Of a DNA stretch of 46,698 bases, positions 1 to 46,698 are shown one piece after another. Numbering within the stretch: the first letter of the stretch is position 1; the number at the start of each line of letters is the position of its first letter. This DNA is from a virus: positions 1-46,698 of the IMG/VR virus record IMGVR_UViG_3300032144_000019. One strand, 5' to 3'. Below the pieces are notes generated by a model. The model ran no database searches and had not been told where the DNA came from. It saw nothing but the letters and a program-made list of their open reading frames with translations. Both the position numbers and the translations under genes were made by a program.

Positions 1-158
1 GGCCTGTGCCCTGCAGGTAATACAGTCCGGTATTATTAGGGTGGTAGCTCCTGTAGCCACTAAAGAACTAGAGGGGCGTTGGGGAGAGTCTATTAAAACT
101 ACAAGAGCCTTATTTGAAGAGGCCGGTGTTGAACTAATTGAAAGTGTTGGTGGGATGT
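1..158. repeat. Left copy of 158-bp terminal direct repeat
   Basis: Bases 1-158 are repeated at 46541-46698 in the same orientation. The only difference I see is T at 127 versus A at 46667, a synonymous change in a glycine codon of dCMP deaminase. A repeat that cuts a gene in the middle is best explained by an assembly overlap of a circular or terminally redundant genome. Confidence 0.9.
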
Positions 159-160
159 GA
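1..160 (+). CDS. dCMP deaminase, C-terminal part (gene split by the window ends)
   Basis: The frame is open from the first base and ends at TGA 158-160. It carries the tail of a deoxycytidylate deaminase, beginning inside the second zinc-ligand motif (PCSAC). The matching N-terminal part is at 46227-46698, and the two join across the 158-base terminal overlap. The enzyme converts dCMP to dUMP for dTTP synthesis. The next gene starts inside this one at 138, which suggests translational coupling. Residues are seen directly; family assignment rests on the complete protein reconstructed from both ends. Confidence 0.85.
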   Translation, partial: ACALQVIQSGIIRVVAPVATKELEGRWGESIKTTRALFEEAGVELIESVGGM

Positions 161-725
161 GTTCTCCGGAGTGGTCAGGGAAGCGTTCCGATCAAGAGGA
201 CACGATGCTTATTCTTGTGATCTTATTCATGCTGAGCCTGCTAGTGACTGGCATATCCGCGACGATGTCCTTAAGCATTTGGATGATGGGTGGGATATTG
301 GCATCTTTCATCCTCCTTGTACCCACCTTGCTAATAGCGGTGCTCGATGGTTCAAGAACAAAGTAAAGGAACAGGCGGATGCAATTGAGTTCGTCAGACG
401 ATTATTGGACGCGCCGATTGATAGAATCGCTATTGAAAACCCCATCGGTGTTCTATCGCGTCATGTTAGAAAACCAGATCAAATCGTCCACCCGTGGCAA
501 TTTGGACACAGTGCAAGTAAATCAACGTGCCTGTGGCTTAAGAATCTGCCCCTCCTGCAACCAACCAATATAGTAGACAAAGGAGAGTTCCATACAACTA
601 AGTCAGGTAGGCGAATACCTAAGTGGTATAATCTACCTCCTAGTCCGGATAGAGGAATGAAAAGAAGTATAACATTTGAGGGGTTTGCAGACGCCATGGC
701 GGAGCAATGGGGGAATCTTGCCTAA
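138..725 (+). CDS. Cytosine DNA methyltransferase-like phage protein
   Basis: This 195-residue protein looks like the short cytosine-methyltransferase-like proteins common in phages. It starts with a SAM-binding type segment (VLVGCEFSGVVREAF, residues 3-17) followed by an acidic CDL, and has an HPPCTHL segment (about 58-64) resembling the catalytic PC motif IV. ENPIGVL and SPDRGMKRS follow later. It is shorter than a full 5-methylcytosine methyltransferase, and I cannot see a target-recognition domain. TTG at 138 is chosen as start because it yields the conserved N-terminus. It overlaps the deaminase end by 23 bases and the exonuclease start by 8. It could protect phage DNA or modify nucleotides; the function is inferred from family resemblance. 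Confidence 0.75.
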   Translation: MKVLVGCEFSGVVREAFRSRGHDAYSCDLIHAEPASDWHIRDDVLKHLDDGWDIGIFHPPCTHLANSGARWFKNKVKEQADAIEFVRRLLDAPIDRIAIENPIGVLSRHVRKPDQIVHPWQFGHSASKSTCLWLKNLPLLQPTNIVDKGEFHTTKSGRRIPKWYNLPPSPDRGMKRSITFEGFADAMAEQWGNLA

Positions 726-1482
726 GATTCTCTTACTAGATATTGAGACAGCCCCTAACATGGCGTATGTCTGGGGACTGTTTAAGCAGAACGTAGGGCT
801 TAATCAGTTAATCCAGCCGGGCCGTATTCTGTGCTGGGCTGCTAAGTGGTATAAAGAAAAGGGTATTTATTTCGCTGCGGAATGGAGCGAGTACCGTCAG
901 GTTGATGGGAATGCTATGATCCCTCAGCTCCATGCCCTCCTGTCAGAAGCTGATGCTGTTGTAACTTATAATGGGAATAAATTTGACCTACCTAAAATCC
1001 ATGGTGAAGTCCTTGCACTGGGACTCCCCCCGATCCCCCCTTCCCCATCCATTGACCTGTATACTACTTGCCGCCGCCTTGGTTACCCTAGTGGTAAGCT
1101 GGCTTACGTTGCAAGGCACCTAGGCCTTGGAGCTAAAGGACAGACAGCCGGCTTCGATACATGGGTCGGAGCAATGGAAGGAATTGAGTCAGATCAACGG
1201 GTCATGGAGCGGTACAATAAGCAAGACGTTCGCCTTCTGGAACGACTATATACAAAGCTTAGACCCTACATTAAGACCCATCCGTATCTGGGAGATGCGG
1301 AACAAGGAGGGGCTAATTGTCCTGCATGCGGCTCTAAGCATGTTCAGAAACGAGGCTTCCTCCGATCTAGAACACTACTCACACAGCGGTTAAATTGTCA
1401 GGGTTGCGGTCACTGGTTCAAAGGTACAGCTAAGAAGATTATTAGAGTTGGAAAACAAAAAGAAGAACAAGAAGGAGTATAA
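718..1482 (+). CDS. DEDD-type 3'-5' exonuclease with C-terminal zinc ribbon
   Basis: The protein is about 254 residues with an RNase H-like exonuclease fold of the PolB-proofreading-related kind. Motif I is LLLDIETAP near the N-terminus, motif II is VVTYNGNKFDLP, and motif III is YNKQDVRLLERL. A C-terminal zinc ribbon (CPACGSKH and NCQGCGHW) may bind nucleic acid. TTG at 718 is preferred because it sits behind a G-rich Shine-Dalgarno (AATGGGGG) and just before the conserved motif; an upstream in-frame ATG at 676 lies deep inside the methyltransferase gene. It probably acts in DNA repair, recombination or host DNA degradation. Confidence 0.8.
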   Translation: MPKILLLDIETAPNMAYVWGLFKQNVGLNQLIQPGRILCWAAKWYKEKGIYFAAEWSEYRQVDGNAMIPQLHALLSEADAVVTYNGNKFDLPKIHGEVLALGLPPIPPSPSIDLYTTCRRLGYPSGKLAYVARHLGLGAKGQTAGFDTWVGAMEGIESDQRVMERYNKQDVRLLERLYTKLRPYIKTHPYLGDAEQGGANCPACGSKHVQKRGFLRSRTLLTQRLNCQGCGHWFKGTAKKIIRVGKQKEEQEGV

Positions 1483-1597
1483 ACTCCTCGGTCATACGAT
1501 CTCAGAAACCTCCATTCAGGATATGCTGAAGCAGGCTATGAGAGAGCAGGGTTATAAGACGTTCATTGATACTGATGGAGTAGAGAAACCTCTTTAA
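1448..1597 (+). CDS. Small lysine-rich hypothetical protein (49 aa)
   Basis: A TTG-started frame of 49 codons overlaps the exonuclease end by 35 bases and stops at TAA 1595-1597. The predicted peptide starts with a very basic stretch (MENKKKNKKEYK) and continues with a soluble segment ending DTDGVEKPL. It is the last reading frame before the convergent terminator, and the space is otherwise unused. I do not recognise a family. TTG starts are frequent on this strand, which supports the call. Confidence 0.5.
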   Translation: MENKKKNKKEYKLLGHTISETSIQDMLKQAMREQGYKTFIDTDGVEKPL

Positions 1598-1618
1598 TTT
1601 AAAAAGTTAAAGACAAAA

Positions 1619-1660
1619 AGAAACCCCCCAGGGCTTTAGGGCTCTGGGGGGTTTTTATTT
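1619..1660. terminator. Bidirectional intrinsic terminator between convergent operons
   Basis: The stem is CCCCCCAG (1624-1631) with CTGGGGGG (1644-1651), flanked by AAA on the left and TTTTT on the right. It works in principle for both strands. It separates the plus-strand replication genes (ending 1597) from the minus-strand virion operon (ending 1679). Confidence 0.9.
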
Positions 1661-1678
1661 GCCTATAGGATTTCTAGC

Positions 1679-2023
1679 TTAACGTTTGTAGGGCCTTCGG
1701 CCTCCTAGTCGTACACCTAGGTAGTAGATATTTCTGGTTATACCATTAATACCTTCCACCTTAAGTGCTTGTCTAAACAAGGCATCGGCCTCTGCTCGTG
1801 GTAGTACCTTAGCCCGATAGAGGTAATCATGTAGTACGGCAGGCTTTCTAGACTTACCATTAACATTAAGAAGACCCTTGAGGAACTTAGGTACACTGGC
1901 TAGGTCAGTAACAAACCCCACAGGTACTTCTACCCGCAGGGCTCCATCATCCCACACAAGAGGCTCAAGAAGAGTCCACTTGTTTGGGGTACCATCTGTT
2001 ACTACTAAGTCAGATACGAACAT
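1679..2023 (-). CDS. DUF1353 family protein
   Basis: This 114-residue protein matches the DUF1353 pattern found in many tailed phages. It has a beta-rich N-terminus, then VPVGFVTDLASVP (about residues 34-46), AVLHDYLYR (about 62-70), and a C-terminal RNIYYLGVRLGG segment. It is the last gene of the leftward late operon, behind the lipoprotein and SprT genes. The function of DUF1353 is not established; in phages it commonly sits near lysis or tail genes. Confidence 0.85.
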   Translation of the reverse strand: MFVSDLVVTDGTPNKWTLLEPLVWDDGALRVEVPVGFVTDLASVPKFLKGLLNVNGKSRKPAVLHDYLYRAKVLPRAEADALFRQALKVEGINGITRNIYYLGVRLGGRRPYKR

Positions 2024-2027
2024 AGGA

Positions 2028-2429
2028 TTACAGCGATAGGCTAGCCGCAGTAATTACGGCATCAAGTACCTTATTGACTCTGATCTTAGCTTCTGGGGAG
2101 ATTAGGCCTGCACCTACCTTGCCCTCTAGATCAGCTGCTACAGCATCTACTAGCGCATTGGCTAGGAGAGTATCCGCAGCATCAAGGTCCAGCTTACTAA
2201 TGCGCTTAAGTATCGCAGCCTTTACATTAGCTACAGATACGAACTCTACGTCAAAAAAAGTCTTAGCATCATTAGCAATCTCAATGACTTTCGCAGCCGT
2301 AGCTGGCTTATCTTCAGTTACCTTCAGCACCGCATACTGCACTACTAACGTCTCAGTCTGATTACCTAGAGACGCACAGCCGGTAGCAAGTACCGACGCA
2401 GCGACTAGGCTTACAATTAACTTTCTCAT
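2028..2429 (-). CDS. Small phage lipoprotein
   Basis: The 133-residue product begins with a lipoprotein signal peptide: basic MRK, a hydrophobic core, then the lipobox LATGC with cysteine at residue 18. Mature lipidated protein would be anchored in the host envelope. The rest is Ala/Val-rich and probably helical. Four genes separate it from nothing but late and lysis functions, so an outer-membrane spanin (Rz1-like) or superinfection-exclusion lipoprotein are both possible, but it is longer than most Rz1 proteins and not proline-rich. The precise role is unknown. Confidence 0.75.
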   Translation of the reverse strand: MRKLIVSLVAASVLATGCASLGNQTETLVVQYAVLKVTEDKPATAAKVIEIANDAKTFFDVEFVSVANVKAAILKRISKLDLDAADTLLANALVDAVAADLEGKVGAGLISPEAKIRVNKVLDAVITAASLSL

Positions 2430-2433
2430 ATTC

Positions 2434-2757
2434 TTATACCTCTATTCCGATTCGTCGTCCAAATTGTTTAAAACTATCTCCGTGAGCATCCCAATCAGGG
2501 AATCCAGACTCCCAGAAGAACTGGTGGACCATCTCATGTAGTACGGTGTCCCGGAGCAACTGTGGATTACTGTTTGTCCTATTTGATATACGTAGGGTTG
2601 GTCTAGCCGATGATTCGGTGACACAGAAATCCCCGTAATACTTAGTGGCTCTAGTAATTCGGAAAGTTGGTTCTGATAGCTGTCCTTTAAAGTAGATTTT
2701 ATTGTACTCATTCCAGATACCTCGAACCTGATTAATAAGGGATTTCTTAGACCTCAT
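2434..2757 (-). CDS. SprT-like zinc metallopeptidase
   Basis: The protein is 107 residues from ATG 2757. It has the zinc-protease signature HEMVH near residues 74-78 and a downstream histidine in AHGDSFKQFG that fits the SprT-like pattern (HExxH plus later H). The N-terminal WNEYNKIYFKGQL also matches SprT-like domains. It overlaps the lysozyme stop by 11 bases. Phage SprT-like proteins are known by family only; a protease linked to lysis, virion maturation or DNA-protein crosslinks would fit. Confidence 0.8.
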   Translation of the reverse strand: MRSKKSLINQVRGIWNEYNKIYFKGQLSEPTFRITRATKYYGDFCVTESSARPTLRISNRTNSNPQLLRDTVLHEMVHQFFWESGFPDWDAHGDSFKQFGRRIGIEV

Positions 2758-3178
2758 CAATCCCCGTCTCCATGATGCGTGCTAATTTCTTGGCTCTATT
2801 GCCTACCTGCTTAGCCCACTTCGTAGAGCGCATATTAGTAGCTGCTCCCTTCCAATCTTTCTTCTGGAGCTGTGACATGAAGATAGGCCAATCCTTAAAT
2901 CCATCACCATCGAAGGGCTCAGGACCCAAGTTAAAGCACATGTCCTCAAGGACTCCCTGCCTGACAGGATCAAGGCCTAAGTATATGGGGACAGTCTGTA
3001 GGTACTCCCTGACAAGCTTTATCCTATTCTTAAGGATAAACTCGATCTCGTTATCATAGAGACCTACATCTGTGAGGTTAAACCCAACACCAATAGTAAG
3101 CTTACCTACGGTGTCTGTGTAGGGTTTGTTTTTCCATCCCTCGGATCGAACGAGGCGTTCATACAGATCATTAGTCAC
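2747..3178 (-). CDS. GH24 (T4-type) lysozyme endolysin
   Basis: The 143-residue muramidase contains the T4-lysozyme catalytic layout Glu13, Asp22, Thr28 within SEGWKNKPYTDTVGKLTIG. The C-terminus has the usual FNLG and W..A...MR segments. The start is GTG at 3178, behind GAGG with six bases spacing, overlapping the stop of the upstream gene by 8 bases. No signal peptide or SAR segment is visible, so it should need a holin to reach the peptidoglycan. Confidence 0.9.
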   Translation of the reverse strand: MTNDLYERLVRSEGWKNKPYTDTVGKLTIGVGFNLTDVGLYDNEIEFILKNRIKLVREYLQTVPIYLGLDPVRQGVLEDMCFNLGPEPFDGDGFKDWPIFMSQLQKKDWKGAATNMRSTKWAKQVGNRAKKLARIMETGIDEV

Positions 3179-5723
3179 TTTCTACCTCATCTTCTGGTTT
3201 CAGGACTAGGGCAGTAGAGCCTGCTGCCCCGATACCAATACCTAGTCGTTTGTAGAACCCTTCCATACTCTTCAGTGCATCCGGGTTAGTTAGGGCCTCA
3301 TATACAGCTCGCTGGATGGCCGCCTTACGATAACCACCCGCCAGTCCTGCGATAGTGGACTCATGACTAAGAGGGCCGAGGATACCCTTACGGAGATTCT
3401 CAAATACCGAGGCTCCGGCTGTGCTGGTAGGACCTGGAAGGATACGACGGATGTTGGATCGCTCTAAGTAGCCGACTACATTGCGCAGCTTATCCACATA
3501 ATCATTACCTAGAATGACTCCAAGGTTCTTACCTGTACCACCACTACGATTTAGAATCTTATTCAGGGTAGATAGGTTAAGCTCCCCTGTCTGTTGATCC
3601 TTGACCATATCCACAACCTTTTGGCGCACAGCGTCCTGGTAGGCGGGCACCGCTGCCTCGTCATATTTCTTAAGCAGATGCATGGCGTACTGGATGTGCT
3701 GTGGGTCCATGGCTTTGTGGGCTCCCTCAGTCGTAAACGCCATCGTAACTAGGCGCTGGGGAGAGAGGTCATCCACATTGGAGAACCTGCCTCCAAAAGC
3801 TTCGTTCCATTCTTGGGTTAGCTTCTTAAGGTTCTTCTCCTTCTCTACTACCGCCTTAGCGTAGCCGCCCGCAGTCTCAATGAGCTTCCAATCCTTAGGA
3901 TCAAAGAAGCCCTGGGTAAGTTCTCGGTATCCGCCCTCGCCAAAGGGACGCATATATTGAGTATGCTTCTTGAGGTCAATAGTGACCCCATCAGCCATAA
4001 CCTTATCCCGGTAATGGGCGAAGGCAAGTTTACGCAGCTCTGACTTAAGGGTTGGGTTTAGGTTAGCCAGCTTAGCGACCTGCGCCACATCACCAATATT
4101 ACCGTTATTGAATAGGGTGATGAGCTTAGTTGGGTCGGCTAGGCGAATATTGCCATCCCGGTCATATGACAGAAGGCTACCTACTAGACCATTCTTGAAC
4201 TTGTCTGAATAGGCCCCGTAGGCCTCCTGGGCCGCATTATGGGCGGCCTGGGTCTCTTGGGGTAGCAAGGTAGAGGCCTGGGCTCTCCATTGCTTCAGGG
4301 CCTCTAAGAGGTCCGTCTCGCGGGACAGCGATGTACCTGGATCATAGGCACTCTTCATTCTACTTACTAGGTGTCCCTGCTGAATGATAGCATCATCTAG
4401 GGCTGCTAGGTCTACTTCTCGTTCCTTAGTAGTAGTCTTAGTAATAGTCTTAGGAGCACCAAGCATCCACCCGTCAGGATTAGCCTCTGTTACAGTTTTC
4501 TTGATTGGCTTAGTATTAAACAGTGATCCCGCAATGTGTGCAAAGGAGCGCCTCTGAGATTCAGTAAGACCGTCGTCGTTGGCCAATCTGTGGATATCGG
4601 AAGCGTACTTTTTAATCCAATCAGGGATTCCCACGAAGGTATCTGATTCAGGTAGAAGCTTGTTCTTCTGCCCAATCAGTCTGCGGTAGTTATCATACAG
4701 ACCGTCTACCTCAGCCTTACCCTTAGTAGCCATTTCCTCAAGAGCGATAGCTGCCTGCATACCGATAGGAATAGTGTCTGGGGTACCCTTGATCTGTCCA
4801 GCTACTACCTCACTGATTTTCTGCTGCCGCACTAACTCACCTTCCGCACTACCAATCTTATTCTGGTACTCCTGTCGGAATGCGTCCTGCATAGCCTGAC
4901 CTGGATCAGCCATGTAGCTAGGACCTTCCGCAGGGGAAGGGTTTAGGTATCTATAGACAGCCTCCCAGTCACCGGCCGCTCTACGAGCTTCTGAGTCCTG
5001 GTTTGTGGGATGGATTAACGAATCCCCTATCTTTCTGGCTAGGTTAACTTGTTCTGGGTCTTGGTCTTGACCAACAACTTTCCAGTCTCTTAGCTGATCC
5101 GCCCTTGGATCGGTACCCATACGACGGGCTACGTCCTCGTATTCCGGGCGCAGCTCCTTTAGCATACTGATTTCAGAAGGCTTAAGGGCAGGACTGAATC
5201 CTCGGAACCACCCTCTACCTAGACGAGCAAGCTCAAAGAAACCCCCTCCTGCGGCTGACCACAGGGCAGATTCCTTGGCTACCTGAATGGCCTCTTCCTT
5301 AGGCGTACCTACGGCCAGCTCACCAATGAGACGACCTGCTCCTGCACCGGTCGTGCCACCGCCAACAGATAATGCACCGGCGCCAGGGCCGGCTGGAGCA
5401 CCAACTAGGGCACCCCCAATAGAGCCGGCCATGTCTCCAACTAACTCAGCAGCAGCAGGGATGACTTTCTTTGGGTTGGTTATAGTGTCTACTCTGCGAG
5501 CAGCATCAATCTTGGAGGCAGCTGTACGAGGGTCCTGTACTAGACCACCATCAGGAGTAGTCTGGAATGATCCATCAGGCTTAGTCAGGTACTCATGACC
5601 TGAGCCCTGAATGTTGGCTCCACGACGAGCTACAGACTCAGCATACTTATACGCCTGCTGAGGATCATCTGCCTCTACTTGGACTACTTGGCCATCAATC
5701 TCGATAGGGAATACTTCAGCCAT
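3171..5723 (-). CDS. Large internal virion / ejection-type protein
   Basis: The product is 850 residues from ATG 5723, just after the stop of the previous gene; a TTG 24 bases upstream is less likely. The N-terminus reads AEVFPIEIDGQVVQVEADDP, a pattern seen at the start of phage structural proteins that carry the cell-wall or DNA-ejection machinery. A Gly/Ala-rich hydrophobic segment (about residues 100-140) could interact with membrane, and most of the rest is helical and charged. It is the last and largest of three consecutive proteins (with 5726-6982 and 6994-8373) in the place where podoviruses encode internal core proteins. No lytic transglycosylase motif was recognised. Confidence 0.65.
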   Translation of the reverse strand: MAEVFPIEIDGQVVQVEADDPQQAYKYAESVARRGANIQGSGHEYLTKPDGSFQTTPDGGLVQDPRTAASKIDAARRVDTITNPKKVIPAAAELVGDMAGSIGGALVGAPAGPGAGALSVGGGTTGAGAGRLIGELAVGTPKEEAIQVAKESALWSAAGGGFFELARLGRGWFRGFSPALKPSEISMLKELRPEYEDVARRMGTDPRADQLRDWKVVGQDQDPEQVNLARKIGDSLIHPTNQDSEARRAAGDWEAVYRYLNPSPAEGPSYMADPGQAMQDAFRQEYQNKIGSAEGELVRQQKISEVVAGQIKGTPDTIPIGMQAAIALEEMATKGKAEVDGLYDNYRRLIGQKNKLLPESDTFVGIPDWIKKYASDIHRLANDDGLTESQRRSFAHIAGSLFNTKPIKKTVTEANPDGWMLGAPKTITKTTTKEREVDLAALDDAIIQQGHLVSRMKSAYDPGTSLSRETDLLEALKQWRAQASTLLPQETQAAHNAAQEAYGAYSDKFKNGLVGSLLSYDRDGNIRLADPTKLITLFNNGNIGDVAQVAKLANLNPTLKSELRKLAFAHYRDKVMADGVTIDLKKHTQYMRPFGEGGYRELTQGFFDPKDWKLIETAGGYAKAVVEKEKNLKKLTQEWNEAFGGRFSNVDDLSPQRLVTMAFTTEGAHKAMDPQHIQYAMHLLKKYDEAAVPAYQDAVRQKVVDMVKDQQTGELNLSTLNKILNRSGGTGKNLGVILGNDYVDKLRNVVGYLERSNIRRILPGPTSTAGASVFENLRKGILGPLSHESTIAGLAGGYRKAAIQRAVYEALTNPDALKSMEGFYKRLGIGIGAAGSTALVLKPEDEVESD

Positions 5724-5725
5724 AG

Positions 5726-6982
5726 TTACTTCTTTAGGACTCTCCAAACACCATCTTCACCCTTAACTAGTTCCGGAACTCCACCAGTATCCGTCAGGGT
5801 AGACTCAACATCCTTAAAGGTATCCGCTGGGAATACCTTATCGTACTCACCGACGAATCGCTTATAGTTTGGCTCAATTCCGATCCGTACAGCATCGCTG
5901 TCGGGGTAATCATAGAGCCTATCAATACGCTTGCGTAGGTTAGCTACAGCACGCAACATAACGGCGCGAGCCTTCTCTGGGCTGGAGGTATTACCACCCA
6001 GCTCATCCATAGCATACTTAAAGTCAGCATCTGAGATACGACCATCCTGAGAGTGAGAGGCAGCAAGGGTGTAAGCCATACCAATGATGGTAGCCTTAGC
6101 TAGCCCCGTCTTCTTAGATAAGTCCTCGAAGCGGGTATCTGTTTCATTGAAATAGTTGGCGTCGGGCTTGAATGCACGCAGGGCGTACTTGGCGGTGTCA
6201 AACGCCTCTGAGAGACCCTTGACCACAGAACCAGCAGCACCACCTACACCACCCTTGGCAACATCTCCTAGATACTGCTTAGAGCTATTAATGAAGTCAG
6301 CGGCGGAACGAATCTGCTTGTTGGCGTCCAGAACCTGGGCACCAGTCTGCTGCTCAGTTAGTAGTCCACCTACATTGACGTTTGTCTCATTCTTACCAAT
6401 CTCGTAAGAAGGACCCACAGCCTCTTGACCGATAACACGACCATACTTGTCCTTAACGTCCCGCATCTGCTGACGCCCCGTAGGCGTTCCGGATACACCT
6501 ACAGTAAAGGGGTTACCTGGGTTACCTGCCTGAGCCTCATTACGCATAGCCTCCTCGGACTTGCGCTTCTCTTCTGCTTCCTGCTGAGAGGCCTCCATGG
6601 CCGCTACATAAGCCATATGTGCTCGCTGGGTATCCCCCATACGGAGGAACTGCTGAGAAGCGTTGTATAGCTGAGACGAGTACGAACCCGCCCCAGACAC
6701 AGAGCCCGCCATGATCTGCTCCTGCTGAGAAGTATCTTGGGGGGCAGGGAGGTCGGGAATCTTAAGCTGTCCAGGAGTAGCGCCCATCTGCTGTCGTTGG
6801 GCCTGCTCTACAGGACCACCAAACAGACCATATCTAGCTGAGCTGCCTTGAGCAATTTGAGCATTAGTCTGCTGCATCTTAAGCTGCTCAAGCTGCTGAG
6901 CATACTGCATAGCGGACTTCTCCGTTGGGGAGAAGATTCCCATCTGCTGCATTAGACCTGAAAACTTACTTGGTTCTGCCAT
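5726..6982 (-). CDS. Putative internal virion protein (418 aa)
   Basis: The protein has a Gln-rich N-terminal half (AMQYAQQLEQLKMQQTNAQ and similar), suggesting coiled-coil structure. It is followed by a Gly-rich linker and a helical C-terminal domain with conserved-looking SHSQDGRISDADFKYAMDEL. Its place between the other two large proteins of the ejection block, tail genes upstream and lysozyme downstream, supports an internal virion role. No enzyme motif is visible. The 11-base gap to the upstream gene shows co-transcription. Confidence 0.6.
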   Translation of the reverse strand: MAEPSKFSGLMQQMGIFSPTEKSAMQYAQQLEQLKMQQTNAQIAQGSSARYGLFGGPVEQAQRQQMGATPGQLKIPDLPAPQDTSQQEQIMAGSVSGAGSYSSQLYNASQQFLRMGDTQRAHMAYVAAMEASQQEAEEKRKSEEAMRNEAQAGNPGNPFTVGVSGTPTGRQQMRDVKDKYGRVIGQEAVGPSYEIGKNETNVNVGGLLTEQQTGAQVLDANKQIRSAADFINSSKQYLGDVAKGGVGGAAGSVVKGLSEAFDTAKYALRAFKPDANYFNETDTRFEDLSKKTGLAKATIIGMAYTLAASHSQDGRISDADFKYAMDELGGNTSSPEKARAVMLRAVANLRKRIDRLYDYPDSDAVRIGIEPNYKRFVGEYDKVFPADTFKDVESTLTDTGGVPELVKGEDGVWRVLKK

Positions 6983-6993
6983 GTTTAATCTCT

Positions 6994-8373
6994 TTATGAG
7001 AGCTTTAGGTTGCCTAACTGGGCTGCCCGGAATGGATTAATAGTAGGCGCACTGTATGCCATATTAGTGGCGGTATTGTAGTCAGTGAAGTTAAGCTGTC
7101 CCAACTGTTGTCTAATACTAGGATCAGTTATTCCCGGAGTAGCCCCAGAAGGATTCTGGAATAACCCACCGAGTGCCCCTAGAATACCTTGCATGTTAGA
7201 GGCATTGGTATCATTCTGGGCAACATTAGCCTGAAGCTGGGGCATGTAGGCATTGGCGTTTGCACCAGACCTAGCTGAGGATAGCTGGCCAGAAAGCTGC
7301 ATTGCCTGAAGCATATTCTGGACATCCATATTACCCATAGAGGTGCCGAGGCCCATGGCTTGGAAGGCTCCCTGCATACTCTGGTTCTGTTGGGTATTAC
7401 CTGCCCCGAATAGCTGCATGGCGTTCTGGAAGCGCTGGTTAGTGGTCGAGGACATCTGGTTGTAGTCCTGTCCCTGTAGGGTGGCTGCCATACCTAGAGC
7501 TTGATTACCAATACCTGCCTGCTGACCTAGAAGACCTGCCATAGCCCCTGTAAGGCCTTGCTGAACTCCAGAGAGATTCCCTGCTAGTCCACCTAGACGT
7601 GACTGCTCCTGTCCTGCTAGCTGCTGGCCTGCTACTGTACGGGCGATATCGGCCTGTTCCATCTGGTTAGCCATCTCACCCATCATCCGCTGACCCCCTG
7701 TGGAGCCCAGACGACCTGTGTTGAATAGTCGCTGGGCAAGGGCATTAGCTGCATTCTGCTCCCCCGGACGGGCCATCTGCCGGAGATTGTCTGCATAGCT
7801 CCCGGCTAGCTGGTTGGGATCAAAAGAGCCTAATGAGCCTAGGATCGAGTTAGCTGCATCACCAAACTGTTGGCCCTGTAGGGTACTACCTAGCTGACCT
7901 AGCTGGCCCATAATACCTTGAGTCTGAGCCTGATAGTTGCTACCTAAGGCATTAACCCCGCCCATTCCGGGCAGCCCGTTCAGGCCTTGCATACTCTGGC
8001 CGTAGGCCCCCTGAAGCTGAGCTAGTGGGTTACCTGCACCTAGATAATTACCCCAGAGAGTGTTGGATGCCCCGATCATGGATTGGGCATTCATCTGGTT
8101 CATGGGGTTAGTGATTTGTCCTTGGTAATTACCCGCAGCGTCGTATCCAACACCTAGCCCCGGCATAGATATTCCGGTAGGGGTGAACGCTGCCTGTTGA
8201 GCATACTGGCCAGCATCAGCGGCATTACTCTTAGCATTACTACCAGTGAGCAGCCCTGCTCCTACCTTACCAATTAGGCCTCCCACAGGTCCACCTAGCA
8301 TCGTGCCTACGGCCGGAAGGGCTACGCCAGCAACCTTCTTTAGGCCTTTCTTAATCTTTTTAAATAAGCTCAT
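6994..8373 (-). CDS. Gly/Gln/Met-rich internal virion protein (459 aa)
   Basis: The N-terminus is basic and hydrophobic (MSLFKKIKKGLKKVAG, then VGTMLGGPVGGLIGKVGAG), typical of phage ejection proteins that insert into or cross the envelope. The rest is low-complexity, rich in Gly, Gln, Asn, Met and Ala, with loosely repeated LGQ/LQGQ units. There is no catalytic motif. It heads the three-gene ejection block. Assignment is by position and composition only. Confidence 0.6.
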   Translation of the reverse strand: MSLFKKIKKGLKKVAGVALPAVGTMLGGPVGGLIGKVGAGLLTGSNAKSNAADAGQYAQQAAFTPTGISMPGLGVGYDAAGNYQGQITNPMNQMNAQSMIGASNTLWGNYLGAGNPLAQLQGAYGQSMQGLNGLPGMGGVNALGSNYQAQTQGIMGQLGQLGSTLQGQQFGDAANSILGSLGSFDPNQLAGSYADNLRQMARPGEQNAANALAQRLFNTGRLGSTGGQRMMGEMANQMEQADIARTVAGQQLAGQEQSRLGGLAGNLSGVQQGLTGAMAGLLGQQAGIGNQALGMAATLQGQDYNQMSSTTNQRFQNAMQLFGAGNTQQNQSMQGAFQAMGLGTSMGNMDVQNMLQAMQLSGQLSSARSGANANAYMPQLQANVAQNDTNASNMQGILGALGGLFQNPSGATPGITDPSIRQQLGQLNFTDYNTATNMAYSAPTINPFRAAQLGNLKLS

Positions 8374-8376
8374 ATA

Positions 8377-8592
8377 TTATGATCCCTTGAGCCAAGAAAC
8401 TAGCAAACCTATTACGGAGAATACGGCTATACCTACTGATAGTAGGACAGCCTTACCTCCTTTAAATCCCGCTAAGGCTAGAGCAACCTGCTGTTGAGCC
8501 TCTGTGTTCTTTTCTACAGCATCCTTTAGAGCAGACATTTCTGACTTAATGACTGCCACGGATAGCTCCAAATCTCTCACTCTATCTTCCAC
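8377..8592 (-). CDS. Holin-like protein: coiled coil plus C-terminal membrane segment
   Basis: GTG at 8592 follows the upstream stop by one base and has an AGAAGTCAGG ribosome-binding stretch. The 71-residue product starts with a charged helical segment (VEDRVRDLELSVAVIKSEMS...) and ends with one hydrophobic helix (AVLLSVGIAVFSVIGLLVSWL) and KGS. This is the layout of XhlA-type haemolysin/holin accessory proteins. It is separated from the lysozyme by the ejection genes, so the holin role is inferred. The open frame extends upstream to 8682, but that part overlaps the previous gene. Confidence 0.6.
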   Translation of the reverse strand: MEDRVRDLELSVAVIKSEMSALKDAVEKNTEAQQQVALALAGFKGGKAVLLSVGIAVFSVIGLLVSWLKGS

Positions 8593-8593
8593 T

Positions 8594-8818
8594 TTAACCT
8601 GACTTCTTGTTGAGAGCTTCTGTGGTTTTTCGTGGAATATACTCAGAGGGAAGGCCTTTGATAGCCTGATCGAAGGCATCAAGTGCTGCGGTAGCAGCGA
8701 TGAGGATGGCTGTTGATCCTTCTAGGAGCCCAGTAGCTCTTTCCACTTCCTGTTTAGCGTCGTTTACTGCTTTCTCTAGGAATTGTCGTTCAACATTCAA
8801 GATAGTTAACAATCTCAT
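8594..8818 (-). CDS. Small helical hypothetical protein (74 aa)
   Basis: The product has an amphipathic N-terminal half (VERQFLEKAVNDAKQEVERATGLL), a hydrophobic middle (STAILIAATAALDAFDQA) and a basic tail. The frame abuts the holin-like gene by one base, so the two could be a functional pair. No family was recognised. A weak membrane-associated or chaperone role next to a holin candidate is possible but unproven. Confidence 0.6.
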   Translation of the reverse strand: MRLLTILNVERQFLEKAVNDAKQEVERATGLLEGSTAILIAATAALDAFDQAIKGLPSEYIPRKTTEALNKKSG

Positions 8819-8855
8819 GAATTTACCGCCAAGTTAAATGATTAGTAAAGCGTGC

Positions 8856-9347
8856 TCACGCGACCACGGCCGTAAAGGCGAAGCCGTTGGCGAGGCCGGC
8901 GGTGCCGAACCACAGCCACTGCGCCTGACCTGACCCTTCGTCGTAGGCGTAGTTGTCCGGGCTGTTCATGAAGTACTGGAATACCCCGTTCACGGTGAGT
9001 GTGGCGGCCCACCCGCTCGCGCCAGGGTCTTCGGCGAATCCGCTGACGGTGAGATACAGGACTGCGCCCTCCTCATGAAGGCCAATCACCGTCTTGCCGT
9101 CCGTGGCGGTGGTCGGGGACATGCTGCCGTACCCGCCGAATTGATACCCCACACGACCACTGGATGTGCCGGAAACGCCACTCGTCACCAAGATGCCAGA
9201 CGAGAAAATCTGGCGCGCAGTGCCACCGGAGTCCACAATAAAGACTCTCTTGGCCATCCTAGTGGTTCCGCCAGAATCAACAATACCCCAGCGCTTAACT
9301 ACGCGCTCTGTGCCACCACTATCTGATATGATTGTACGACTAGCCAT
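8856..9347 (-). CDS. Tail adhesin-like protein with DSGGT repeats
   Basis: The first 50 residues hold three copies of a unit with core DSGGTxR (residues about 9-15, 24-30 and 39-45). The remaining 110 residues form a Gly/aromatic-rich domain that looks like a receptor-binding or beta-sandwich tip. Bases about 8858-9240, coding for this C-terminal domain, are clearly more GC-rich than the repeat-coding part and the neighbouring genes, which suggests the tip was acquired by recombination. It follows the tail-fibre gene in the operon. Function is inferred from position and architecture. Confidence 0.6.
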   Translation of the reverse strand: MASRTIISDSGGTERVVKRWGIVDSGGTTRMAKRVFIVDSGGTARQIFSSGILVTSGVSGTSSGRVGYQFGGYGSMSPTTATDGKTVIGLHEEGAVLYLTVSGFAEDPGASGWAATLTVNGVFQYFMNSPDNYAYDEGSGQAQWLWFGTAGLANGFAFTAVVA

Positions 9348-9350
9348 AAC

Positions 9351-9977
9351 TTAATAGTAGAAGAACATATCTCCGGCAGACCCAGAAGGAGTCCCACCCG
9401 GATCAGATGCTATAGTAATACCGCTTAGGCTTCCTATCTTAGGAAGATAGCTGGCACTAACAGTGCCCGAAGTAATAGCAGAGCCTGCATGAGAGTGGCT
9501 TGCGGCCGCAAAAGCAGCTGCATGTTGGCCATCTACGGTATCTGCGTCTCCTGCCGTGGTCGCACTAGCAGCACTACCTGACACACTGATACTCCACGTT
9601 CCTGTGGCGCCGGAACCCGCCTTAGTAGGAAATAGACCTGCGGCATAACCATCAATAGCAGCCTTAACTCCAGCTGGAGTTACAGCCCTATTGGTATCTG
9701 TGCCTGTGTTAGCTTCTGTGGTAGTAGCTAACTCTACTGCTCCAATGGCAGAGTCCGTGGCGGACGGGAGACTGGCTACTAGAACCTTACCACTACCATC
9801 TAGTCCCGCGTATCCGTTATTGGTTCCCTTGTTTGCAAGGTCCTCTTTAGTCGAAATAGCGGTGGCAATATTGTCTAGCTCGGTGTCTAGTTCTGTGCCC
9901 TTTGCCTTCTTTAGGGGATTGCCAGTAGTAAGGGCATCCTTTGCTGCGAAGTCTGTAGTAACTACGTAATTGCTCAT
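9351..9977 (-). CDS. Tail fibre protein
   Basis: This 208-residue protein contains the tail-collar-type segment GAVELATTTEANTGTDTNRA followed by VTPAGVKAAI. Next comes a Ser/Ala/Gly-rich shaft with DADTVDGQHAAAFAAASHSH, a combination typical of phage tail fibres. The N-terminus (MSNYVVTTDFAAKDALTTGN) probably attaches to the tail. Its start overlaps the end of the upstream tail gene by four bases. Confidence 0.8.
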   Translation of the reverse strand: MSNYVVTTDFAAKDALTTGNPLKKAKGTELDTELDNIATAISTKEDLANKGTNNGYAGLDGSGKVLVASLPSATDSAIGAVELATTTEANTGTDTNRAVTPAGVKAAIDGYAAGLFPTKAGSGATGTWSISVSGSAASATTAGDADTVDGQHAAAFAAASHSHAGSAITSGTVSASYLPKIGSLSGITIASDPGGTPSGSAGDMFFYY

Positions 9978-11539
9978 TGTGCTAACCTGCCGAGCTTAGT
10001 AAATAAGTTGATTTGTTGGGCCGAGAAGGCCGCGTTAGGGACCTCAAGCTGAAGCCCTATTCTGTAATACTGGCCTGTGCCGTATGCCTGAGTGTTGATT
10101 TTATTCAGAGCTATGGCTCCACCTGACCACTCCCCTTCTCCCCACTCCATCTCTCCCCACTCAGAGAGCGTCCCAGAACCTGCCTCAATGGCGGCTACAG
10201 AGGTACGGAAGGTATCCTCGAAGTCAATAGCCCATTTGAACAGTAGGGAAGTATTGGCCCCGGTGAATACAATGGCGGAGATATTCTTAATGATCTTAAG
10301 GTAGGCTGCAAAGTCCTCTCCCAGATCAAGCCAAGGCGAGTGATAAGTAAAGGTATAGGTATCTGACGCATCCAGATATCCATTATATACCCCCACAATA
10401 CCAGGAGAGCCTGTGTGACCTAGAAGTAGGTCCCCGTCCTCTGTGCGGCACATGGCCGTAGCGGGGAAGTGCCAGTCTGTAACTCGTAGACTGCCGTCCT
10501 GTAGCTTGCCGTCCGTATCAAAGCAGAACGTCTTGTTGGATGTGGGAAACGAGATTAGGTAGAAGCCATTCTCCGGAGAATACACGGAACGAACATAATC
10601 CATATCCTCAGCTATGACCGCCTCTAGGAAGTAGTCTCGTACATTCTTAGTGATATTCTCGATAGGGTTGGCACGTTCTTGAATGAGCTTAGAAAGGGAC
10701 TGAATACCAGCAGCGGATAGGAATAGTAGGTCCTGCCCTTCTACTTCTTGTACAGAGTCTCTGGCGATACATCCGATAGAGCCGATCCAGTCCTCTACGT
10801 ACAACTGATCCGGGTCAACGCCTAAAGCAGAGCCCTGACCGTCTGTTAGGAATAGTATGGTATTGGTGCCAAATACAATAATACGTCCGTTATAGACCTT
10901 GATGGCAGTACATATGTCTACCCCGTTAGGCCATACAGAGGTAAAATCAAATTCCGCTGCTCCGTTTGAAGTATTCCATTCGGTCTCATCTAATAGGGCA
11001 GACGCTTGTAGAACCTGCCCATCTTCCGATATTCCCCACAACCGTCCTGCGAATGACATGCCGCAGTTACCTTTAGGAGCAGTGCCCCCGGTGGCAGTAA
11101 TATCCGCAAAAGAGGTGCCTGTATAGATGATTGGTTGCTCGCCGTGCTGGAAGCCTATTAGCTTGTCATTAAAGTTAACGAACTGCCAATTACCTCCGGC
11201 GGTGATGGTTGCCGTACCAGTGATATCGTCAGGGGTATCAGTAGTTTTATATACCTTATTATCATCCCCAGCTACGATAATCTCTGTATCTCCATCACTG
11301 GTCCTATACTCAAAAATCTGCTCAATACGTGGAGTACCGGTGATAGCTGGAGCAGTTAGTGGAGAGAATCCCTTTCTAGCAGCCAGCCTACCATTAGAAT
11401 CGAAGACAGCATTGAGCGCCTCTGTGGCCCAAGAGGGATCAAGAACAGCCGCATCCGCCTGCTTATTGAGTCCCTGAAAGCCGGGGCTAACAAGGGGGAT
11501 TGGTACCATAGGGGCACCTGATCTCGGAGCTATAGGCAT
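9974..11539 (-). CDS. Beta-propeller tail tube / stabilisation protein
   Basis: The 521-residue product begins with IPLVSPGFQGLNKQADAAVLDP and continues with repeated strands of the kind VFGTNTILFLTDGQG and DLLFLSAAGIQSLS. This is the pattern of podovirus nozzle proteins (T7 gp12-like) or P22 gp10-like stabilisation proteins. It sits directly after the tail adaptor and before the tail fibre, as expected. The role is a structural tail component that plugs or extends the portal channel. Confidence 0.75.
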   Translation of the reverse strand: MPIAPRSGAPMVPIPLVSPGFQGLNKQADAAVLDPSWATEALNAVFDSNGRLAARKGFSPLTAPAITGTPRIEQIFEYRTSDGDTEIIVAGDDNKVYKTTDTPDDITGTATITAGGNWQFVNFNDKLIGFQHGEQPIIYTGTSFADITATGGTAPKGNCGMSFAGRLWGISEDGQVLQASALLDETEWNTSNGAAEFDFTSVWPNGVDICTAIKVYNGRIIVFGTNTILFLTDGQGSALGVDPDQLYVEDWIGSIGCIARDSVQEVEGQDLLFLSAAGIQSLSKLIQERANPIENITKNVRDYFLEAVIAEDMDYVRSVYSPENGFYLISFPTSNKTFCFDTDGKLQDGSLRVTDWHFPATAMCRTEDGDLLLGHTGSPGIVGVYNGYLDASDTYTFTYHSPWLDLGEDFAAYLKIIKNISAIVFTGANTSLLFKWAIDFEDTFRTSVAAIEAGSGTLSEWGEMEWGEGEWSGGAIALNKINTQAYGTGQYYRIGLQLEVPNAAFSAQQINLFTKLGRLAQ

Positions 11540-11540
11540 A

Positions 11541-12248
11541 TTAGTCCGCTGTAAATACTGGGTAGGCGTTCTGAGTCCTACGAGAATCTATAGAGATAGC
11601 ATCATGGAGAGCAGCTAGGTATCGCTGTTCAGCAATTGTTCCAGGAGTACCAACTTCCTCTCCCTTTTCATTAAGGGCATAGTTAGTGGCCAGAAGAACA
11701 ACAGGTCTCCAAGGAACATATAATTCGTCGAAGTCAGCAGACAGGTCACTCTGAGGACGCTTAAAAATAAAGCGCCAAGTCCTCACTTCACTCGGCTTCT
11801 CGTAAAGTCGAATGGCAGGAGTACCGGCGCTATAGTCCACAGCGTAGAACTGAGGGATAGAGATGTCTGGATGATTACTGTCAATATTGTACATATGCTC
11901 TACGTACTCCAGACTGCGTTCGGTGATAGTGGTAGGGTTGTCTGTAGTGACATCCCACGCGAGTCCTCGGTGACAGTTTGGGTCATACATAAGAACAGAA
12001 CGATCATTCAGCACAGCTGAGCTGATGCTACCATTAGATAGATCGTAGGTATAAGTGCCTGGCACTAATGAGAGTTGGGTAGGCGTCCGTAGAGCAGCCC
12101 ACTCCCAACTATCCTCTACTTGAGCCTTAGCATCATTTATGAACGACGCGATGAGGGTAGAGTAGGTGTTAGCACTAACAGTACCAACCTGAGGTTCCCG
12201 AACTCGTTTAAGAACTTCATTTACAAGTTGAAGGTATGTCTTAGACAT
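11541..12248 (-). CDS. Tail adaptor / head-to-tail connector protein
   Basis: The 235-residue product reads MSKTYLQLVNEVLKRVREP at its start, then FINDAKAQVEDSWEWAALR. That N-terminus is characteristic of T7 gp11-like tail tubular A proteins and related podovirus adaptors. It lies between the major capsid gene and the propeller tail gene. It would bind the portal ring and connect it to the tail. Confidence 0.8.
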   Translation of the reverse strand: MSKTYLQLVNEVLKRVREPQVGTVSANTYSTLIASFINDAKAQVEDSWEWAALRTPTQLSLVPGTYTYDLSNGSISSAVLNDRSVLMYDPNCHRGLAWDVTTDNPTTITERSLEYVEHMYNIDSNHPDISIPQFYAVDYSAGTPAIRLYEKPSEVRTWRFIFKRPQSDLSADFDELYVPWRPVVLLATNYALNEKGEEVGTPGTIAEQRYLAALHDAISIDSRRTQNAYPVFTAD

Positions 12249-12275
12249 TAAGTGTCCTCAGATTTAAGAATAAGT

Positions 12276-12333
12276 CCGGGAGAGTTATACTCCCTCCCGG
12301 AAGAGTTTGTTACTCAACCGTTATTAGGTTGAG
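12276..12333 (-). terminator. Two tandem hairpins behind the capsid gene (attenuator or mRNA 3' stabiliser)
   Basis: On the minus strand the capsid gene ends inside the hairpin CTCAACC/GGTTGAG (12313-12333). This is followed by a second hairpin, CCGGGAG/CTCCCGG (12276-12300), and a moderately T-rich ACTTATTCTT. The second fits a partial intrinsic terminator. They could raise capsid mRNA abundance relative to downstream tail genes. Confidence 0.6.
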
Positions 12334-13268
12334 GGAACCACGAACGCTACACCCGCATTGTCACGGAGTTCAGCACCACCGAAGATGGTGTCCGCAACCA
12401 TGAGGTCAGCCAGCCACTCCAGCTTATACTGGGTCTGTAGGCGGGGCTTCATCTGGGTAGCCAGCGCAAGGGCTGACTCGTGGATGAAGAGACCTACGAT
12501 CTGGTCGGTAGCAGTACCCGTGTCAGCAATGGTTGGGCAGTTGGTAGACACGTATACGGGTACGCCGTACAGGTCACCAATCAGGCCATTGCGGATTGGG
12601 TTGCCAGAACCAGTCTCACCAGTAAACGCCTGCTCAGTAAACCGGCTCAGGCCAAGCAGCTTGCGCTTCTCGACAGGCGGGATTACGAAAGCACGCCCAC
12701 GACCGGGGACATCAGCGTTATCCAGAAGCTCGATGAGCCGGCGGATAAACTCGTCAGTCAGGGCCGCAGCGTTACCAGCGTTAGCGTTGGCGGTTGGGTC
12801 CCAGTCAGCCAGCGCACCGCTGTTGTTGACCTTGGCCTTGGAATACGCAGTACCACCCTGTAGGGTCGCAGCTAGCGCGTGCACATAGGAGTCGATCTTC
12901 TTGGCGAGAGCATAGCCAGCATCGTCGGTGTAGAACTTACGGAGGGAGGGGAGAGCCTGAACCTTCACGATATCCTCAATGAGGCGTGAATACTCCCACC
13001 ACTGATCGACAGTTACGTTGACCGTGGTTGAGCTGTTGGGGATCAGGGTAACGACGTTCTCAGCGACCTTCGCGCTAGCAGCGCCACGAGTCGGTGAGGG
13101 GATGTGCATTACGTCACCCTTCTTGCCTACGAAGTCTAGGTTAGTTACCAAGTTAGCCGCAACAAGGTTAGTCTTGAACGCAGCTAGAATTTCATCTGAC
13201 CACATTTCCGGGACGAAATCACCGACTTCGGCTAGGATTACGTGGTTTGAACCAAAGGCTGTTGCCAT
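12324..13268 (-). CDS. Major capsid protein
   Basis: The 314-residue protein has an HK97-fold-type coat sequence. It shows an N-terminal MWSDEILAAFKTNLVAANLV, a middle VTVDQWWEYSRLIEDIVKVQ, RAFVIPPVEKRKLLGL, and a C-terminal LEWLADLMVADTIFGGAELR that are typical of podovirus coat proteins. It is preceded by the scaffold gene and followed by the tail adaptor, the usual order. Its codon use is rich in C/G-ending codons compared with neighbours, consistent with high expression. Confidence 0.9.
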   Translation of the reverse strand: MATAFGSNHVILAEVGDFVPEMWSDEILAAFKTNLVAANLVTNLDFVGKKGDVMHIPSPTRGAASAKVAENVVTLIPNSSTTVNVTVDQWWEYSRLIEDIVKVQALPSLRKFYTDDAGYALAKKIDSYVHALAATLQGGTAYSKAKVNNSGALADWDPTANANAGNAAALTDEFIRRLIELLDNADVPGRGRAFVIPPVEKRKLLGLSRFTEQAFTGETGSGNPIRNGLIGDLYGVPVYVSTNCPTIADTGTATDQIVGLFIHESALALATQMKPRLQTQYKLEWLADLMVADTIFGGAELRDNAGVAFVVPST

Positions 13269-13303
13269 ATTAAATTACCTCAAATAGAATACTAATACAT
13301 AAG

Positions 13304-14053
13304 TTATTTCACCCGCTTGTCTGCGTAAGCCTTAAGGCGCTCGGCCTGGAAGGTTGGATCATTCCACTTAGCCTTAGCAATTGGATCACCACTGAGGGCC
13401 TTGAGATGGAGAGCTTGGAAATCAGACCGGCTATAAATCTTGTCAGATTCTAGTCCAGTTGATCCGCCTCCTTCTAAGGTCCCGAGCTTTTCCTGCTGCT
13501 TACGAAGGCTTTCCTTCTGGGTCTTAGCTTCCTTCACATCTGACTGATGCTCGTCCCATAGGCTCCATAGTGAGCTAGCAGCGTCGTAATTTCCTTCGTT
13601 AGCTGCTGCACCTAGAGCTGATCGGACCTTGTTCCTCTTCACCCAATCAACAAATTCTGAGTTGTTGAGGTCTTTCTCATAGTCCGGATACTCTCGTTCA
13701 AAAGAGGCCTGAGCTGCTGAAACTCTAGCAGTAGCCACTTCTGAGCGTAGTTTCTGTACTACGGGATGTTCCTCAATAGCTCGTTCAATTGCCTCATCAG
13801 GATCAGTTAGAAGATCATCGGCAGTGATCGGCTTCCGCTCCACGCGGTTTGTGCCTTTGATGCGTTCCTGTTCTAGCCCGAGAAATCTATCAGCCATCTG
13901 CCGGAGAGTACCCACTTCGTTACCTAGGCGGGACTTTTCTGCCTCAGCTTCCATATGCATTTTAGCAATTTCAGCTGCGGACTTACCTTTATACTTTTCC
14001 GGAAGTAGGTTGCCTTCTAGATCATCATCGGTCTGCATGTTTGCATTAGACAT
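13304..14053 (-). CDS. Capsid scaffolding protein
   Basis: The protein is 249 residues, acidic, highly helical, Glu/Lys/Ala-rich, and almost without hydrophobic core or cysteine. It contains EKYKGKSAAEIAKMHMEAEA, a segment common in phage scaffolds, and an MADRFLGLEQERIKGTNRVE coiled stretch. It lies immediately upstream of the major capsid gene. It would guide procapsid assembly and then exit. Confidence 0.85.
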   Translation of the reverse strand: MSNANMQTDDDLEGNLLPEKYKGKSAAEIAKMHMEAEAEKSRLGNEVGTLRQMADRFLGLEQERIKGTNRVERKPITADDLLTDPDEAIERAIEEHPVVQKLRSEVATARVSAAQASFEREYPDYEKDLNNSEFVDWVKRNKVRSALGAAANEGNYDAASSLWSLWDEHQSDVKEAKTQKESLRKQQEKLGTLEGGGSTGLESDKIYSRSDFQALHLKALSGDPIAKAKWNDPTFQAERLKAYADKRVK

Positions 14054-14148
14054 TTTGTGTTCTCCTTATCTTAGTCTCTGCCAGCGGAATGCTGGTTGTA
14101 GAGGTAAACGGCCTGCCTTCGGAGAAGGGGTTATAGGCCGGGATAGTT
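14054..14148 (-). other. Intergenic gap with small hairpins between FmdB-type gene and scaffold gene
   Basis: The 95-base gap contains CCAGC-GGAAT-GCTGG and a GGCCT...AGGCC inverted repeat. No promoter of the GAACTT-N16-TCTAA type is present. It may be an RNA processing or stability element upstream of the highly expressed scaffold and capsid genes. Confidence 0.35.
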
Positions 14149-14376
14149 TTAATCCCAATCCTCGGACTTGTGGTGGGCTCGTACTTTACGTTCCCACTTG
14201 TCAGCCATAGTCGGATAATCCGAGCTAAGGCCTAGTTTGGGGTCAATGCGAGTACCTGAAATTATACGAGTAGCCTCAGAACCACATTCAGGGCAGTCGT
14301 GTGTCAGTTTCTCTTTGTTGACCAATTCTTCAAAAACAGCGAGACATTTAGGACACTCGAAATCAAACAGGATCAT
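14149..14376 (-). CDS. FmdB-type zinc-ribbon protein
   Basis: ATG at 14376 gives MILFDFECPKC, followed by VFEELVNKEKLTHDCPECGSEATRIISGT. These two CxxC pairs (CPKC and CPEC) with FE.L and a downstream hydrophobic turn form the FmdB regulatory zinc ribbon. The start overlaps the preceding gene by 14 bases. An upstream TTG/ATG-rich extension to 14415 lies inside that gene and is not needed. The role in phages is unknown. Confidence 0.75.
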   Translation of the reverse strand: MILFDFECPKCLAVFEELVNKEKLTHDCPECGSEATRIISGTRIDPKLGLSSDYPTMADKWERKVRAHHKSEDWD

Positions 14377-14617
14377 ATTCTTCTGGCTCTTCTGGAGCGA
14401 GTGCCTTCTCAACAATTATGGGTAGAGATAGAATTTCTCGGTACGCAAGAATGCGTCCTTGTGCGATCTTTAGGAGGTCTCCGGTTACATCCGTCTGGAG
14501 TACACTCTCCTTAAGTTCTTCGATCTTCTCCTTAATATCCTCTTCCAGTACATCCCAGCCCTTTGTGTGGATCATCTCATTGAGATTTTCGAGGGCCTTG
14601 AGTGTTACAGCATCCAT
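14363..14617 (-). CDS. Helical hypothetical protein next to portal gene (84 aa)
   Basis: The product is 84 residues, acidic, with a long helix (LNEMIHTKGWDVLEEDIKEK) and a proline/glutamate-rich tail. The gene is two bases from the portal gene and overlaps the FmdB-type gene. Small helical proteins at this place are frequent in podovirus head modules. No family was recognised. Confidence 0.7.
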   Translation of the reverse strand: MDAVTLKALENLNEMIHTKGWDVLEEDIKEKIEELKESVLQTDVTGDLLKIAQGRILAYREILSLPIIVEKALAPEEPEEYDPV

Positions 14618-14619
14618 AT

Positions 14620-16617
14620 TTATTTCTTAGGTTTTGCCTTCTGTTTCTGTGATTGTGCTTTGAACTTCTTATCATCGGACTGGGACTTCTGCTTACGGTC
14701 CTCGCCCTTATTGAAATCTTCCCTCATACCCTGCTCTCGCTTAACCTCAGTATCCTTGTCGATCTTCTTGTTAGCGATGACGGTCTGGGCAGCCATAATC
14801 TCAATCTTCTCATCCTCAAGATTTGACTTGACCCCCGTGTACTCGGCAGTGGCACGAGCAGCCTCGGCCTGAGCAAGCTTGAGGGCAATCTCTGCCTGTA
14901 GCTTGTCATTCTCTAGCTGGGCATTCTCGAACTGGAGCTGCTGGATCATCTGCTGCATCTGCTCAGCTTCTGGGTTCGGCTGGGCCGCAGCCTCGAGGGC
15001 TGCTACTAGTGAGCTACGCTTGCCAGCAGAAGAGTTCTCCACGATAGCCTTAACGATCTGAGGCTTAATGGGGTCCTCTGGGCCTAGAATTGAGAGTAGC
15101 TGAATGTAGATAGACTGCTCTACCTCACGGGCCATAATGCCCATAGAGGCGAATACTCGGAACTTGAAGTCCTGAGGGAATCGTTCTGGATCGAACTGGC
15201 AGTAGCGGTTGAGCATCTTCTTGACCATAGGGCCTAGGAAGAGTCGCTCCACATTCTGCATGGTACGTTTGGCTCGCTTAACGAAGCCAGACTGCATCAT
15301 GGACATACCACCAGAGGTCTCATTACGACGGTTCTCGTCGAGAGGGATGGCGGAATCCATAGCACCCGTGCCCATCTGTACCATCCGTTCTAGATCACTA
15401 GACTGCTGGAAGGTGGCTGGGTTTAGGTTACCGAATACGATAGGCTCTAGAATTTCACTTGGTCGTCCCTGTGTAAGGATGGTCTTTCCGGGTTTGATAC
15501 GGAAGTCCATGCCTCTTGGAATTCTGGTAGCATCAACTCCCATGACCGGGTAAGTGAGCAGGCCAAGGGCGTCGATTCTGGCACGTAGCTCGGCGTCAAG
15601 GGCCTTTTGAGGGTTGTATCCTTTCTCAGATACTCCTCGACCCCAGAACTGATCTGGCACGGTCTCGTGAGGATACGCAACGAAGGCTCGATCCGTCTGG
15701 CCATACTCTGTCTCATAGGGATTAGGGATGGCACGTAGGAGGACTCCCTCGTTAGCAATAGTAACGATAGCCTCGGATAGGTCTTCAGCCTCAACCTCAA
15801 TACGACCCTCATCATCCGTTAGGATGCGACGATCAAAGTCCTTCTTGTATTCTTCTGGATCAAGCAGGCGAGTAGGTACTAGGCCGTGGTATTCTGTAAT
15901 GAATACAGCACCCTCATTGTCTAGGGTACCTGTAACCTCACCATTAACATTAAAACCACCAGTAGTTCCCTGCCAGTCTCCTAGGGCTGTGTTGTAATAC
16001 ACCCCAGACTTCATCTTCTCAATGACCTTATGCTTGGGAGCATTGAGTTCATGAGCCATGCCTAGGGCATCATCAACACCCTTGGCTACAGGATCAATGA
16101 CGAACTTGGTAGGAGATACAGGAACCAGCCAACACTTAAAGTTACCTGATGGGTCACGACCAATCATGATCTTACCAATACCGGTACCTAGAAGGGCACC
16201 ATTCAGGTAGGACTCAGAGACAGCAGCCTTGGTACCGTGACAATCAATTTCCTCGATGAGTAGGTCACGGAGAATCTCCATGTCCTCTTTCTCTTCGTCG
16301 GCATAGTCGTCTACGATATCCAGCCACATATCCCTACCGAAGGTAGCTTCTTCCATCTCAGCCACAGTCATTTCAACTGCCTGTTGGAGGGCAGGGGCAA
16401 TTAGACGGGAACGCTCAGATTCCTTATTACGATCTGCTGGGTCCCAGAAACCACGCCATAGGCGATAGTATTCTGCCCACTTCTTTTGGAAGTTAGAATC
16501 ACGGACTCTACGCCACTCTTGGACGTGCTCCATGACCCACTGAGCTAGTTCAATACGGCGAGCTTGGTCAGCCGTACTCTCTACTTCTTTACCTTCTAGG
16601 GGGATATCTATGGCCAC
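14620..16617 (-). CDS. Portal protein
   Basis: The 665-residue product starts at GTG 16617, three bases after the terminase stop. It contains portal-like stretches: YRLWRGFWDPADRNKESERS, RLIAPALQQAVEM, ESYLNGALLGTGIGKIMIG, DQFWGRGVSEKGYNPQKALD and NETSGGMSMMQSGFVKRAKR. The last 150 residues are a long Gln/Lys/Glu-rich coiled coil and a very basic tail, probably the crown that projects into the capsid. It forms the ring at one vertex for DNA entry and exit. Confidence 0.88.
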   Translation of the reverse strand: MAIDIPLEGKEVESTADQARRIELAQWVMEHVQEWRRVRDSNFQKKWAEYYRLWRGFWDPADRNKESERSRLIAPALQQAVEMTVAEMEEATFGRDMWLDIVDDYADEEKEDMEILRDLLIEEIDCHGTKAAVSESYLNGALLGTGIGKIMIGRDPSGNFKCWLVPVSPTKFVIDPVAKGVDDALGMAHELNAPKHKVIEKMKSGVYYNTALGDWQGTTGGFNVNGEVTGTLDNEGAVFITEYHGLVPTRLLDPEEYKKDFDRRILTDDEGRIEVEAEDLSEAIVTIANEGVLLRAIPNPYETEYGQTDRAFVAYPHETVPDQFWGRGVSEKGYNPQKALDAELRARIDALGLLTYPVMGVDATRIPRGMDFRIKPGKTILTQGRPSEILEPIVFGNLNPATFQQSSDLERMVQMGTGAMDSAIPLDENRRNETSGGMSMMQSGFVKRAKRTMQNVERLFLGPMVKKMLNRYCQFDPERFPQDFKFRVFASMGIMAREVEQSIYIQLLSILGPEDPIKPQIVKAIVENSSAGKRSSLVAALEAAAQPNPEAEQMQQMIQQLQFENAQLENDKLQAEIALKLAQAEAARATAEYTGVKSNLEDEKIEIMAAQTVIANKKIDKDTEVKREQGMREDFNKGEDRKQKSQSDDKKFKAQSQKQKAKPKK

Positions 16618-16620
16618 TAA

Positions 16621-17919
16621 TTACCACCCGATAATGTTGTCGTCCATAACCATCTGCTCAAGCATCAGCTTATGGGGATCAATGTATACAGTAGTTGCCA
16701 TCTGGTCGATGTAAGCTACCGCGTCTAGTAAGTCATCGTGGGCTAGGGTAGAGGGAAAATCTGAGGCCTGTCGAATGAATCTATTGACCCACTCCCCATC
16801 CTCATTGAGGGTAATTCGCCCCTTCTCTGCCCTTCCCTGTAAGGCCCATCGAATACGATCAGCCTTCTTATTGTTTCCGTGAGTTAATTCTTGGACGACA
16901 TAGAAGCAGTTGAGCCGCTTCATTTCATCCTCTAGGTAAGGCATTACCGCGTTTTTCGCCATGCCTCTTTCAATACCGACACCAATTGGGCGATACGTGC
17001 GATACGCATCCATAATTTCAAGAGCCGCTCTTCGTACTTCCCATTGGCCATGTCTGATATCCTCCACAAACCACCCTTCTGGGCCGGTTGTAACTACTGC
17101 GATAGCGGATTCATCCCGAATCTTAAGCTCTTTACGAGTAAGGGAACCTACGTTTGAAAACCCGGCAAGGTCAACTGCCATGTAAGTGTCCCCTTGAAAG
17201 GAGCACCGTGGGGCATATAGCCACCACTTTGAGTTGAATACGGAGCCCTTGGCTGTAGCGAATGAGGCCTCGTATTCCTGAGCAAACTCAGCAGATGAGA
17301 GCTGGTTTTTGGCAGAGAGGACATCCCCTTGGTCGAGAGTGGGGTTATCAAGTGTGGTGAACTGCCAGGCTTCCCAAGTAGGGAGGCCCTCGTGCTTGGC
17401 TTGTATGAACAGTTCAAAGAAGTGGTTCTCCCCTTCTGGGGTACCGATGAACAAGGCATGGCCTTCTACGTCAGTCAGAGCGGGGCGAACAATCTTGGTC
17501 CACACATCCGGCTTCATGAACGCATACTCGTCCATTACTACGAAGTGATAGCCCAGACCACGTAGGGAGTCTGGATCATCAGACCCCTTGATAATGATCT
17601 TTCGACCATTAACAAGGGTGATGGTAGCTGAGTTTTCGTGTGTCTTAGCGATCAGGGGTCTACCTAGGTTCTGAACTAGGTCCCACATAATACGCTTAGC
17701 CTGCTCGAAGGTAGGACCAATGTAGTAGATGGGCTTCTGGTCTACATTGTAGGTACGGCCAGATACACCTTTATGGGTGCTCTGGATGCCATACATCAGC
17801 ATCATCATGGCGGCTAGGTATGACTTACCAAACCTACGTCCCGCCGCTACAACCTTGAACCTAGCCGCAGAGTCGAAGATCAACTTCTGGGATGGGTGGA
17901 AGGTAAAGTTAAGTTCCAA
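16621..17919 (-). CDS. Terminase large subunit
   Basis: The product is 432 residues from TTG 17919. Walker A is AGRRFGKS (residues 26-33), Walker B is FVVMDEY with Asp130-Glu131, and SLRGLGYH precedes it. The nuclease domain has MAVDLAG as first acidic motif, GIERGMAKNAV and the final HDDLLDAVAY. The protein cuts and packages concatemeric DNA through the portal. The neighbouring DUF5681 protein is a small-subunit candidate, but no clear small terminase is seen. Confidence 0.93.
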   Translation of the reverse strand: MELNFTFHPSQKLIFDSAARFKVVAAGRRFGKSYLAAMMMLMYGIQSTHKGVSGRTYNVDQKPIYYIGPTFEQAKRIMWDLVQNLGRPLIAKTHENSATITLVNGRKIIIKGSDDPDSLRGLGYHFVVMDEYAFMKPDVWTKIVRPALTDVEGHALFIGTPEGENHFFELFIQAKHEGLPTWEAWQFTTLDNPTLDQGDVLSAKNQLSSAEFAQEYEASFATAKGSVFNSKWWLYAPRCSFQGDTYMAVDLAGFSNVGSLTRKELKIRDESAIAVVTTGPEGWFVEDIRHGQWEVRRAALEIMDAYRTYRPIGVGIERGMAKNAVMPYLEDEMKRLNCFYVVQELTHGNNKKADRIRWALQGRAEKGRITLNEDGEWVNRFIRQASDFPSTLAHDDLLDAVAYIDQMATTVYIDPHKLMLEQMVMDDNIIGW

Positions 17920-17920
17920 G

Positions 17921-19441
17921 TTAGTCCTCGTCTACTTCCATTAGGGGGATGAATCCACCATCGTCGTCTGTTCTCCAGACCTTACTCTCGTCCCCTGTAA
18001 CAATAAGTACGGGTACGTAATCAACCCAAGGAACTAGTCCTGAGTCCGAGCCTAGAGTCATCACGCCTAGTGCTCCTAAGTCATCGTAACGATTAACCCT
18101 AGACTGGTCTGGTGATCGGTACTTGACTGGAATGTAGTCAACCCACTGAACCTCTCCAGAGGGAGAGATTTCGTATACAATTAGGTCTGCGTAGCCTGGA
18201 AGAGCGAAACCCTCAGACTGTCCTGAGACCAGAACACCGGCAAGAATTACGTCTCCTGCTCCTGTAGATGTCCGTATTCCGGAACCTGCTACTAAGACTG
18301 GAGTCAGTATTACCTCACCAGTACCGGAGTACACATCCTCTTGGGATGTGCCTGATCCGGCTACGGTTACGGCTTCAACTACCACCGAACCGGAAGCAAT
18401 TCTACTGACTACACCAGAAGCTGCTACTAGAATGTCAGCAATCTGAACGTTTCCCGTGGCAAGTTTGGTTATGGAGCCCGATCCACTAACTGTGACTTCG
18501 GTTATAACTACGGAACCGGAGCCACTTAGTGCTCCACCTACAGCCCCAGAACCCGACACCTCTGTTGCTGATAGAGATACAGAGCCTGAGCCCTTGCTGG
18601 TTCTAGCCCCAGCACCTGATACTTCAGCTGCTGAGAGAAGTACACTTCCTGTACCCTTGCGAGTTACATTACCGGTACCGCTAACCTCTGCGGCTGAGAT
18701 GCTCACAGAACCAGAACCCTTTGAGGTTCGTACACCAGTGCCGCTTACAGAGATGGCGTCTAAGGTTACAGCACCAGTACCAGTAACAGTACTTCCGCCG
18801 CCTCCGGATGCTTTAATGGCCATAACCCAGCCACACCAAGCACCTTGTCCTGTTCCACTGCTTCTAGTAGCTGTGGTGGCTAGGCTTCCAGTAGCACCTG
18901 CGCTCACGTTGTCGCGGGTCTGCATGTTGATGCCGCTCGCCCATTCTTCGTTCACGCCGTCCTGGCGCTCAGTGAAGTTGGTGATTTCCGAGAACGTCCA
19001 CCGCGCATCGCCGTGCGTCTGGTCCATTCCCATGAAGACGGCTAGATCGTCGCCCGCCTGAGCCGTGATCCCGGTAAGCGAGATACTGATAGGGCTCGTG
19101 CGCTCGGTGCCATCCGCTGTGCGCACTGGCGGCGCGCTACGGGGTGCGGAGTTATCGCGACCCGACCACGCGGCGCAGATGAGACCAATACCGAAACTGG
19201 TGTTGCTTGAAAATTGGAAAGAATCGCTGCCCGTCGCGTCGTACTTGTCGAATAGCGTGCTAACCTGGTTGTCAGGTCCGTAGTTCAGTTGGTCGATCTG
19301 GTTCCAGCCGGTCGCTCCGGTCGTTGAGCCAGAATCATGACTGAGAATTGCCGCGAGGTAGTCGTGCGCCTGCACACCCGGAGGGGTGGCGGTGACGTTG
19401 CCGCTGGTGGCGTTCGCTTTGGCCGAGCTGCGGAAGGCCAT
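17921..19441 (-). CDS. Large repeat-rich tail or surface protein
   Basis: The 506-residue protein has three parts. Residues 1-215 form a Ser/Thr/Gly-rich beta domain beginning MAFRSSAKANATSGNVTATP. Residues about 215-407 hold nine tandem units of 19-23 residues with consensus GSGSVxISAxEVSGSG. Residues 408-506 contain two copies of a WVDY(I/V)PV segment. Bases coding for the first domain (about 18890-19440) are strongly GC-rich relative to the repeats, so the domain looks imported. It would suit a decoration, adhesin or spike. The gene is unusual in lying between small structural genes and terminase. Confidence 0.6.
   Translation of the reverse strand: MAFRSSAKANATSGNVTATPPGVQAHDYLAAILSHDSGSTTGATGWNQIDQLNYGPDNQVSTLFDKYDATGSDSFQFSSNTSFGIGLICAAWSGRDNSAPRSAPPVRTADGTERTSPISISLTGITAQAGDDLAVFMGMDQTHGDARWTFSEITNFTERQDGVNEEWASGINMQTRDNVSAGATGSLATTATRSSGTGQGAWCGWVMAIKASGGGGSTVTGTGAVTLDAISVSGTGVRTSKGSGSVSISAAEVSGTGNVTRKGTGSVLLSAAEVSGAGARTSKGSGSVSLSATEVSGSGAVGGALSGSGSVVITEVTVSGSGSITKLATGNVQIADILVAASGVVSRIASGSVVVEAVTVAGSGTSQEDVYSGTGEVILTPVLVAGSGIRTSTGAGDVILAGVLVSGQSEGFALPGYADLIVYEISPSGEVQWVDYIPVKYRSPDQSRVNRYDDLGALGVMTLGSDSGLVPWVDYVPVLIVTGDESKVWRTDDDGGFIPLMEVDED
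18220..18800 (-). repeat. Nine tandem degenerate repeats inside the tail/surface gene
   Basis: The DNA encodes nine consecutive units of 19-23 residues of the type GSGSVSISAAEVSGTG, joined by RTSK-like connectors. At DNA level the units are degenerate, but similar stretches (for example those coding for TSKGSGSVS) recur. Such arrays can change copy number by recombination. Confidence 0.75.
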
Positions 19442-19845
19442 TATCTAACCGTCACATCACAATACGTACGTATGGGGCCTCCGGTAACTGTAACTGTAGC
19501 CCTCGCGTGAGTCGGTTCGTAGGCCGCCGAGCGGCCTTCCGAATCTGCTACCTCAAAGCTCCACGAAACCTTTTCCTCGGCTAACTCCACCCCGCCTTTG
19601 CTGCGAATTCCGCCGCCTTGTGGGGTCCAGGACTGTTGCAGAGAGTAGGTCTGCCCACCATCGAAGCTAAACTCGATCAAAAATGAGACGCGAGTGTTCT
19701 CGTTCGGCCAAATGTTCGGAGTTGCTGTGGTGCAACGGCCTACGCGGATGTCGAAGCCATCCAGCCCGTTAGGGAACGTCCACGGACCAAACTGGCGCGT
19801 ACCGTTCGGATAGTTGGCGAGCGGGAGGCGACGTACCTTAGCCAT
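19441..19845 (-). CDS. Hypothetical structural protein (134 aa)
   Basis: The product is beta-rich, with FGPWTFPNGLDGFDIRVGRC, SFLIEFSFDGGQTYSLQQSW and ARATVTVTGGPIRTYCDVTV, and looks like an Ig-like or carbohydrate-binding beta sandwich. Its stop codon shares one base with the start of the repeat-rich protein, so the two are probably translationally coupled and may interact. No family was recognised. Confidence 0.6.
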   Translation of the reverse strand: MAKVRRLPLANYPNGTRQFGPWTFPNGLDGFDIRVGRCTTATPNIWPNENTRVSFLIEFSFDGGQTYSLQQSWTPQGGGIRSKGGVELAEEKVSWSFEVADSEGRSAAYEPTHARATVTVTGGPIRTYCDVTVR

Positions 19846-19863
19846 AATAGCGGTCTAAACCTA

Positions 19864-20241
19864 TTACAGAGTACCTGACGGAACTGTTACAGTTAGACTT
19901 GAAACAGAGACAGTATCACCAGAACCAATAGATACGCTAGAAAGGTTGATATCCTCTCCAGAGGTACCTACTGAGGCTGTTAGGACGACGTTAGCATCCG
20001 AGTCCTCGAAAGTAGCTCGGTCAGTAGTACCACCAGTAGCACTGGTATCGGAGGCAATAGCGGCAGCTGTGGCTACCCCCGTGGAGGCGTTACCAAATGC
20101 CGGGTCAGTGAAGGCTAGAGTAGCTACTTCTGCTGAGCCTGAGGTGCGAAACACTAGAGCACCAGCTCCGGAACCCGCGTCAATCAGGTCTACAATGGCG
20201 TTACACGCCGCATTACGTGCTGAAGTTCCTAGAACTGGCAT
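19864..20241 (-). CDS. Ala/Thr/Ser-rich hypothetical structural protein (125 aa)
   Basis: The sequence starts MPVLGTSARNAACNAIVDLID and continues with a beta-rich, Gly/Ser/Thr-rich body with DTVSVSSLTVTVPSGTL at the end. This type is found next to decoration and tail genes in phages and often annotated as structural. No catalytic motif is visible. The gene sits 18 bases from its upstream and downstream neighbours' edges, in the same operon. Confidence 0.6.
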   Translation of the reverse strand: MPVLGTSARNAACNAIVDLIDAGSGAGALVFRTSGSAEVATLAFTDPAFGNASTGVATAAAIASDTSATGGTTDRATFEDSDANVVLTASVGTSGEDINLSSVSIGSGDTVSVSSLTVTVPSGTL

Positions 20242-20244
20242 AAT

Positions 20245-20520
20245 TTAACCCTCGATCTTAGAAATAACGAATGGATCGGTATTAATTTTGTAACCCTTAC
20301 CCAGAAGCTCATTGTCTACATGGGTACGGATATGAGGAGGTAGGTTAACTACCCAATCCTCCTCAATTTTAGGAGACCCATCGGCTGCATACACGATACC
20401 AAATGCCTTTTTACGGACATTGGCTCGTTCTCTTGCAGCCACAATGAGGGGATGCTCCTTAACTTCCGGGGTAGGTACTGGAATTTCCCTACCCAAGAGC
20501 TTTTTTACGAAGTTAATCAC
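20245..20520 (-). CDS. Hypothetical protein (91 aa)
   Basis: The start is GTG 20520, giving MINFVKKLLGREIPVPTPEV. The rest is soluble and mixed, with a basic helical AARERANVRKKAFGIVYAAD and a WVVNLPPHIRTHVDNELLGKG stretch. It lies between two Ala/Thr-rich putative structural genes. I do not recognise a family. Confidence 0.6.
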   Translation of the reverse strand: MINFVKKLLGREIPVPTPEVKEHPLIVAARERANVRKKAFGIVYAADGSPKIEEDWVVNLPPHIRTHVDNELLGKGYKINTDPFVISKIEG

Positions 20521-20529
20521 AGTATAGTC

Positions 20530-20898
20530 TTATACGCCCCAGAGATTGGGGTTGCGCTTAAGCACTACACCGTAGAACCGAGGACCGGCGGAGAATGAAG
20601 TATCCGCATCTGTACCCTCTACGTTAAATGTAGTCACAGTTACTGTGTTAGCCGCAGTTACAGCCGCCGTCACGAGCTGTGCATTGTTGTCTGCACCCGC
20701 AGCGATGAGTACGAAGTCACCAAGAGCTGCACCAGTAACGGTTACATCACACTGACCAGCTACCTGAGCCGCAATAGTGGCATCAGTGCCAATGAATGTG
20801 AAGGGAATAGCCTCTTTAAATACAGCTTGGAACAGACGAGCACTGGGCTGGCCTGAGGCATTTACTGTATCAGTAATAGCAGTGATGTTAGTAGCCAT
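20530..20898 (-). CDS. Putative decoration or minor structural protein (122 aa)
   Basis: The product starts MATNITAITDTVNASGQPSA and is a small beta-rich protein with VAGQCDVTVTGAALGDFVLI and VTAANTVTVTTFNVEGTDAD. It resembles trimeric phage structural or tail proteins of the type that stabilise capsids. Position upstream of terminase/portal agrees. Assignment is by composition and context only. Confidence 0.5.
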   Translation of the reverse strand: MATNITAITDTVNASGQPSARLFQAVFKEAIPFTFIGTDATIAAQVAGQCDVTVTGAALGDFVLIAAGADNNAQLVTAAVTAANTVTVTTFNVEGTDADTSFSAGPRFYGVVLKRNPNLWGV

Positions 20899-20953
20899 AG
20901 TTTACTTATCCTTATACCAGTTGAAAACTAAAACTAAGTGAACTTAGCATAGA

Positions 20954-21115
20954 TTACTTCTGGTTCTTACCGCGTGAGCTGGAATTAGGGGAGATTTTAC
21001 CGATACCAGAGCCTAGGGCCGGAGCCTTAGCATAGCTGGGGACTGACTTTGGGGTAGATACGGAGGCTGGGCGACCCTTCTGCTCCTTACCACCGCCTGA
21101 ACTAAATCCTTTCAT
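20954..21115 (-). CDS. Small basic Gly/Ser-rich protein (53 aa)
   Basis: ATG at 21115 lies two bases after the upstream stop, with AAGGAAG as ribosome-binding site. The 53-residue product (MKGFSSGGGKEQKGRPASVS..., ending SSSRGKNQK) is strongly basic and probably disordered. It fills an otherwise empty 220-base space in the operon. No family recognised; a DNA-binding or scaffold-like role is possible. Confidence 0.6.
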   Translation of the reverse strand: MKGFSSGGGKEQKGRPASVSTPKSVPSYAKAPALGSGIGKISPNSSSRGKNQK

Positions 21116-21117
21116 CT

Positions 21118-21435
21118 TTAGTCTTCCTTTTGGGGTGTAATATTAATAGCAGGGGGTTCTTTATCCCCCATAGTACCGATGTTGATGGTGATCTTATCGT
21201 CTGTAGACCGGTCATCAACGTCCCCGGACTTAGACATATGCAACTCAAGTAGCAGCTTGATCATCTGGTTATCCCCCTTCTTAGCCTTTTTAATGGCTGT
21301 ACGGAGAATATCCCCCATATGGTCTGCTGCCTCCCCCCGAAGGTACTCCTCTAGGGAGAGCTTCAGGAGGGTGATTCGATTCTTACTACCCTTTGGGCGG
21401 CCTTCCGGGTTTCCGCTTTGTCCCGGCTTCCACAT
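21118..21435 (-). CDS. DUF5681-like protein, candidate small terminase
   Basis: The conserved start MWKPGQSGNPEGRPKGSKN matches the DUF5681 motif often found at the start of the packaging module in phages and prophages. A helical domain and an acidic C-terminal tail follow. I chose ATG 21435 because it directly precedes this motif; an in-frame TTG at 21615 would add 60 Ser/Thr-rich residues overlapping the upstream gene. The position upstream of terminase makes it the best small-subunit candidate here, but evidence is weak. Confidence 0.6.
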   Translation of the reverse strand: MWKPGQSGNPEGRPKGSKNRITLLKLSLEEYLRGEAADHMGDILRTAIKKAKKGDNQMIKLLLELHMSKSGDVDDRSTDDKITINIGTMGDKEPPAINITPQKED

Positions 21436-21664
21436 TGTCGCGTGCCGAGTCCTGGTATCCCCCAGTGCTGTCACAGACGGGAGAGGTTTCCCCTCCAAGG
21501 ACTCCGATTCCGGAATTTCCGTGGTAGTAGAGGTGCTCTCGGAGGGCTTGTTCGCAGATGTCTCGTTCACTATCTGTGAGACCCGTGGTGTTTCTGAAGT
21601 CAATGTTCCATCCAACCAACAGTTTGCCTACAAGAGGTAGGACGTTGGCATAAAAATTTGGCAT
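21386..21664 (-). CDS. Hypothetical protein with AT-hook-like tail (92 aa)
   Basis: ATG 21664 follows the upstream stop by five bases, with AGTAAGG in front. The product begins MPNFYANVLPLVGKLLVGWN, has a helical ERDICEQALREHLYYHG segment and ends with GTKRKPGRPPKG, which resembles an AT-hook. It shares 50 bases with the DUF5681-like gene if that begins at 21435, or 230 bases if it begins at 21615. The frame and tight spacing favour a real gene. Confidence 0.55.
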   Translation of the reverse strand: MPNFYANVLPLVGKLLVGWNIDFRNTTGLTDSERDICEQALREHLYYHGNSGIGVLGGETSPVCDSTGGYQDSARDNVEAGTKRKPGRPPKG

Positions 21665-21669
21665 ATACC

Positions 21670-21867
21670 TTACTTATTACGTACCTTGTTATCTCGACGC
21701 TCACCGATACCAGACTCCAGCTCTCCGGAGGCTTCTAGTGCTTCCCGGTTCTTGGAGTTCTTGGAACCCATAGAGGCAGGATTCCGCTTCTTGAGTCCTA
21801 GGTGGCGACCAATCTCTCGGACATCATCTGCCAGAGACCTTCCCTGACCATATCGTTCTTTAGGCAT
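21670..21867 (-). CDS. Small basic hypothetical protein (65 aa)
   Basis: The product is hydrophilic and strongly charged (MPKERYGQGRSLADDVREIG, RHLGLKKRNP, RRDNKVRNK at the end). It is probably nucleic-acid binding or a small structural component. It lies 13 bases from the upstream gene and 5 from the downstream one. No family was recognised. Confidence 0.6.
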   Translation of the reverse strand: MPKERYGQGRSLADDVREIGRHLGLKKRNPASMGSKNSKNREALEASGELESGIGERRDNKVRNK

Positions 21868-21880
21868 ATATTCCTTATTC

Positions 21881-22276
21881 TTACTGAGCTATCTGCTCGG
21901 TCTTACACGAATCACAGACCACTAGTTGTACTAGCTTACCGTTATTCAGGGATTTGGTTGTTCTGAAGAGAGAGTTCGTTGCGCTGCACGAATGGCAGAT
22001 AGGCCCCGAGGCTTTTGCTTCTTGCTTCGGAGGGGCGCTAGCGGCAGGGAGGGCATACCCCGAGACTGCCTGTACTGGTCCAGAAGACGTTGGCCGTACT
22101 CCGGGTCCTCCATCTTCAGACGACTCCAAAAGTAAGGCATGATCCGATTGTAGTAATACATCTTTAAGTTTTAAGTAATCTATTTCATGGTCTAGGAGGA
22201 CTACTCTCTTCTGGAGTTCTTTAATCTTACCTAGGGTTTTAGTTCTATGTTCTAGTAATCGTTCTAGTTTATTCAT
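21881..22276 (-). CDS. Coiled-coil and zinc-ribbon protein, first gene of the late operon
   Basis: The N-terminal 50 residues form a coiled coil (LERLLEHRTKTLGKIKELQK...). A Pro/Ala/Gly-rich linker follows, then a C-terminal zinc ribbon with CHSC and CDSC. It is the first gene behind the GAACTT-N16-TCTAA promoter at 22396-22422, so it would be made before the virion proteins and could act on transcription. No clear Shine-Dalgarno is seen. No family recognised. Confidence 0.6.
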   Translation of the reverse strand: MNKLERLLEHRTKTLGKIKELQKRVVLLDHEIDYLKLKDVLLQSDHALLLESSEDGGPGVRPTSSGPVQAVSGYALPAASAPPKQEAKASGPICHSCSATNSLFRTTKSLNNGKLVQLVVCDSCKTEQIAQ

Positions 22277-22322
22277 TCTGTATAAAAGTCAGAGTACCAC
22301 TTCAAAACTCTTCTCTCAGCTC

Positions 22323-22374
22323 GGGTTATATTAAGATAACCCTTCGCTTCGGATCAGTTACTTATTCAGTAACT
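22323..22374 (-). promoter_or_regulatory. Two inverted repeats in the late-operon leader
   Basis: GGGTTAT/ATAACCC (22323-22342) and AGTTACT/AGTAACT (22356-22374) are perfect 7-bp arms lying between the promoter at 22396-22422 and the first gene. They could be RNA leader hairpins or operator dyads. No rho-independent T-tract follows. Confidence 0.5.
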
Positions 22375-22395
22375 AATCACGAAGTTTTTGAAGTA

Positions 22396-22422
22396 TTAGA
22401 CAACTCAAATTCTAAAAAGTTC
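22396..22422 (-). promoter_or_regulatory. Late-operon promoter, GAACTT-N16-TCTAA type
   Basis: Read on the minus strand this is GAACTT, 16 bases, TCTAA. The same elements with the same spacing occur at 36252-36278 and 43372-43398 on the plus strand, and the spacer shares ATTT and TTG at the same places. The layout resembles sigma-E/AlgU ECF promoters (GAACTT-N16/17-TCTGA). Its place 110 bases upstream of the first gene of the virion operon makes it the probable main late promoter. Confidence 0.7.
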
Positions 22423-22423
22423 T

Positions 22424-22512
22424 CAAAAAAATAAAATATATTTTTTATCTAACTTTTATTACTAAGTATTTAATATATTCTATATAAGTAATATGAGATT
22501 TATTTCTTTTTC
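22424..22512. other. AT-rich tract upstream of the late promoter
   Basis: The stretch is nearly free of G and C (long runs such as AAAAAAATAAAATATATTTTTT). It could be an UP-like element for the late promoter, or a DNA-unwinding element of an origin. Its neighbours are direct repeats and hairpins to the right. Confidence 0.5.
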
Positions 22513-22814
22513 CATACAGGCTTCGCCTCGAAGCCGGTCTAACGACCAGCCTCTCAGTCACTCACTCACAAGTTCACTCGTTCTCAGCCTGTTAAATCCT
22601 CGGTAGCTCACTATCATTCGCTACACACCTCAAACGGCGGTAGCCTTGTTATCTATTTGCCACCCCAACCATACTTGACCTACTTGCCGTAGGCTAAACC
22701 CTACTTGCCGTTATTCTTAGTTAGGGTCGAATTTTCTCCTTTTCTGAGCGGATTTAGCTCCCATCCCATAACCAATACAGGCCACAGGCCCCCCGCCGGC
22801 CCCCGGCTGCCTGC
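22513..22814. other. Non-coding control segment with hairpins and a 21-bp-spaced direct repeat
   Basis: No reading frame of note is present. GGCTTCG/CGAAGCC (22519-22535) is immediately followed by GGTC-TAAC-GACC (22536-22547). CCTACTTGCCGT occurs twice at 22679-22690 and 22700-22711, exactly 21 bases apart (two helical turns), with a degenerate CATACTTGAC just before. Such spacing suits protein-binding iterons. Confidence 0.5.
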
Positions 22815-23065
22815 CGCAGTCAGTGATTGCTACAGACAGTGTTAGGCCAGTCAGTAATCGGGACAAGCAGTCTCTGACTGCGATAGCTACTGATTGTTTC
22901 AGTTAGTAATGGGGACAGAGAGGGGGTGAGTGGGCCAACATATGCCCATCCAGCCACTGACTTAATTATTAATTGTTATACCTAGCTACTGACTAGGACA
23001 GAACCAGGAACTATTAGTTATTGTATAAGACAGCTACTGTCTAGGCAGATATTCTAGCAAACAAA
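22815..23065. repeat. Tandem small hairpins and degenerate CAGTCAGT/AGCTACTG repeats
   Basis: About ten related units (for example CAGTCAGTGATTG, CAGTCAGTAATCGGGACA, CAGTTAGTAATGGGGACA, AGCTACTGACTAGGACAG, AGCTACTGTCTAGGCAG) are packed in 250 bases and continue weakly to 23120. Several form hairpins: GCAGTC-TCT-GACTGC (22867-22881), CCTAG...CTAGG (22981-22997) and AGACAG-CTA-CTGTCT (23028-23042). No protein is encoded. It could be an origin, a packaging or end-processing site, or a structured RNA. Confidence 0.55.
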
Positions 23066-23096
23066 AGCCGCCTAACCAGCTAAGGACTAGGCGGCT
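23056..23096 (-). terminator. Intrinsic terminator of the small leftward unit
   Basis: On the minus strand AGCCGCCTA (23096-23088) pairs with TAGGCGGCT (23074-23066) and is followed by TTTGTTTGC-type T-rich sequence. It lies 22 bases behind the membrane peptide gene at 23119-23292, supporting leftward transcription of the two small genes to its right. Confidence 0.75.
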
Positions 23097-23118
23097 AGTG
23101 TGTAGCCAGCTACTGCTG

Positions 23119-23292
23119 TTACGGGTGGATGTGTTTGCTGGCAATGGCTAGGCTGCAACGGAGAGCGGCAGCCACCGCCGCAACACTATCTGCTAGGACC
23201 TCAATTGCCGCAGCCAGGACTGCCAGGACAACCAATGCCCATGCAGCTATTGTTCGTAAGGAGGCGAAGCCTCCGATAACAGTGTTTGTCAT
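23119..23292 (-). CDS. Small Ala-rich membrane peptide (57 aa)
   Basis: ATG 23292 lies 13 bases behind the stop of the upstream small gene. The peptide (MTNTVIGGFASLRTIAAWAL...) has a long Ala/Val/Leu membrane helix (about residues 14-44) and a short His-containing tail. The intrinsic terminator just downstream supports expression. A 15-base palindrome (23260-23274) encodes its GGFAS. The ribosome-binding site is weak. No family recognised; a plus-strand frame over the same bases looks like a shadow. Confidence 0.5.
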   Translation of the reverse strand: MTNTVIGGFASLRTIAAWALVVLAVLAAAIEVLADSVAAVAAALRCSLAIASKHIHP

Positions 23293-23351
23293 GTGTAGTT
23301 ACTGTTTACTTCAGGAAATTGGACTCGAAAGGATAAGGAGGCTTCGCCTCC
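23260..23351. repeat. Two copies of a 15-bp palindrome with inverted loop
   Basis: GGAGGC-GAA-GCCTCC at 23260-23274 and GGAGGC-TTC-GCCTCC at 23337-23351 share flanks AAGGAGGC...GCCTCCGAT, differing only in the loop orientation. They lie within two adjacent minus-strand small genes. They may be protein binding sites or small inserted hairpins. Confidence 0.7.
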
Positions 23352-23503
23352 GATCCCGGCAGCACCTGCTTATGCACGCTGTGATATGGGAGCCATTTGT
23401 CCGCGGTGTTGTAAGGATCAACGCCATTGTGGCTGACGTAGTGCATGGTCAGCACCTCAAAGGCTTTGCGCCTTTGCTCCGGGGTTGGCGGGTTAATTGC
23501 CAT
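23306..23503 (-). CDS. Small hypothetical protein (65 aa)
   Basis: The product reads MAINPPTPEQRRKAFEVLTM, then HYVSHNGVDPYNTADKWLPY, and ends FESNFLK. It looks like a genuine soluble protein with balanced composition. GGAG precedes the start with about ten bases spacing. A TATAAT-like box for this strand is at 23576-23581, though the -35 is poor. It starts a short leftward unit with the membrane peptide at 23119-23292. Family not recognised. Confidence 0.6.
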   Translation of the reverse strand: MAINPPTPEQRRKAFEVLTMHYVSHNGVDPYNTADKWLPYHSVHKQVLPGSEAKPPYPFESNFLK

Positions 23504-23612
23504 GACAGCTAATCTCCATATAAGTTAGGACACTGCATTAGACCACAATTCCAGGAGCTATGCCTATAAATTTAAATTATAAGCTTAGTAAGGAATATCA
23601 TAGAGATTTAAC

Positions 23613-23678
23613 TTGACACTCTATCCGTGGATAACTCTTAAACTGGCTGCACCAATATGGTGCGAGCCTGTGGATAAC
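23613..23678 (+). promoter_or_regulatory. Putative promoter with hairpin and two DnaA-box-like sites
   Basis: TTGACA (23613-23618) and TCTTAA (23636-23641) are 17 bases apart; the -10 is weak. GTGGATAAC occurs at 23627-23635 and 23670-23678; the second, TGTGGATAA (23669-23677), is a perfect DnaA box complement, the first has one mismatch. Between them lies GCACCA-ATA-TGGTGC within GGCT...AGCC. This fits either a promoter with leader hairpin or an origin with DnaA sites. Confidence 0.45.
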
Positions 23679-23773
23679 CTGTGTACGAAACGCCCGGAGG
23701 CGATATCTCCCTAGGGGTGCTACCTAGGCCAAGGGTCTAACTGGTCAGCCAATAGGGCCTTATATTCAATGTG

Positions 23774-23788
23774 TGAGAATGGTTCTCA
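23774..23788. promoter_or_regulatory. Perfect dyad TGAGAA-TGG-TTCTCA
   Basis: The 15-base palindrome looks like an operator and matches a 7-1-7 Fur-box-like arrangement in 12 of 15 positions (TGATAAT-G-ATTATCA). It sits in the leader before the early gene at 24019. Recognition by a host regulator is speculative. Confidence 0.35.
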
Positions 23789-23830
23789 TTTATTAAAAAT
23801 TAGTGTAGGCCCTGGAGAACTAGCGGACAG

Positions 23831-23857
23831 GCTTAATTGTTTAAATTAAATAGTTAA
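23831..23857 (+). repeat. Early-leader hairpin element, copy A
   Basis: CTTAATTGTTTAAATTAAAT followed by AGTTAAG is one of three related inverted repeats (others at 24914-24940 and 26030-26057). Each begins CTTAA, ends GTTAAG and holds GTTTAAWTTAA in the middle. Copies B and C lie 50-75 bases downstream of an early promoter. Confidence 0.6.
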
Positions 23858-23873
23858 GAATCCGAAGCCGGTG

Positions 23874-23902
23874 CTTGACTTAGGGATATATACCCTTCAT
23901 AC
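23874..23902 (+). promoter_or_regulatory. Early promoter PE1 (sigma70 type)
   Basis: TTGACT (23874-23879), 17 bases, CATACT (23897-23902). The TTGACTTAG start is identical at 24837 and 25955. The spacer contains the dyad AGGG-ATATATA-CCCT, which could be an operator. It would transcribe the gene at 24019. Confidence 0.65.
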
Positions 23903-23909
23903 TGTCCGG

Positions 23910-23996
23910 GAAGCTAGAGTTTACCTTTAGCTTGTTGTTTAAAAATAAGGGTTAAGCGTTACAGGCCGCCGGTCGGCGGGTTGGCGCTTAACTTTT
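23910..23996 (+). promoter_or_regulatory. Structured leader with terminator-like hairpin before gene 24019
   Basis: A 5' hairpin, AAGCTA/TAGCTT (23910-23932), lies at the expected transcript start. A large hairpin follows: GTTAAGCG (23951-23958) pairs with CGCTTAAC (23985-23992), with CCGCCG/CGGCGG nested inside, then TTTT. It could end transcription early (giving a short RNA of about 90 bases) or attenuate the downstream gene. Confidence 0.5.
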
Positions 23997-24018
23997 AAAG
24001 CATGAGGTAATTGCATAT

Positions 24019-24729
24019 ATGGCACGTAACACTGTCAGTCTGCCGATTGAGACGGTTTCCATGGTCAAGGCGTTGGCTCTCGCGATGCTCCCGGAAGCCC
24101 TCAAGGTGGAAAAGAAGTTCGAGGAGGCCCGCAAGCTGGGTGATCAGAAGGTCATGCCCACGTTCTTCAAGTTCGCGCAGGAGGCTGTGAAAATCTCCGG
24201 TAACACCATGAACGGTGCGCAGGAACGGTTTCTGGCCATCTGCCGCGAGGCGGAGAAAACCATACTGGTCAAGCAGTACGGGGAGAAGGGCGCAAAGGAC
24301 GCGTCCATCTTGGAAGTTCTGCCCTCATGGGGGAACTACAAGAGCCGCGTCAAGTCCTCGTTTGAGGCCCATGGCGATGGCGAGGACAAGGTGGATGCCG
24401 TGAATCCGACTAAGGAGGCGAACGCGGAAGCGTGGACCAACAAGGTCAATACGGCCTACTCCCACAAGACGCGCGGAGCCCGAGGCCAGAATACCGGCAG
24501 GCAGTTGCCGGATGGCCTGAAGGCGGAAATGGACATCCTGAACAAGTCTCTGTGGAAATTCACGGACGAAGCCCTCGCGGGAGAAGTCACGGAGATGATC
24601 CGGGCGCTGAATCTCCAGCTCGGTAAGATGCTGGAACCGGCCGCGAAGCCGGCCGTCAATCCCGCGCTGACCGCTGCCAAGGCGGCCAAGGCTGGGGAAG
24701 GCGACCTGCCCGCCCGCAACGTGGCCTAG
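24019..24729 (+). CDS. GC-rich early hypothetical protein (236 aa)
   Basis: The product begins MARNTVSLPIETVSMVKALA and is helical, basic and Ala/Lys-rich, with an Ala/Pro-rich tail (LEPAAKPAVNPALTAAKAAK). The coding DNA is clearly more GC-rich than the flanking sequence, with C/G at most third positions, suggesting recent acquisition or strong expression. It forms its own unit, with promoter PE1, a structured leader and a perfect terminator. A nucleic-acid-binding or host-takeover role would fit; no family was recognised. Confidence 0.75.
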   Translation: MARNTVSLPIETVSMVKALALAMLPEALKVEKKFEEARKLGDQKVMPTFFKFAQEAVKISGNTMNGAQERFLAICREAEKTILVKQYGEKGAKDASILEVLPSWGNYKSRVKSSFEAHGDGEDKVDAVNPTKEANAEAWTNKVNTAYSHKTRGARGQNTGRQLPDGLKAEMDILNKSLWKFTDEALAGEVTEMIRALNLQLGKMLEPAAKPAVNPALTAAKAAKAGEGDLPARNVA

Positions 24730-24747
24730 ACCATTAGGCCCCTAAGA

Positions 24748-24776
24748 CCCCTCTCGGGAGACCGAGAGGGGTTTTT
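24748..24776 (+). terminator. Intrinsic terminator after early gene
   Basis: CCCCTCTCGG (24748-24757), loop GAGA, CCGAGAGGGG (24762-24771), then TTTTT. The stem is perfect. It isolates the GC-rich early gene from the following unit. Confidence 0.93.
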
Positions 24777-24836
24777 CTTTGCCTGTAACATTTCCAGGGC
24801 TCCAGGGTAATCCCTGCCTGGGCAATAGTTGCTTAC

Positions 24837-24865
24837 TTGACTTAGCTAGATATCTATGAGATAAT
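24837..24865 (+). promoter_or_regulatory. Early promoter PE2 (sigma70 type)
   Basis: TTGACT (24837-24842), 17 bases, GATAAT (24860-24865). The spacer holds TAGATATCTA, a palindrome, and ends ATGA as in PE3. It would transcribe the small genes at 25186-25518. Confidence 0.8.
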
Positions 24866-24913
24866 ATGTAAACTGGAATGAATGCCTGGATAAAATCGGT
24901 AGTCGGGAAATTT

Positions 24914-24940
24914 CTTAACTGTTTAATTTAACTAGTTAAG
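24914..24940 (+). repeat. Early-leader hairpin element, copy B
   Basis: CTTAACT pairs with AGTTAAG and inner GTT with AAC; the middle is TTTAATTTAA. It is the second of three related elements (A at 23831, C at 26030), about 45 bases downstream of the start expected from PE2. Confidence 0.6.
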
Positions 24941-25089
24941 ATTAAATGTTTAAGGTCGGGAATTAATTTAATACGGTGCATTAAGGGATTCTCTAGGTAC
25001 TGGTTAGAGTTTGAGCCAGCCAAGTTGCAATATCGGGCCATTGCAGGATGCAAGGTGAACCGACAAGCTAGCCTAGAGGGACATAGTAA

Positions 25090-25126
25090 CTATAGCAGTC
25101 AGTTGGCGCCAACATGCAGGCTATAG
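25090..25126 (+). promoter_or_regulatory. Nested 37-base palindrome in the leader of gene 25186
   Basis: CTATAGC (25090-25096) and GCTATAG (25120-25126) flank a perfect 12-base palindrome GTTGGCGCCAAC (25102-25113) with a shared centre. It lies 60 bases before the gene start in a leader of about 310 bases. It may be an operator or a strong RNA hairpin. Confidence 0.55.
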
Positions 25127-25185
25127 GGGTTAAACCAGCTTTCCCTTAGTGCATCTTATTAAATTAATTTGGAATCGGGGTACAT

Positions 25186-25407
25186 ATGGGTGCGCTTGTA
25201 CAACTAATAACTCCACTGGTCCTAGCAAAGCAACACGCTTTGGCTATGACCCTTAAGGCAGCCCAGGAGGCTTTTGGGGTAGGCACTGAGCAATACACCT
25301 TGTTTACCACCATAGCCGCAGACCAGATTGAAGAGGCTAGAACGGTCGGGGAAGTAGACCGAGCCATTAAACTGTTAATCGGGTCAGTATTGTTTGTGGT
25401 CGGGTAA
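25186..25407 (+). CDS. Small early protein (73 aa)
   Basis: The product begins MGALVQLITPLVLAKQHALA and ends with a hydrophobic RAIKLLIGSVLFVVG. The middle is soluble, with AAQEAFGVGTEQYTLFTTIA. Terminal hydrophobic ends suggest membrane association. It is the first gene behind PE2 and a long structured leader. No family was recognised. Confidence 0.6.
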   Translation: MGALVQLITPLVLAKQHALAMTLKAAQEAFGVGTEQYTLFTTIAADQIEEARTVGEVDRAIKLLIGSVLFVVG

Positions 25408-25413
25408 CTTCAC

Positions 25414-25518
25414 ATGCCTCTAAAAATCCTACTTCTGGCTGATCTCGCCATGCTCGTTATTCTTGGTTGTCTCTGGATATTTTCAGAAATATACAAGGCA
25501 TTCTTTCAGTCCCGTTAG
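25414..25518 (+). CDS. Very small membrane peptide (34 aa)
   Basis: ATG 25414 lies six bases behind the previous stop and the frame ends at TAG 25516-25518. The peptide has one membrane helix (ILLLADLAMLVILGCLWIF) and a polar end. The ribosome-binding site is weak (CGGGTAACTTCAC). The terminator downstream supports the unit. Confidence is limited by size. Confidence 0.4.
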   Translation: MPLKILLLADLAMLVILGCLWIFSEIYKAFFQSR

Positions 25519-25576
25519 ACCGTAAGGCAGTATTCCTGGTTGTCAGGGATTGACGTAAGACCAGACGGTTAGTCCT

Positions 25577-25606
25577 CACCCCTCCCTAAAAAGAGGGGTG
25601 TTTTTT
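25577..25606 (+). terminator. Intrinsic terminator
   Basis: CACCCCTC (25577-25584), loop of eight bases, GAGGGGTG (25593-25600), then TTTTTT. It closes the PE2 unit. Confidence 0.92.
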
Positions 25607-25744
25607 AATTATAAGAACTATGATAACTCCTAGGTCCAAAGCACCCACAGACAAAGTATTCCCTAAGAATCACCCTGGCTATGTCTTACATAGGTCGGGT
25701 TTGATGTATGTATACAGACCAAAACTAAGAAAGAGGTTAGGAAA

Positions 25745-25927
25745 ATGAAGAATACACCTATTAACCAAGGTCACCAGCATGGTGCCGGCTGTGATGGTTG
25801 TCGGGCTAAGATGATCTTGGCTCGGGGCCGTCACTACGACAAGAACAATCGGGTTGTGATGATGTGTACCAGGAATCGCTACATCCCCAACATCCCCTAT
25901 CGGGAAACCTACATGGTTAAGAATTAA
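25745..25927 (+). CDS. Small early protein with His/Cys cluster (60 aa)
   Basis: The product has N-terminal GHQHGAGCDGCRAKM, with two cysteines and histidines that could bind a metal, then a basic region and IPNIPYRETYMVKN. GAGGTTAGG precedes the start. It stands between a terminator and promoter PE3. Its own promoter is not clear. No family recognised. Confidence 0.65.
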   Translation: MKNTPINQGHQHGAGCDGCRAKMILARGRHYDKNNRVVMMCTRNRYIPNIPYRETYMVKN

Positions 25928-25954
25928 AAACTACCGCACTGCACCATTGATTCC

Positions 25955-25983
25955 TTGACTTAGGCAGGAATTTATGAGATAAT
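25955..25983 (+). promoter_or_regulatory. Early promoter PE3 (sigma70 type)
   Basis: TTGACT (25955-25960), 17 bases, GATAAT (25978-25983); -35, spacer ends and -10 are almost the same as PE2. It would transcribe the operon starting at 26188 and possibly the amidoligase cluster, because no strong terminator is seen before 36250. Confidence 0.8.
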
Positions 25984-25990
25984 ATCAGGG

Positions 25991-26057
25991 TACAGTCGAA
26001 GAACGCCATAGGCGAACGCGGCTGTAATTCTTAATCGTTTAATTTAACCTGGTTAAG
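25991..26057 (+). promoter_or_regulatory. Structured PE3 leader: 5' hairpin and element C
   Basis: TACAGTCG (25991-25998) can pair with CGGCTGTA (26019-26026) at the transcript start, and CGCC-ATA-GGCG forms the inner stem. Element C (26030-26057; CTTAATCGTTTAATTTAACC then TGGTTAAG) follows and is related to the repeats at 23831 and 24914. Hairpins at 5' ends often protect phage early mRNA. Confidence 0.55.
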
Positions 26058-26062
26058 CCGCA

Positions 26063-26082
26063 AAGGAGGCTTTATGCGCTAG
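26063..26082 (+). promoter_or_regulatory. Minigene ATG-CGC-TAG behind a perfect Shine-Dalgarno
   Basis: AAGGAGG (26063-26069) is followed after four bases by ATG CGC TAG (26074-26082), coding only Met-Arg. No other start uses this ribosome-binding site. It may work as a leader minigene or a ribosome-capture site in the PE3 transcript. Confidence 0.5.
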
Positions 26083-26187
26083 ATAAGTAACACACCCACC
26101 AATTGAGTTTTGAGGAATGGGCACCCGTGCAGAAGGGTCTAGTTGTACGGGGTCCTTAAAACGATAAGATAACGGGAACATAATAAG

Positions 26188-26328
26188 ATGTTTTGGACTA
26201 ATAAGATCGAACAAGGCTGGAAGTGGTACGTCCTCAATCCAGGCCCGTCACAAAAGTTACCCATGTGGAACCTCTGGATCGGACTGCTAGCGCGGTCTCG
26301 ACAAATCCCAGACAAACTTAATTCTTAA
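26188..26328 (+). CDS. Small Trp-rich hypothetical protein (46 aa)
   Basis: The peptide begins MFWTNKIEQGWKWYVLNPGP and has five tryptophans, then LWIGLLARSRQIPDKLNS. The next gene starts 11 bases later. The ribosome-binding site is weak (AACGGGAAC, distant). Amphipathic and aromatic content suggests membrane contact. It is not recognised. Confidence 0.5.
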   Translation: MFWTNKIEQGWKWYVLNPGPSQKLPMWNLWIGLLARSRQIPDKLNS

Positions 26329-26339
26329 GGGAGAGCCTA

Positions 26340-26597
26340 ATGAGTTCTCCCGCGAAAAGGGCCGAACTAGCGGCCCTCAGTGCGGCGTCTTTTGATCTTG
26401 CAAAACGTATGCAGGTCGGACGCCGTTTTCTTTTGGAACATGGAGTTACAGACCAAGGCTATGCCTGCTCTCTTGCGTACCACATACGTAAGTCAAACAA
26501 GCGTGCCGCTCGGGCAATTCGCAAGAACGCTAACTTAATAATTAATGAGGGTTACAAGGATGCAGCGTTGCGTAGTATCACCTTCGAGACCGCCTAA
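26340..26597 (+). CDS. Small basic helical protein (85 aa)
   Basis: The start has a strong GGGAGAG site. The product is helical and basic: MSSPAKRAELAALSAASFDL, then AYHIRKSNKRAARAIRKNAN. It may bind nucleic acids. It overlaps the next gene by 38 bases. No family recognised. Confidence 0.65.
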   Translation: MSSPAKRAELAALSAASFDLAKRMQVGRRFLLEHGVTDQGYACSLAYHIRKSNKRAARAIRKNANLIINEGYKDAALRSITFETA

Positions 26598-26793
26598 GAC
26601 CAGGGTCAAGTTTCGAGTAGCGTTTACTCGCGAGGTTCCTGTCGGGACGATTCCTGAACAGGAAACATTCTTTTGCGTGGATCGGGCCTCGTTGTTGAGG
26701 CTCGTCCCGCTTCTGTTATGGGACACCGACGTAAATTCTGTCTACGTGGATGACCATGAGGGTGAGGTCCTCGCGGACCTCGTTAGGACTTAA
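26560..26793 (+). CDS. Hypothetical early protein (77 aa)
   Basis: I chose ATG 26560 because GAGGG is at a good distance; an earlier in-frame ATG at 26545 has none. The product is mixed alpha/beta, with VKFRVAFTREVPVGTIPEQE, WDTDVNSVYVDDHEGEVLAD. The overlap with the preceding gene shows coupling. No family recognised. Confidence 0.6.
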   Translation: MQRCVVSPSRPPKTRVKFRVAFTREVPVGTIPEQETFFCVDRASLLRLVPLLLWDTDVNSVYVDDHEGEVLADLVRT

Positions 26794-26819
26794 TTTAATA
26801 AATAAGGAAGCAAGGACGA

Positions 26820-27131
26820 ATGATTGCTAAAGTCGTGGCTCAACCGAGCATTCACTCAAGAATCCTCGCGGGAGAGGATTTGGAAGTGAAGCCTAGCCCT
26901 GATCCCTTGGAGACGTGCCCTTATGAGGTGCGCTTCAAGGCAGGTGATCAGACTCTGATAGCCAAGGTGGAATCAGAGCCTCATGCTGAATTGATCAAGG
27001 CTGCGTTCCTCTGTATGTACCAGGTTCTCGGGAAGGATGCCCCTGACCTCATCAAGAACGACATCGAGAAGAAGCTTCTCGGCACTGGAGAGCGAGACCT
27101 AGTAATGGCCCAAGGCTCAGAACAAAGGTAA
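26820..27131 (+). CDS. Hypothetical early protein (103 aa)
   Basis: The product begins MIAKVVAQPSIHSRILAGED and contains a short beta segment (YEVRFKAGDQTLIAKVESEP) and a helical end. The start has AAGGA upstream. It is in a tight run of small early genes. No family recognised. Confidence 0.65.
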   Translation: MIAKVVAQPSIHSRILAGEDLEVKPSPDPLETCPYEVRFKAGDQTLIAKVESEPHAELIKAAFLCMYQVLGKDAPDLIKNDIEKKLLGTGERDLVMAQGSEQR

Positions 27132-27144
27132 TTGAGGGGGTAAT

Positions 27145-27426
27145 TTGGAACTAGAGATTCGAGCCATCGCCGCCACTCCGGCGGCCGATGGTGGCATCAC
27201 GTATAAAACAGTTTCTATCGTTCGGTTCGGAAAAGACGCCTCGGTTCACAAGTACAAGAGCGAGGCAAACCGTCTCCAGGCTGAGTTTGACGCGGACTGC
27301 GATCCAGTCCGTGTGTACGTCTACGAGGACGGGATTCCCATGTTCGCAGCGCTGATCGCAAAGGCTTCCCTTTGCCGAATCTTAAACGTTACAGATGGAG
27401 GAATGTATGGACCAAAAGCAGCCTGA
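27145..27426 (+). CDS. Hypothetical early protein (93 aa), TTG start
   Basis: TTG 27145 follows GAGGGGGT with correct spacing. The product reads MELEIRAIAATPAADGGITY, then VSIVRFGKDASVHKYKSEAN and a C-terminal mixed segment. The next gene starts inside its last 20 bases. No family recognised. Confidence 0.6.
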   Translation: MELEIRAIAATPAADGGITYKTVSIVRFGKDASVHKYKSEANRLQAEFDADCDPVRVYVYEDGIPMFAALIAKASLCRILNVTDGGMYGPKAA

Positions 27427-27844
27427 CAACAAGCAAGTGCTTCAAGCCCTGTTCGATACCTCAGTTGGGCACATCCTCAAGCAGGGTAAGCCTAGCTACA
27501 CGCAGCGCGGCTGCCTGTACCGCAACGCGGATGGGACTTCGTGTGGAGCAGCCCCATTCATCACGACCTACAGCCCGAATATGGAGTACATGGGCTGGCG
27601 GACCCTTGCTCATCTCTGGCCGAACCACATCACTCAAGAATCGCGAGTCCATACAGACTTTGTGTGCCGACTCCAGCGCTGCCACGATGCGGCGGCGGCT
27701 GGAGAGAATAGAGTCTACGATGAGGACAAAGTGCCGTTCTTGAGTACGTACGTCGCTAAGGCTACCAACCTAGCGGCAAGTGAGGGCTTGTCCACCAAGG
27801 TCATTTTGGACTGGCAGGCGGCTCGTCAGGCATCGTTGTCCTAG
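27407..27844 (+). CDS. Hypothetical early protein (145 aa)
   Basis: ATG 27407 has GGAGG five bases upstream, preferable to the in-frame ATG at 27395. The product (MDQKQPDNKQVLQALFDTSV..., GCLYRNADGTSCGAAPFITT, DTSVGHILKQGKPSY) is soluble with several cysteines. The RGCLYRNADGTSCGAAP segment looks conserved in style, but I cannot name a family. Confidence 0.65.
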   Translation: MDQKQPDNKQVLQALFDTSVGHILKQGKPSYTQRGCLYRNADGTSCGAAPFITTYSPNMEYMGWRTLAHLWPNHITQESRVHTDFVCRLQRCHDAAAAGENRVYDEDKVPFLSTYVAKATNLAASEGLSTKVILDWQAARQASLS

Positions 27845-27868
27845 TTTCTTAACGGAGTTAACTTAAAC

Positions 27869-28360
27869 ATGATTAAGAATTACATGTTCCGTGCTGGTGT
27901 GGGTATACTGTTGGGGATTCTGATAGTATTCGCCTTCACCCGATCTGTTAGGGCAGAGGAGCCCGCAGCGGTTGTCGTGGAGGCAGCTAAGGCGGTTGAC
28001 CTCAAGACGGAGGCCAACAATCTCCTGATTTCCATGATCAGTGGGGTTAAGGAAGCCGGGGTGTTCCTTAAGGATGAGATACCTGTAGCCATCAAGGAAC
28101 TACTGACGTATTACACAGCCTTATACGTCTTCAATTTAGTGACGACCTGTGTCGTGGTGTGGTTCGGCGTGGAGCTACTTAGGCGGGCCAGGGGCACGTG
28201 GGGGGAGCCGTGTCCCACGAACCTATCTGCCATTGGTGTAAGTCTTGTTGGTATAGTTAAGATTATCTATCAGATGTGTAGTGGTATTCCTGATCTACTC
28301 AAGATCATCTTAGCTCCCCGTATCTGGCTCATCGAGTATGCAGCCAATCTAGTTCGATGA
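27869..28360 (+). CDS. Membrane protein with signal peptide and two further helices
   Basis: Residues 9-24 are hydrophobic, followed by TRSVRA-EE, a plausible signal peptidase site after Ala29. Two more membrane helices are at about 81-104 (YYTALYVFNLVTTCVVVWFG) and 119-136. The mature N-terminal part (30-80) would be periplasmic. Early position suggests a superinfection-exclusion or envelope-remodelling role rather than lysis, though a holin is possible. The gene ends overlapping the next frame. Confidence 0.7.
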   Translation: MIKNYMFRAGVGILLGILIVFAFTRSVRAEEPAAVVVEAAKAVDLKTEANNLLISMISGVKEAGVFLKDEIPVAIKELLTYYTALYVFNLVTTCVVVWFGVELLRRARGTWGEPCPTNLSAIGVSLVGIVKIIYQMCSGIPDLLKIILAPRIWLIEYAANLVR

Positions 28361-28398
28361 TTCTTTCATTCATCCGTGAAGGTCTGGAGTTAGCAAAT

Positions 28399-28851
28399 AT
28401 GTGCAGTAAGTGTAAGTCGGCTCATCCGAACTCGATTTGTTGTGGTGTTGAGACCCCGGCAGTGGGACACCCCCATGCCAGCCTCATGGCCGAGTATGCC
28501 AAGGATGCGTTGACTTCCAAGGAGCCGTGGAAGGACTGGCAGTGGCGAATGGTACGGGAATCGGGAAACGATTCCGGTGCTGGTTGGTGTGCCCTACAGA
28601 CCTCGCCAACCTGGGGCACCGGTAATGAGTACCGCAGGAAGCCCAAGAAGAGAACGGCCAGTTGCCGGACTCTTCTGGTTCGGTATCCTTCGGAAGTTCC
28701 TAACAAGCCCGCACACCGGACTACGTACACGACAACTGACTTCGGGGGAGATAAGTCCCTCTGGGAGAGAAAGGTGGGGGACCCCATCTATGTTGGATCA
28801 AGCGGGATCGTGGTCCAGATTCATGACTACACGATGGAATACGACGAGTAA
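28399..28851 (+). CDS. Cysteine-rich hypothetical protein upstream of the amidoligase cluster
   Basis: ATG 28399 follows GGAG with nine bases spacing; an ATG at 28357 overlaps the previous stop but lacks a site. The product begins MCSKCKSAHPNSICCGVETP, a possible metal-binding motif, and then is basic and aromatic, with a beta C-terminus (GDPIYVGSSGIVVQIHDYTM). It precedes two strong RNA hairpins. No family recognised. Confidence 0.6.
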   Translation: MCSKCKSAHPNSICCGVETPAVGHPHASLMAEYAKDALTSKEPWKDWQWRMVRESGNDSGAGWCALQTSPTWGTGNEYRRKPKKRTASCRTLLVRYPSEVPNKPAHRTTYTTTDFGGDKSLWERKVGDPIYVGSSGIVVQIHDYTMEYDE

Positions 28852-28853
28852 GA

Positions 28854-28907
28854 GGTAGTCTGAAAGACTACCCACGCCTCCTAGGCGGGAAGCCCCGTTC
28901 TAGGAGG
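28854..28907 (+). promoter_or_regulatory. Two tandem hairpins, the second hiding a perfect Shine-Dalgarno
   Basis: GGTAGTC-TGAAA-GACTACC (28854-28872) is followed by CCTCCTAG (28877-28884) pairing with CTAGGAGG (28900-28907), with CGGG/CCCG inside. The right arm contains AGGAGG (28902-28907), so folding would block ribosome binding for the next reading frame. No T-tract follows, so it is not an ordinary terminator. Confidence 0.65.
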
Positions 28908-28915
28908 TCTCCGAA

Positions 28916-29231
28916 ATTAAATCTTGACCAAACTCCAAGCCGACTAAAACTAATAGCCTTAGGGCATTGCTACAAACGTCGGCACGCTAGATTCGATCTC
29001 ACTCAACCAGCTAAAGTTTTAACCTCTAATAAAACGCCGATCTGTGTTAGGCGTTACTACGAATTTCATGGTGTACGTAGTAATGAGCCATACCTAGACA
29101 CAGTATCTTTCATACGTCCTAGTCCGAAAACTGTGTTTGAAGTAGATGGGTTGGCGTCCTTTACGGATGCTAAGGAAGCCGTTTTGTCGTCAAAAACCGT
29201 TGGAAAACAAGTACTTACACACACGAGGTAA
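28916..29231 (+). CDS. About 100-aa reading frame without a normal start codon
   Basis: The frame ending at TAA 29229-29231 is open back to 28827 and reads as a plausible protein (LNLDQTPSRLKLIALGHCYK... FTDAKEAVL), and its stop overlaps the ribosome-binding site of the next gene. No ATG, GTG or TTG is present before residue 70. The perfect Shine-Dalgarno (28902-28907) points at ATT 28916, but that frame meets TGA after ATT AAA TCT; removing one A from AAA, or a +1 shift at TCT TGAC, would join it to the open frame. Other options are CTG 28857. No family recognised. Confidence 0.5.
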
Positions 29232-29233
29232 CA

Positions 29234-30226
29234 TTGAGCAGCTCAGCCATGGTAGTTACTTTCGGGGCTGATCCCGAACTGTTTCTAGCTCGTTCAAATA
29301 AAGTAGTTAAGGAAGTACCCTCGAAGATAGCTGGAGAGACCAGAAAGGCCAACAAGACCGAGATTACCCCTGTCCTTGTCACAGGTCTGATCGGGGGAAC
29401 CAAGCATGATCCTCTCCCTCTCACTAATACACTCAAGGGGTGGGAGCATGTACGAGACATCCCCGAAGGGGCGATGATCCAGGAGGATGGTGCTGCTGCG
29501 GAGTTTAATATTAAGCCGCAGAATTCTACTTCACTAATGGTCGAGCAGTGCCGCGGGGTAGTGGATTCCATCAATCAGTGGGCCAGCCTCAAGGGTCTCC
29601 GCATCTGGAAGGATTCCTCCGCCGCCTTTACGGAGAATTACCGCAGGAGCCACCCGAAGGCATTCGAGGTTGGGTGTGATCCTGACATCGACGCATACAC
29701 GGGCCAAGTGCGGAAGCCGCCTGATGCTGTGATTGGGTCTCTGGTACGCTACGCGGGTGGCCACATCCATGTGGGGTATGACAAGAACCTCATCCCACCA
29801 CACATTGTGGTGCAGTTCATGGACCTCGTTCTGGGTCTTCCGTCTGTGTTCCTGGACTCACAGGGCCCTCGTCGCCAGTTCTATGGCAAGGCTGGTTCTT
29901 ATCGAGTTAAGGATTACGGTGTGGAATACCGTACCCTCTCGAACTTCTGGGTGCCAGGGGTCCAGTATCACTCAACAGTAGGCACGCATTTCTGTTTCGC
30001 CCTATCTGAGCTGATGACCGCCTTCCGGTCTGATATGGCTTCTCTCGAACGACTGCATGCCATTATCCCCTGGAAGGAGGTTCAGGAGGCCATCAACACT
30101 GAGAATCAGCGCCTGGCTCTTAGCATCATTGATCTGGGGTGCGCCCATGCCAGAGCAGTGATGTCTGGTGCCAAAGAGTTCGTTAAAAATTCCGCCATCT
30201 TCCGTAAGGAATACCAAGTTCGCTAA
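29234..30226 (+). CDS. COOH-NH2 ligase type 2 (glutamine-synthetase-fold amidoligase)
   Basis: The 330-residue protein looks like the phiEco32-type COOH-NH2 ligase family. It has GADPE (Asp13, Glu15), EDGAAAEFN (residues 84-92), a further GCDPDIDAYTG and a GGHIHVGY motif (about 175-182), which are the acidic and histidine metal/ATP residues of the fold. TTG 29234 is chosen because GAGG lies five bases before it; ATG 29249 lacks such a site. The enzyme is predicted to join an amine to a carboxylate at ATP cost. It is the first recognised enzyme of the cluster. Confidence 0.8.
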   Translation: MSSSAMVVTFGADPELFLARSNKVVKEVPSKIAGETRKANKTEITPVLVTGLIGGTKHDPLPLTNTLKGWEHVRDIPEGAMIQEDGAAAEFNIKPQNSTSLMVEQCRGVVDSINQWASLKGLRIWKDSSAAFTENYRRSHPKAFEVGCDPDIDAYTGQVRKPPDAVIGSLVRYAGGHIHVGYDKNLIPPHIVVQFMDLVLGLPSVFLDSQGPRRQFYGKAGSYRVKDYGVEYRTLSNFWVPGVQYHSTVGTHFCFALSELMTAFRSDMASLERLHAIIPWKEVQEAINTENQRLALSIIDLGCAHARAVMSGAKEFVKNSAIFRKEYQVR

Positions 30227-30234
30227 GAGGTAGT

Positions 30235-30861
30235 ATGTACAGACCTCCTGACGTTGAAAATCTAGCTGACTTCATTCAGTACTACCGCTCCTCCTTCATT
30301 GGCTATGATGAGCATAGGATTGGGGAATACCTGCCTATCTTCATCCATGGACCAGATGGTGGTGGGGAGAGAGTTCGGATAACTGACTCGAATGGGGATT
30401 TGAGAACTGTCCCCTTCGAGCGCATCATGGAGCAGGCTCAGTTTGGGTGTCCTCAGTACGGTACTGCGGAACTGGATGCCTCGGTATTCTTTGTGTCCCG
30501 CAGAAGTGCTAGGTCGCAGTATAGGGGCCACAGAAGCAGCCTGGTCAGGTACACCATGCTCGGAGCAGGAGACATACAGCCCCCTGGAATCATGGATTCT
30601 TGGCCATATGCTAAAGCCCTATTCAAGCCCACGTATAGACCATTTGATCGGGCGTATATGGACCTAATGCGGGGGGAGAGGTTTGGGTGTGCGTTGACCC
30701 CATACTTTTCACTGGCGCATGTGCTTGGGTACAAGGTTCCGTGCCTTCACTATAAAACGAAGCTAGTAGGCTTCGCCACATCTCCTACCAGCGTGGCTCT
30801 GGATGGAGATAGCGATTACCTACTGGTAACTGAGAGCTTTCCTAACATTCAGGTGAACTAG
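30235..30861 (+). CDS. Cluster-associated hypothetical protein (208 aa)
   Basis: ATG 30235 follows AGAGG. The product begins MYRPPDVENLADFIQYYRSS and has GEYLPIFIHGPDGGGERVRI, a central FFVSRRSARSQYRGHRSSLV and a C-terminal VPCLHYKTKLVGF. It lies between the two amidoligases and two bases before the second, so it is probably an accessory or a carrier of the modification. No family recognised. Confidence 0.6.
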   Translation: MYRPPDVENLADFIQYYRSSFIGYDEHRIGEYLPIFIHGPDGGGERVRITDSNGDLRTVPFERIMEQAQFGCPQYGTAELDASVFFVSRRSARSQYRGHRSSLVRYTMLGAGDIQPPGIMDSWPYAKALFKPTYRPFDRAYMDLMRGERFGCALTPYFSLAHVLGYKVPCLHYKTKLVGFATSPTSVALDGDSDYLLVTESFPNIQVN

Positions 30862-30863
30862 TT

Positions 30864-32009
30864 ATGCCTAGTGTTGAGATTGGTCGGTTGCTAGGGAACA
30901 ACCCACCTAAACTTGCGAGGAGAGGGGATAATTCTCTAGTACTACCAGAGACGTATCTGGGGCTGGAGTTTGAGGTAGAGAACTGTGCTTTTAGTGAAAA
31001 CACTATTCTGCCTCGGCCGTTGTCCGCTTATTGGACAATTAAAAAGGACGGCTCCCTGAGAAATGGTGGTATGGAGTTCGTATTTACTGAGCCCCTGTTC
31101 GGACAGGATGTGGTTCAGGCGGTAAACGCCTTCATAGACTATAGGGAGAAGTCTCAGATAACTACTTCCATACGCACAGGGATGCACGTGCATCTTGATA
31201 TGCGGGAAGTCAGTCTGGAAAACCTCATCTCCTTTACAGCTCTGTACACCCTTCTAGAGCCCATGATTTTCAAGTGGGTCGGCAACAACAGGGAGGAATC
31301 CATCTACTGTGTTCCTTTCTATTACAGTGATGAGGCCATCAAACAGGCTACAAGCATCCTTACTGCCCTGATCCATGACGATATTCTGTATCAGGCTGCT
31401 CCGGAGAGTAATCGCTTTACCTCTAAGAAGGTCTCGGATAACTTCGAGAGGTATGCAGGACTCAATATGCAGGCTCTAGGACGCTTCGGGTCCGTGGAGT
31501 TTAGGCATATGCCTATGACCTTCTCCAAGCAACTGATCATGGGGTGGATAAACATCATTCTTGCCATTAAGAAGGAGTCTTTGGCAATAAGCCCGGCTGA
31601 ATTGAGAAGTCGAATCAGCGCGGGACGGCTTAACGTTAATTCTGTAGTTAATAGCCTCGGACCTGCTGTTCGAGGTGTTCTTGGCCACATCCCTGTATCG
31701 AGGGAGCAGTCTCTTAGGGTCTGCTATTCGGCTCAAGAGATACTACAGGTGCTGGATGTTCGGAAGTGGAAATCTCCTAATCCTCGATTTTATGGTGAGA
31801 ATCCTCTTCTGGCAAAGAACAAGGCCAACCCACCACCAGTAGTGATGGTGCCGCAAGAGCTGGGCCCATTAGCTGCGGCAGCTCTTGCTGCCCGCCGACG
31901 CGGTTGGGACGAAGAGATAAGAATGGCGTATGGACTAGGAGCTGATCCGCCCGCGCCGGCGCCTGTCTGGATTGAAGATGGTATTGACGACGACCTTAAC
32001 AACCCATAA
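30864..32009 (+). CDS. Amidoligase family enzyme (PF12224-like)
   Basis: The 381-residue protein has the Amidoligase_2 pattern. GLEFEVE with Glu35 and Glu37 opens the domain, KKDGSLRNGGMEFV (residues 60-73) gives Asp62 and Glu71, TGMHVHLDMR (105-114) gives the histidines, and FGSVEFRHMPMT is the later conserved Glu/Arg/His. The last 60 residues are Pro/Ala-rich and acidic. It is a second ligase of the same fold as the gene at 29234, with presumably a different substrate. The start has AGGTGA upstream. Confidence 0.85.
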   Translation: MPSVEIGRLLGNNPPKLARRGDNSLVLPETYLGLEFEVENCAFSENTILPRPLSAYWTIKKDGSLRNGGMEFVFTEPLFGQDVVQAVNAFIDYREKSQITTSIRTGMHVHLDMREVSLENLISFTALYTLLEPMIFKWVGNNREESIYCVPFYYSDEAIKQATSILTALIHDDILYQAAPESNRFTSKKVSDNFERYAGLNMQALGRFGSVEFRHMPMTFSKQLIMGWINIILAIKKESLAISPAELRSRISAGRLNVNSVVNSLGPAVRGVLGHIPVSREQSLRVCYSAQEILQVLDVRKWKSPNPRFYGENPLLAKNKANPPPVVMVPQELGPLAAAALAARRRGWDEEIRMAYGLGADPPAPAPVWIEDGIDDDLNNP

Positions 32010-32024
32010 AGAAGGAGAAGGCCT

Positions 32025-33710
32025 ATTTGCGGACTAGCTGGTGTTGCCTCTACAGAAGGCATTAAGAACGTAAAGAACCGAAGGGATGCCCTTCATGATG
32101 CTATCTTCTGTAGCACTCTCCGTGGAGACCATTCCACGGGTATCGCTGCTGTAACTCTCGGTAAGGAGACACAGGAGCCGGAAGTATGGAAGCGGGCCAT
32201 GGCTGGTCCTGACTTCCTCGGTATGGGCCGTACACAACGTATCCTCATGGATGCGGACAAGTATTCCATGCTGATCGCTCATAACAGGGCTGCCACCATG
32301 GGTCAGCGGCACAATTGGAATGCCCATCCGTTCCAGTTTGATCACATCACCCTCACCCACAATGGGCACGTCAGTAACGCCATGACCCTTCTGCCTGCCG
32401 GCAAGAAGATCAATCATGATGTGGACTCCGCCCACGTCGCTGCGGCGATGGCGGCCCTAGGAGAGAAGGAGACCCTTGAGGCGTGCACGGGAGGCTTTGC
32501 CTTCGTGTGGCATAACTCCAAGGATGGTACCCTGAACATTGCCCGTAACTCAGGTCGTCCACTGAAGCTGGCCTATGTGGCGGGGGAGAATACTCTGTGG
32601 TGGATGAGTGAACGCCTGATGCTTCGCTCCATCTTGGAGCGGCACCAGATTACCATTGACAAGGAAATGCTTAACCTCCCGGAGAAGGTGTGGGTTAAGT
32701 TTAACGTTAAGAACCTACGGGAGTACACCACCGTCCCTTTTGTCCCAAGGTCCACGGGTACGACCCGCTCGGGGGCCACTACCGTAGCTGGGGGTCAGGC
32801 GCAGACGGTAGGCCAACCTTCCCATACGAAAGAACAAACCAAGATTTCTACAACGATTGGGACTAAGGCCGCGATGGCTCAGGGTGCCAAAATCTCTGAA
32901 ATCCAACAGGACCTGATTAAGGACATCCTTAAAGGGATTAAGGTACCGAAAGCGGAGCAGGACAAAAGGGTATTTGAACTATCCAAAAACTCCTGTCGCC
33001 CCAAGGGCCACAAGAAGGTCCGCCGAGCCACTGAGCGGCTCGCTACCAGCGGATTTTCCTACGATCAGTGTGTTCTGGTTGATACTCGCATGTGGTCTAA
33101 GTACCGCAATCAGGACAACATGGGGCAGATTGTAGGAACAATCTTTAATTCCTCCGCTCCTGTCCACATGTCGTCTATGACGTTGGAGCAGTACAAGGAC
33201 ATGTCTGATCTTGGGGTTCTTCTTGGTAGGGTTGTGGGACTCAAGCCCGACAAAAAGACTGGTAAGCAGGCCCTCATTGTCGAACCACATCCGTTGTATG
33301 TGGAATTCGACGCGGAGTGGTCCAAAAGATACGATGAGTTTAAGACGCGAGAGCCTCCGAAAGCTGGCTACCCACGTCCAATCCTCGCTCTCCCCACAGG
33401 AACAGTTTCTGGAAACGATGGTAAAAGTGGGGACGTGGATAGCTCAGGCGACGGTAGTCCTAGCCTCACTCATTGTGGTCCTGGTAATCGGGCTATATCT
33501 ATTCTCCGCTTCAATGAGCTTACGAAGAACGGATGTGGATGCTGCTCAGGGGACATCGGTAATTCCGTAGAGGAAAGTAAGAGGATCATGTGGATTAATG
33601 ACTCCCCTATCTGCCCGATGTGCCATACCGATCCTGCAACCATGGCCGGGTACGGCTTTACTGGGAGTATCCCTGCAAGTGTTCTACCTACAAAGGGAAA
33701 TCTCCATTAA
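32025..33710 (+). CDS. Class II (Ntn) glutamine amidotransferase, ATT start
   Basis: From ATT 32025 the product is 561 residues: Met-Cys2-Gly-Leu-Ala-Gly, the nucleophile of class II amidotransferases. RGDHSTG (33-39), IAHNRAATMG (84-93), NAHPF (99-103) and THNGHVSN with Asn113-Gly114 match the GlmS/PurF-type active site. AAGAAGGAGAAGG stands before ATT with good spacing. The first ATG (32199) would remove Cys2 and half the site. The C-terminal part has CRPKGHKK and a cysteine cluster GCGCC...CPMC, likely zinc-binding. It releases ammonia from glutamine or hydrolyses gamma-glutamyl bonds for the neighbouring ligases. Confidence 0.85.
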   Translation: MCGLAGVASTEGIKNVKNRRDALHDAIFCSTLRGDHSTGIAAVTLGKETQEPEVWKRAMAGPDFLGMGRTQRILMDADKYSMLIAHNRAATMGQRHNWNAHPFQFDHITLTHNGHVSNAMTLLPAGKKINHDVDSAHVAAAMAALGEKETLEACTGGFAFVWHNSKDGTLNIARNSGRPLKLAYVAGENTLWWMSERLMLRSILERHQITIDKEMLNLPEKVWVKFNVKNLREYTTVPFVPRSTGTTRSGATTVAGGQAQTVGQPSHTKEQTKISTTIGTKAAMAQGAKISEIQQDLIKDILKGIKVPKAEQDKRVFELSKNSCRPKGHKKVRRATERLATSGFSYDQCVLVDTRMWSKYRNQDNMGQIVGTIFNSSAPVHMSSMTLEQYKDMSDLGVLLGRVVGLKPDKKTGKQALIVEPHPLYVEFDAEWSKRYDEFKTREPPKAGYPRPILALPTGTVSGNDGKSGDVDSSGDGSPSLTHCGPGNRAISILRFNELTKNGCGCCSGDIGNSVEESKRIMWINDSPICPMCHTDPATMAGYGFTGSIPASVLPTKGNLH

Positions 33711-33792
33711 CGATAACCTATGTCTGTTTAAAGGTGATGTATCTCACTGTGATTTTCTGGATTGCGTAGCAGAAGGATGCTGTAAAAAGGGT

Positions 33793-34551
33793 ATGAAGAA
33801 CGAACTTAAAGAATTAACGTATCCTGTTCGGTTGTTTGTGTATGGGACCCTTAAGAAAGAGTTCTATAACAACAACACATTAAAGGGGTCCAAATACGTA
33901 AGGCAGTCTCGGGTCAATGGTATTCTCCTGCATCTAGGGAACTATCCTGGACTCCTGCTTGAGTCTACAGCCACCCCTGTCGAAGGAGAGCTGTGGGACG
34001 TACCTGATGCGGAGATTCTGGCTAGGGTAGATCAGCTCGAAGGTCACCCGCATTGCTTTGAACGAAAGAAGGTACGTGTGGCAGGTGGGGAGGAGGTGTA
34101 TACCTACGAGTACGGCTGGTACTATCAGGTAAATGAATCCGTAAAAAAGACTGAGGGGTACAGATGTGTGCCCGGAGGGACGTGGTACGGACAGCACTCC
34201 TTTGCCATCCCATTCCTTGGGTTCTTTAAGACGGATGCTAAGTCTGTTCCAAAGACCTCAGGCGCAGCGAGAGCCCACATCCACATCGAGGGCCAGTTTA
34301 AGGGGATGATTGACTGCTTCACGGGACAGATTGTCCGGGATAACTGGCAGGCCACTGGTAAGCCACACCTTATCTATGACAAGGATTTGGACGCATGGAA
34401 GTTGTCTGGAAGCACTGCTCTGGCAGATACCCGGCCTTCCTTGCCTCCCCTCTACGTCGCTCTACCTAAGTCGGTGGTTCCAGCACCAACCCCATATGTC
34501 GATAGCTCTGATCCCGGTGAGAAGGATTTTGAAATGAGGAATGTCGCCTAA
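33793..34551 (+). CDS. Gamma-glutamylcyclotransferase (GGCT/AIG2)-like protein
   Basis: The 252-residue product has the GGCT signature VRLFVYGTLKKEF followed by GSKYVRQSRVNGILLHLGNY, VEGELWDVP and VDQLEGHPHCFERKKV. The C-terminal half (from about residue 115) is extra and includes a beta-rich HIHIEGQFKGMID segment. ATG 33793 is conservative; the frame is open upstream through six cysteines to ATT 33706, which overlaps the previous stop as ATTAA and has AAAGGGA before it. GGCT enzymes split gamma-glutamyl amines, so it may trim or edit the products of the ligases. Confidence 0.75.
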   Translation: MKNELKELTYPVRLFVYGTLKKEFYNNNTLKGSKYVRQSRVNGILLHLGNYPGLLLESTATPVEGELWDVPDAEILARVDQLEGHPHCFERKKVRVAGGEEVYTYEYGWYYQVNESVKKTEGYRCVPGGTWYGQHSFAIPFLGFFKTDAKSVPKTSGAARAHIHIEGQFKGMIDCFTGQIVRDNWQATGKPHLIYDKDLDAWKLSGSTALADTRPSLPPLYVALPKSVVPAPTPYVDSSDPGEKDFEMRNVA

Positions 34552-34553
34552 AC

Positions 34554-35495
34554 ATGGCCGCTAAACTTCGTCGTCGTTTAATCGGTAAAAAAGCAGGCCC
34601 GCGCCTGCGAAAGGATACGTTCGACTACTATGATCTCATCATCTACGCAGCGCGAGGGTCCAACAGTGCCCGAGCCCTCGCCAGAGCCCTCAAGTGCCGG
34701 CGGTGGTTCGAGAACTCTCCAGATCGTTATAAGCGGAGACGTGCTTTCTTTAGAGGGAGACCTTACCCTGTTATCGTCAATTGGGGGAGTACTGTACGAC
34801 CAGCGTGGGGCACAGTTGCGGAGGTGGTTGCAAAAAGCGATAAGGCAGGGTGCTACCTCAATAATACTGACTCCGTGGCACGCGCTATCAACAAGCTGGA
34901 GACGTTCAAATGTCTAAACGCTGCTGGTGTGCCTGTGTTGCGGAACACAACAGACAAAGATACCGCCAAGAAGTGGTTGGCAAAGAAACATCAAGTATTC
35001 GCCCGTCTCAGTGTGACAGCTTCAGGAGGTACAGGAATTCGGGTTATTTCGGAAGTGGAAAGGTTGCCGGATGCACCTTTGTACACCCGGAACTACCCAA
35101 AGACCCATGAGTTCCGAGTCCATGTGTTCGATGGTAAGGTCATTGACTTCGTAGAAAAGAAGGCGAAACTAGATGCCAACACTAATGCTCCTGCTGTTCG
35201 TGACCGCTTGGTTAGGAATCACGATAACGGTTGGATTTTTGCACATGACAATCTCAGCTGTTCCAAAGATGGAGTGGCCGAAATTAACCGTATTGCGGTC
35301 AGTGCTGTACGTAGTCTTGGGCTTCTGTTTGGCGGTGTGGATATTCTGGCTATCTTGGACCAAGGTAATGGTCCACGGAAGCTTAAATCAGCCGTCGTCT
35401 GTGAGGTCAATACAGCCCCCGGTTTGGAGTGTACAGAAACCATCAACGCCTACGTCAACGCCATCCGTACCAAGCATCTGGCTCTAAGGAAGTAA
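34554..35495 (+). CDS. ATP-grasp ligase (RimK-like)
   Basis: The 313-residue protein ends with the ATP-grasp metal motif: FGGVDILAILDQ, then AVVCEVNTAPGLECTETIN. The glycine loop is ARLSVTASGGTGIRV, with Arg at the place where Lys is common. HEFRVHVFDGKVIDFVEKK forms the central strand. Such enzymes add amino acids to carboxyl ends by acyl phosphate. It directly follows the GGCT gene (two bases) and completes the predicted peptide-modifying set. Confidence 0.82.
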   Translation: MAAKLRRRLIGKKAGPRLRKDTFDYYDLIIYAARGSNSARALARALKCRRWFENSPDRYKRRRAFFRGRPYPVIVNWGSTVRPAWGTVAEVVAKSDKAGCYLNNTDSVARAINKLETFKCLNAAGVPVLRNTTDKDTAKKWLAKKHQVFARLSVTASGGTGIRVISEVERLPDAPLYTRNYPKTHEFRVHVFDGKVIDFVEKKAKLDANTNAPAVRDRLVRNHDNGWIFAHDNLSCSKDGVAEINRIAVSAVRSLGLLFGGVDILAILDQGNGPRKLKSAVVCEVNTAPGLECTETINAYVNAIRTKHLALRK

Positions 35496-35500
35496 GCTAT

Positions 35501-36238
35501 ATGGCTTTTGTCAAAATCTCAGATAAGTCTCAGATCGAGTGCAATGTTTTTATTAAAGGGACACTTTCCAGCCTAGGCTGCCACGCAGCCGTACTTAATA
35601 ACATAAACCTCCCTGACTTCTCCTTCCCGAAGAAAGGAGGATATGGACATAGTAGTTGGGCAACAATTCGGGGCACGAGCTGGTTGCGCTTTCCTACTGG
35701 AATGACGTATGAGCGGTATCTCGAAGAGATTCAGAGCGTAAAGGAATTCAAGGACCTTCCAGAAGAATCCCAAAGGCTTGTCGTAGAGGAGTACATCAGT
35801 ACAACCCTTAATCGTGCTGATAATTGGCACCAGACCATTATCTTTGCTCCTGTAGTCAACTATGACTTGCCTAGTCGAGGGGATAATAGGAATTCCAACA
35901 CCGACACAGCAGAAGTGATCAAGCTGCTGATGAAGTATGGTAAAGGTGGGTCGTGGTATGGGCTCCCCTTAATGGTTAATCCGGTAGCCGCCCATCGCCC
36001 TGAATACGGTATGGGCATCTCTCTATTCCAGATCGTTGTCTGGAATCGTACTACAGCAGACTTTCCAATGCTCCGAGGAAGCCGCTTTGAAATGCATCCC
36101 GAGAAGTTCGGTCAATACGGCAACTTGCTTAATCTAGATGCATTTTTAGACAGATATAAGGCTCCACCTGGGGCAGAGGAAAAGGACCTTCATGCTCAGT
36201 TCAAGCTCTTTGCTGAAGAAGAGGTCAAACCTTACTAA
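35501..36238 (+). CDS. Last protein of the amidoligase cluster (245 aa), unrecognised
   Basis: ATG 35501 follows GGAAG, five bases after the previous stop. The protein is mixed alpha/beta (MAFVKISDKSQIECNVFIKG, YLEEIQSVKEFKDLPEESQR, WYGLPLMVNPVAAHRPEYGM). Lengths and composition look enzymatic or structural, but no motif is known to me. It is followed by the promoter at 36252. It might be the target or a partner of the modification. Confidence 0.6.
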   Translation: MAFVKISDKSQIECNVFIKGTLSSLGCHAAVLNNINLPDFSFPKKGGYGHSSWATIRGTSWLRFPTGMTYERYLEEIQSVKEFKDLPEESQRLVVEEYISTTLNRADNWHQTIIFAPVVNYDLPSRGDNRNSNTDTAEVIKLLMKYGKGGSWYGLPLMVNPVAAHRPEYGMGISLFQIVVWNRTTADFPMLRGSRFEMHPEKFGQYGNLLNLDAFLDRYKAPPGAEEKDLHAQFKLFAEEEVKPY

Positions 36239-36251
36239 TAGAAAATAAATT

Positions 36252-36278
36252 GAACTTCTTCAGATTTCAGTTGTCTAA
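36252..36278 (+). promoter_or_regulatory. Middle promoter, GAACTT-N16-TCTAA type
   Basis: GAACTT (36252-36257), 16 bases, TCTAA (36274-36278), followed by TAC as in the late promoter. It lies in a 75-base gap in front of the primase-helicase genes. A short hairpin TAGAT-TTA-ATCTA comes just after. Together with 22396-22422 and 43372-43398 it defines the motif. Confidence 0.7.
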
Positions 36279-36313
36279 TACTTAGATTTAATCTATTTGT
36301 TAAAGAGTAATAC

Positions 36314-36580
36314 ATGAATAGAAATAATATTGATAGAAATGATTATGAATATGATCCAGAAGAAGAATATTTGTTAAATGGGACTATGCCCGACGTAGCC
36401 GGGCTTGCTACTCCCCGCTTTGCGGAGAGCCGTAAGGGCTTTGTTGAGGAATTTGAGAGTCTGCTCGACCAACGCCTCGCAGAGGAAGAATCTAATGTTA
36501 AGTATCTCTCCGTCATTGCTGAGATTACGGAAGATGATCTTGTTGAGCATGAAGGAGAGTCGGATGGTGAAGAAGTCTGA
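36314..36580 (+). CDS. Acidic hypothetical protein (88 aa)
   Basis: The product is Asn/Asp/Glu-rich (MNRNNIDRNDYEYDPEEEYL, LDQRLAEEESNVKYLSVIAE) and ends with EHEGESDGEEV. It overlaps the next gene by 17 bases. A DNA-mimic or a protein-binding role could be imagined from the charge; there is no family match. Confidence 0.6.
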   Translation: MNRNNIDRNDYEYDPEEEYLLNGTMPDVAGLATPRFAESRKGFVEEFESLLDQRLAEEESNVKYLSVIAEITEDDLVEHEGESDGEEV

Positions 36581-36974
36581 TCCTGCTGTTAACATCCGTA
36601 ATGGGTTAACTGTTAAGGAGCTGGTAGTCCTACTCAGCAAGTACCCTGACGATACTGAACTCGTAATTGAGACTCAGGAGGGTATTGATGGACTGTCTGG
36701 TGGGTTCTACTTTGCTAAGGCAGGTACTATCTCCCTCGTAGGCTACGAGACGGATATCGTTGTCGAGGAAGATGAGGACTTCGACTCCATCGAGGCATTC
36801 GGCCATGCCGAGCTTGTGGACGAGGCTCCTCCTGAGCCAGACGAGCATGAGGACGGGGATCAGGCAGGACTCCCCTTCGAGCCGGACCCCGCATGTGCCG
36901 TACCGGACCCCAAGAAGCCCGTAGACCTAGGAGAAGTTGATGTCCCCCTCCGTCCATCAATCTCCGGTGGATAG
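36564..36974 (+). CDS. Acidic protein upstream of primase (136 aa)
   Basis: ATG 36564 follows AAGGAGAG. The product starts MVKKSDPAVNIRNGLTVKEL, has a folded part to about residue 75 (VVLLSKYPDDTELVIETQEG) and then a long acidic, proline-rich tail (DEAPPEPDEHEDGDQ). The overlap with the primase start is 35 bases. A longer frame back to 36405 is a shadow of the previous gene. Confidence 0.6.
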   Translation: MVKKSDPAVNIRNGLTVKELVVLLSKYPDDTELVIETQEGIDGLSGGFYFAKAGTISLVGYETDIVVEEDEDFDSIEAFGHAELVDEAPPEPDEHEDGDQAGLPFEPDPACAVPDPKKPVDLGEVDVPLRPSISGG

Positions 36975-37794
36975 GCAGGTAGGAGCATACGAGGCCCTAA
37001 CTATAGGGATGTATGCTTCTGATTTAAGTGTAGGTGATAGGAAAAGCGGGCTTCTATGCCCGTTTTGTCATGGTGGGGGTACGAAAGAGAAATCCTTCTC
37101 CGTTATCTGCTACTTTGATAATGTCTCATGGAAGTGCTGGAGAGGGTCTTGTAACAAGAGTGGGCGTCTTAACGCTAAGACGGGGGAGATGCGGGAAGCC
37201 TCTGCCCCGCTGGCAAATCCCTACGATGAGAGTAGACCCCATCTGTACAATATGACTGCTATCTCCGGGGAGTGGAATGAGACATTAATCAAGAAATACT
37301 CCATCACTCCGGAGCTGGCTATGTCTAAGGGATGGTTGGGAAATAGTCTAGGCCATCTAGTCATCCCCATCAGGAAGCCAGGTATGCCTGTGATTATTGG
37401 GCATGAGTTTAAGAAGTTAAATGGGTTCCCAAAGACCCTGATGAACTTCACGACTAATGGGGAGTTCCCTAGGAACGCCTTTGAGACCCCCAAGGATCGG
37501 AAGACAGTTCTGATCGTGGAGGACTCAATATCCGCCCTAAAGGCCTCTCAGGTGTGCAGGACGTACGCCTTGCTGGGGATTAACTTTATCCAGAAGCACG
37601 TGGAGGAGCTTATTGAGCAGTGGCCGGCAGACAACTATCTGTTAGCCTTGGATAAGGATGCTACTCTCCGGGGAGAGGCAATCATCAAGAGGTATAAATT
37701 CTTGATGCCGAACCTCAAGCTGTGTCCGATTCAAAAGGACCTCAAATATCATTATGTTGCAGACATTGAACAACTTGTCAGGAGTTATTCGTAG
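36940..37794 (+). CDS. DNA primase (zinc finger and TOPRIM)
   Basis: From ATG 36940 (TTG just before) the protein is 284 residues. The zinc finger is LLCPFCHGGGTKEK with CWRGSC, followed by a linker. The TOPRIM domain has TVLIVEDSISALKAS (Glu of motif I) and LLALDKDATLR (DxD). It has the T7 gp4 N-terminal layout without the helicase, which is encoded separately at 38339. It makes primers for lagging-strand synthesis. Confidence 0.85.
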   Translation: MSPSVHQSPVDRQVGAYEALTIGMYASDLSVGDRKSGLLCPFCHGGGTKEKSFSVICYFDNVSWKCWRGSCNKSGRLNAKTGEMREASAPLANPYDESRPHLYNMTAISGEWNETLIKKYSITPELAMSKGWLGNSLGHLVIPIRKPGMPVIIGHEFKKLNGFPKTLMNFTTNGEFPRNAFETPKDRKTVLIVEDSISALKASQVCRTYALLGINFIQKHVEELIEQWPADNYLLALDKDATLRGEAIIKRYKFLMPNLKLCPIQKDLKYHYVADIEQLVRSYS

Positions 37795-37795
37795 A

Positions 37796-38335
37796 ATGGT
37801 CGCTAAGCGCCTAGTTGGTGTTGCTAAAAAGGTCGAGCCCGCCGAACCGCTAAAGAAGATTGATCTCTCTACCTGCCGTCTTGAGGCATGGAAGTACCCA
37901 CAGAACTGCGGAGCAGTGGTACTGGCAGAGTTCGCGGATGGCCATGCCAGAGGGGTGATGGACCCACCCCGAGCCCTTACAGCCGAGGAATGGGAGTATA
38001 TTCTCAAGGCCTCCTTTGCTGGGAACACTAAGGGGGGTGGCATGAAGCTCGATCGAGGTCGAGTTATTCACTTCTCTGAGCTTAAGCGGCAGAGTAAGAA
38101 GAACTTCTCCGGTACCAAGTTGTATGAGGCTCTTACTAAGGAGCTTGGTTGTACTGGTAATGTGCTCCGTGATCGGTACTACAACTTCTTCCAGGTCAAC
38201 GTCAGCAACACTGCTCTCTGGAACAAGCTGAAGAGAGCAAGCAACCTGTACGGATATGATGCAGTAGGTACCATCACACCTCCTGATACCGTGGAAGGTA
38301 AGATTCAGGCTAAAAACAACTACGGTGTCTGGTAA
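37796..38335 (+). CDS. Hypothetical protein between primase and helicase (179 aa)
   Basis: ATG 37796 follows AGGAG. The product starts MVAKRLVGVAKKVEPAEPLK and has LEAWKYPQNCGAVVLAEFAD, a GGMKLDRGRVIHFSELKRQS segment and a helical C-terminal NALWNKLKRASNLYGYD-like end. Location in the replication module suggests a DNA-binding loader or regulator. Family not recognised. Confidence 0.6.
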   Translation: MVAKRLVGVAKKVEPAEPLKKIDLSTCRLEAWKYPQNCGAVVLAEFADGHARGVMDPPRALTAEEWEYILKASFAGNTKGGGMKLDRGRVIHFSELKRQSKKNFSGTKLYEALTKELGCTGNVLRDRYYNFFQVNVSNTALWNKLKRASNLYGYDAVGTITPPDTVEGKIQAKNNYGVW

Positions 38336-38338
38336 TCG

Positions 38339-39547
38339 TTGGAAACCAAGATTCTAGCAGCGAGCATCCGATCTAGGGATGCTTGGGAACGAGTAGACAA
38401 TCTCGTAGGAGGGAATCTAAACGCTGAGTTCTCACCTGAGGTCTGCTTTGTTTTAACTAAGGTTAAGGAATACTACACGGCTGATAAGGATGCCAAGAAG
38501 GTGGATACGGATATCCTCCTTGGCACGGTTGAGCGAGAGATACCCTCGGCTAAGCAGGTAGAGCGGATTAAGGCTGTGGTTGTAGGACTACCGGAGGATG
38601 TCTCTACAATCAATGTTCTTAAAGAGTTAAACGCTATCAAGCGTCACTCCGTAGGACTCAAGCTGTCCGCTCTTCTGGCTACGGGTAAGGACCCAGAAAT
38701 GGTCTCTACTCTCATGGAGGAATTCCTAGCCCTCAAGGCTGCGGATACTCAAGATGAGACTCAGGAGGAAGTCTTTGAGTCAGTACCTGTAGAGTCCTTA
38801 ATCAAGGAGCACTTCTCAAGTGATAAGTGTATTGAGCTATGGCCAAAGGCACTGAACGACGCCGTAGACGGGCAGGCAAAGCCAGGACACCATATTCTGG
38901 TGTTCGCTCCCACGGAAATGGGAAAGAGTCTTATTGTAATAAACATGACTGCTGGCTTTGTGGCCCAGAAGAAGAAGGTACTCTACATCGGGAACGAGGA
39001 CCCAGCAGCGGACCTCTACATGCGGTACCTGACTCGCATGACTCGAATGAACAAGTACGAGATTCAGGAGAATCCGGACAAGGCACAGCGCCTACTTGAC
39101 GCCAGAGACTATGGGTTACTAGTTCTTAAACCGTTAGCACCGGGGAATTTCTATGAGATACGAAAACTCGTCGAACAGCACAAACCAGATATTGTCATCC
39201 TTGACCAGCTCCGAAACCTTGATGTCCGATCTGATGGACGAACTCAACAGCTTGAGAAAGCTGCGACGGAGGCTCGAAATCTTGCAAAATCTCGACGACT
39301 CCTCGTTGTGTCGGTTACTCAAGCCGGAGACTCGGCAACTGGTAAAGCAGTGCTTGGAAGAGGCGACGTTGATGGCTCGAATGTAGGTATTCCGGGCCAG
39401 GTTGATCTGATGCTTGGTATTGGGGCTAATGAGGTCGATGAGGCTAATAACATCCGTACCTTCTCCTTCCCCAAGAACAAGCTATCCGGTAAGCATGAGG
39501 CGTTTAAGGTACAGATTGATCCTTTAACATCGAGGGTAGTTGAATGA
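38339..39547 (+). CDS. DnaB-like replicative helicase (SF4)
   Basis: The 402-residue protein from TTG 38339 has an N-terminal helical domain and a RecA-like domain. Walker A is APTEMGKS within VFAPTEMGKSLIVINM; YIGNEDPAADL, DIVILDQLRNLD (Walker B), VVSVTQAGDS and KNKLSGKHEAFKVQI follow. It unwinds DNA with the primase encoded two genes upstream. The next gene overlaps by four bases (ATGA). Confidence 0.85.
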   Translation: METKILAASIRSRDAWERVDNLVGGNLNAEFSPEVCFVLTKVKEYYTADKDAKKVDTDILLGTVEREIPSAKQVERIKAVVVGLPEDVSTINVLKELNAIKRHSVGLKLSALLATGKDPEMVSTLMEEFLALKAADTQDETQEEVFESVPVESLIKEHFSSDKCIELWPKALNDAVDGQAKPGHHILVFAPTEMGKSLIVINMTAGFVAQKKKVLYIGNEDPAADLYMRYLTRMTRMNKYEIQENPDKAQRLLDARDYGLLVLKPLAPGNFYEIRKLVEQHKPDIVILDQLRNLDVRSDGRTQQLEKAATEARNLAKSRRLLVVSVTQAGDSATGKAVLGRGDVDGSNVGIPGQVDLMLGIGANEVDEANNIRTFSFPKNKLSGKHEAFKVQIDPLTSRVVE

Positions 39548-39777
39548 ACGACAAGCAACTTGAATGGGCCAGAAAATATCGCGACTCTAGACAGAAGCAT
39601 GCGTTCTGTGTTGGGGATATTGTTGAGCTAAAAGAGGAATGGGTTGGGATTCCTCCAGGAACTCTTGGGGTTATTAGCTCTAGGAGTAGCGGAATCTACT
39701 CCATAACCTTCTACGAGGCCGGTAAATGTGCGTGGTTCGTCGATTGCCAGCTTTCCCTCATTGAGAGGAGCCCCTAA
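39544..39777 (+). CDS. SH3/KOW-like small protein (77 aa)
   Basis: The N-terminal third is basic and helical (MNDKQLEWARKYRDSRQKHA). It is followed by VGDIVELKEEWVGIPPGTLG and VISSRSSGIYSITFYEAGK, a beta-barrel pattern of SH3-like small proteins. Start overlaps the helicase stop. No specific role known. Confidence 0.65.
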   Translation: MNDKQLEWARKYRDSRQKHAFCVGDIVELKEEWVGIPPGTLGVISSRSSGIYSITFYEAGKCAWFVDCQLSLIERSP

Positions 39778-39779
39778 TA

Positions 39780-39992
39780 ATGAAGTGTAAGCACTGTGGA
39801 GTACAGGTGTTTGGTAGGCTCCATACCTGTACAGATGGGACTGTCTACGATTCCGAGTTTGATGCTGCCAACTTTCTCCTGTCTGCGGGTATAGCTGCTG
39901 CTACTGACTCCGCTCTACTAGGCGGCCTCATAGGAGGCTCCTTCTTGGGTGGGGCCGTTGGAGACCTGTTGGATGGGGACCTCTTTGATTGA
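39780..39992 (+). CDS. Zinc knuckle plus glycine-zipper protein (70 aa)
   Basis: The first residues are MKCKHCGVQVFGRLHTC, a four-cysteine metal knuckle. The C-terminal half is hydrophobic and glycine-rich (GGLIGGSFLGGAVGDLLDGD), with the repeated GxxxG of membrane glycine zippers. It ends in the start of the deaminase-like gene. No family recognised. Confidence 0.65.
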   Translation: MKCKHCGVQVFGRLHTCTDGTVYDSEFDAANFLLSAGIAAATDSALLGGLIGGSFLGGAVGDLLDGDLFD

Positions 39993-40285
39993 AGTACCAC
40001 ATAACAGCCACAGCGTATGACAAACGAGGACGAGTCATTGCTAGTGCCAATAACTCAACACGAACACACCCTCTTCAAGCGAGCTATGGCGCAAGAGTTG
40101 GCCAACCGTTTAGACAGCGCCTTCACGCAGAACTTGCGTGCTTGCTCAAAGCACGGAATCGTAGAGTCCACAAGATATGCGTCCAGCGAGCCGCCAAAGA
40201 CGGAAAGCCAGCCTGTGCAAAACCCTGCCCAGCATGTCAGCTCGCTATTAAAGAGTGGGGAGTAAAACATGTCACTCACACCTAA
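39989..40285 (+). CDS. Small cytidine-deaminase-like protein (98 aa)
   Basis: TTG 39989 overlaps the previous stop as TTGA. The product has HAELACLLKARN, then KPCPACQLAIKEWGVKHV, the His-Ala-Glu and Pro-Cys-x-x-Cys zinc motifs of the cytidine deaminase superfamily. At 98 residues it is near minimum length. The substrate could be a nucleoside, nucleotide, or nucleic-acid base. It is separate from the dCMP deaminase at the window ends. Confidence 0.7.
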   Translation: MKYHITATAYDKRGRVIASANNSTRTHPLQASYGARVGQPFRQRLHAELACLLKARNRRVHKICVQRAAKDGKPACAKPCPACQLAIKEWGVKHVTHT

Positions 40286-40403
40286 AGAAATTTTCTTGCT
40301 ACTAGTGGCAGCAGTAGCCACGGCTTCCGTAGTCTGGTGGATCATTTATTTCACTGATACATGGCTTGCAGAGGACCTCCTTGATGGAGAGGACGACGAT
40401 TGA
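40269..40403 (+). CDS. Small membrane peptide with acidic tail (44 aa)
   Basis: ATG 40269 follows GGGGAG and overlaps the deaminase-like gene by 17 bases. The product begins MSLTPKEIFLLLVAAVATAS, has one membrane helix to about residue 29 and ends LLDGEDDD. It is similar in layout to the peptide at 40431-40547. No family recognised. Confidence 0.6.
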   Translation: MSLTPKEIFLLLVAAVATASVVWWIIYFTDTWLAEDLLDGEDDD

Positions 40404-40430
40404 ACATACTTAAGGAAGGGGGAGTTAAAT

Positions 40431-40547
40431 ATGTTGAGCACACCTGAAGGTGCGTTGGTTCTAGCTCTTGTGTCAGTCGTGTTTGTATTAGTTACAGCCC
40501 TCATTATCTCCTATGTGTGGCCCGGACAGGAAGACGAGGAAGAATGA
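40431..40547 (+). CDS. Small membrane peptide with acidic tail (38 aa)
   Basis: ATG 40431 has a strong AAGGAAGGGGGAG upstream. The peptide starts MLSTPEGALVLALVSVVFVL, has one helix and ends PGQEDEEE. N-terminal S(L)TP and acidic C-termini are shared with the peptide at 40269-40403, suggesting duplication. The next gene overlaps its stop as ATGA. Confidence 0.6.
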   Translation: MLSTPEGALVLALVSVVFVLVTALIISYVWPGQEDEEE

Positions 40548-40702
40548 GCACCGGTGCCGCCGCATCTGTTAACCCTGACCTTTACTCGCATTGCGAGGAG
40601 TGTCACCGGCGATTCGTCAAACCATCCGAAAACCGCCTCTGCTTCCTGTGCCAGGGGGACGAGGACGCGCAAGCGGCGATGGATTTGGATATGGAGGACT
40701 GA
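40544..40702 (+). CDS. Small zinc-binding protein in GC-rich segment (52 aa)
   Basis: ATG 40544 overlaps the previous stop by four bases. The product begins MSTGAAASVNPDLYSHCEEC and has CEEC and CFLC, a treble-clef or ribbon type zinc knuckle, then an acidic tail. It starts a GC-rich block of three genes that differs from its neighbours in composition. Confidence 0.6.
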   Translation: MSTGAAASVNPDLYSHCEECHRRFVKPSENRLCFLCQGDEDAQAAMDLDMED

Positions 40703-40893
40703 TGAATAGCGAAGTACAGGCCGTGGAATATGACGCCAAGGCGGCAGCCGAGCAGATTATCGAGTGGCTGCAATCCCCGAAGGGGCAGGCTGTCTTGCGT
40801 CGCAACGCCAAGAAAACCGAGGAGTTCATAGCCGAACTGCGTAAGTGCCGGCAGATACCGTGGGAGAAGCTGCATGCCCCCTTCACCATCTGA
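40702..40893 (+). CDS. Small helical protein in GC-rich segment (63 aa)
   Basis: ATG 40702 overlaps the previous stop (TGATG). The product is helical (MNSEVQAVEYDAKAAAEQII, RRNAKKTEEFIAELRKCRQI). An ORF of 181 codons on the other strand over this region is a product of high GC. Family not recognised. Confidence 0.6.
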   Translation: MNSEVQAVEYDAKAAAEQIIEWLQSPKGQAVLRRNAKKTEEFIAELRKCRQIPWEKLHAPFTI

Positions 40894-41158
40894 CTTCGCG
40901 GGTGCCGGGGAACATGTCGTATCGACAGCGATTGGCAAGCTGATCGAGTCAACGCATGTTGTTGGGAAGCGGCAGATACCCCTTCACGTTCTTCATGCCG
41001 ACGAGGCCGCAGCCCTGTACGCGCTGCACCTTGAAATGCTCCAGCTACTCGCCAGTGCATCCGACGTAGCCGAGGGCTGGTCCGCGGAGGCCGCGGCGCG
41101 CGCTGGCGCCATCGTGAGGAAGTACCTGCCGGAGATCGCGGCTCAGGTTCAAACTTGA
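40874..41158 (+). CDS. Ala-rich helical protein in GC-rich segment (94 aa)
   Basis: The product begins MPPSPSDFAGAGEHVVSTAI and is mainly helical and Ala-rich, ending KYLPEIAAQVQT. It overlaps the gene before by 20 bases and the next start (TTG 41155) by four. Composition suggests origin from a GC-rich genome together with the two previous genes. Confidence 0.6.
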   Translation: MPPSPSDFAGAGEHVVSTAIGKLIESTHVVGKRQIPLHVLHADEAAALYALHLEMLQLLASASDVAEGWSAEAAARAGAIVRKYLPEIAAQVQT

Positions 41159-41373
41159 ACATACTTAGAGAGGCTTTCCTAGCTAATAATAGTCCATGTC
41201 CTAAATGTGAAGGGCTGGGGTTCGTACCTGATCTCGTAGAGGGATTTCAGTGGTGCTGCGGCACCTGCGGAGGAAAGGGTTACGTGAACAAAAATAATAA
41301 GAATGAGGATAATGGGAGAACTACCACACTTTCTGACGAAAAAGAATCCATCCGAGATTTACCTATCCGATAA
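41155..41373 (+). CDS. DnaJ-type zinc-finger protein (72 aa)
   Basis: TTG 41155 gives MNILREAFLANNSPCPKCEG, then LGFVPDLVEGFQWCCGTCGG and KGYVNKN. CPKCEGLG and CGTCGGKG are DnaJ-like CxxCxGxG units, one zinc site. The C-terminal part overlaps the DNA polymerase start by 62 bases. Role unknown. Confidence 0.65.
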   Translation: MNILREAFLANNSPCPKCEGLGFVPDLVEGFQWCCGTCGGKGYVNKNNKNEDNGRTTTLSDEKESIRDLPIR

Positions 41374-43135
41374 CTACCTAGTAATCGACTTTGAGACCAC
41401 TAATCGTCAGTTTGGTTTTGCAGGGAATCCCGAAAACAAGCTACTCCTTACCTCGTACTGCGGCCCAGATGGACAAGTGCGAACACAGGTGGGCGATGAG
41501 TTTAACCAAGGGGATTTGTTCAGAAGGCTCGCCGTATGTGACTTCGTGGTGGTACAAAACGCCAAGTTTGAGCTTCAATGGTTGGCTCGTATGGGTTATG
41601 CCATTGAAACACTCGTGGTATTTGACACCATGTTGGCCGAGTATGTATGGCTGGGGAACCGGAAGGGACCCAAAGACCTGGACAGCCTTGCCAAGAAGTA
41701 CGGAGCGCCTTTAAAGAACTCAGTTGTTAAATCATTAATCCAGGGTGGAGTATGTCCAAGCGAAATACCAATCAAGTGGCTAAGTCAGTATTGCGAGGGG
41801 GATGTCCTATCGACGCACAAGATATTCCTGAAGCAGAGAAGGCTGTTGAACGAGACTGGATTGCTTCCGGTATTCTTCACCCGCTGTGTCACTACCCCTG
41901 TTCTTGCCGAAATCGAGATGCAGGGAATGCATCTGGACAAGGAGAAAGTGGAAGATGAGTATCAGAAGGTATTACGGTCCTACACGGAAGCAGAAGAACG
42001 CCTCCGCATTATCACTGGTGGAATCAACCTTAACTCTCCTAAGCAAGTCGGAGAGTTCTTATATGAAAGACTGGCCTTTACTGAGCTACGCACAAGGAAA
42101 GGGGAGCCTGATCGTACTGAGGCGGGAGGACGGAGAACAGATGAAGATGCAATTAAAGCTCTTAAGGCGACTACTCCAGAGCAGCAAGCCTTCAAGGAAT
42201 GCTTCCTCACAGCAAAGCCTCTTGTAAAACGTCTCGATACCCTCACTAAAATGAGGGAGTGCTGTAAGGAGAATGGAGGAATCCTCTATGCAAACCTCAA
42301 CCAAGCAGTCACGGCGACACACCGACTCTCGTCGTCAGGCAAAGAGTACAAGATTCAGTACCAGAATATTGATCGTACTCTTAAGCAGATGTTTTCCAGC
42401 CGACATCCTGGCTGGTGCACTGGCGAGACAGACGGCTCGTCGCTTGAGTTCCGAGGGGCTATGCACCTTGGACGAGACCCTAATGGCAAGAAGCTTATTG
42501 AGGCGGGCGGAGACCCGCACATTCTTTCAGCTTGCGCGATTTTCGGGGTCACCCCGGAGGAAGTAACCAGTGATATCAGAACAAATGCAAAGCCTGAAAC
42601 TTTTAGACCTCTTTACGGAGCAAGCTCTGGATCAGCCGCTCAATTACGCTATCTGGCTGCCTTCAGGGAAGAGTACCGCCAATTATATCAAGTTCAGACA
42701 GGATGGACGCTACTCGTTAGTAGAGATAAAAGGCTTAAAACCGAATGGGGAATGGTGTTTTATTGGCCTGATGCCAAGGTCTCACGTTCAGGTTATATCA
42801 CTAGAACAACTGAAATCTTTAATTACCCGGTCCAATCATTTTCCACTGCTGAGATCATTCCCATATCTCTCGTATGTTTCTGGCACAGACTCAAACGAAG
42901 CAAACTCAAGATGTTCCTTACCAATACAGTCCACGACTCTATCGTGGCGGAGCTTCCATTGGATGAAGCCGGAGCCTTCCATGAGCTTTCTAAGCAGTCT
43001 TTTCTTGTGGATACTCCTGATTACCTGCTACGGAATTATGGGATCAATCTTTATGTCCCTCTTGGATGTGAGGTAAAGGTAGGATCACATTGGAGTAAGG
43101 GTAAAGGAGTAAAGTATGAGCAGAATAAAGCGTAA
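41312..43135 (+). CDS. Family A DNA polymerase with 3'-5' exonuclease domain
   Basis: ATG 41312 follows GAGG. The 607-residue protein has an exonuclease domain (VIDFETT, Asp26/Glu28; VVVQNAKFELQWL; QYCEGDV) and a PolI-type polymerase domain. Motif A is TDGSSLEFR with Asp374 and Glu379 (usual DYSQIELR), motif B runs from Arg423 to Lys427 and KPETFRPLYG, motif C is VHDS with His541-Asp542. There is no 5' nuclease domain; that activity is encoded separately at 44808. It replicates the phage genome. Confidence 0.9.
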   Translation: MGELPHFLTKKNPSEIYLSDNYLVIDFETTNRQFGFAGNPENKLLLTSYCGPDGQVRTQVGDEFNQGDLFRRLAVCDFVVVQNAKFELQWLARMGYAIETLVVFDTMLAEYVWLGNRKGPKDLDSLAKKYGAPLKNSVVKSLIQGGVCPSEIPIKWLSQYCEGDVLSTHKIFLKQRRLLNETGLLPVFFTRCVTTPVLAEIEMQGMHLDKEKVEDEYQKVLRSYTEAEERLRIITGGINLNSPKQVGEFLYERLAFTELRTRKGEPDRTEAGGRRTDEDAIKALKATTPEQQAFKECFLTAKPLVKRLDTLTKMRECCKENGGILYANLNQAVTATHRLSSSGKEYKIQYQNIDRTLKQMFSSRHPGWCTGETDGSSLEFRGAMHLGRDPNGKKLIEAGGDPHILSACAIFGVTPEEVTSDIRTNAKPETFRPLYGASSGSAAQLRYLAAFREEYRQLYQVQTGWTLLVSRDKRLKTEWGMVFYWPDAKVSRSGYITRTTEIFNYPVQSFSTAEIIPISLVCFWHRLKRSKLKMFLTNTVHDSIVAELPLDEAGAFHELSKQSFLVDTPDYLLRNYGINLYVPLGCEVKVGSHWSKGKGVKYEQNKA

Positions 43136-43373
43136 TGCTATCCAGTGTAATTACTGCGGGCATATTCTAGAGTCTACCCACAGACATGATTACCGAACCC
43201 ATTACTGTGAGAAGGCCCCTAAAGAGCCGGAACGAGCGTGGGTAGACGGTAAGCTGGTGGAGACAGGGAAACTGGTAGCCCCTATGATGATGGTTGATGG
43301 AGGGAAGGAGTACATCCGGAGAACTGTGAGCAACGGGTTGTACACAGATATTTCTGAGTACGAGAAGGAGTGA
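43116..43373 (+). CDS. Zinc-finger hypothetical protein (85 aa)
   Basis: The product begins MSRIKRNAIQCNYCGHILES, then THRHDYRTHYCEKAP, a C-C-H-C zinc site found in small phage proteins, and a beta-rich C-terminus. It overlaps the polymerase end by 20 bases. The GAACTT of the next promoter overlaps its stop codon. Confidence 0.65.
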   Translation: MSRIKRNAIQCNYCGHILESTHRHDYRTHYCEKAPKEPERAWVDGKLVETGKLVAPMMMVDGGKEYIRRTVSNGLYTDISEYEKE

Positions 43374-43398
43374 ACTTTTACGAATTTATATTGTCTAA
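43372..43398 (+). promoter_or_regulatory. Middle promoter, GAACTT-N16-TCTAA type
   Basis: GAACTT (43372-43377), 16 bases, TCTAA (43394-43398). The spacer has ATTT and TTG at the same positions as the copies at 36252 and 22396. Its -10 side continues AGA, not TAC. It would transcribe the RHH/SSB-like genes from 43426 onward. Confidence 0.65.
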
Positions 43399-43425
43399 AG
43401 AAAATACAAATAATAAGAGGATACT

Positions 43426-43599
43426 ATGGATATCCCAGAAAAGAAGTCTAAAAACAAAGAGTACGTAGCAAAGTACCGATCTAATCAAAAGGCTCTCGGT
43501 CGTAGAGCCCGTCTCTTCTACCTAACTGATTCTGAAGCGGAACAAGTCCGCGAAACCATCTATAACATTCGCACAAGCGAGGAAAGTCTAATTGTCTGA
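43426..43599 (+). CDS. Small basic, possibly ribbon-helix-helix protein (57 aa)
   Basis: ATG 43426 follows AGAGGATACT. The product has a basic N-terminus (MDIPEKKSKNKEYVAKYRSN) and RRARLFYLTDSEAEQVRETI, which fits a strand plus helix of the RHH type. It could be a transcription regulator near its own promoter. The next gene's TTG start overlaps the stop. Confidence 0.6.
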   Translation: MDIPEKKSKNKEYVAKYRSNQKALGRRARLFYLTDSEAEQVRETIYNIRTSEESLIV

Positions 43600-44170
43600 T
43601 ATTGTCCGCGGTGTAGTAGGCCGCACCTTCTCTAAAGATTTCGGCTCCGGTAAGCTTCTCCACTCCTTCGTCCTAAAGGGACAGGACGGCTTCTTCGGTA
43701 CAGGTTACCGCAAGGCCGTAGAGGAAGGTAAGAGTTATGAGTTTGAGGTTTCAATTGATGCAAAAGGACGTAAGAATGTTGACCTCTCAACTCTACGCCC
43801 ATGGGAGAGTGGTGAAGCGATTCAAGCCGCGCCTGCCAAGACCTTCCGAGTCGGAACAGGTGGCGGTTTTAAGGGTGATCCAGCAAAAGATGAATATTGG
43901 AAGAACAAGGAGCTAAGGGATGTCAACAATGACCGAATGCGAGAACTTGGGGCTACTCGCAACACCGCCCTCACCCTCGTGTCCCTTATGCTGGCTAATG
44001 GAGCAGTTAAGCTTCCTCCTAAGGAAGCTAACCGAGAGGAAGTGATCTACCAGTTGTTTGAGCACTATACGGATGTCTTGATGAAGGGTAAGCAGCAGGA
44101 GGATTCTCCAAAGGATGAGGTCTCCGAGGCAATTGCTGAGGCCCAGTCGGAGGACGCCTCATGGAAGTAA
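43592..44170 (+). CDS. Single-stranded DNA-binding-like protein (192 aa)
   Basis: TTG 43592 follows GAGGAAAG. The N-terminal half (VGRTFSKDFGSGKLLHSFVL, FFGTGYRKAVEEGKSYEFEV) is OB-fold-like, followed by a Gly-rich bend and a helical, acidic end (EAIAEAQSEDASWK). This resembles phage SSB proteins in the replication module between polymerase and nucleases. The sequence is divergent. Confidence 0.6.
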   Translation: MSDIVRGVVGRTFSKDFGSGKLLHSFVLKGQDGFFGTGYRKAVEEGKSYEFEVSIDAKGRKNVDLSTLRPWESGEAIQAAPAKTFRVGTGGGFKGDPAKDEYWKNKELRDVNNDRMRELGATRNTALTLVSLMLANGAVKLPPKEANREEVIYQLFEHYTDVLMKGKQQEDSPKDEVSEAIAEAQSEDASWK

Positions 44171-44424
44171 TTCACGCTGATATCTACTCCTGCAAGCCGT
44201 ATACGGTTCATGCAGGCAAGCTACGGGATGACGATGATCGTACCCACTACCTAGTCATGCATGACAAGTATAATGTGGTGGAGTATGAGACGGACATCCT
44301 AGCAGCAGCCATCGCTTGGGCTCAGCACTTTGCTTCTGAGCTAACCAAGCTGGAGGCTGGAGAGAAGTCAGATACTACCGCAGAGTTGGGACAGAACATC
44401 CTGCCTTTCGGGCGACCGAACTAA
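44161..44424 (+). CDS. Hypothetical protein (87 aa)
   Basis: The product begins MEVIHADIYSCKPYTVHAGK and has a mixed core (THYLVMHDKYNVVEYETDIL) and a C-terminal NILPFGRPN. It overlaps the SSB-like gene by ten bases and is the last gene before a terminator. Family not recognised. Confidence 0.65.
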   Translation: MEVIHADIYSCKPYTVHAGKLRDDDDRTHYLVMHDKYNVVEYETDILAAAIAWAQHFASELTKLEAGEKSDTTAELGQNILPFGRPN

Positions 44425-44434
44425 GGAGTAAACA

Positions 44435-44465
44435 AGAACGGGGCCGAAAGGCCCCTTCTTTTTAA
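44435..44465 (+). terminator. Intrinsic terminator
   Basis: GGGGCC (44440-44445), loop GAAA, GGCCCC (44450-44455), enclosed by AAGAA and TTCTTTTT. The stem is perfect. Genes downstream would need read-through or a promoter I could not identify. Confidence 0.88.
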
Positions 44466-44467
44466 CT

Positions 44468-44824
44468 ATGAGAGTATTAGTTTGTGGTGGTAGGGATTTT
44501 AAAGATAAAGCCAAGGTGTTTAATACCCTTGACAAGATGTTCATTACCAGCGATGAGGATTACTGTGAACTAGTTATCCATGGAGGGGCTACAGGAGCAG
44601 ACTCCCTAGCTGGAGAGTGGGCTAGGTCCCACGGAATCCCAGAGATAGTTGTTCCTCCTAATTGGGACTACTACGGTAAACGAGCAGGACTAGAGCGGAA
44701 TCACTGGATGCTGGGGCTAGACCCCGATGTGGTTGTAGCCTTCCCAGGAGGTACCGGGACTAAGCACATGGTAACTATTAGTAAGGCCATTATGGGCTTG
44801 GAGATTCGTGAAGTTACTCGTTGA
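44468..44824 (+). CDS. DUF2493/SLOG-like nucleotide-binding protein (118 aa)
   Basis: The product opens with MRVLVCGGRDF and has VIHGGATGADSLAGEWA (about residues 37-53) and VVAFPGGTGTKHMV (about 88-101). That is the Rossmann-like pattern of the YspA/DUF2493 group in the SLOG superfamily. Members bind nucleotide-type ligands. The start lies nine bases behind the terminator T-tract with no clear Shine-Dalgarno. The end overlaps the exonuclease. Confidence 0.8.
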   Translation: MRVLVCGGRDFKDKAKVFNTLDKMFITSDEDYCELVIHGGATGADSLAGEWARSHGIPEIVVPPNWDYYGKRAGLERNHWMLGLDPDVVVAFPGGTGTKHMVTISKAIMGLEIREVTR

Positions 44825-45677
44825 TGGGGATGTGCTCCGGTATCGGTGCGCCTTTGCAGCAGAGAAGACTCACTATCTGGTATCATATGACGATCCTCTA
44901 CTGTACGGAAATCAAGGTACTTGGCAAAATCCGGAGAATCATAAAGCAGCCAAGAAGTTAGCCGAAGAGGTTGATGGAGTCATCTGGTCTAGAAAGGAGA
45001 TACAGCCAGTTGAATTTGCTATCCACGCCACTAATACCGTGCTTGAGTCTCTCGTCGAGAGGTTCTCCCCATCATCAGTTGACGTATATCTTTCCGACTC
45101 CTCTACCTTTAGACACAGATTGGCTACCACCAAGCCCTATAAAGGGAACAGGAATCAACCTAAGCCCGTCTACTACGAGGATGTGGGGAATTACCTACTC
45201 AGTCGAGGGGCTATAACTAGACCAGATATTGAGGCGGATGATTGTATGTCCATTGAGGCTAGTAAGGACCCCAAGAATACAATCATTGTAACCATTGACA
45301 AGGACCTTCTTCAGGTTCCCGGTAACCATTACAATTGGGTGACGACTGAGTACACTAAGCAGAGTAAAAAGAATGCCGACTTTAGCCTTGCAACCCAACT
45401 GCTCACTGGAGACACTACCGATAACATTCCTGGACTCCCTGGAATTGGACCGGCTAATGCAGAAAAACTACTCACAGGAGCGAAGAATTCTAAGGATTTA
45501 TTCGGACGGGTCTTTAAGGCTTATGAGGAAAAGATTGGGAAGGACTGGGAAGATTACTTCTGTGAGCAGTTCGGCCTAATTTATCTACTAAGAAATTATG
45601 AGCAAAAAGACATTTACGAAGCGTCGAGCCCCGCAGTTGCGGAGCAAATTAGAAGCACGGTGCAAGGAGCAGCTTGA
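44808..45677 (+). CDS. 5'-3' exonuclease (FEN/PolI N-terminal type)
   Basis: GTG 44808 gives MKLLVDGDVLRYRCAFAAE. The protein is 289 residues, with IEADDCMSIEASK, TIDKDLLQVPG and LLTGDTTDNIPGLPGIGPANA (helix-hairpin-helix). These are the metal-binding Asp residues and DNA-binding turn of flap nucleases. It complements the DNA polymerase, which lacks this domain, removing RNA primers. Confidence 0.88.
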   Translation: MKLLVDGDVLRYRCAFAAEKTHYLVSYDDPLLYGNQGTWQNPENHKAAKKLAEEVDGVIWSRKEIQPVEFAIHATNTVLESLVERFSPSSVDVYLSDSSTFRHRLATTKPYKGNRNQPKPVYYEDVGNYLLSRGAITRPDIEADDCMSIEASKDPKNTIIVTIDKDLLQVPGNHYNWVTTEYTKQSKKNADFSLATQLLTGDTTDNIPGLPGIGPANAEKLLTGAKNSKDLFGRVFKAYEEKIGKDWEDYFCEQFGLIYLLRNYEQKDIYEASSPAVAEQIRSTVQGAA

Positions 45678-46095
45678 TGATGCAGGTATACTATACGACT
45701 ACGAGAACGAGCGACTTCAATTTACTACACGAGTCGTGTCCGGAAAGTGTCCTAGTTGCGGCTCAGTGGTTGTTGTACAAAGGCGCAGATACTTACCCGA
45801 TTTCACTATTAAAGCACGATCAGGAGCACATCGCCCGATTCTTGAGGTCAAAGGGTATCTTAGCTCAGGACAGCGTACTAAAATCTTGGGCATCATCAAA
45901 GCTAACCCAGACCGTGACTTTAGACTATTCTTCGGGGCAGACAATAAGCTTTCGAGGGGTTCCACCACTAGATACTCAGACTGGTGCAAAGAACACGGTA
46001 TCAAATATTGCGTTCGTACCATCCCCGCTGATTGGATCAGTGAGTGGAAAGAAGCCCAACAACCCGATAAGCCCGAGCCACTACCAGAACAGTAA
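45598..46095 (+). CDS. Endonuclease I-like Holliday junction resolvase
   Basis: The 165-residue product has RSKLEARCKEQLDDAGILYD, then a CPSCGS knuckle, RYLPDFTIK and PILEVKGYLSS. This matches the T7 endonuclease I pattern with catalytic Glu, Asp, and ExK. The start overlaps the exonuclease end by 80 bases, without strong Shine-Dalgarno. It would resolve branched DNA before packaging and digest host DNA. Confidence 0.8.
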   Translation: MSKKTFTKRRAPQLRSKLEARCKEQLDDAGILYDYENERLQFTTRVVSGKCPSCGSVVVVQRRRYLPDFTIKARSGAHRPILEVKGYLSSGQRTKILGIIKANPDRDFRLFFGADNKLSRGSTTRYSDWCKEHGIKYCVRTIPADWISEWKEAQQPDKPEPLPEQ

Positions 46096-46465
46096 GGGCT
46101 ATGACATCATTGAGTTTACTGAGGACCTTCCATTTAATCGAGGGAACGCGATCAAGTATCTTTATCGGGCTGGTAAGAAGAATAAAGACAAAGAACTAGA
46201 AGACCTAGAAAAGGCGAAGTGGTACATTGAGCGAGAATTGGCTAGAGTCCGAAGAGAACGAAAAGAAGTGGGACAACCGGTTCCTGAAGCTGGCGCGGGA
46301 AGTAAGCAGTTGGTCCAAGGACCCATCAACCAAGGTGGGAGCGGTGATTACATACAGAAACAAGGTAGTATCGCTGGGGTACAACGGCTTTCCGAGCAAG
46401 CTCAAGGATTCTCCGGAACGATTGGAGGACAGAACCCAGAAACTAAGTCATACTATCCATGGTGA
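46040..46465 (+). CDS. DUF3310 protein
   Basis: From GTG 46040 the product reads NPISPSHYQNSKGYDIIEFT, then NRGNAIKYLYRAGKKNKDKE and LEDLEKAKWYIERELAR, the DUF3310 domain. About 80 further residues to TAA 46465 are read through the dCMP deaminase gene in another frame, so the true C-terminus is open to doubt. The frame is open upstream to 45674, but that part lies inside endonuclease I. Domain function is unproven. Confidence 0.7.
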   Translation: MSGKKPNNPISPSHYQNSKGYDIIEFTEDLPFNRGNAIKYLYRAGKKNKDKELEDLEKAKWYIERELARVRRERKEVGQPVPEAGAGSKQLVQGPINQGGSGDYIQKQGSIAGVQRLSEQAQGFSGTIGGQNPETKSYYPW

Positions 46466-46698
46466 AATTAATGCTATCCTACAGGCCAAGCAAGCTTTAG
46501 ATGGTTGCACTCTTTACACCGTACCGTTCATGCCTTGTTCGGCCTGTGCCCTGCAGGTAATACAGTCCGGTATTATTAGGGTGGTAGCTCCTGTAGCCAC
46601 TAAAGAACTAGAGGGGCGTTGGGGAGAGTCTATTAAAACTACAAGAGCCTTATTTGAAGAGGCCGGAGTTGAACTAATTGAAAGTGTTGGTGGGATGT
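46227..46698 (+). CDS. dCMP deaminase, N-terminal and central part
   Basis: From TTG 46227 the protein is read to the window end and continues at base 159 of the left end through the terminal repeat. SSWSKDPSTKVGAVI, LGYNGFPSKLKD, HGEINAI and MPCSACA are the classical dCMP deaminase motifs with His, Glu and two Cys for zinc. The total length would be about 175 residues. It converts dCMP to dUMP. It overlaps the DUF3310 frame for 239 bases. Confidence 0.88.
   Translation, partial: MSENWLESEENEKKWDNRFLKLAREVSSWSKDPSTKVGAVITYRNKVVSLGYNGFPSKLKDSPERLEDRTQKLSHTIHGEINAILQAKQALDGCTLYTVPFMPCSACALQVIQSGIIRVVAPVATKELEGRWGESIKTTRALFEEAGVELIESVGGM
46541..46698. repeat. Right copy of 158-bp terminal direct repeat
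   Basis: Same sequence as 1-158 except A at 46667 in place of T at 127. See the left copy for the interpretation. Confidence 0.9.

What the first reader, a model, noticed from the sequence alone, without database searches (positions are those of the whole stretch)
28916..36238. Complete predicted amide-bond system: two amidoligases, class II amidotransferase, GGCT, ATP-grasp and three unknown proteins
Seen: in one tight run there are a COOH-NH2 ligase-like protein (29234), a PF12224-like amidoligase (30864), an Ntn amidotransferase (32025), a GGCT/AIG2-like protein (33793) and an ATP-grasp ligase (34554), with unknown proteins at 28916, 30235 and 35501. Known: the comparative-genomics work of the Aravind group grouped amidoligases, amidotransferases and ATP-grasp ligases of phages as predicted peptide or protein modification systems, and phiEco32-type phages name one family. 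Inference: the system ligates amino acids or amines to a phage protein, host peptidoglycan peptide or small metabolite; GGCT edits gamma-glutamyl bonds. It fills about one sixth of the genome, so the benefit must be large. The order with two different GS-fold ligases may be new.
Basis: partly seen in the sequence, partly recalled or inferred. Interest (0 to 1): 0.88.

Follow-up and report, generated by a model that had tools for sequence, protein, structure and literature searches.

The report
Known phage amide-bond (amidoligase) gene cassette
This virus of bacteria carries a known, widespread set of six genes predicted to build unusual amide bonds, probably on the host cell wall early in infection; its glutamine-splitting enzyme starts with a very rare start codon that recurs in its relatives and may be a new control device.

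Summary
The genes are real and nearly as described. Window 29234-35495 holds a PF14395 ligase, a ~200-aa unknown, a PF12224 amidoligase, a class II amidotransferase (GAT), a GGCT and a RimK-like ATP-grasp enzyme, with active-site residues kept. The claim that the order may be new is wrong: LUZ24, PaP3, UFV-P2, phiEco32, BUCT695 and Vp_R1 have ligase-unknown-amidoligase-GAT, then ATP-grasp (and usually GGCT), and the literature calls it a "peptidoglycan modification cassette". Of 88 related loci all carry the ligase, 83 the GAT, 83 the ATP-grasp and 74 the amidoligase. Chemistry and wall target remain predictions.

Three additions. (1) The unknown 30235 is a divergent member of a family nearly always between the two ligases, with no solved relative. 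(2) The gene at "28916" is real but starts upstream, apparently at CTG 28860; 35501 is an orphan. (3) The GAT starts at ATT 32025, directly before its catalytic Cys. ATT/ATC starts occur in 13 of 83 non-redundant cassette GATs, scattered over the tree and including phiEco32, but in 0 of 97 bacterial GlmS-type genes. Translation of this enzyme may be held low through IF3. I found no earlier remark on this.

The parts
28860..29231 (+). small conserved protein (CxRR[YF] motif), probable CTG start; linked to the cassette in the window's clade
   Evidence: open frame; homologs L084, L012, L014, L049, L015, L030, L052; upstream aagaggtagt identical to that of 30235
29234..30226 (+). COOH-NH2 ligase, PF14395, GS/GCS-like fold (TTG start; ATG 29249 also possible)
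   Evidence: D13 E15, Q83 D85 E90, GGHIHxG, GxEYRxLSNxW conserved in 8 aligned proteins
30235..30861 (+). inter-ligase protein family (LUZ24 gp17 / phi32_85), R-x-P-x-R-Q-W-K-R-G motif in the family; AF2 model with small Tudor/SH3-like barrels
   Evidence: hhalign E 8.7e-6, phmmer E 2e-19 to L014, alignment, model pLDDT 93.5
30864..32009 (+). amidoligase PF12224, GS-like
   Evidence: GxExExE, SLR, HxH, EFR invariant
32012..32017 (+). Shine-Dalgarno AAGGAG, 7 nt before the ATT start
   Evidence: sequence
32025..33710 (+). class II (Ntn) glutamine amidotransferase, ATT start codon at 32025, nucleophile Cys at codon 2; C-terminal OB-like domain and CxxC pairs
33793..34551 (+). GGCT (gamma-glutamyl cyclotransferase, PF06094) with a C-terminal extension of about 120 aa
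34554..35495 (+). RimK-like ATP-grasp ligase
   Evidence: phrog_2599 8e-58; profile matches RimK and alpha-L-glutamate ligases in the PDB; alignment
35501..36238 (+). orphan protein, 245 aa, co-directional with the cassette; membership uncertain
   Evidence: no relative found

Best explanation
It is a member of the phage amidoligase cassette of phiEco32/LUZ24/PaP3, called in the literature the peptidoglycan modification cassette. Shown here: gene content, order, catalytic motifs, and a sixth conserved component between the two ligases. Inferred: the two GS-fold ligases and the RimK-like ATP-grasp enzyme activate carboxylates with ATP and join them to amines; the GAT supplies ammonia from glutamine or removes a gamma-glutamyl group (its fold matches both GlmS and EgtC); GGCT clears gamma-glutamyl products. 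Leading guess for the target, not shown: host wall peptide or its precursors, altered at the start of infection to exclude other phages or protect the cell. My separate probabilities: cassette membership 0.97, amide-ligation chemistry 0.85, wall target 0.35.
For: Families and motifs. The order matches LUZ24, PaP3, phiEco32, BUCT695, Vp_R1; in LUZ24, PaP3 and phiEco32 the block lies just before the primase, as in the window (primase 36937). Co-occurrence in 88 loci: ligase 88, GAT 83, ATP-grasp 83, amidoligase 74, GGCT 58. A ~200-aa protein lies between ligase and amidoligase in nearly every locus where they are neighbours. Fold: GAT = GlmS/EgtC glutaminase; ATP-grasp nearest RimK, alpha-L-glutamate ligase and graspetide/D-Ala-D-Ala ligases. 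Papers: cassette named and wall target proposed (PMC5498523); transcribed immediately after infection in phage HP1 (PMC7082346); ATP-grasp, GAT and GGCT detected as proteins in an SU10 preparation (PMC4281155). Nine of 92 GATs carry a hydrophobic N-terminal segment before the Cys, which fits membrane association.
Against: No substrate or product has been measured in any source I could read. Early transcription and the place beside replication genes also fit a nucleic-acid or host-takeover role. The inter-ligase protein has Tudor/SH3-like barrels and a basic motif, and the GAT has an OB-like domain with CxxC pairs, which fit nucleic-acid or protein binding as well. The two founding papers could not be opened here.
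Confidence: 0.55

Rival explanations
1. The cassette makes a small molecule by gamma-glutamyl protection chemistry, as in butirosin (ATP-grasp plus GGCT-like BtrG) or ergothioneine (GCS-like EgtA plus Ntn EgtC).
For: GAT structure matches EgtC as well as GlmS; ligases and two gamma-glutamyl-processing enzymes mostly travel together.
Against: No carrier protein, tailoring enzyme or exporter seen in the cassette; a lytic infection leaves little time for a released metabolite. The butirosin and ergothioneine pathways are recalled from own knowledge.
Confidence: 0.22
2. The cassette modifies a protein (host RNA polymerase, ribosome or a phage protein), RimK-like.
For: ATP-grasp is closest to RimK among solved structures; earliest transcription in HP1 (PMC7082346).
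Against: RimK alone adds glutamates; this does not explain two GS-fold ligases plus GAT plus GGCT.
Confidence: 0.2
3. The cassette modifies tRNA or DNA bases with amino-acid or amide groups.
For: Next to the replication module; OB-like and CxxC region in the GAT, basic R-Q-W-K-R motif and Tudor-like barrels in the inter-ligase protein.
Against: No nucleobase-modifying enzyme in the cassette; no known nucleic-acid-binding family matched.
Confidence: 0.12
4. The genes are nitrogen-scavenging auxiliary metabolic genes, as proposed for Planctomycetes phage ZRK32.
For: Proposed with growth data in PMC10945688.
Against: Those data are correlative; three ligases are a costly way to scavenge nitrogen, and the set is kept across very different hosts.
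Confidence: 0.06

Closest known systems
Cassette of LUZ24/PaP3/UFV-P2 (Bruynoghevirus and allies)
   Same: ligase - ~190 aa unknown - PF12224 amidoligase - GAT - ATP-grasp and GGCT, just before the primase
   Different: Window has GGCT before ATP-grasp, a GGCT C-terminal extension, an extra upstream conserved gene, an orphan at 35501 and an ATT start on the GAT
phiEco32 cassette (Kuravirus, gp86-gp77)
   Same: Same core and order; GAT also starts with ATT (annotated start, record 56523)
   Different: In phiEco32 a conserved leader (MKGFTLQVD, then a stop) precedes the ATT; absent in the window
RIO-1/HP1 'peptidoglycan modification cassette'
   Same: Same enzyme families (PMC5498523)
   Different: Genes not compared here residue by residue
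infC (IF3) ATT start and sigR GTC start, IF3-repressed genes
   Same: Start codon outside ATG/GTG/TTG (PMC5472188)
   Different: IF3 sensitivity of the phage GAT is untested

Membership tests
phage amidoligase ('peptidoglycan modification') cassette | PF14395 ligase with GS-fold active-site residues | tested here: met
phage amidoligase ('peptidoglycan modification') cassette | PF12224 amidoligase | tested here: met
phage amidoligase ('peptidoglycan modification') cassette | class II GAT with N-terminal Cys and Gln-binding residues | tested here: met
   (C2, R88, N113, G114, D134 invariant)
phage amidoligase ('peptidoglycan modification') cassette | RimK-like ATP-grasp and GGCT | tested here: met
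phage amidoligase ('peptidoglycan modification') cassette | conserved ~200-aa protein between the two ligases | tested here: met
phage amidoligase ('peptidoglycan modification') cassette | one co-directional block before the primase | tested here: met
phage amidoligase ('peptidoglycan modification') cassette | actually modifies peptidoglycan | not testable with these tools
   needs muropeptide analysis
genes with IF3-discriminated start codons | start codon outside ATG/GTG/TTG with no alternative start | tested here: met
   ATT five codons after an in-frame stop, SD AAGGAG 7 nt upstream
genes with IF3-discriminated start codons | translation repressed by IF3 | not testable with these tools
   needs reporter assay

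The most novel reading that the evidence does not exclude
The GAT of this cassette has repeatedly and independently acquired AUU/AUC start codons, so that its synthesis is limited and IF3-sensitive (in the phiEco32 group also through a conserved leader peptide ending one codon before the AUU). This would be a recurrent translational control of one enzyme in a phage pathway, which start-site annotation often misses.
Probability: 0.4. Interest if true: 0.72.

Novelty: new member of a known kind. Interest (0 to 1): 0.5.

Why it matters
The cassette occurs in hundreds of phages (309 of the GenBank phage records searched have a relative of the PF14395 ligase) and takes up about a sixth of this genome, yet no product is known from any source I could read. 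Finding that the inter-ligase protein is a regular sixth component gives biochemists the probable full set to reconstitute. The AUU/AUC starts give a testable claim about dosage control and expose an annotation error: in several records the annotated GAT lacks its catalytic Cys.

Tried and rejected
New gene order: rejected. Homology of 35501 to the two proteins upstream of the ligase in LUZ24/PaP3 type phages: not supported. Defence system: no PADLOC match. Structured RNA or tRNA: no Rfam match in 28000-37000, no tRNA in the window. Known solved relative of 30235: none with E <= 1e-3, none convincing by sequence. Sequencing error as the cause of ATT: rejected, since phiEco32, MN03, SU10, KBNP1711, SU7 and BUCT695 all have it. 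Upstream alternative GAT start: rejected in the window and six other non-redundant ATT cases, where an in-frame stop lies one to five codons before the ATT. AUU/AUC starts as a general habit of cassette genes: no ligase of 104 and no amidoligase of 79 lacks an ATG/GTG/TTG codon before its domain, a test of limited power because those N-termini are not fixed.

Full report
What is there. The window is a 46,698-base viral record with a near-identical direct repeat of about 158 bases at its ends, so probably a complete genome. Structural genes run leftward, replication genes rightward, as in LUZ24-type phages. Five are known enzymes; the other three resolve as follows.

The gene at 28916. The frame 28851-29231 is open but has no ATG/GTG/TTG near its beginning. 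Seven related contigs have homologs upstream of the ligase, and the alignment continues upstream of 28916 (LKDYPRLLGGKPRSRRS against FVDVPRIFGGRGAKRKS). The 10 bases aagaggtagt before CTG 28860 are identical to those before ATG 30235, so CTG 28860 is the likely start (inference).

The gene at 30235. It had no tblastn match in phages, but a profile of LUZ24 gp17, PaP3 orf47, phiEco32 gp85 and others matches it (hhalign probability 83, E 8.7e-6), and in metagenomic phages it matches neighbours in the same place directly (E 2e-19). In nearly all loci where the ligase and amidoligase are neighbours a protein of about 200 aa sits between them; 44 members align around R-x-P-x-R-Q-W-K-R-G. The AF2 model is confident (pLDDT 93.5) but has no PDB match with E <= 1e-3; partial matches are Tudor/SH3-like barrels.

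The gene at 35501. No relative in phages, viral contigs or eight related cassette contigs. Its membership of the cassette is open.

Known system. The order is that of LUZ24, PaP3, phiEco32, BUCT695 and Vp_R1 (BUCT695 shows no annotated GGCT in the stretch read) and of the UFV-P2 gene table (PMC3890496). Relatives of the ligase are in 309 and of the GAT in 312 of 50,697 phage records, and at least 535 stretches in IMG/VR encode ligase relatives. In 88 loci the five enzymes are almost always together in one direction, in several orders; the window's own order (GGCT before ATP-grasp) recurs in eight others. The literature names a peptidoglycan modification cassette, proposed to change the wall against superinfection (PMC5498523; PMC11945000). 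In HP1 it is transcribed immediately (PMC7082346); in SU10 several products were detected by mass spectrometry (PMC4281155). Iyer 2009 and Hardies 2013 could not be opened; what they say is taken from papers citing them.

Activity. Residues expected at the metal, ATP and substrate sites of GS-fold ligases are invariant in both ligases (assignment of roles is from own knowledge of the fold). The GAT keeps the nucleophile Cys, R88, NAHP, HNG and D134, and its N-terminal domain matches GlmS (E 1.4e-13) and EgtC (E 4e-9). The C-terminal part, residues 349-421, has the strand-helix order of an OB fold, followed by two CxxC pairs. The ATP-grasp enzyme is nearest to RimK and alpha-L-glutamate ligases.

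Start codons of the GAT. The catalytic Cys must be the first residue of the mature enzyme, so the codon before it reports the start. In the window it is ATT (32025), with AAGGAG 7 nt upstream and only five codons after an in-frame stop. In 92 non-redundant cassette GATs the codon is ATG 67, ATT 11, ATC 2, TTG 2, GTG 1, and 9 have instead a hydrophobic N-terminal segment, so their Cys needs processing. The tree needs at least 12 changes to place the 13 ATT/ATC rows, 3 of them forced by well-supported branches. An independent sample drawn with a pattern that accepts any NTN codon gave, among cassette GATs, ATG 19, ATT 4, ATC 3, GTG 1, TTG 1. The same kind of pattern in bacterial genomes gave 97 GlmS-type genes passing a motif filter: ATG 93, GTG 3, TTG 1, ATT/ATC 0; Fisher p 1.5e-5 against the pattern sample (that sample included near-duplicates). 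The control is a different, cellular gene, so the contrast may be partly phage versus cell. Within the cassette no ligase (0 of 104) or amidoligase (0 of 79) forces such a start, a test of limited power.

In phiEco32 the ATT is the annotated start (record 56523). In BUCT695, MN03, SU7 and KBNP1711 the annotated start lies downstream and drops the Cys. In this group 38 bases (AAAGGGTTnACCCTTCAGGnGGATTAGAAAATTTGTGG) are almost identical; they include most of a possible leader peptide (MKGFTLQVD or MKGLTLQAD) ending in TAG one codon before the ATT. Coupling from this leader is a guess. [quoted passage not shown] I infer that the GAT is kept low relative to the ligases, possibly because free glutaminase activity is costly.

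Verdict. The finding is correct in content but not new as a system. The target is the open question; I favour wall peptides or precursors at about 0.35.

Noticed in passing
window 32025; phiEco32 record 56523; L003 10038; L021, L051, L055, L063, L138, L139, L142, L144, L108, L136: ATT or ATC start codon directly before the catalytic Cys of the cassette GAT, scattered over the tree and absent in 97 bacterial GlmS-type controls.
   Followed up: yes
L003 10001-10050, phiEco32, MN03, SU10, KBNP1711, SU7: Nearly invariant leader (MKGFTLQVD, stop, AAA, ATT) with a short inverted repeat before the GAT; annotated GAT starts in BUCT695, MN03, SU7 and KBNP1711 miss the Cys.
   Followed up: partly
L002, L023, L027, L028, L029, L036, L037, L060, L078: GATs with a hydrophobic N-terminal segment of about 20 residues, then (L)(G/N)CG: membrane-linked propeptide that must be cut off to free the Cys?
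   Followed up: partly
window 28860-29231: Conserved small gene with probable CTG start upstream of the ligase.
   Followed up: partly
window 1-158 and 46541-46698: Direct terminal repeat with one mismatch seen, suggesting a complete genome.
   Followed up: no
window 12324-13268 and 41303-43135: Head protein nearest to cyanophage and actinophage proteins, DNA polymerase nearest to Vibrio phages of the VpV262 kind: no close isolate.
   Followed up: no
window 3171-6982: 858-aa and 418-aa proteins with no PHROG match.
   Followed up: no
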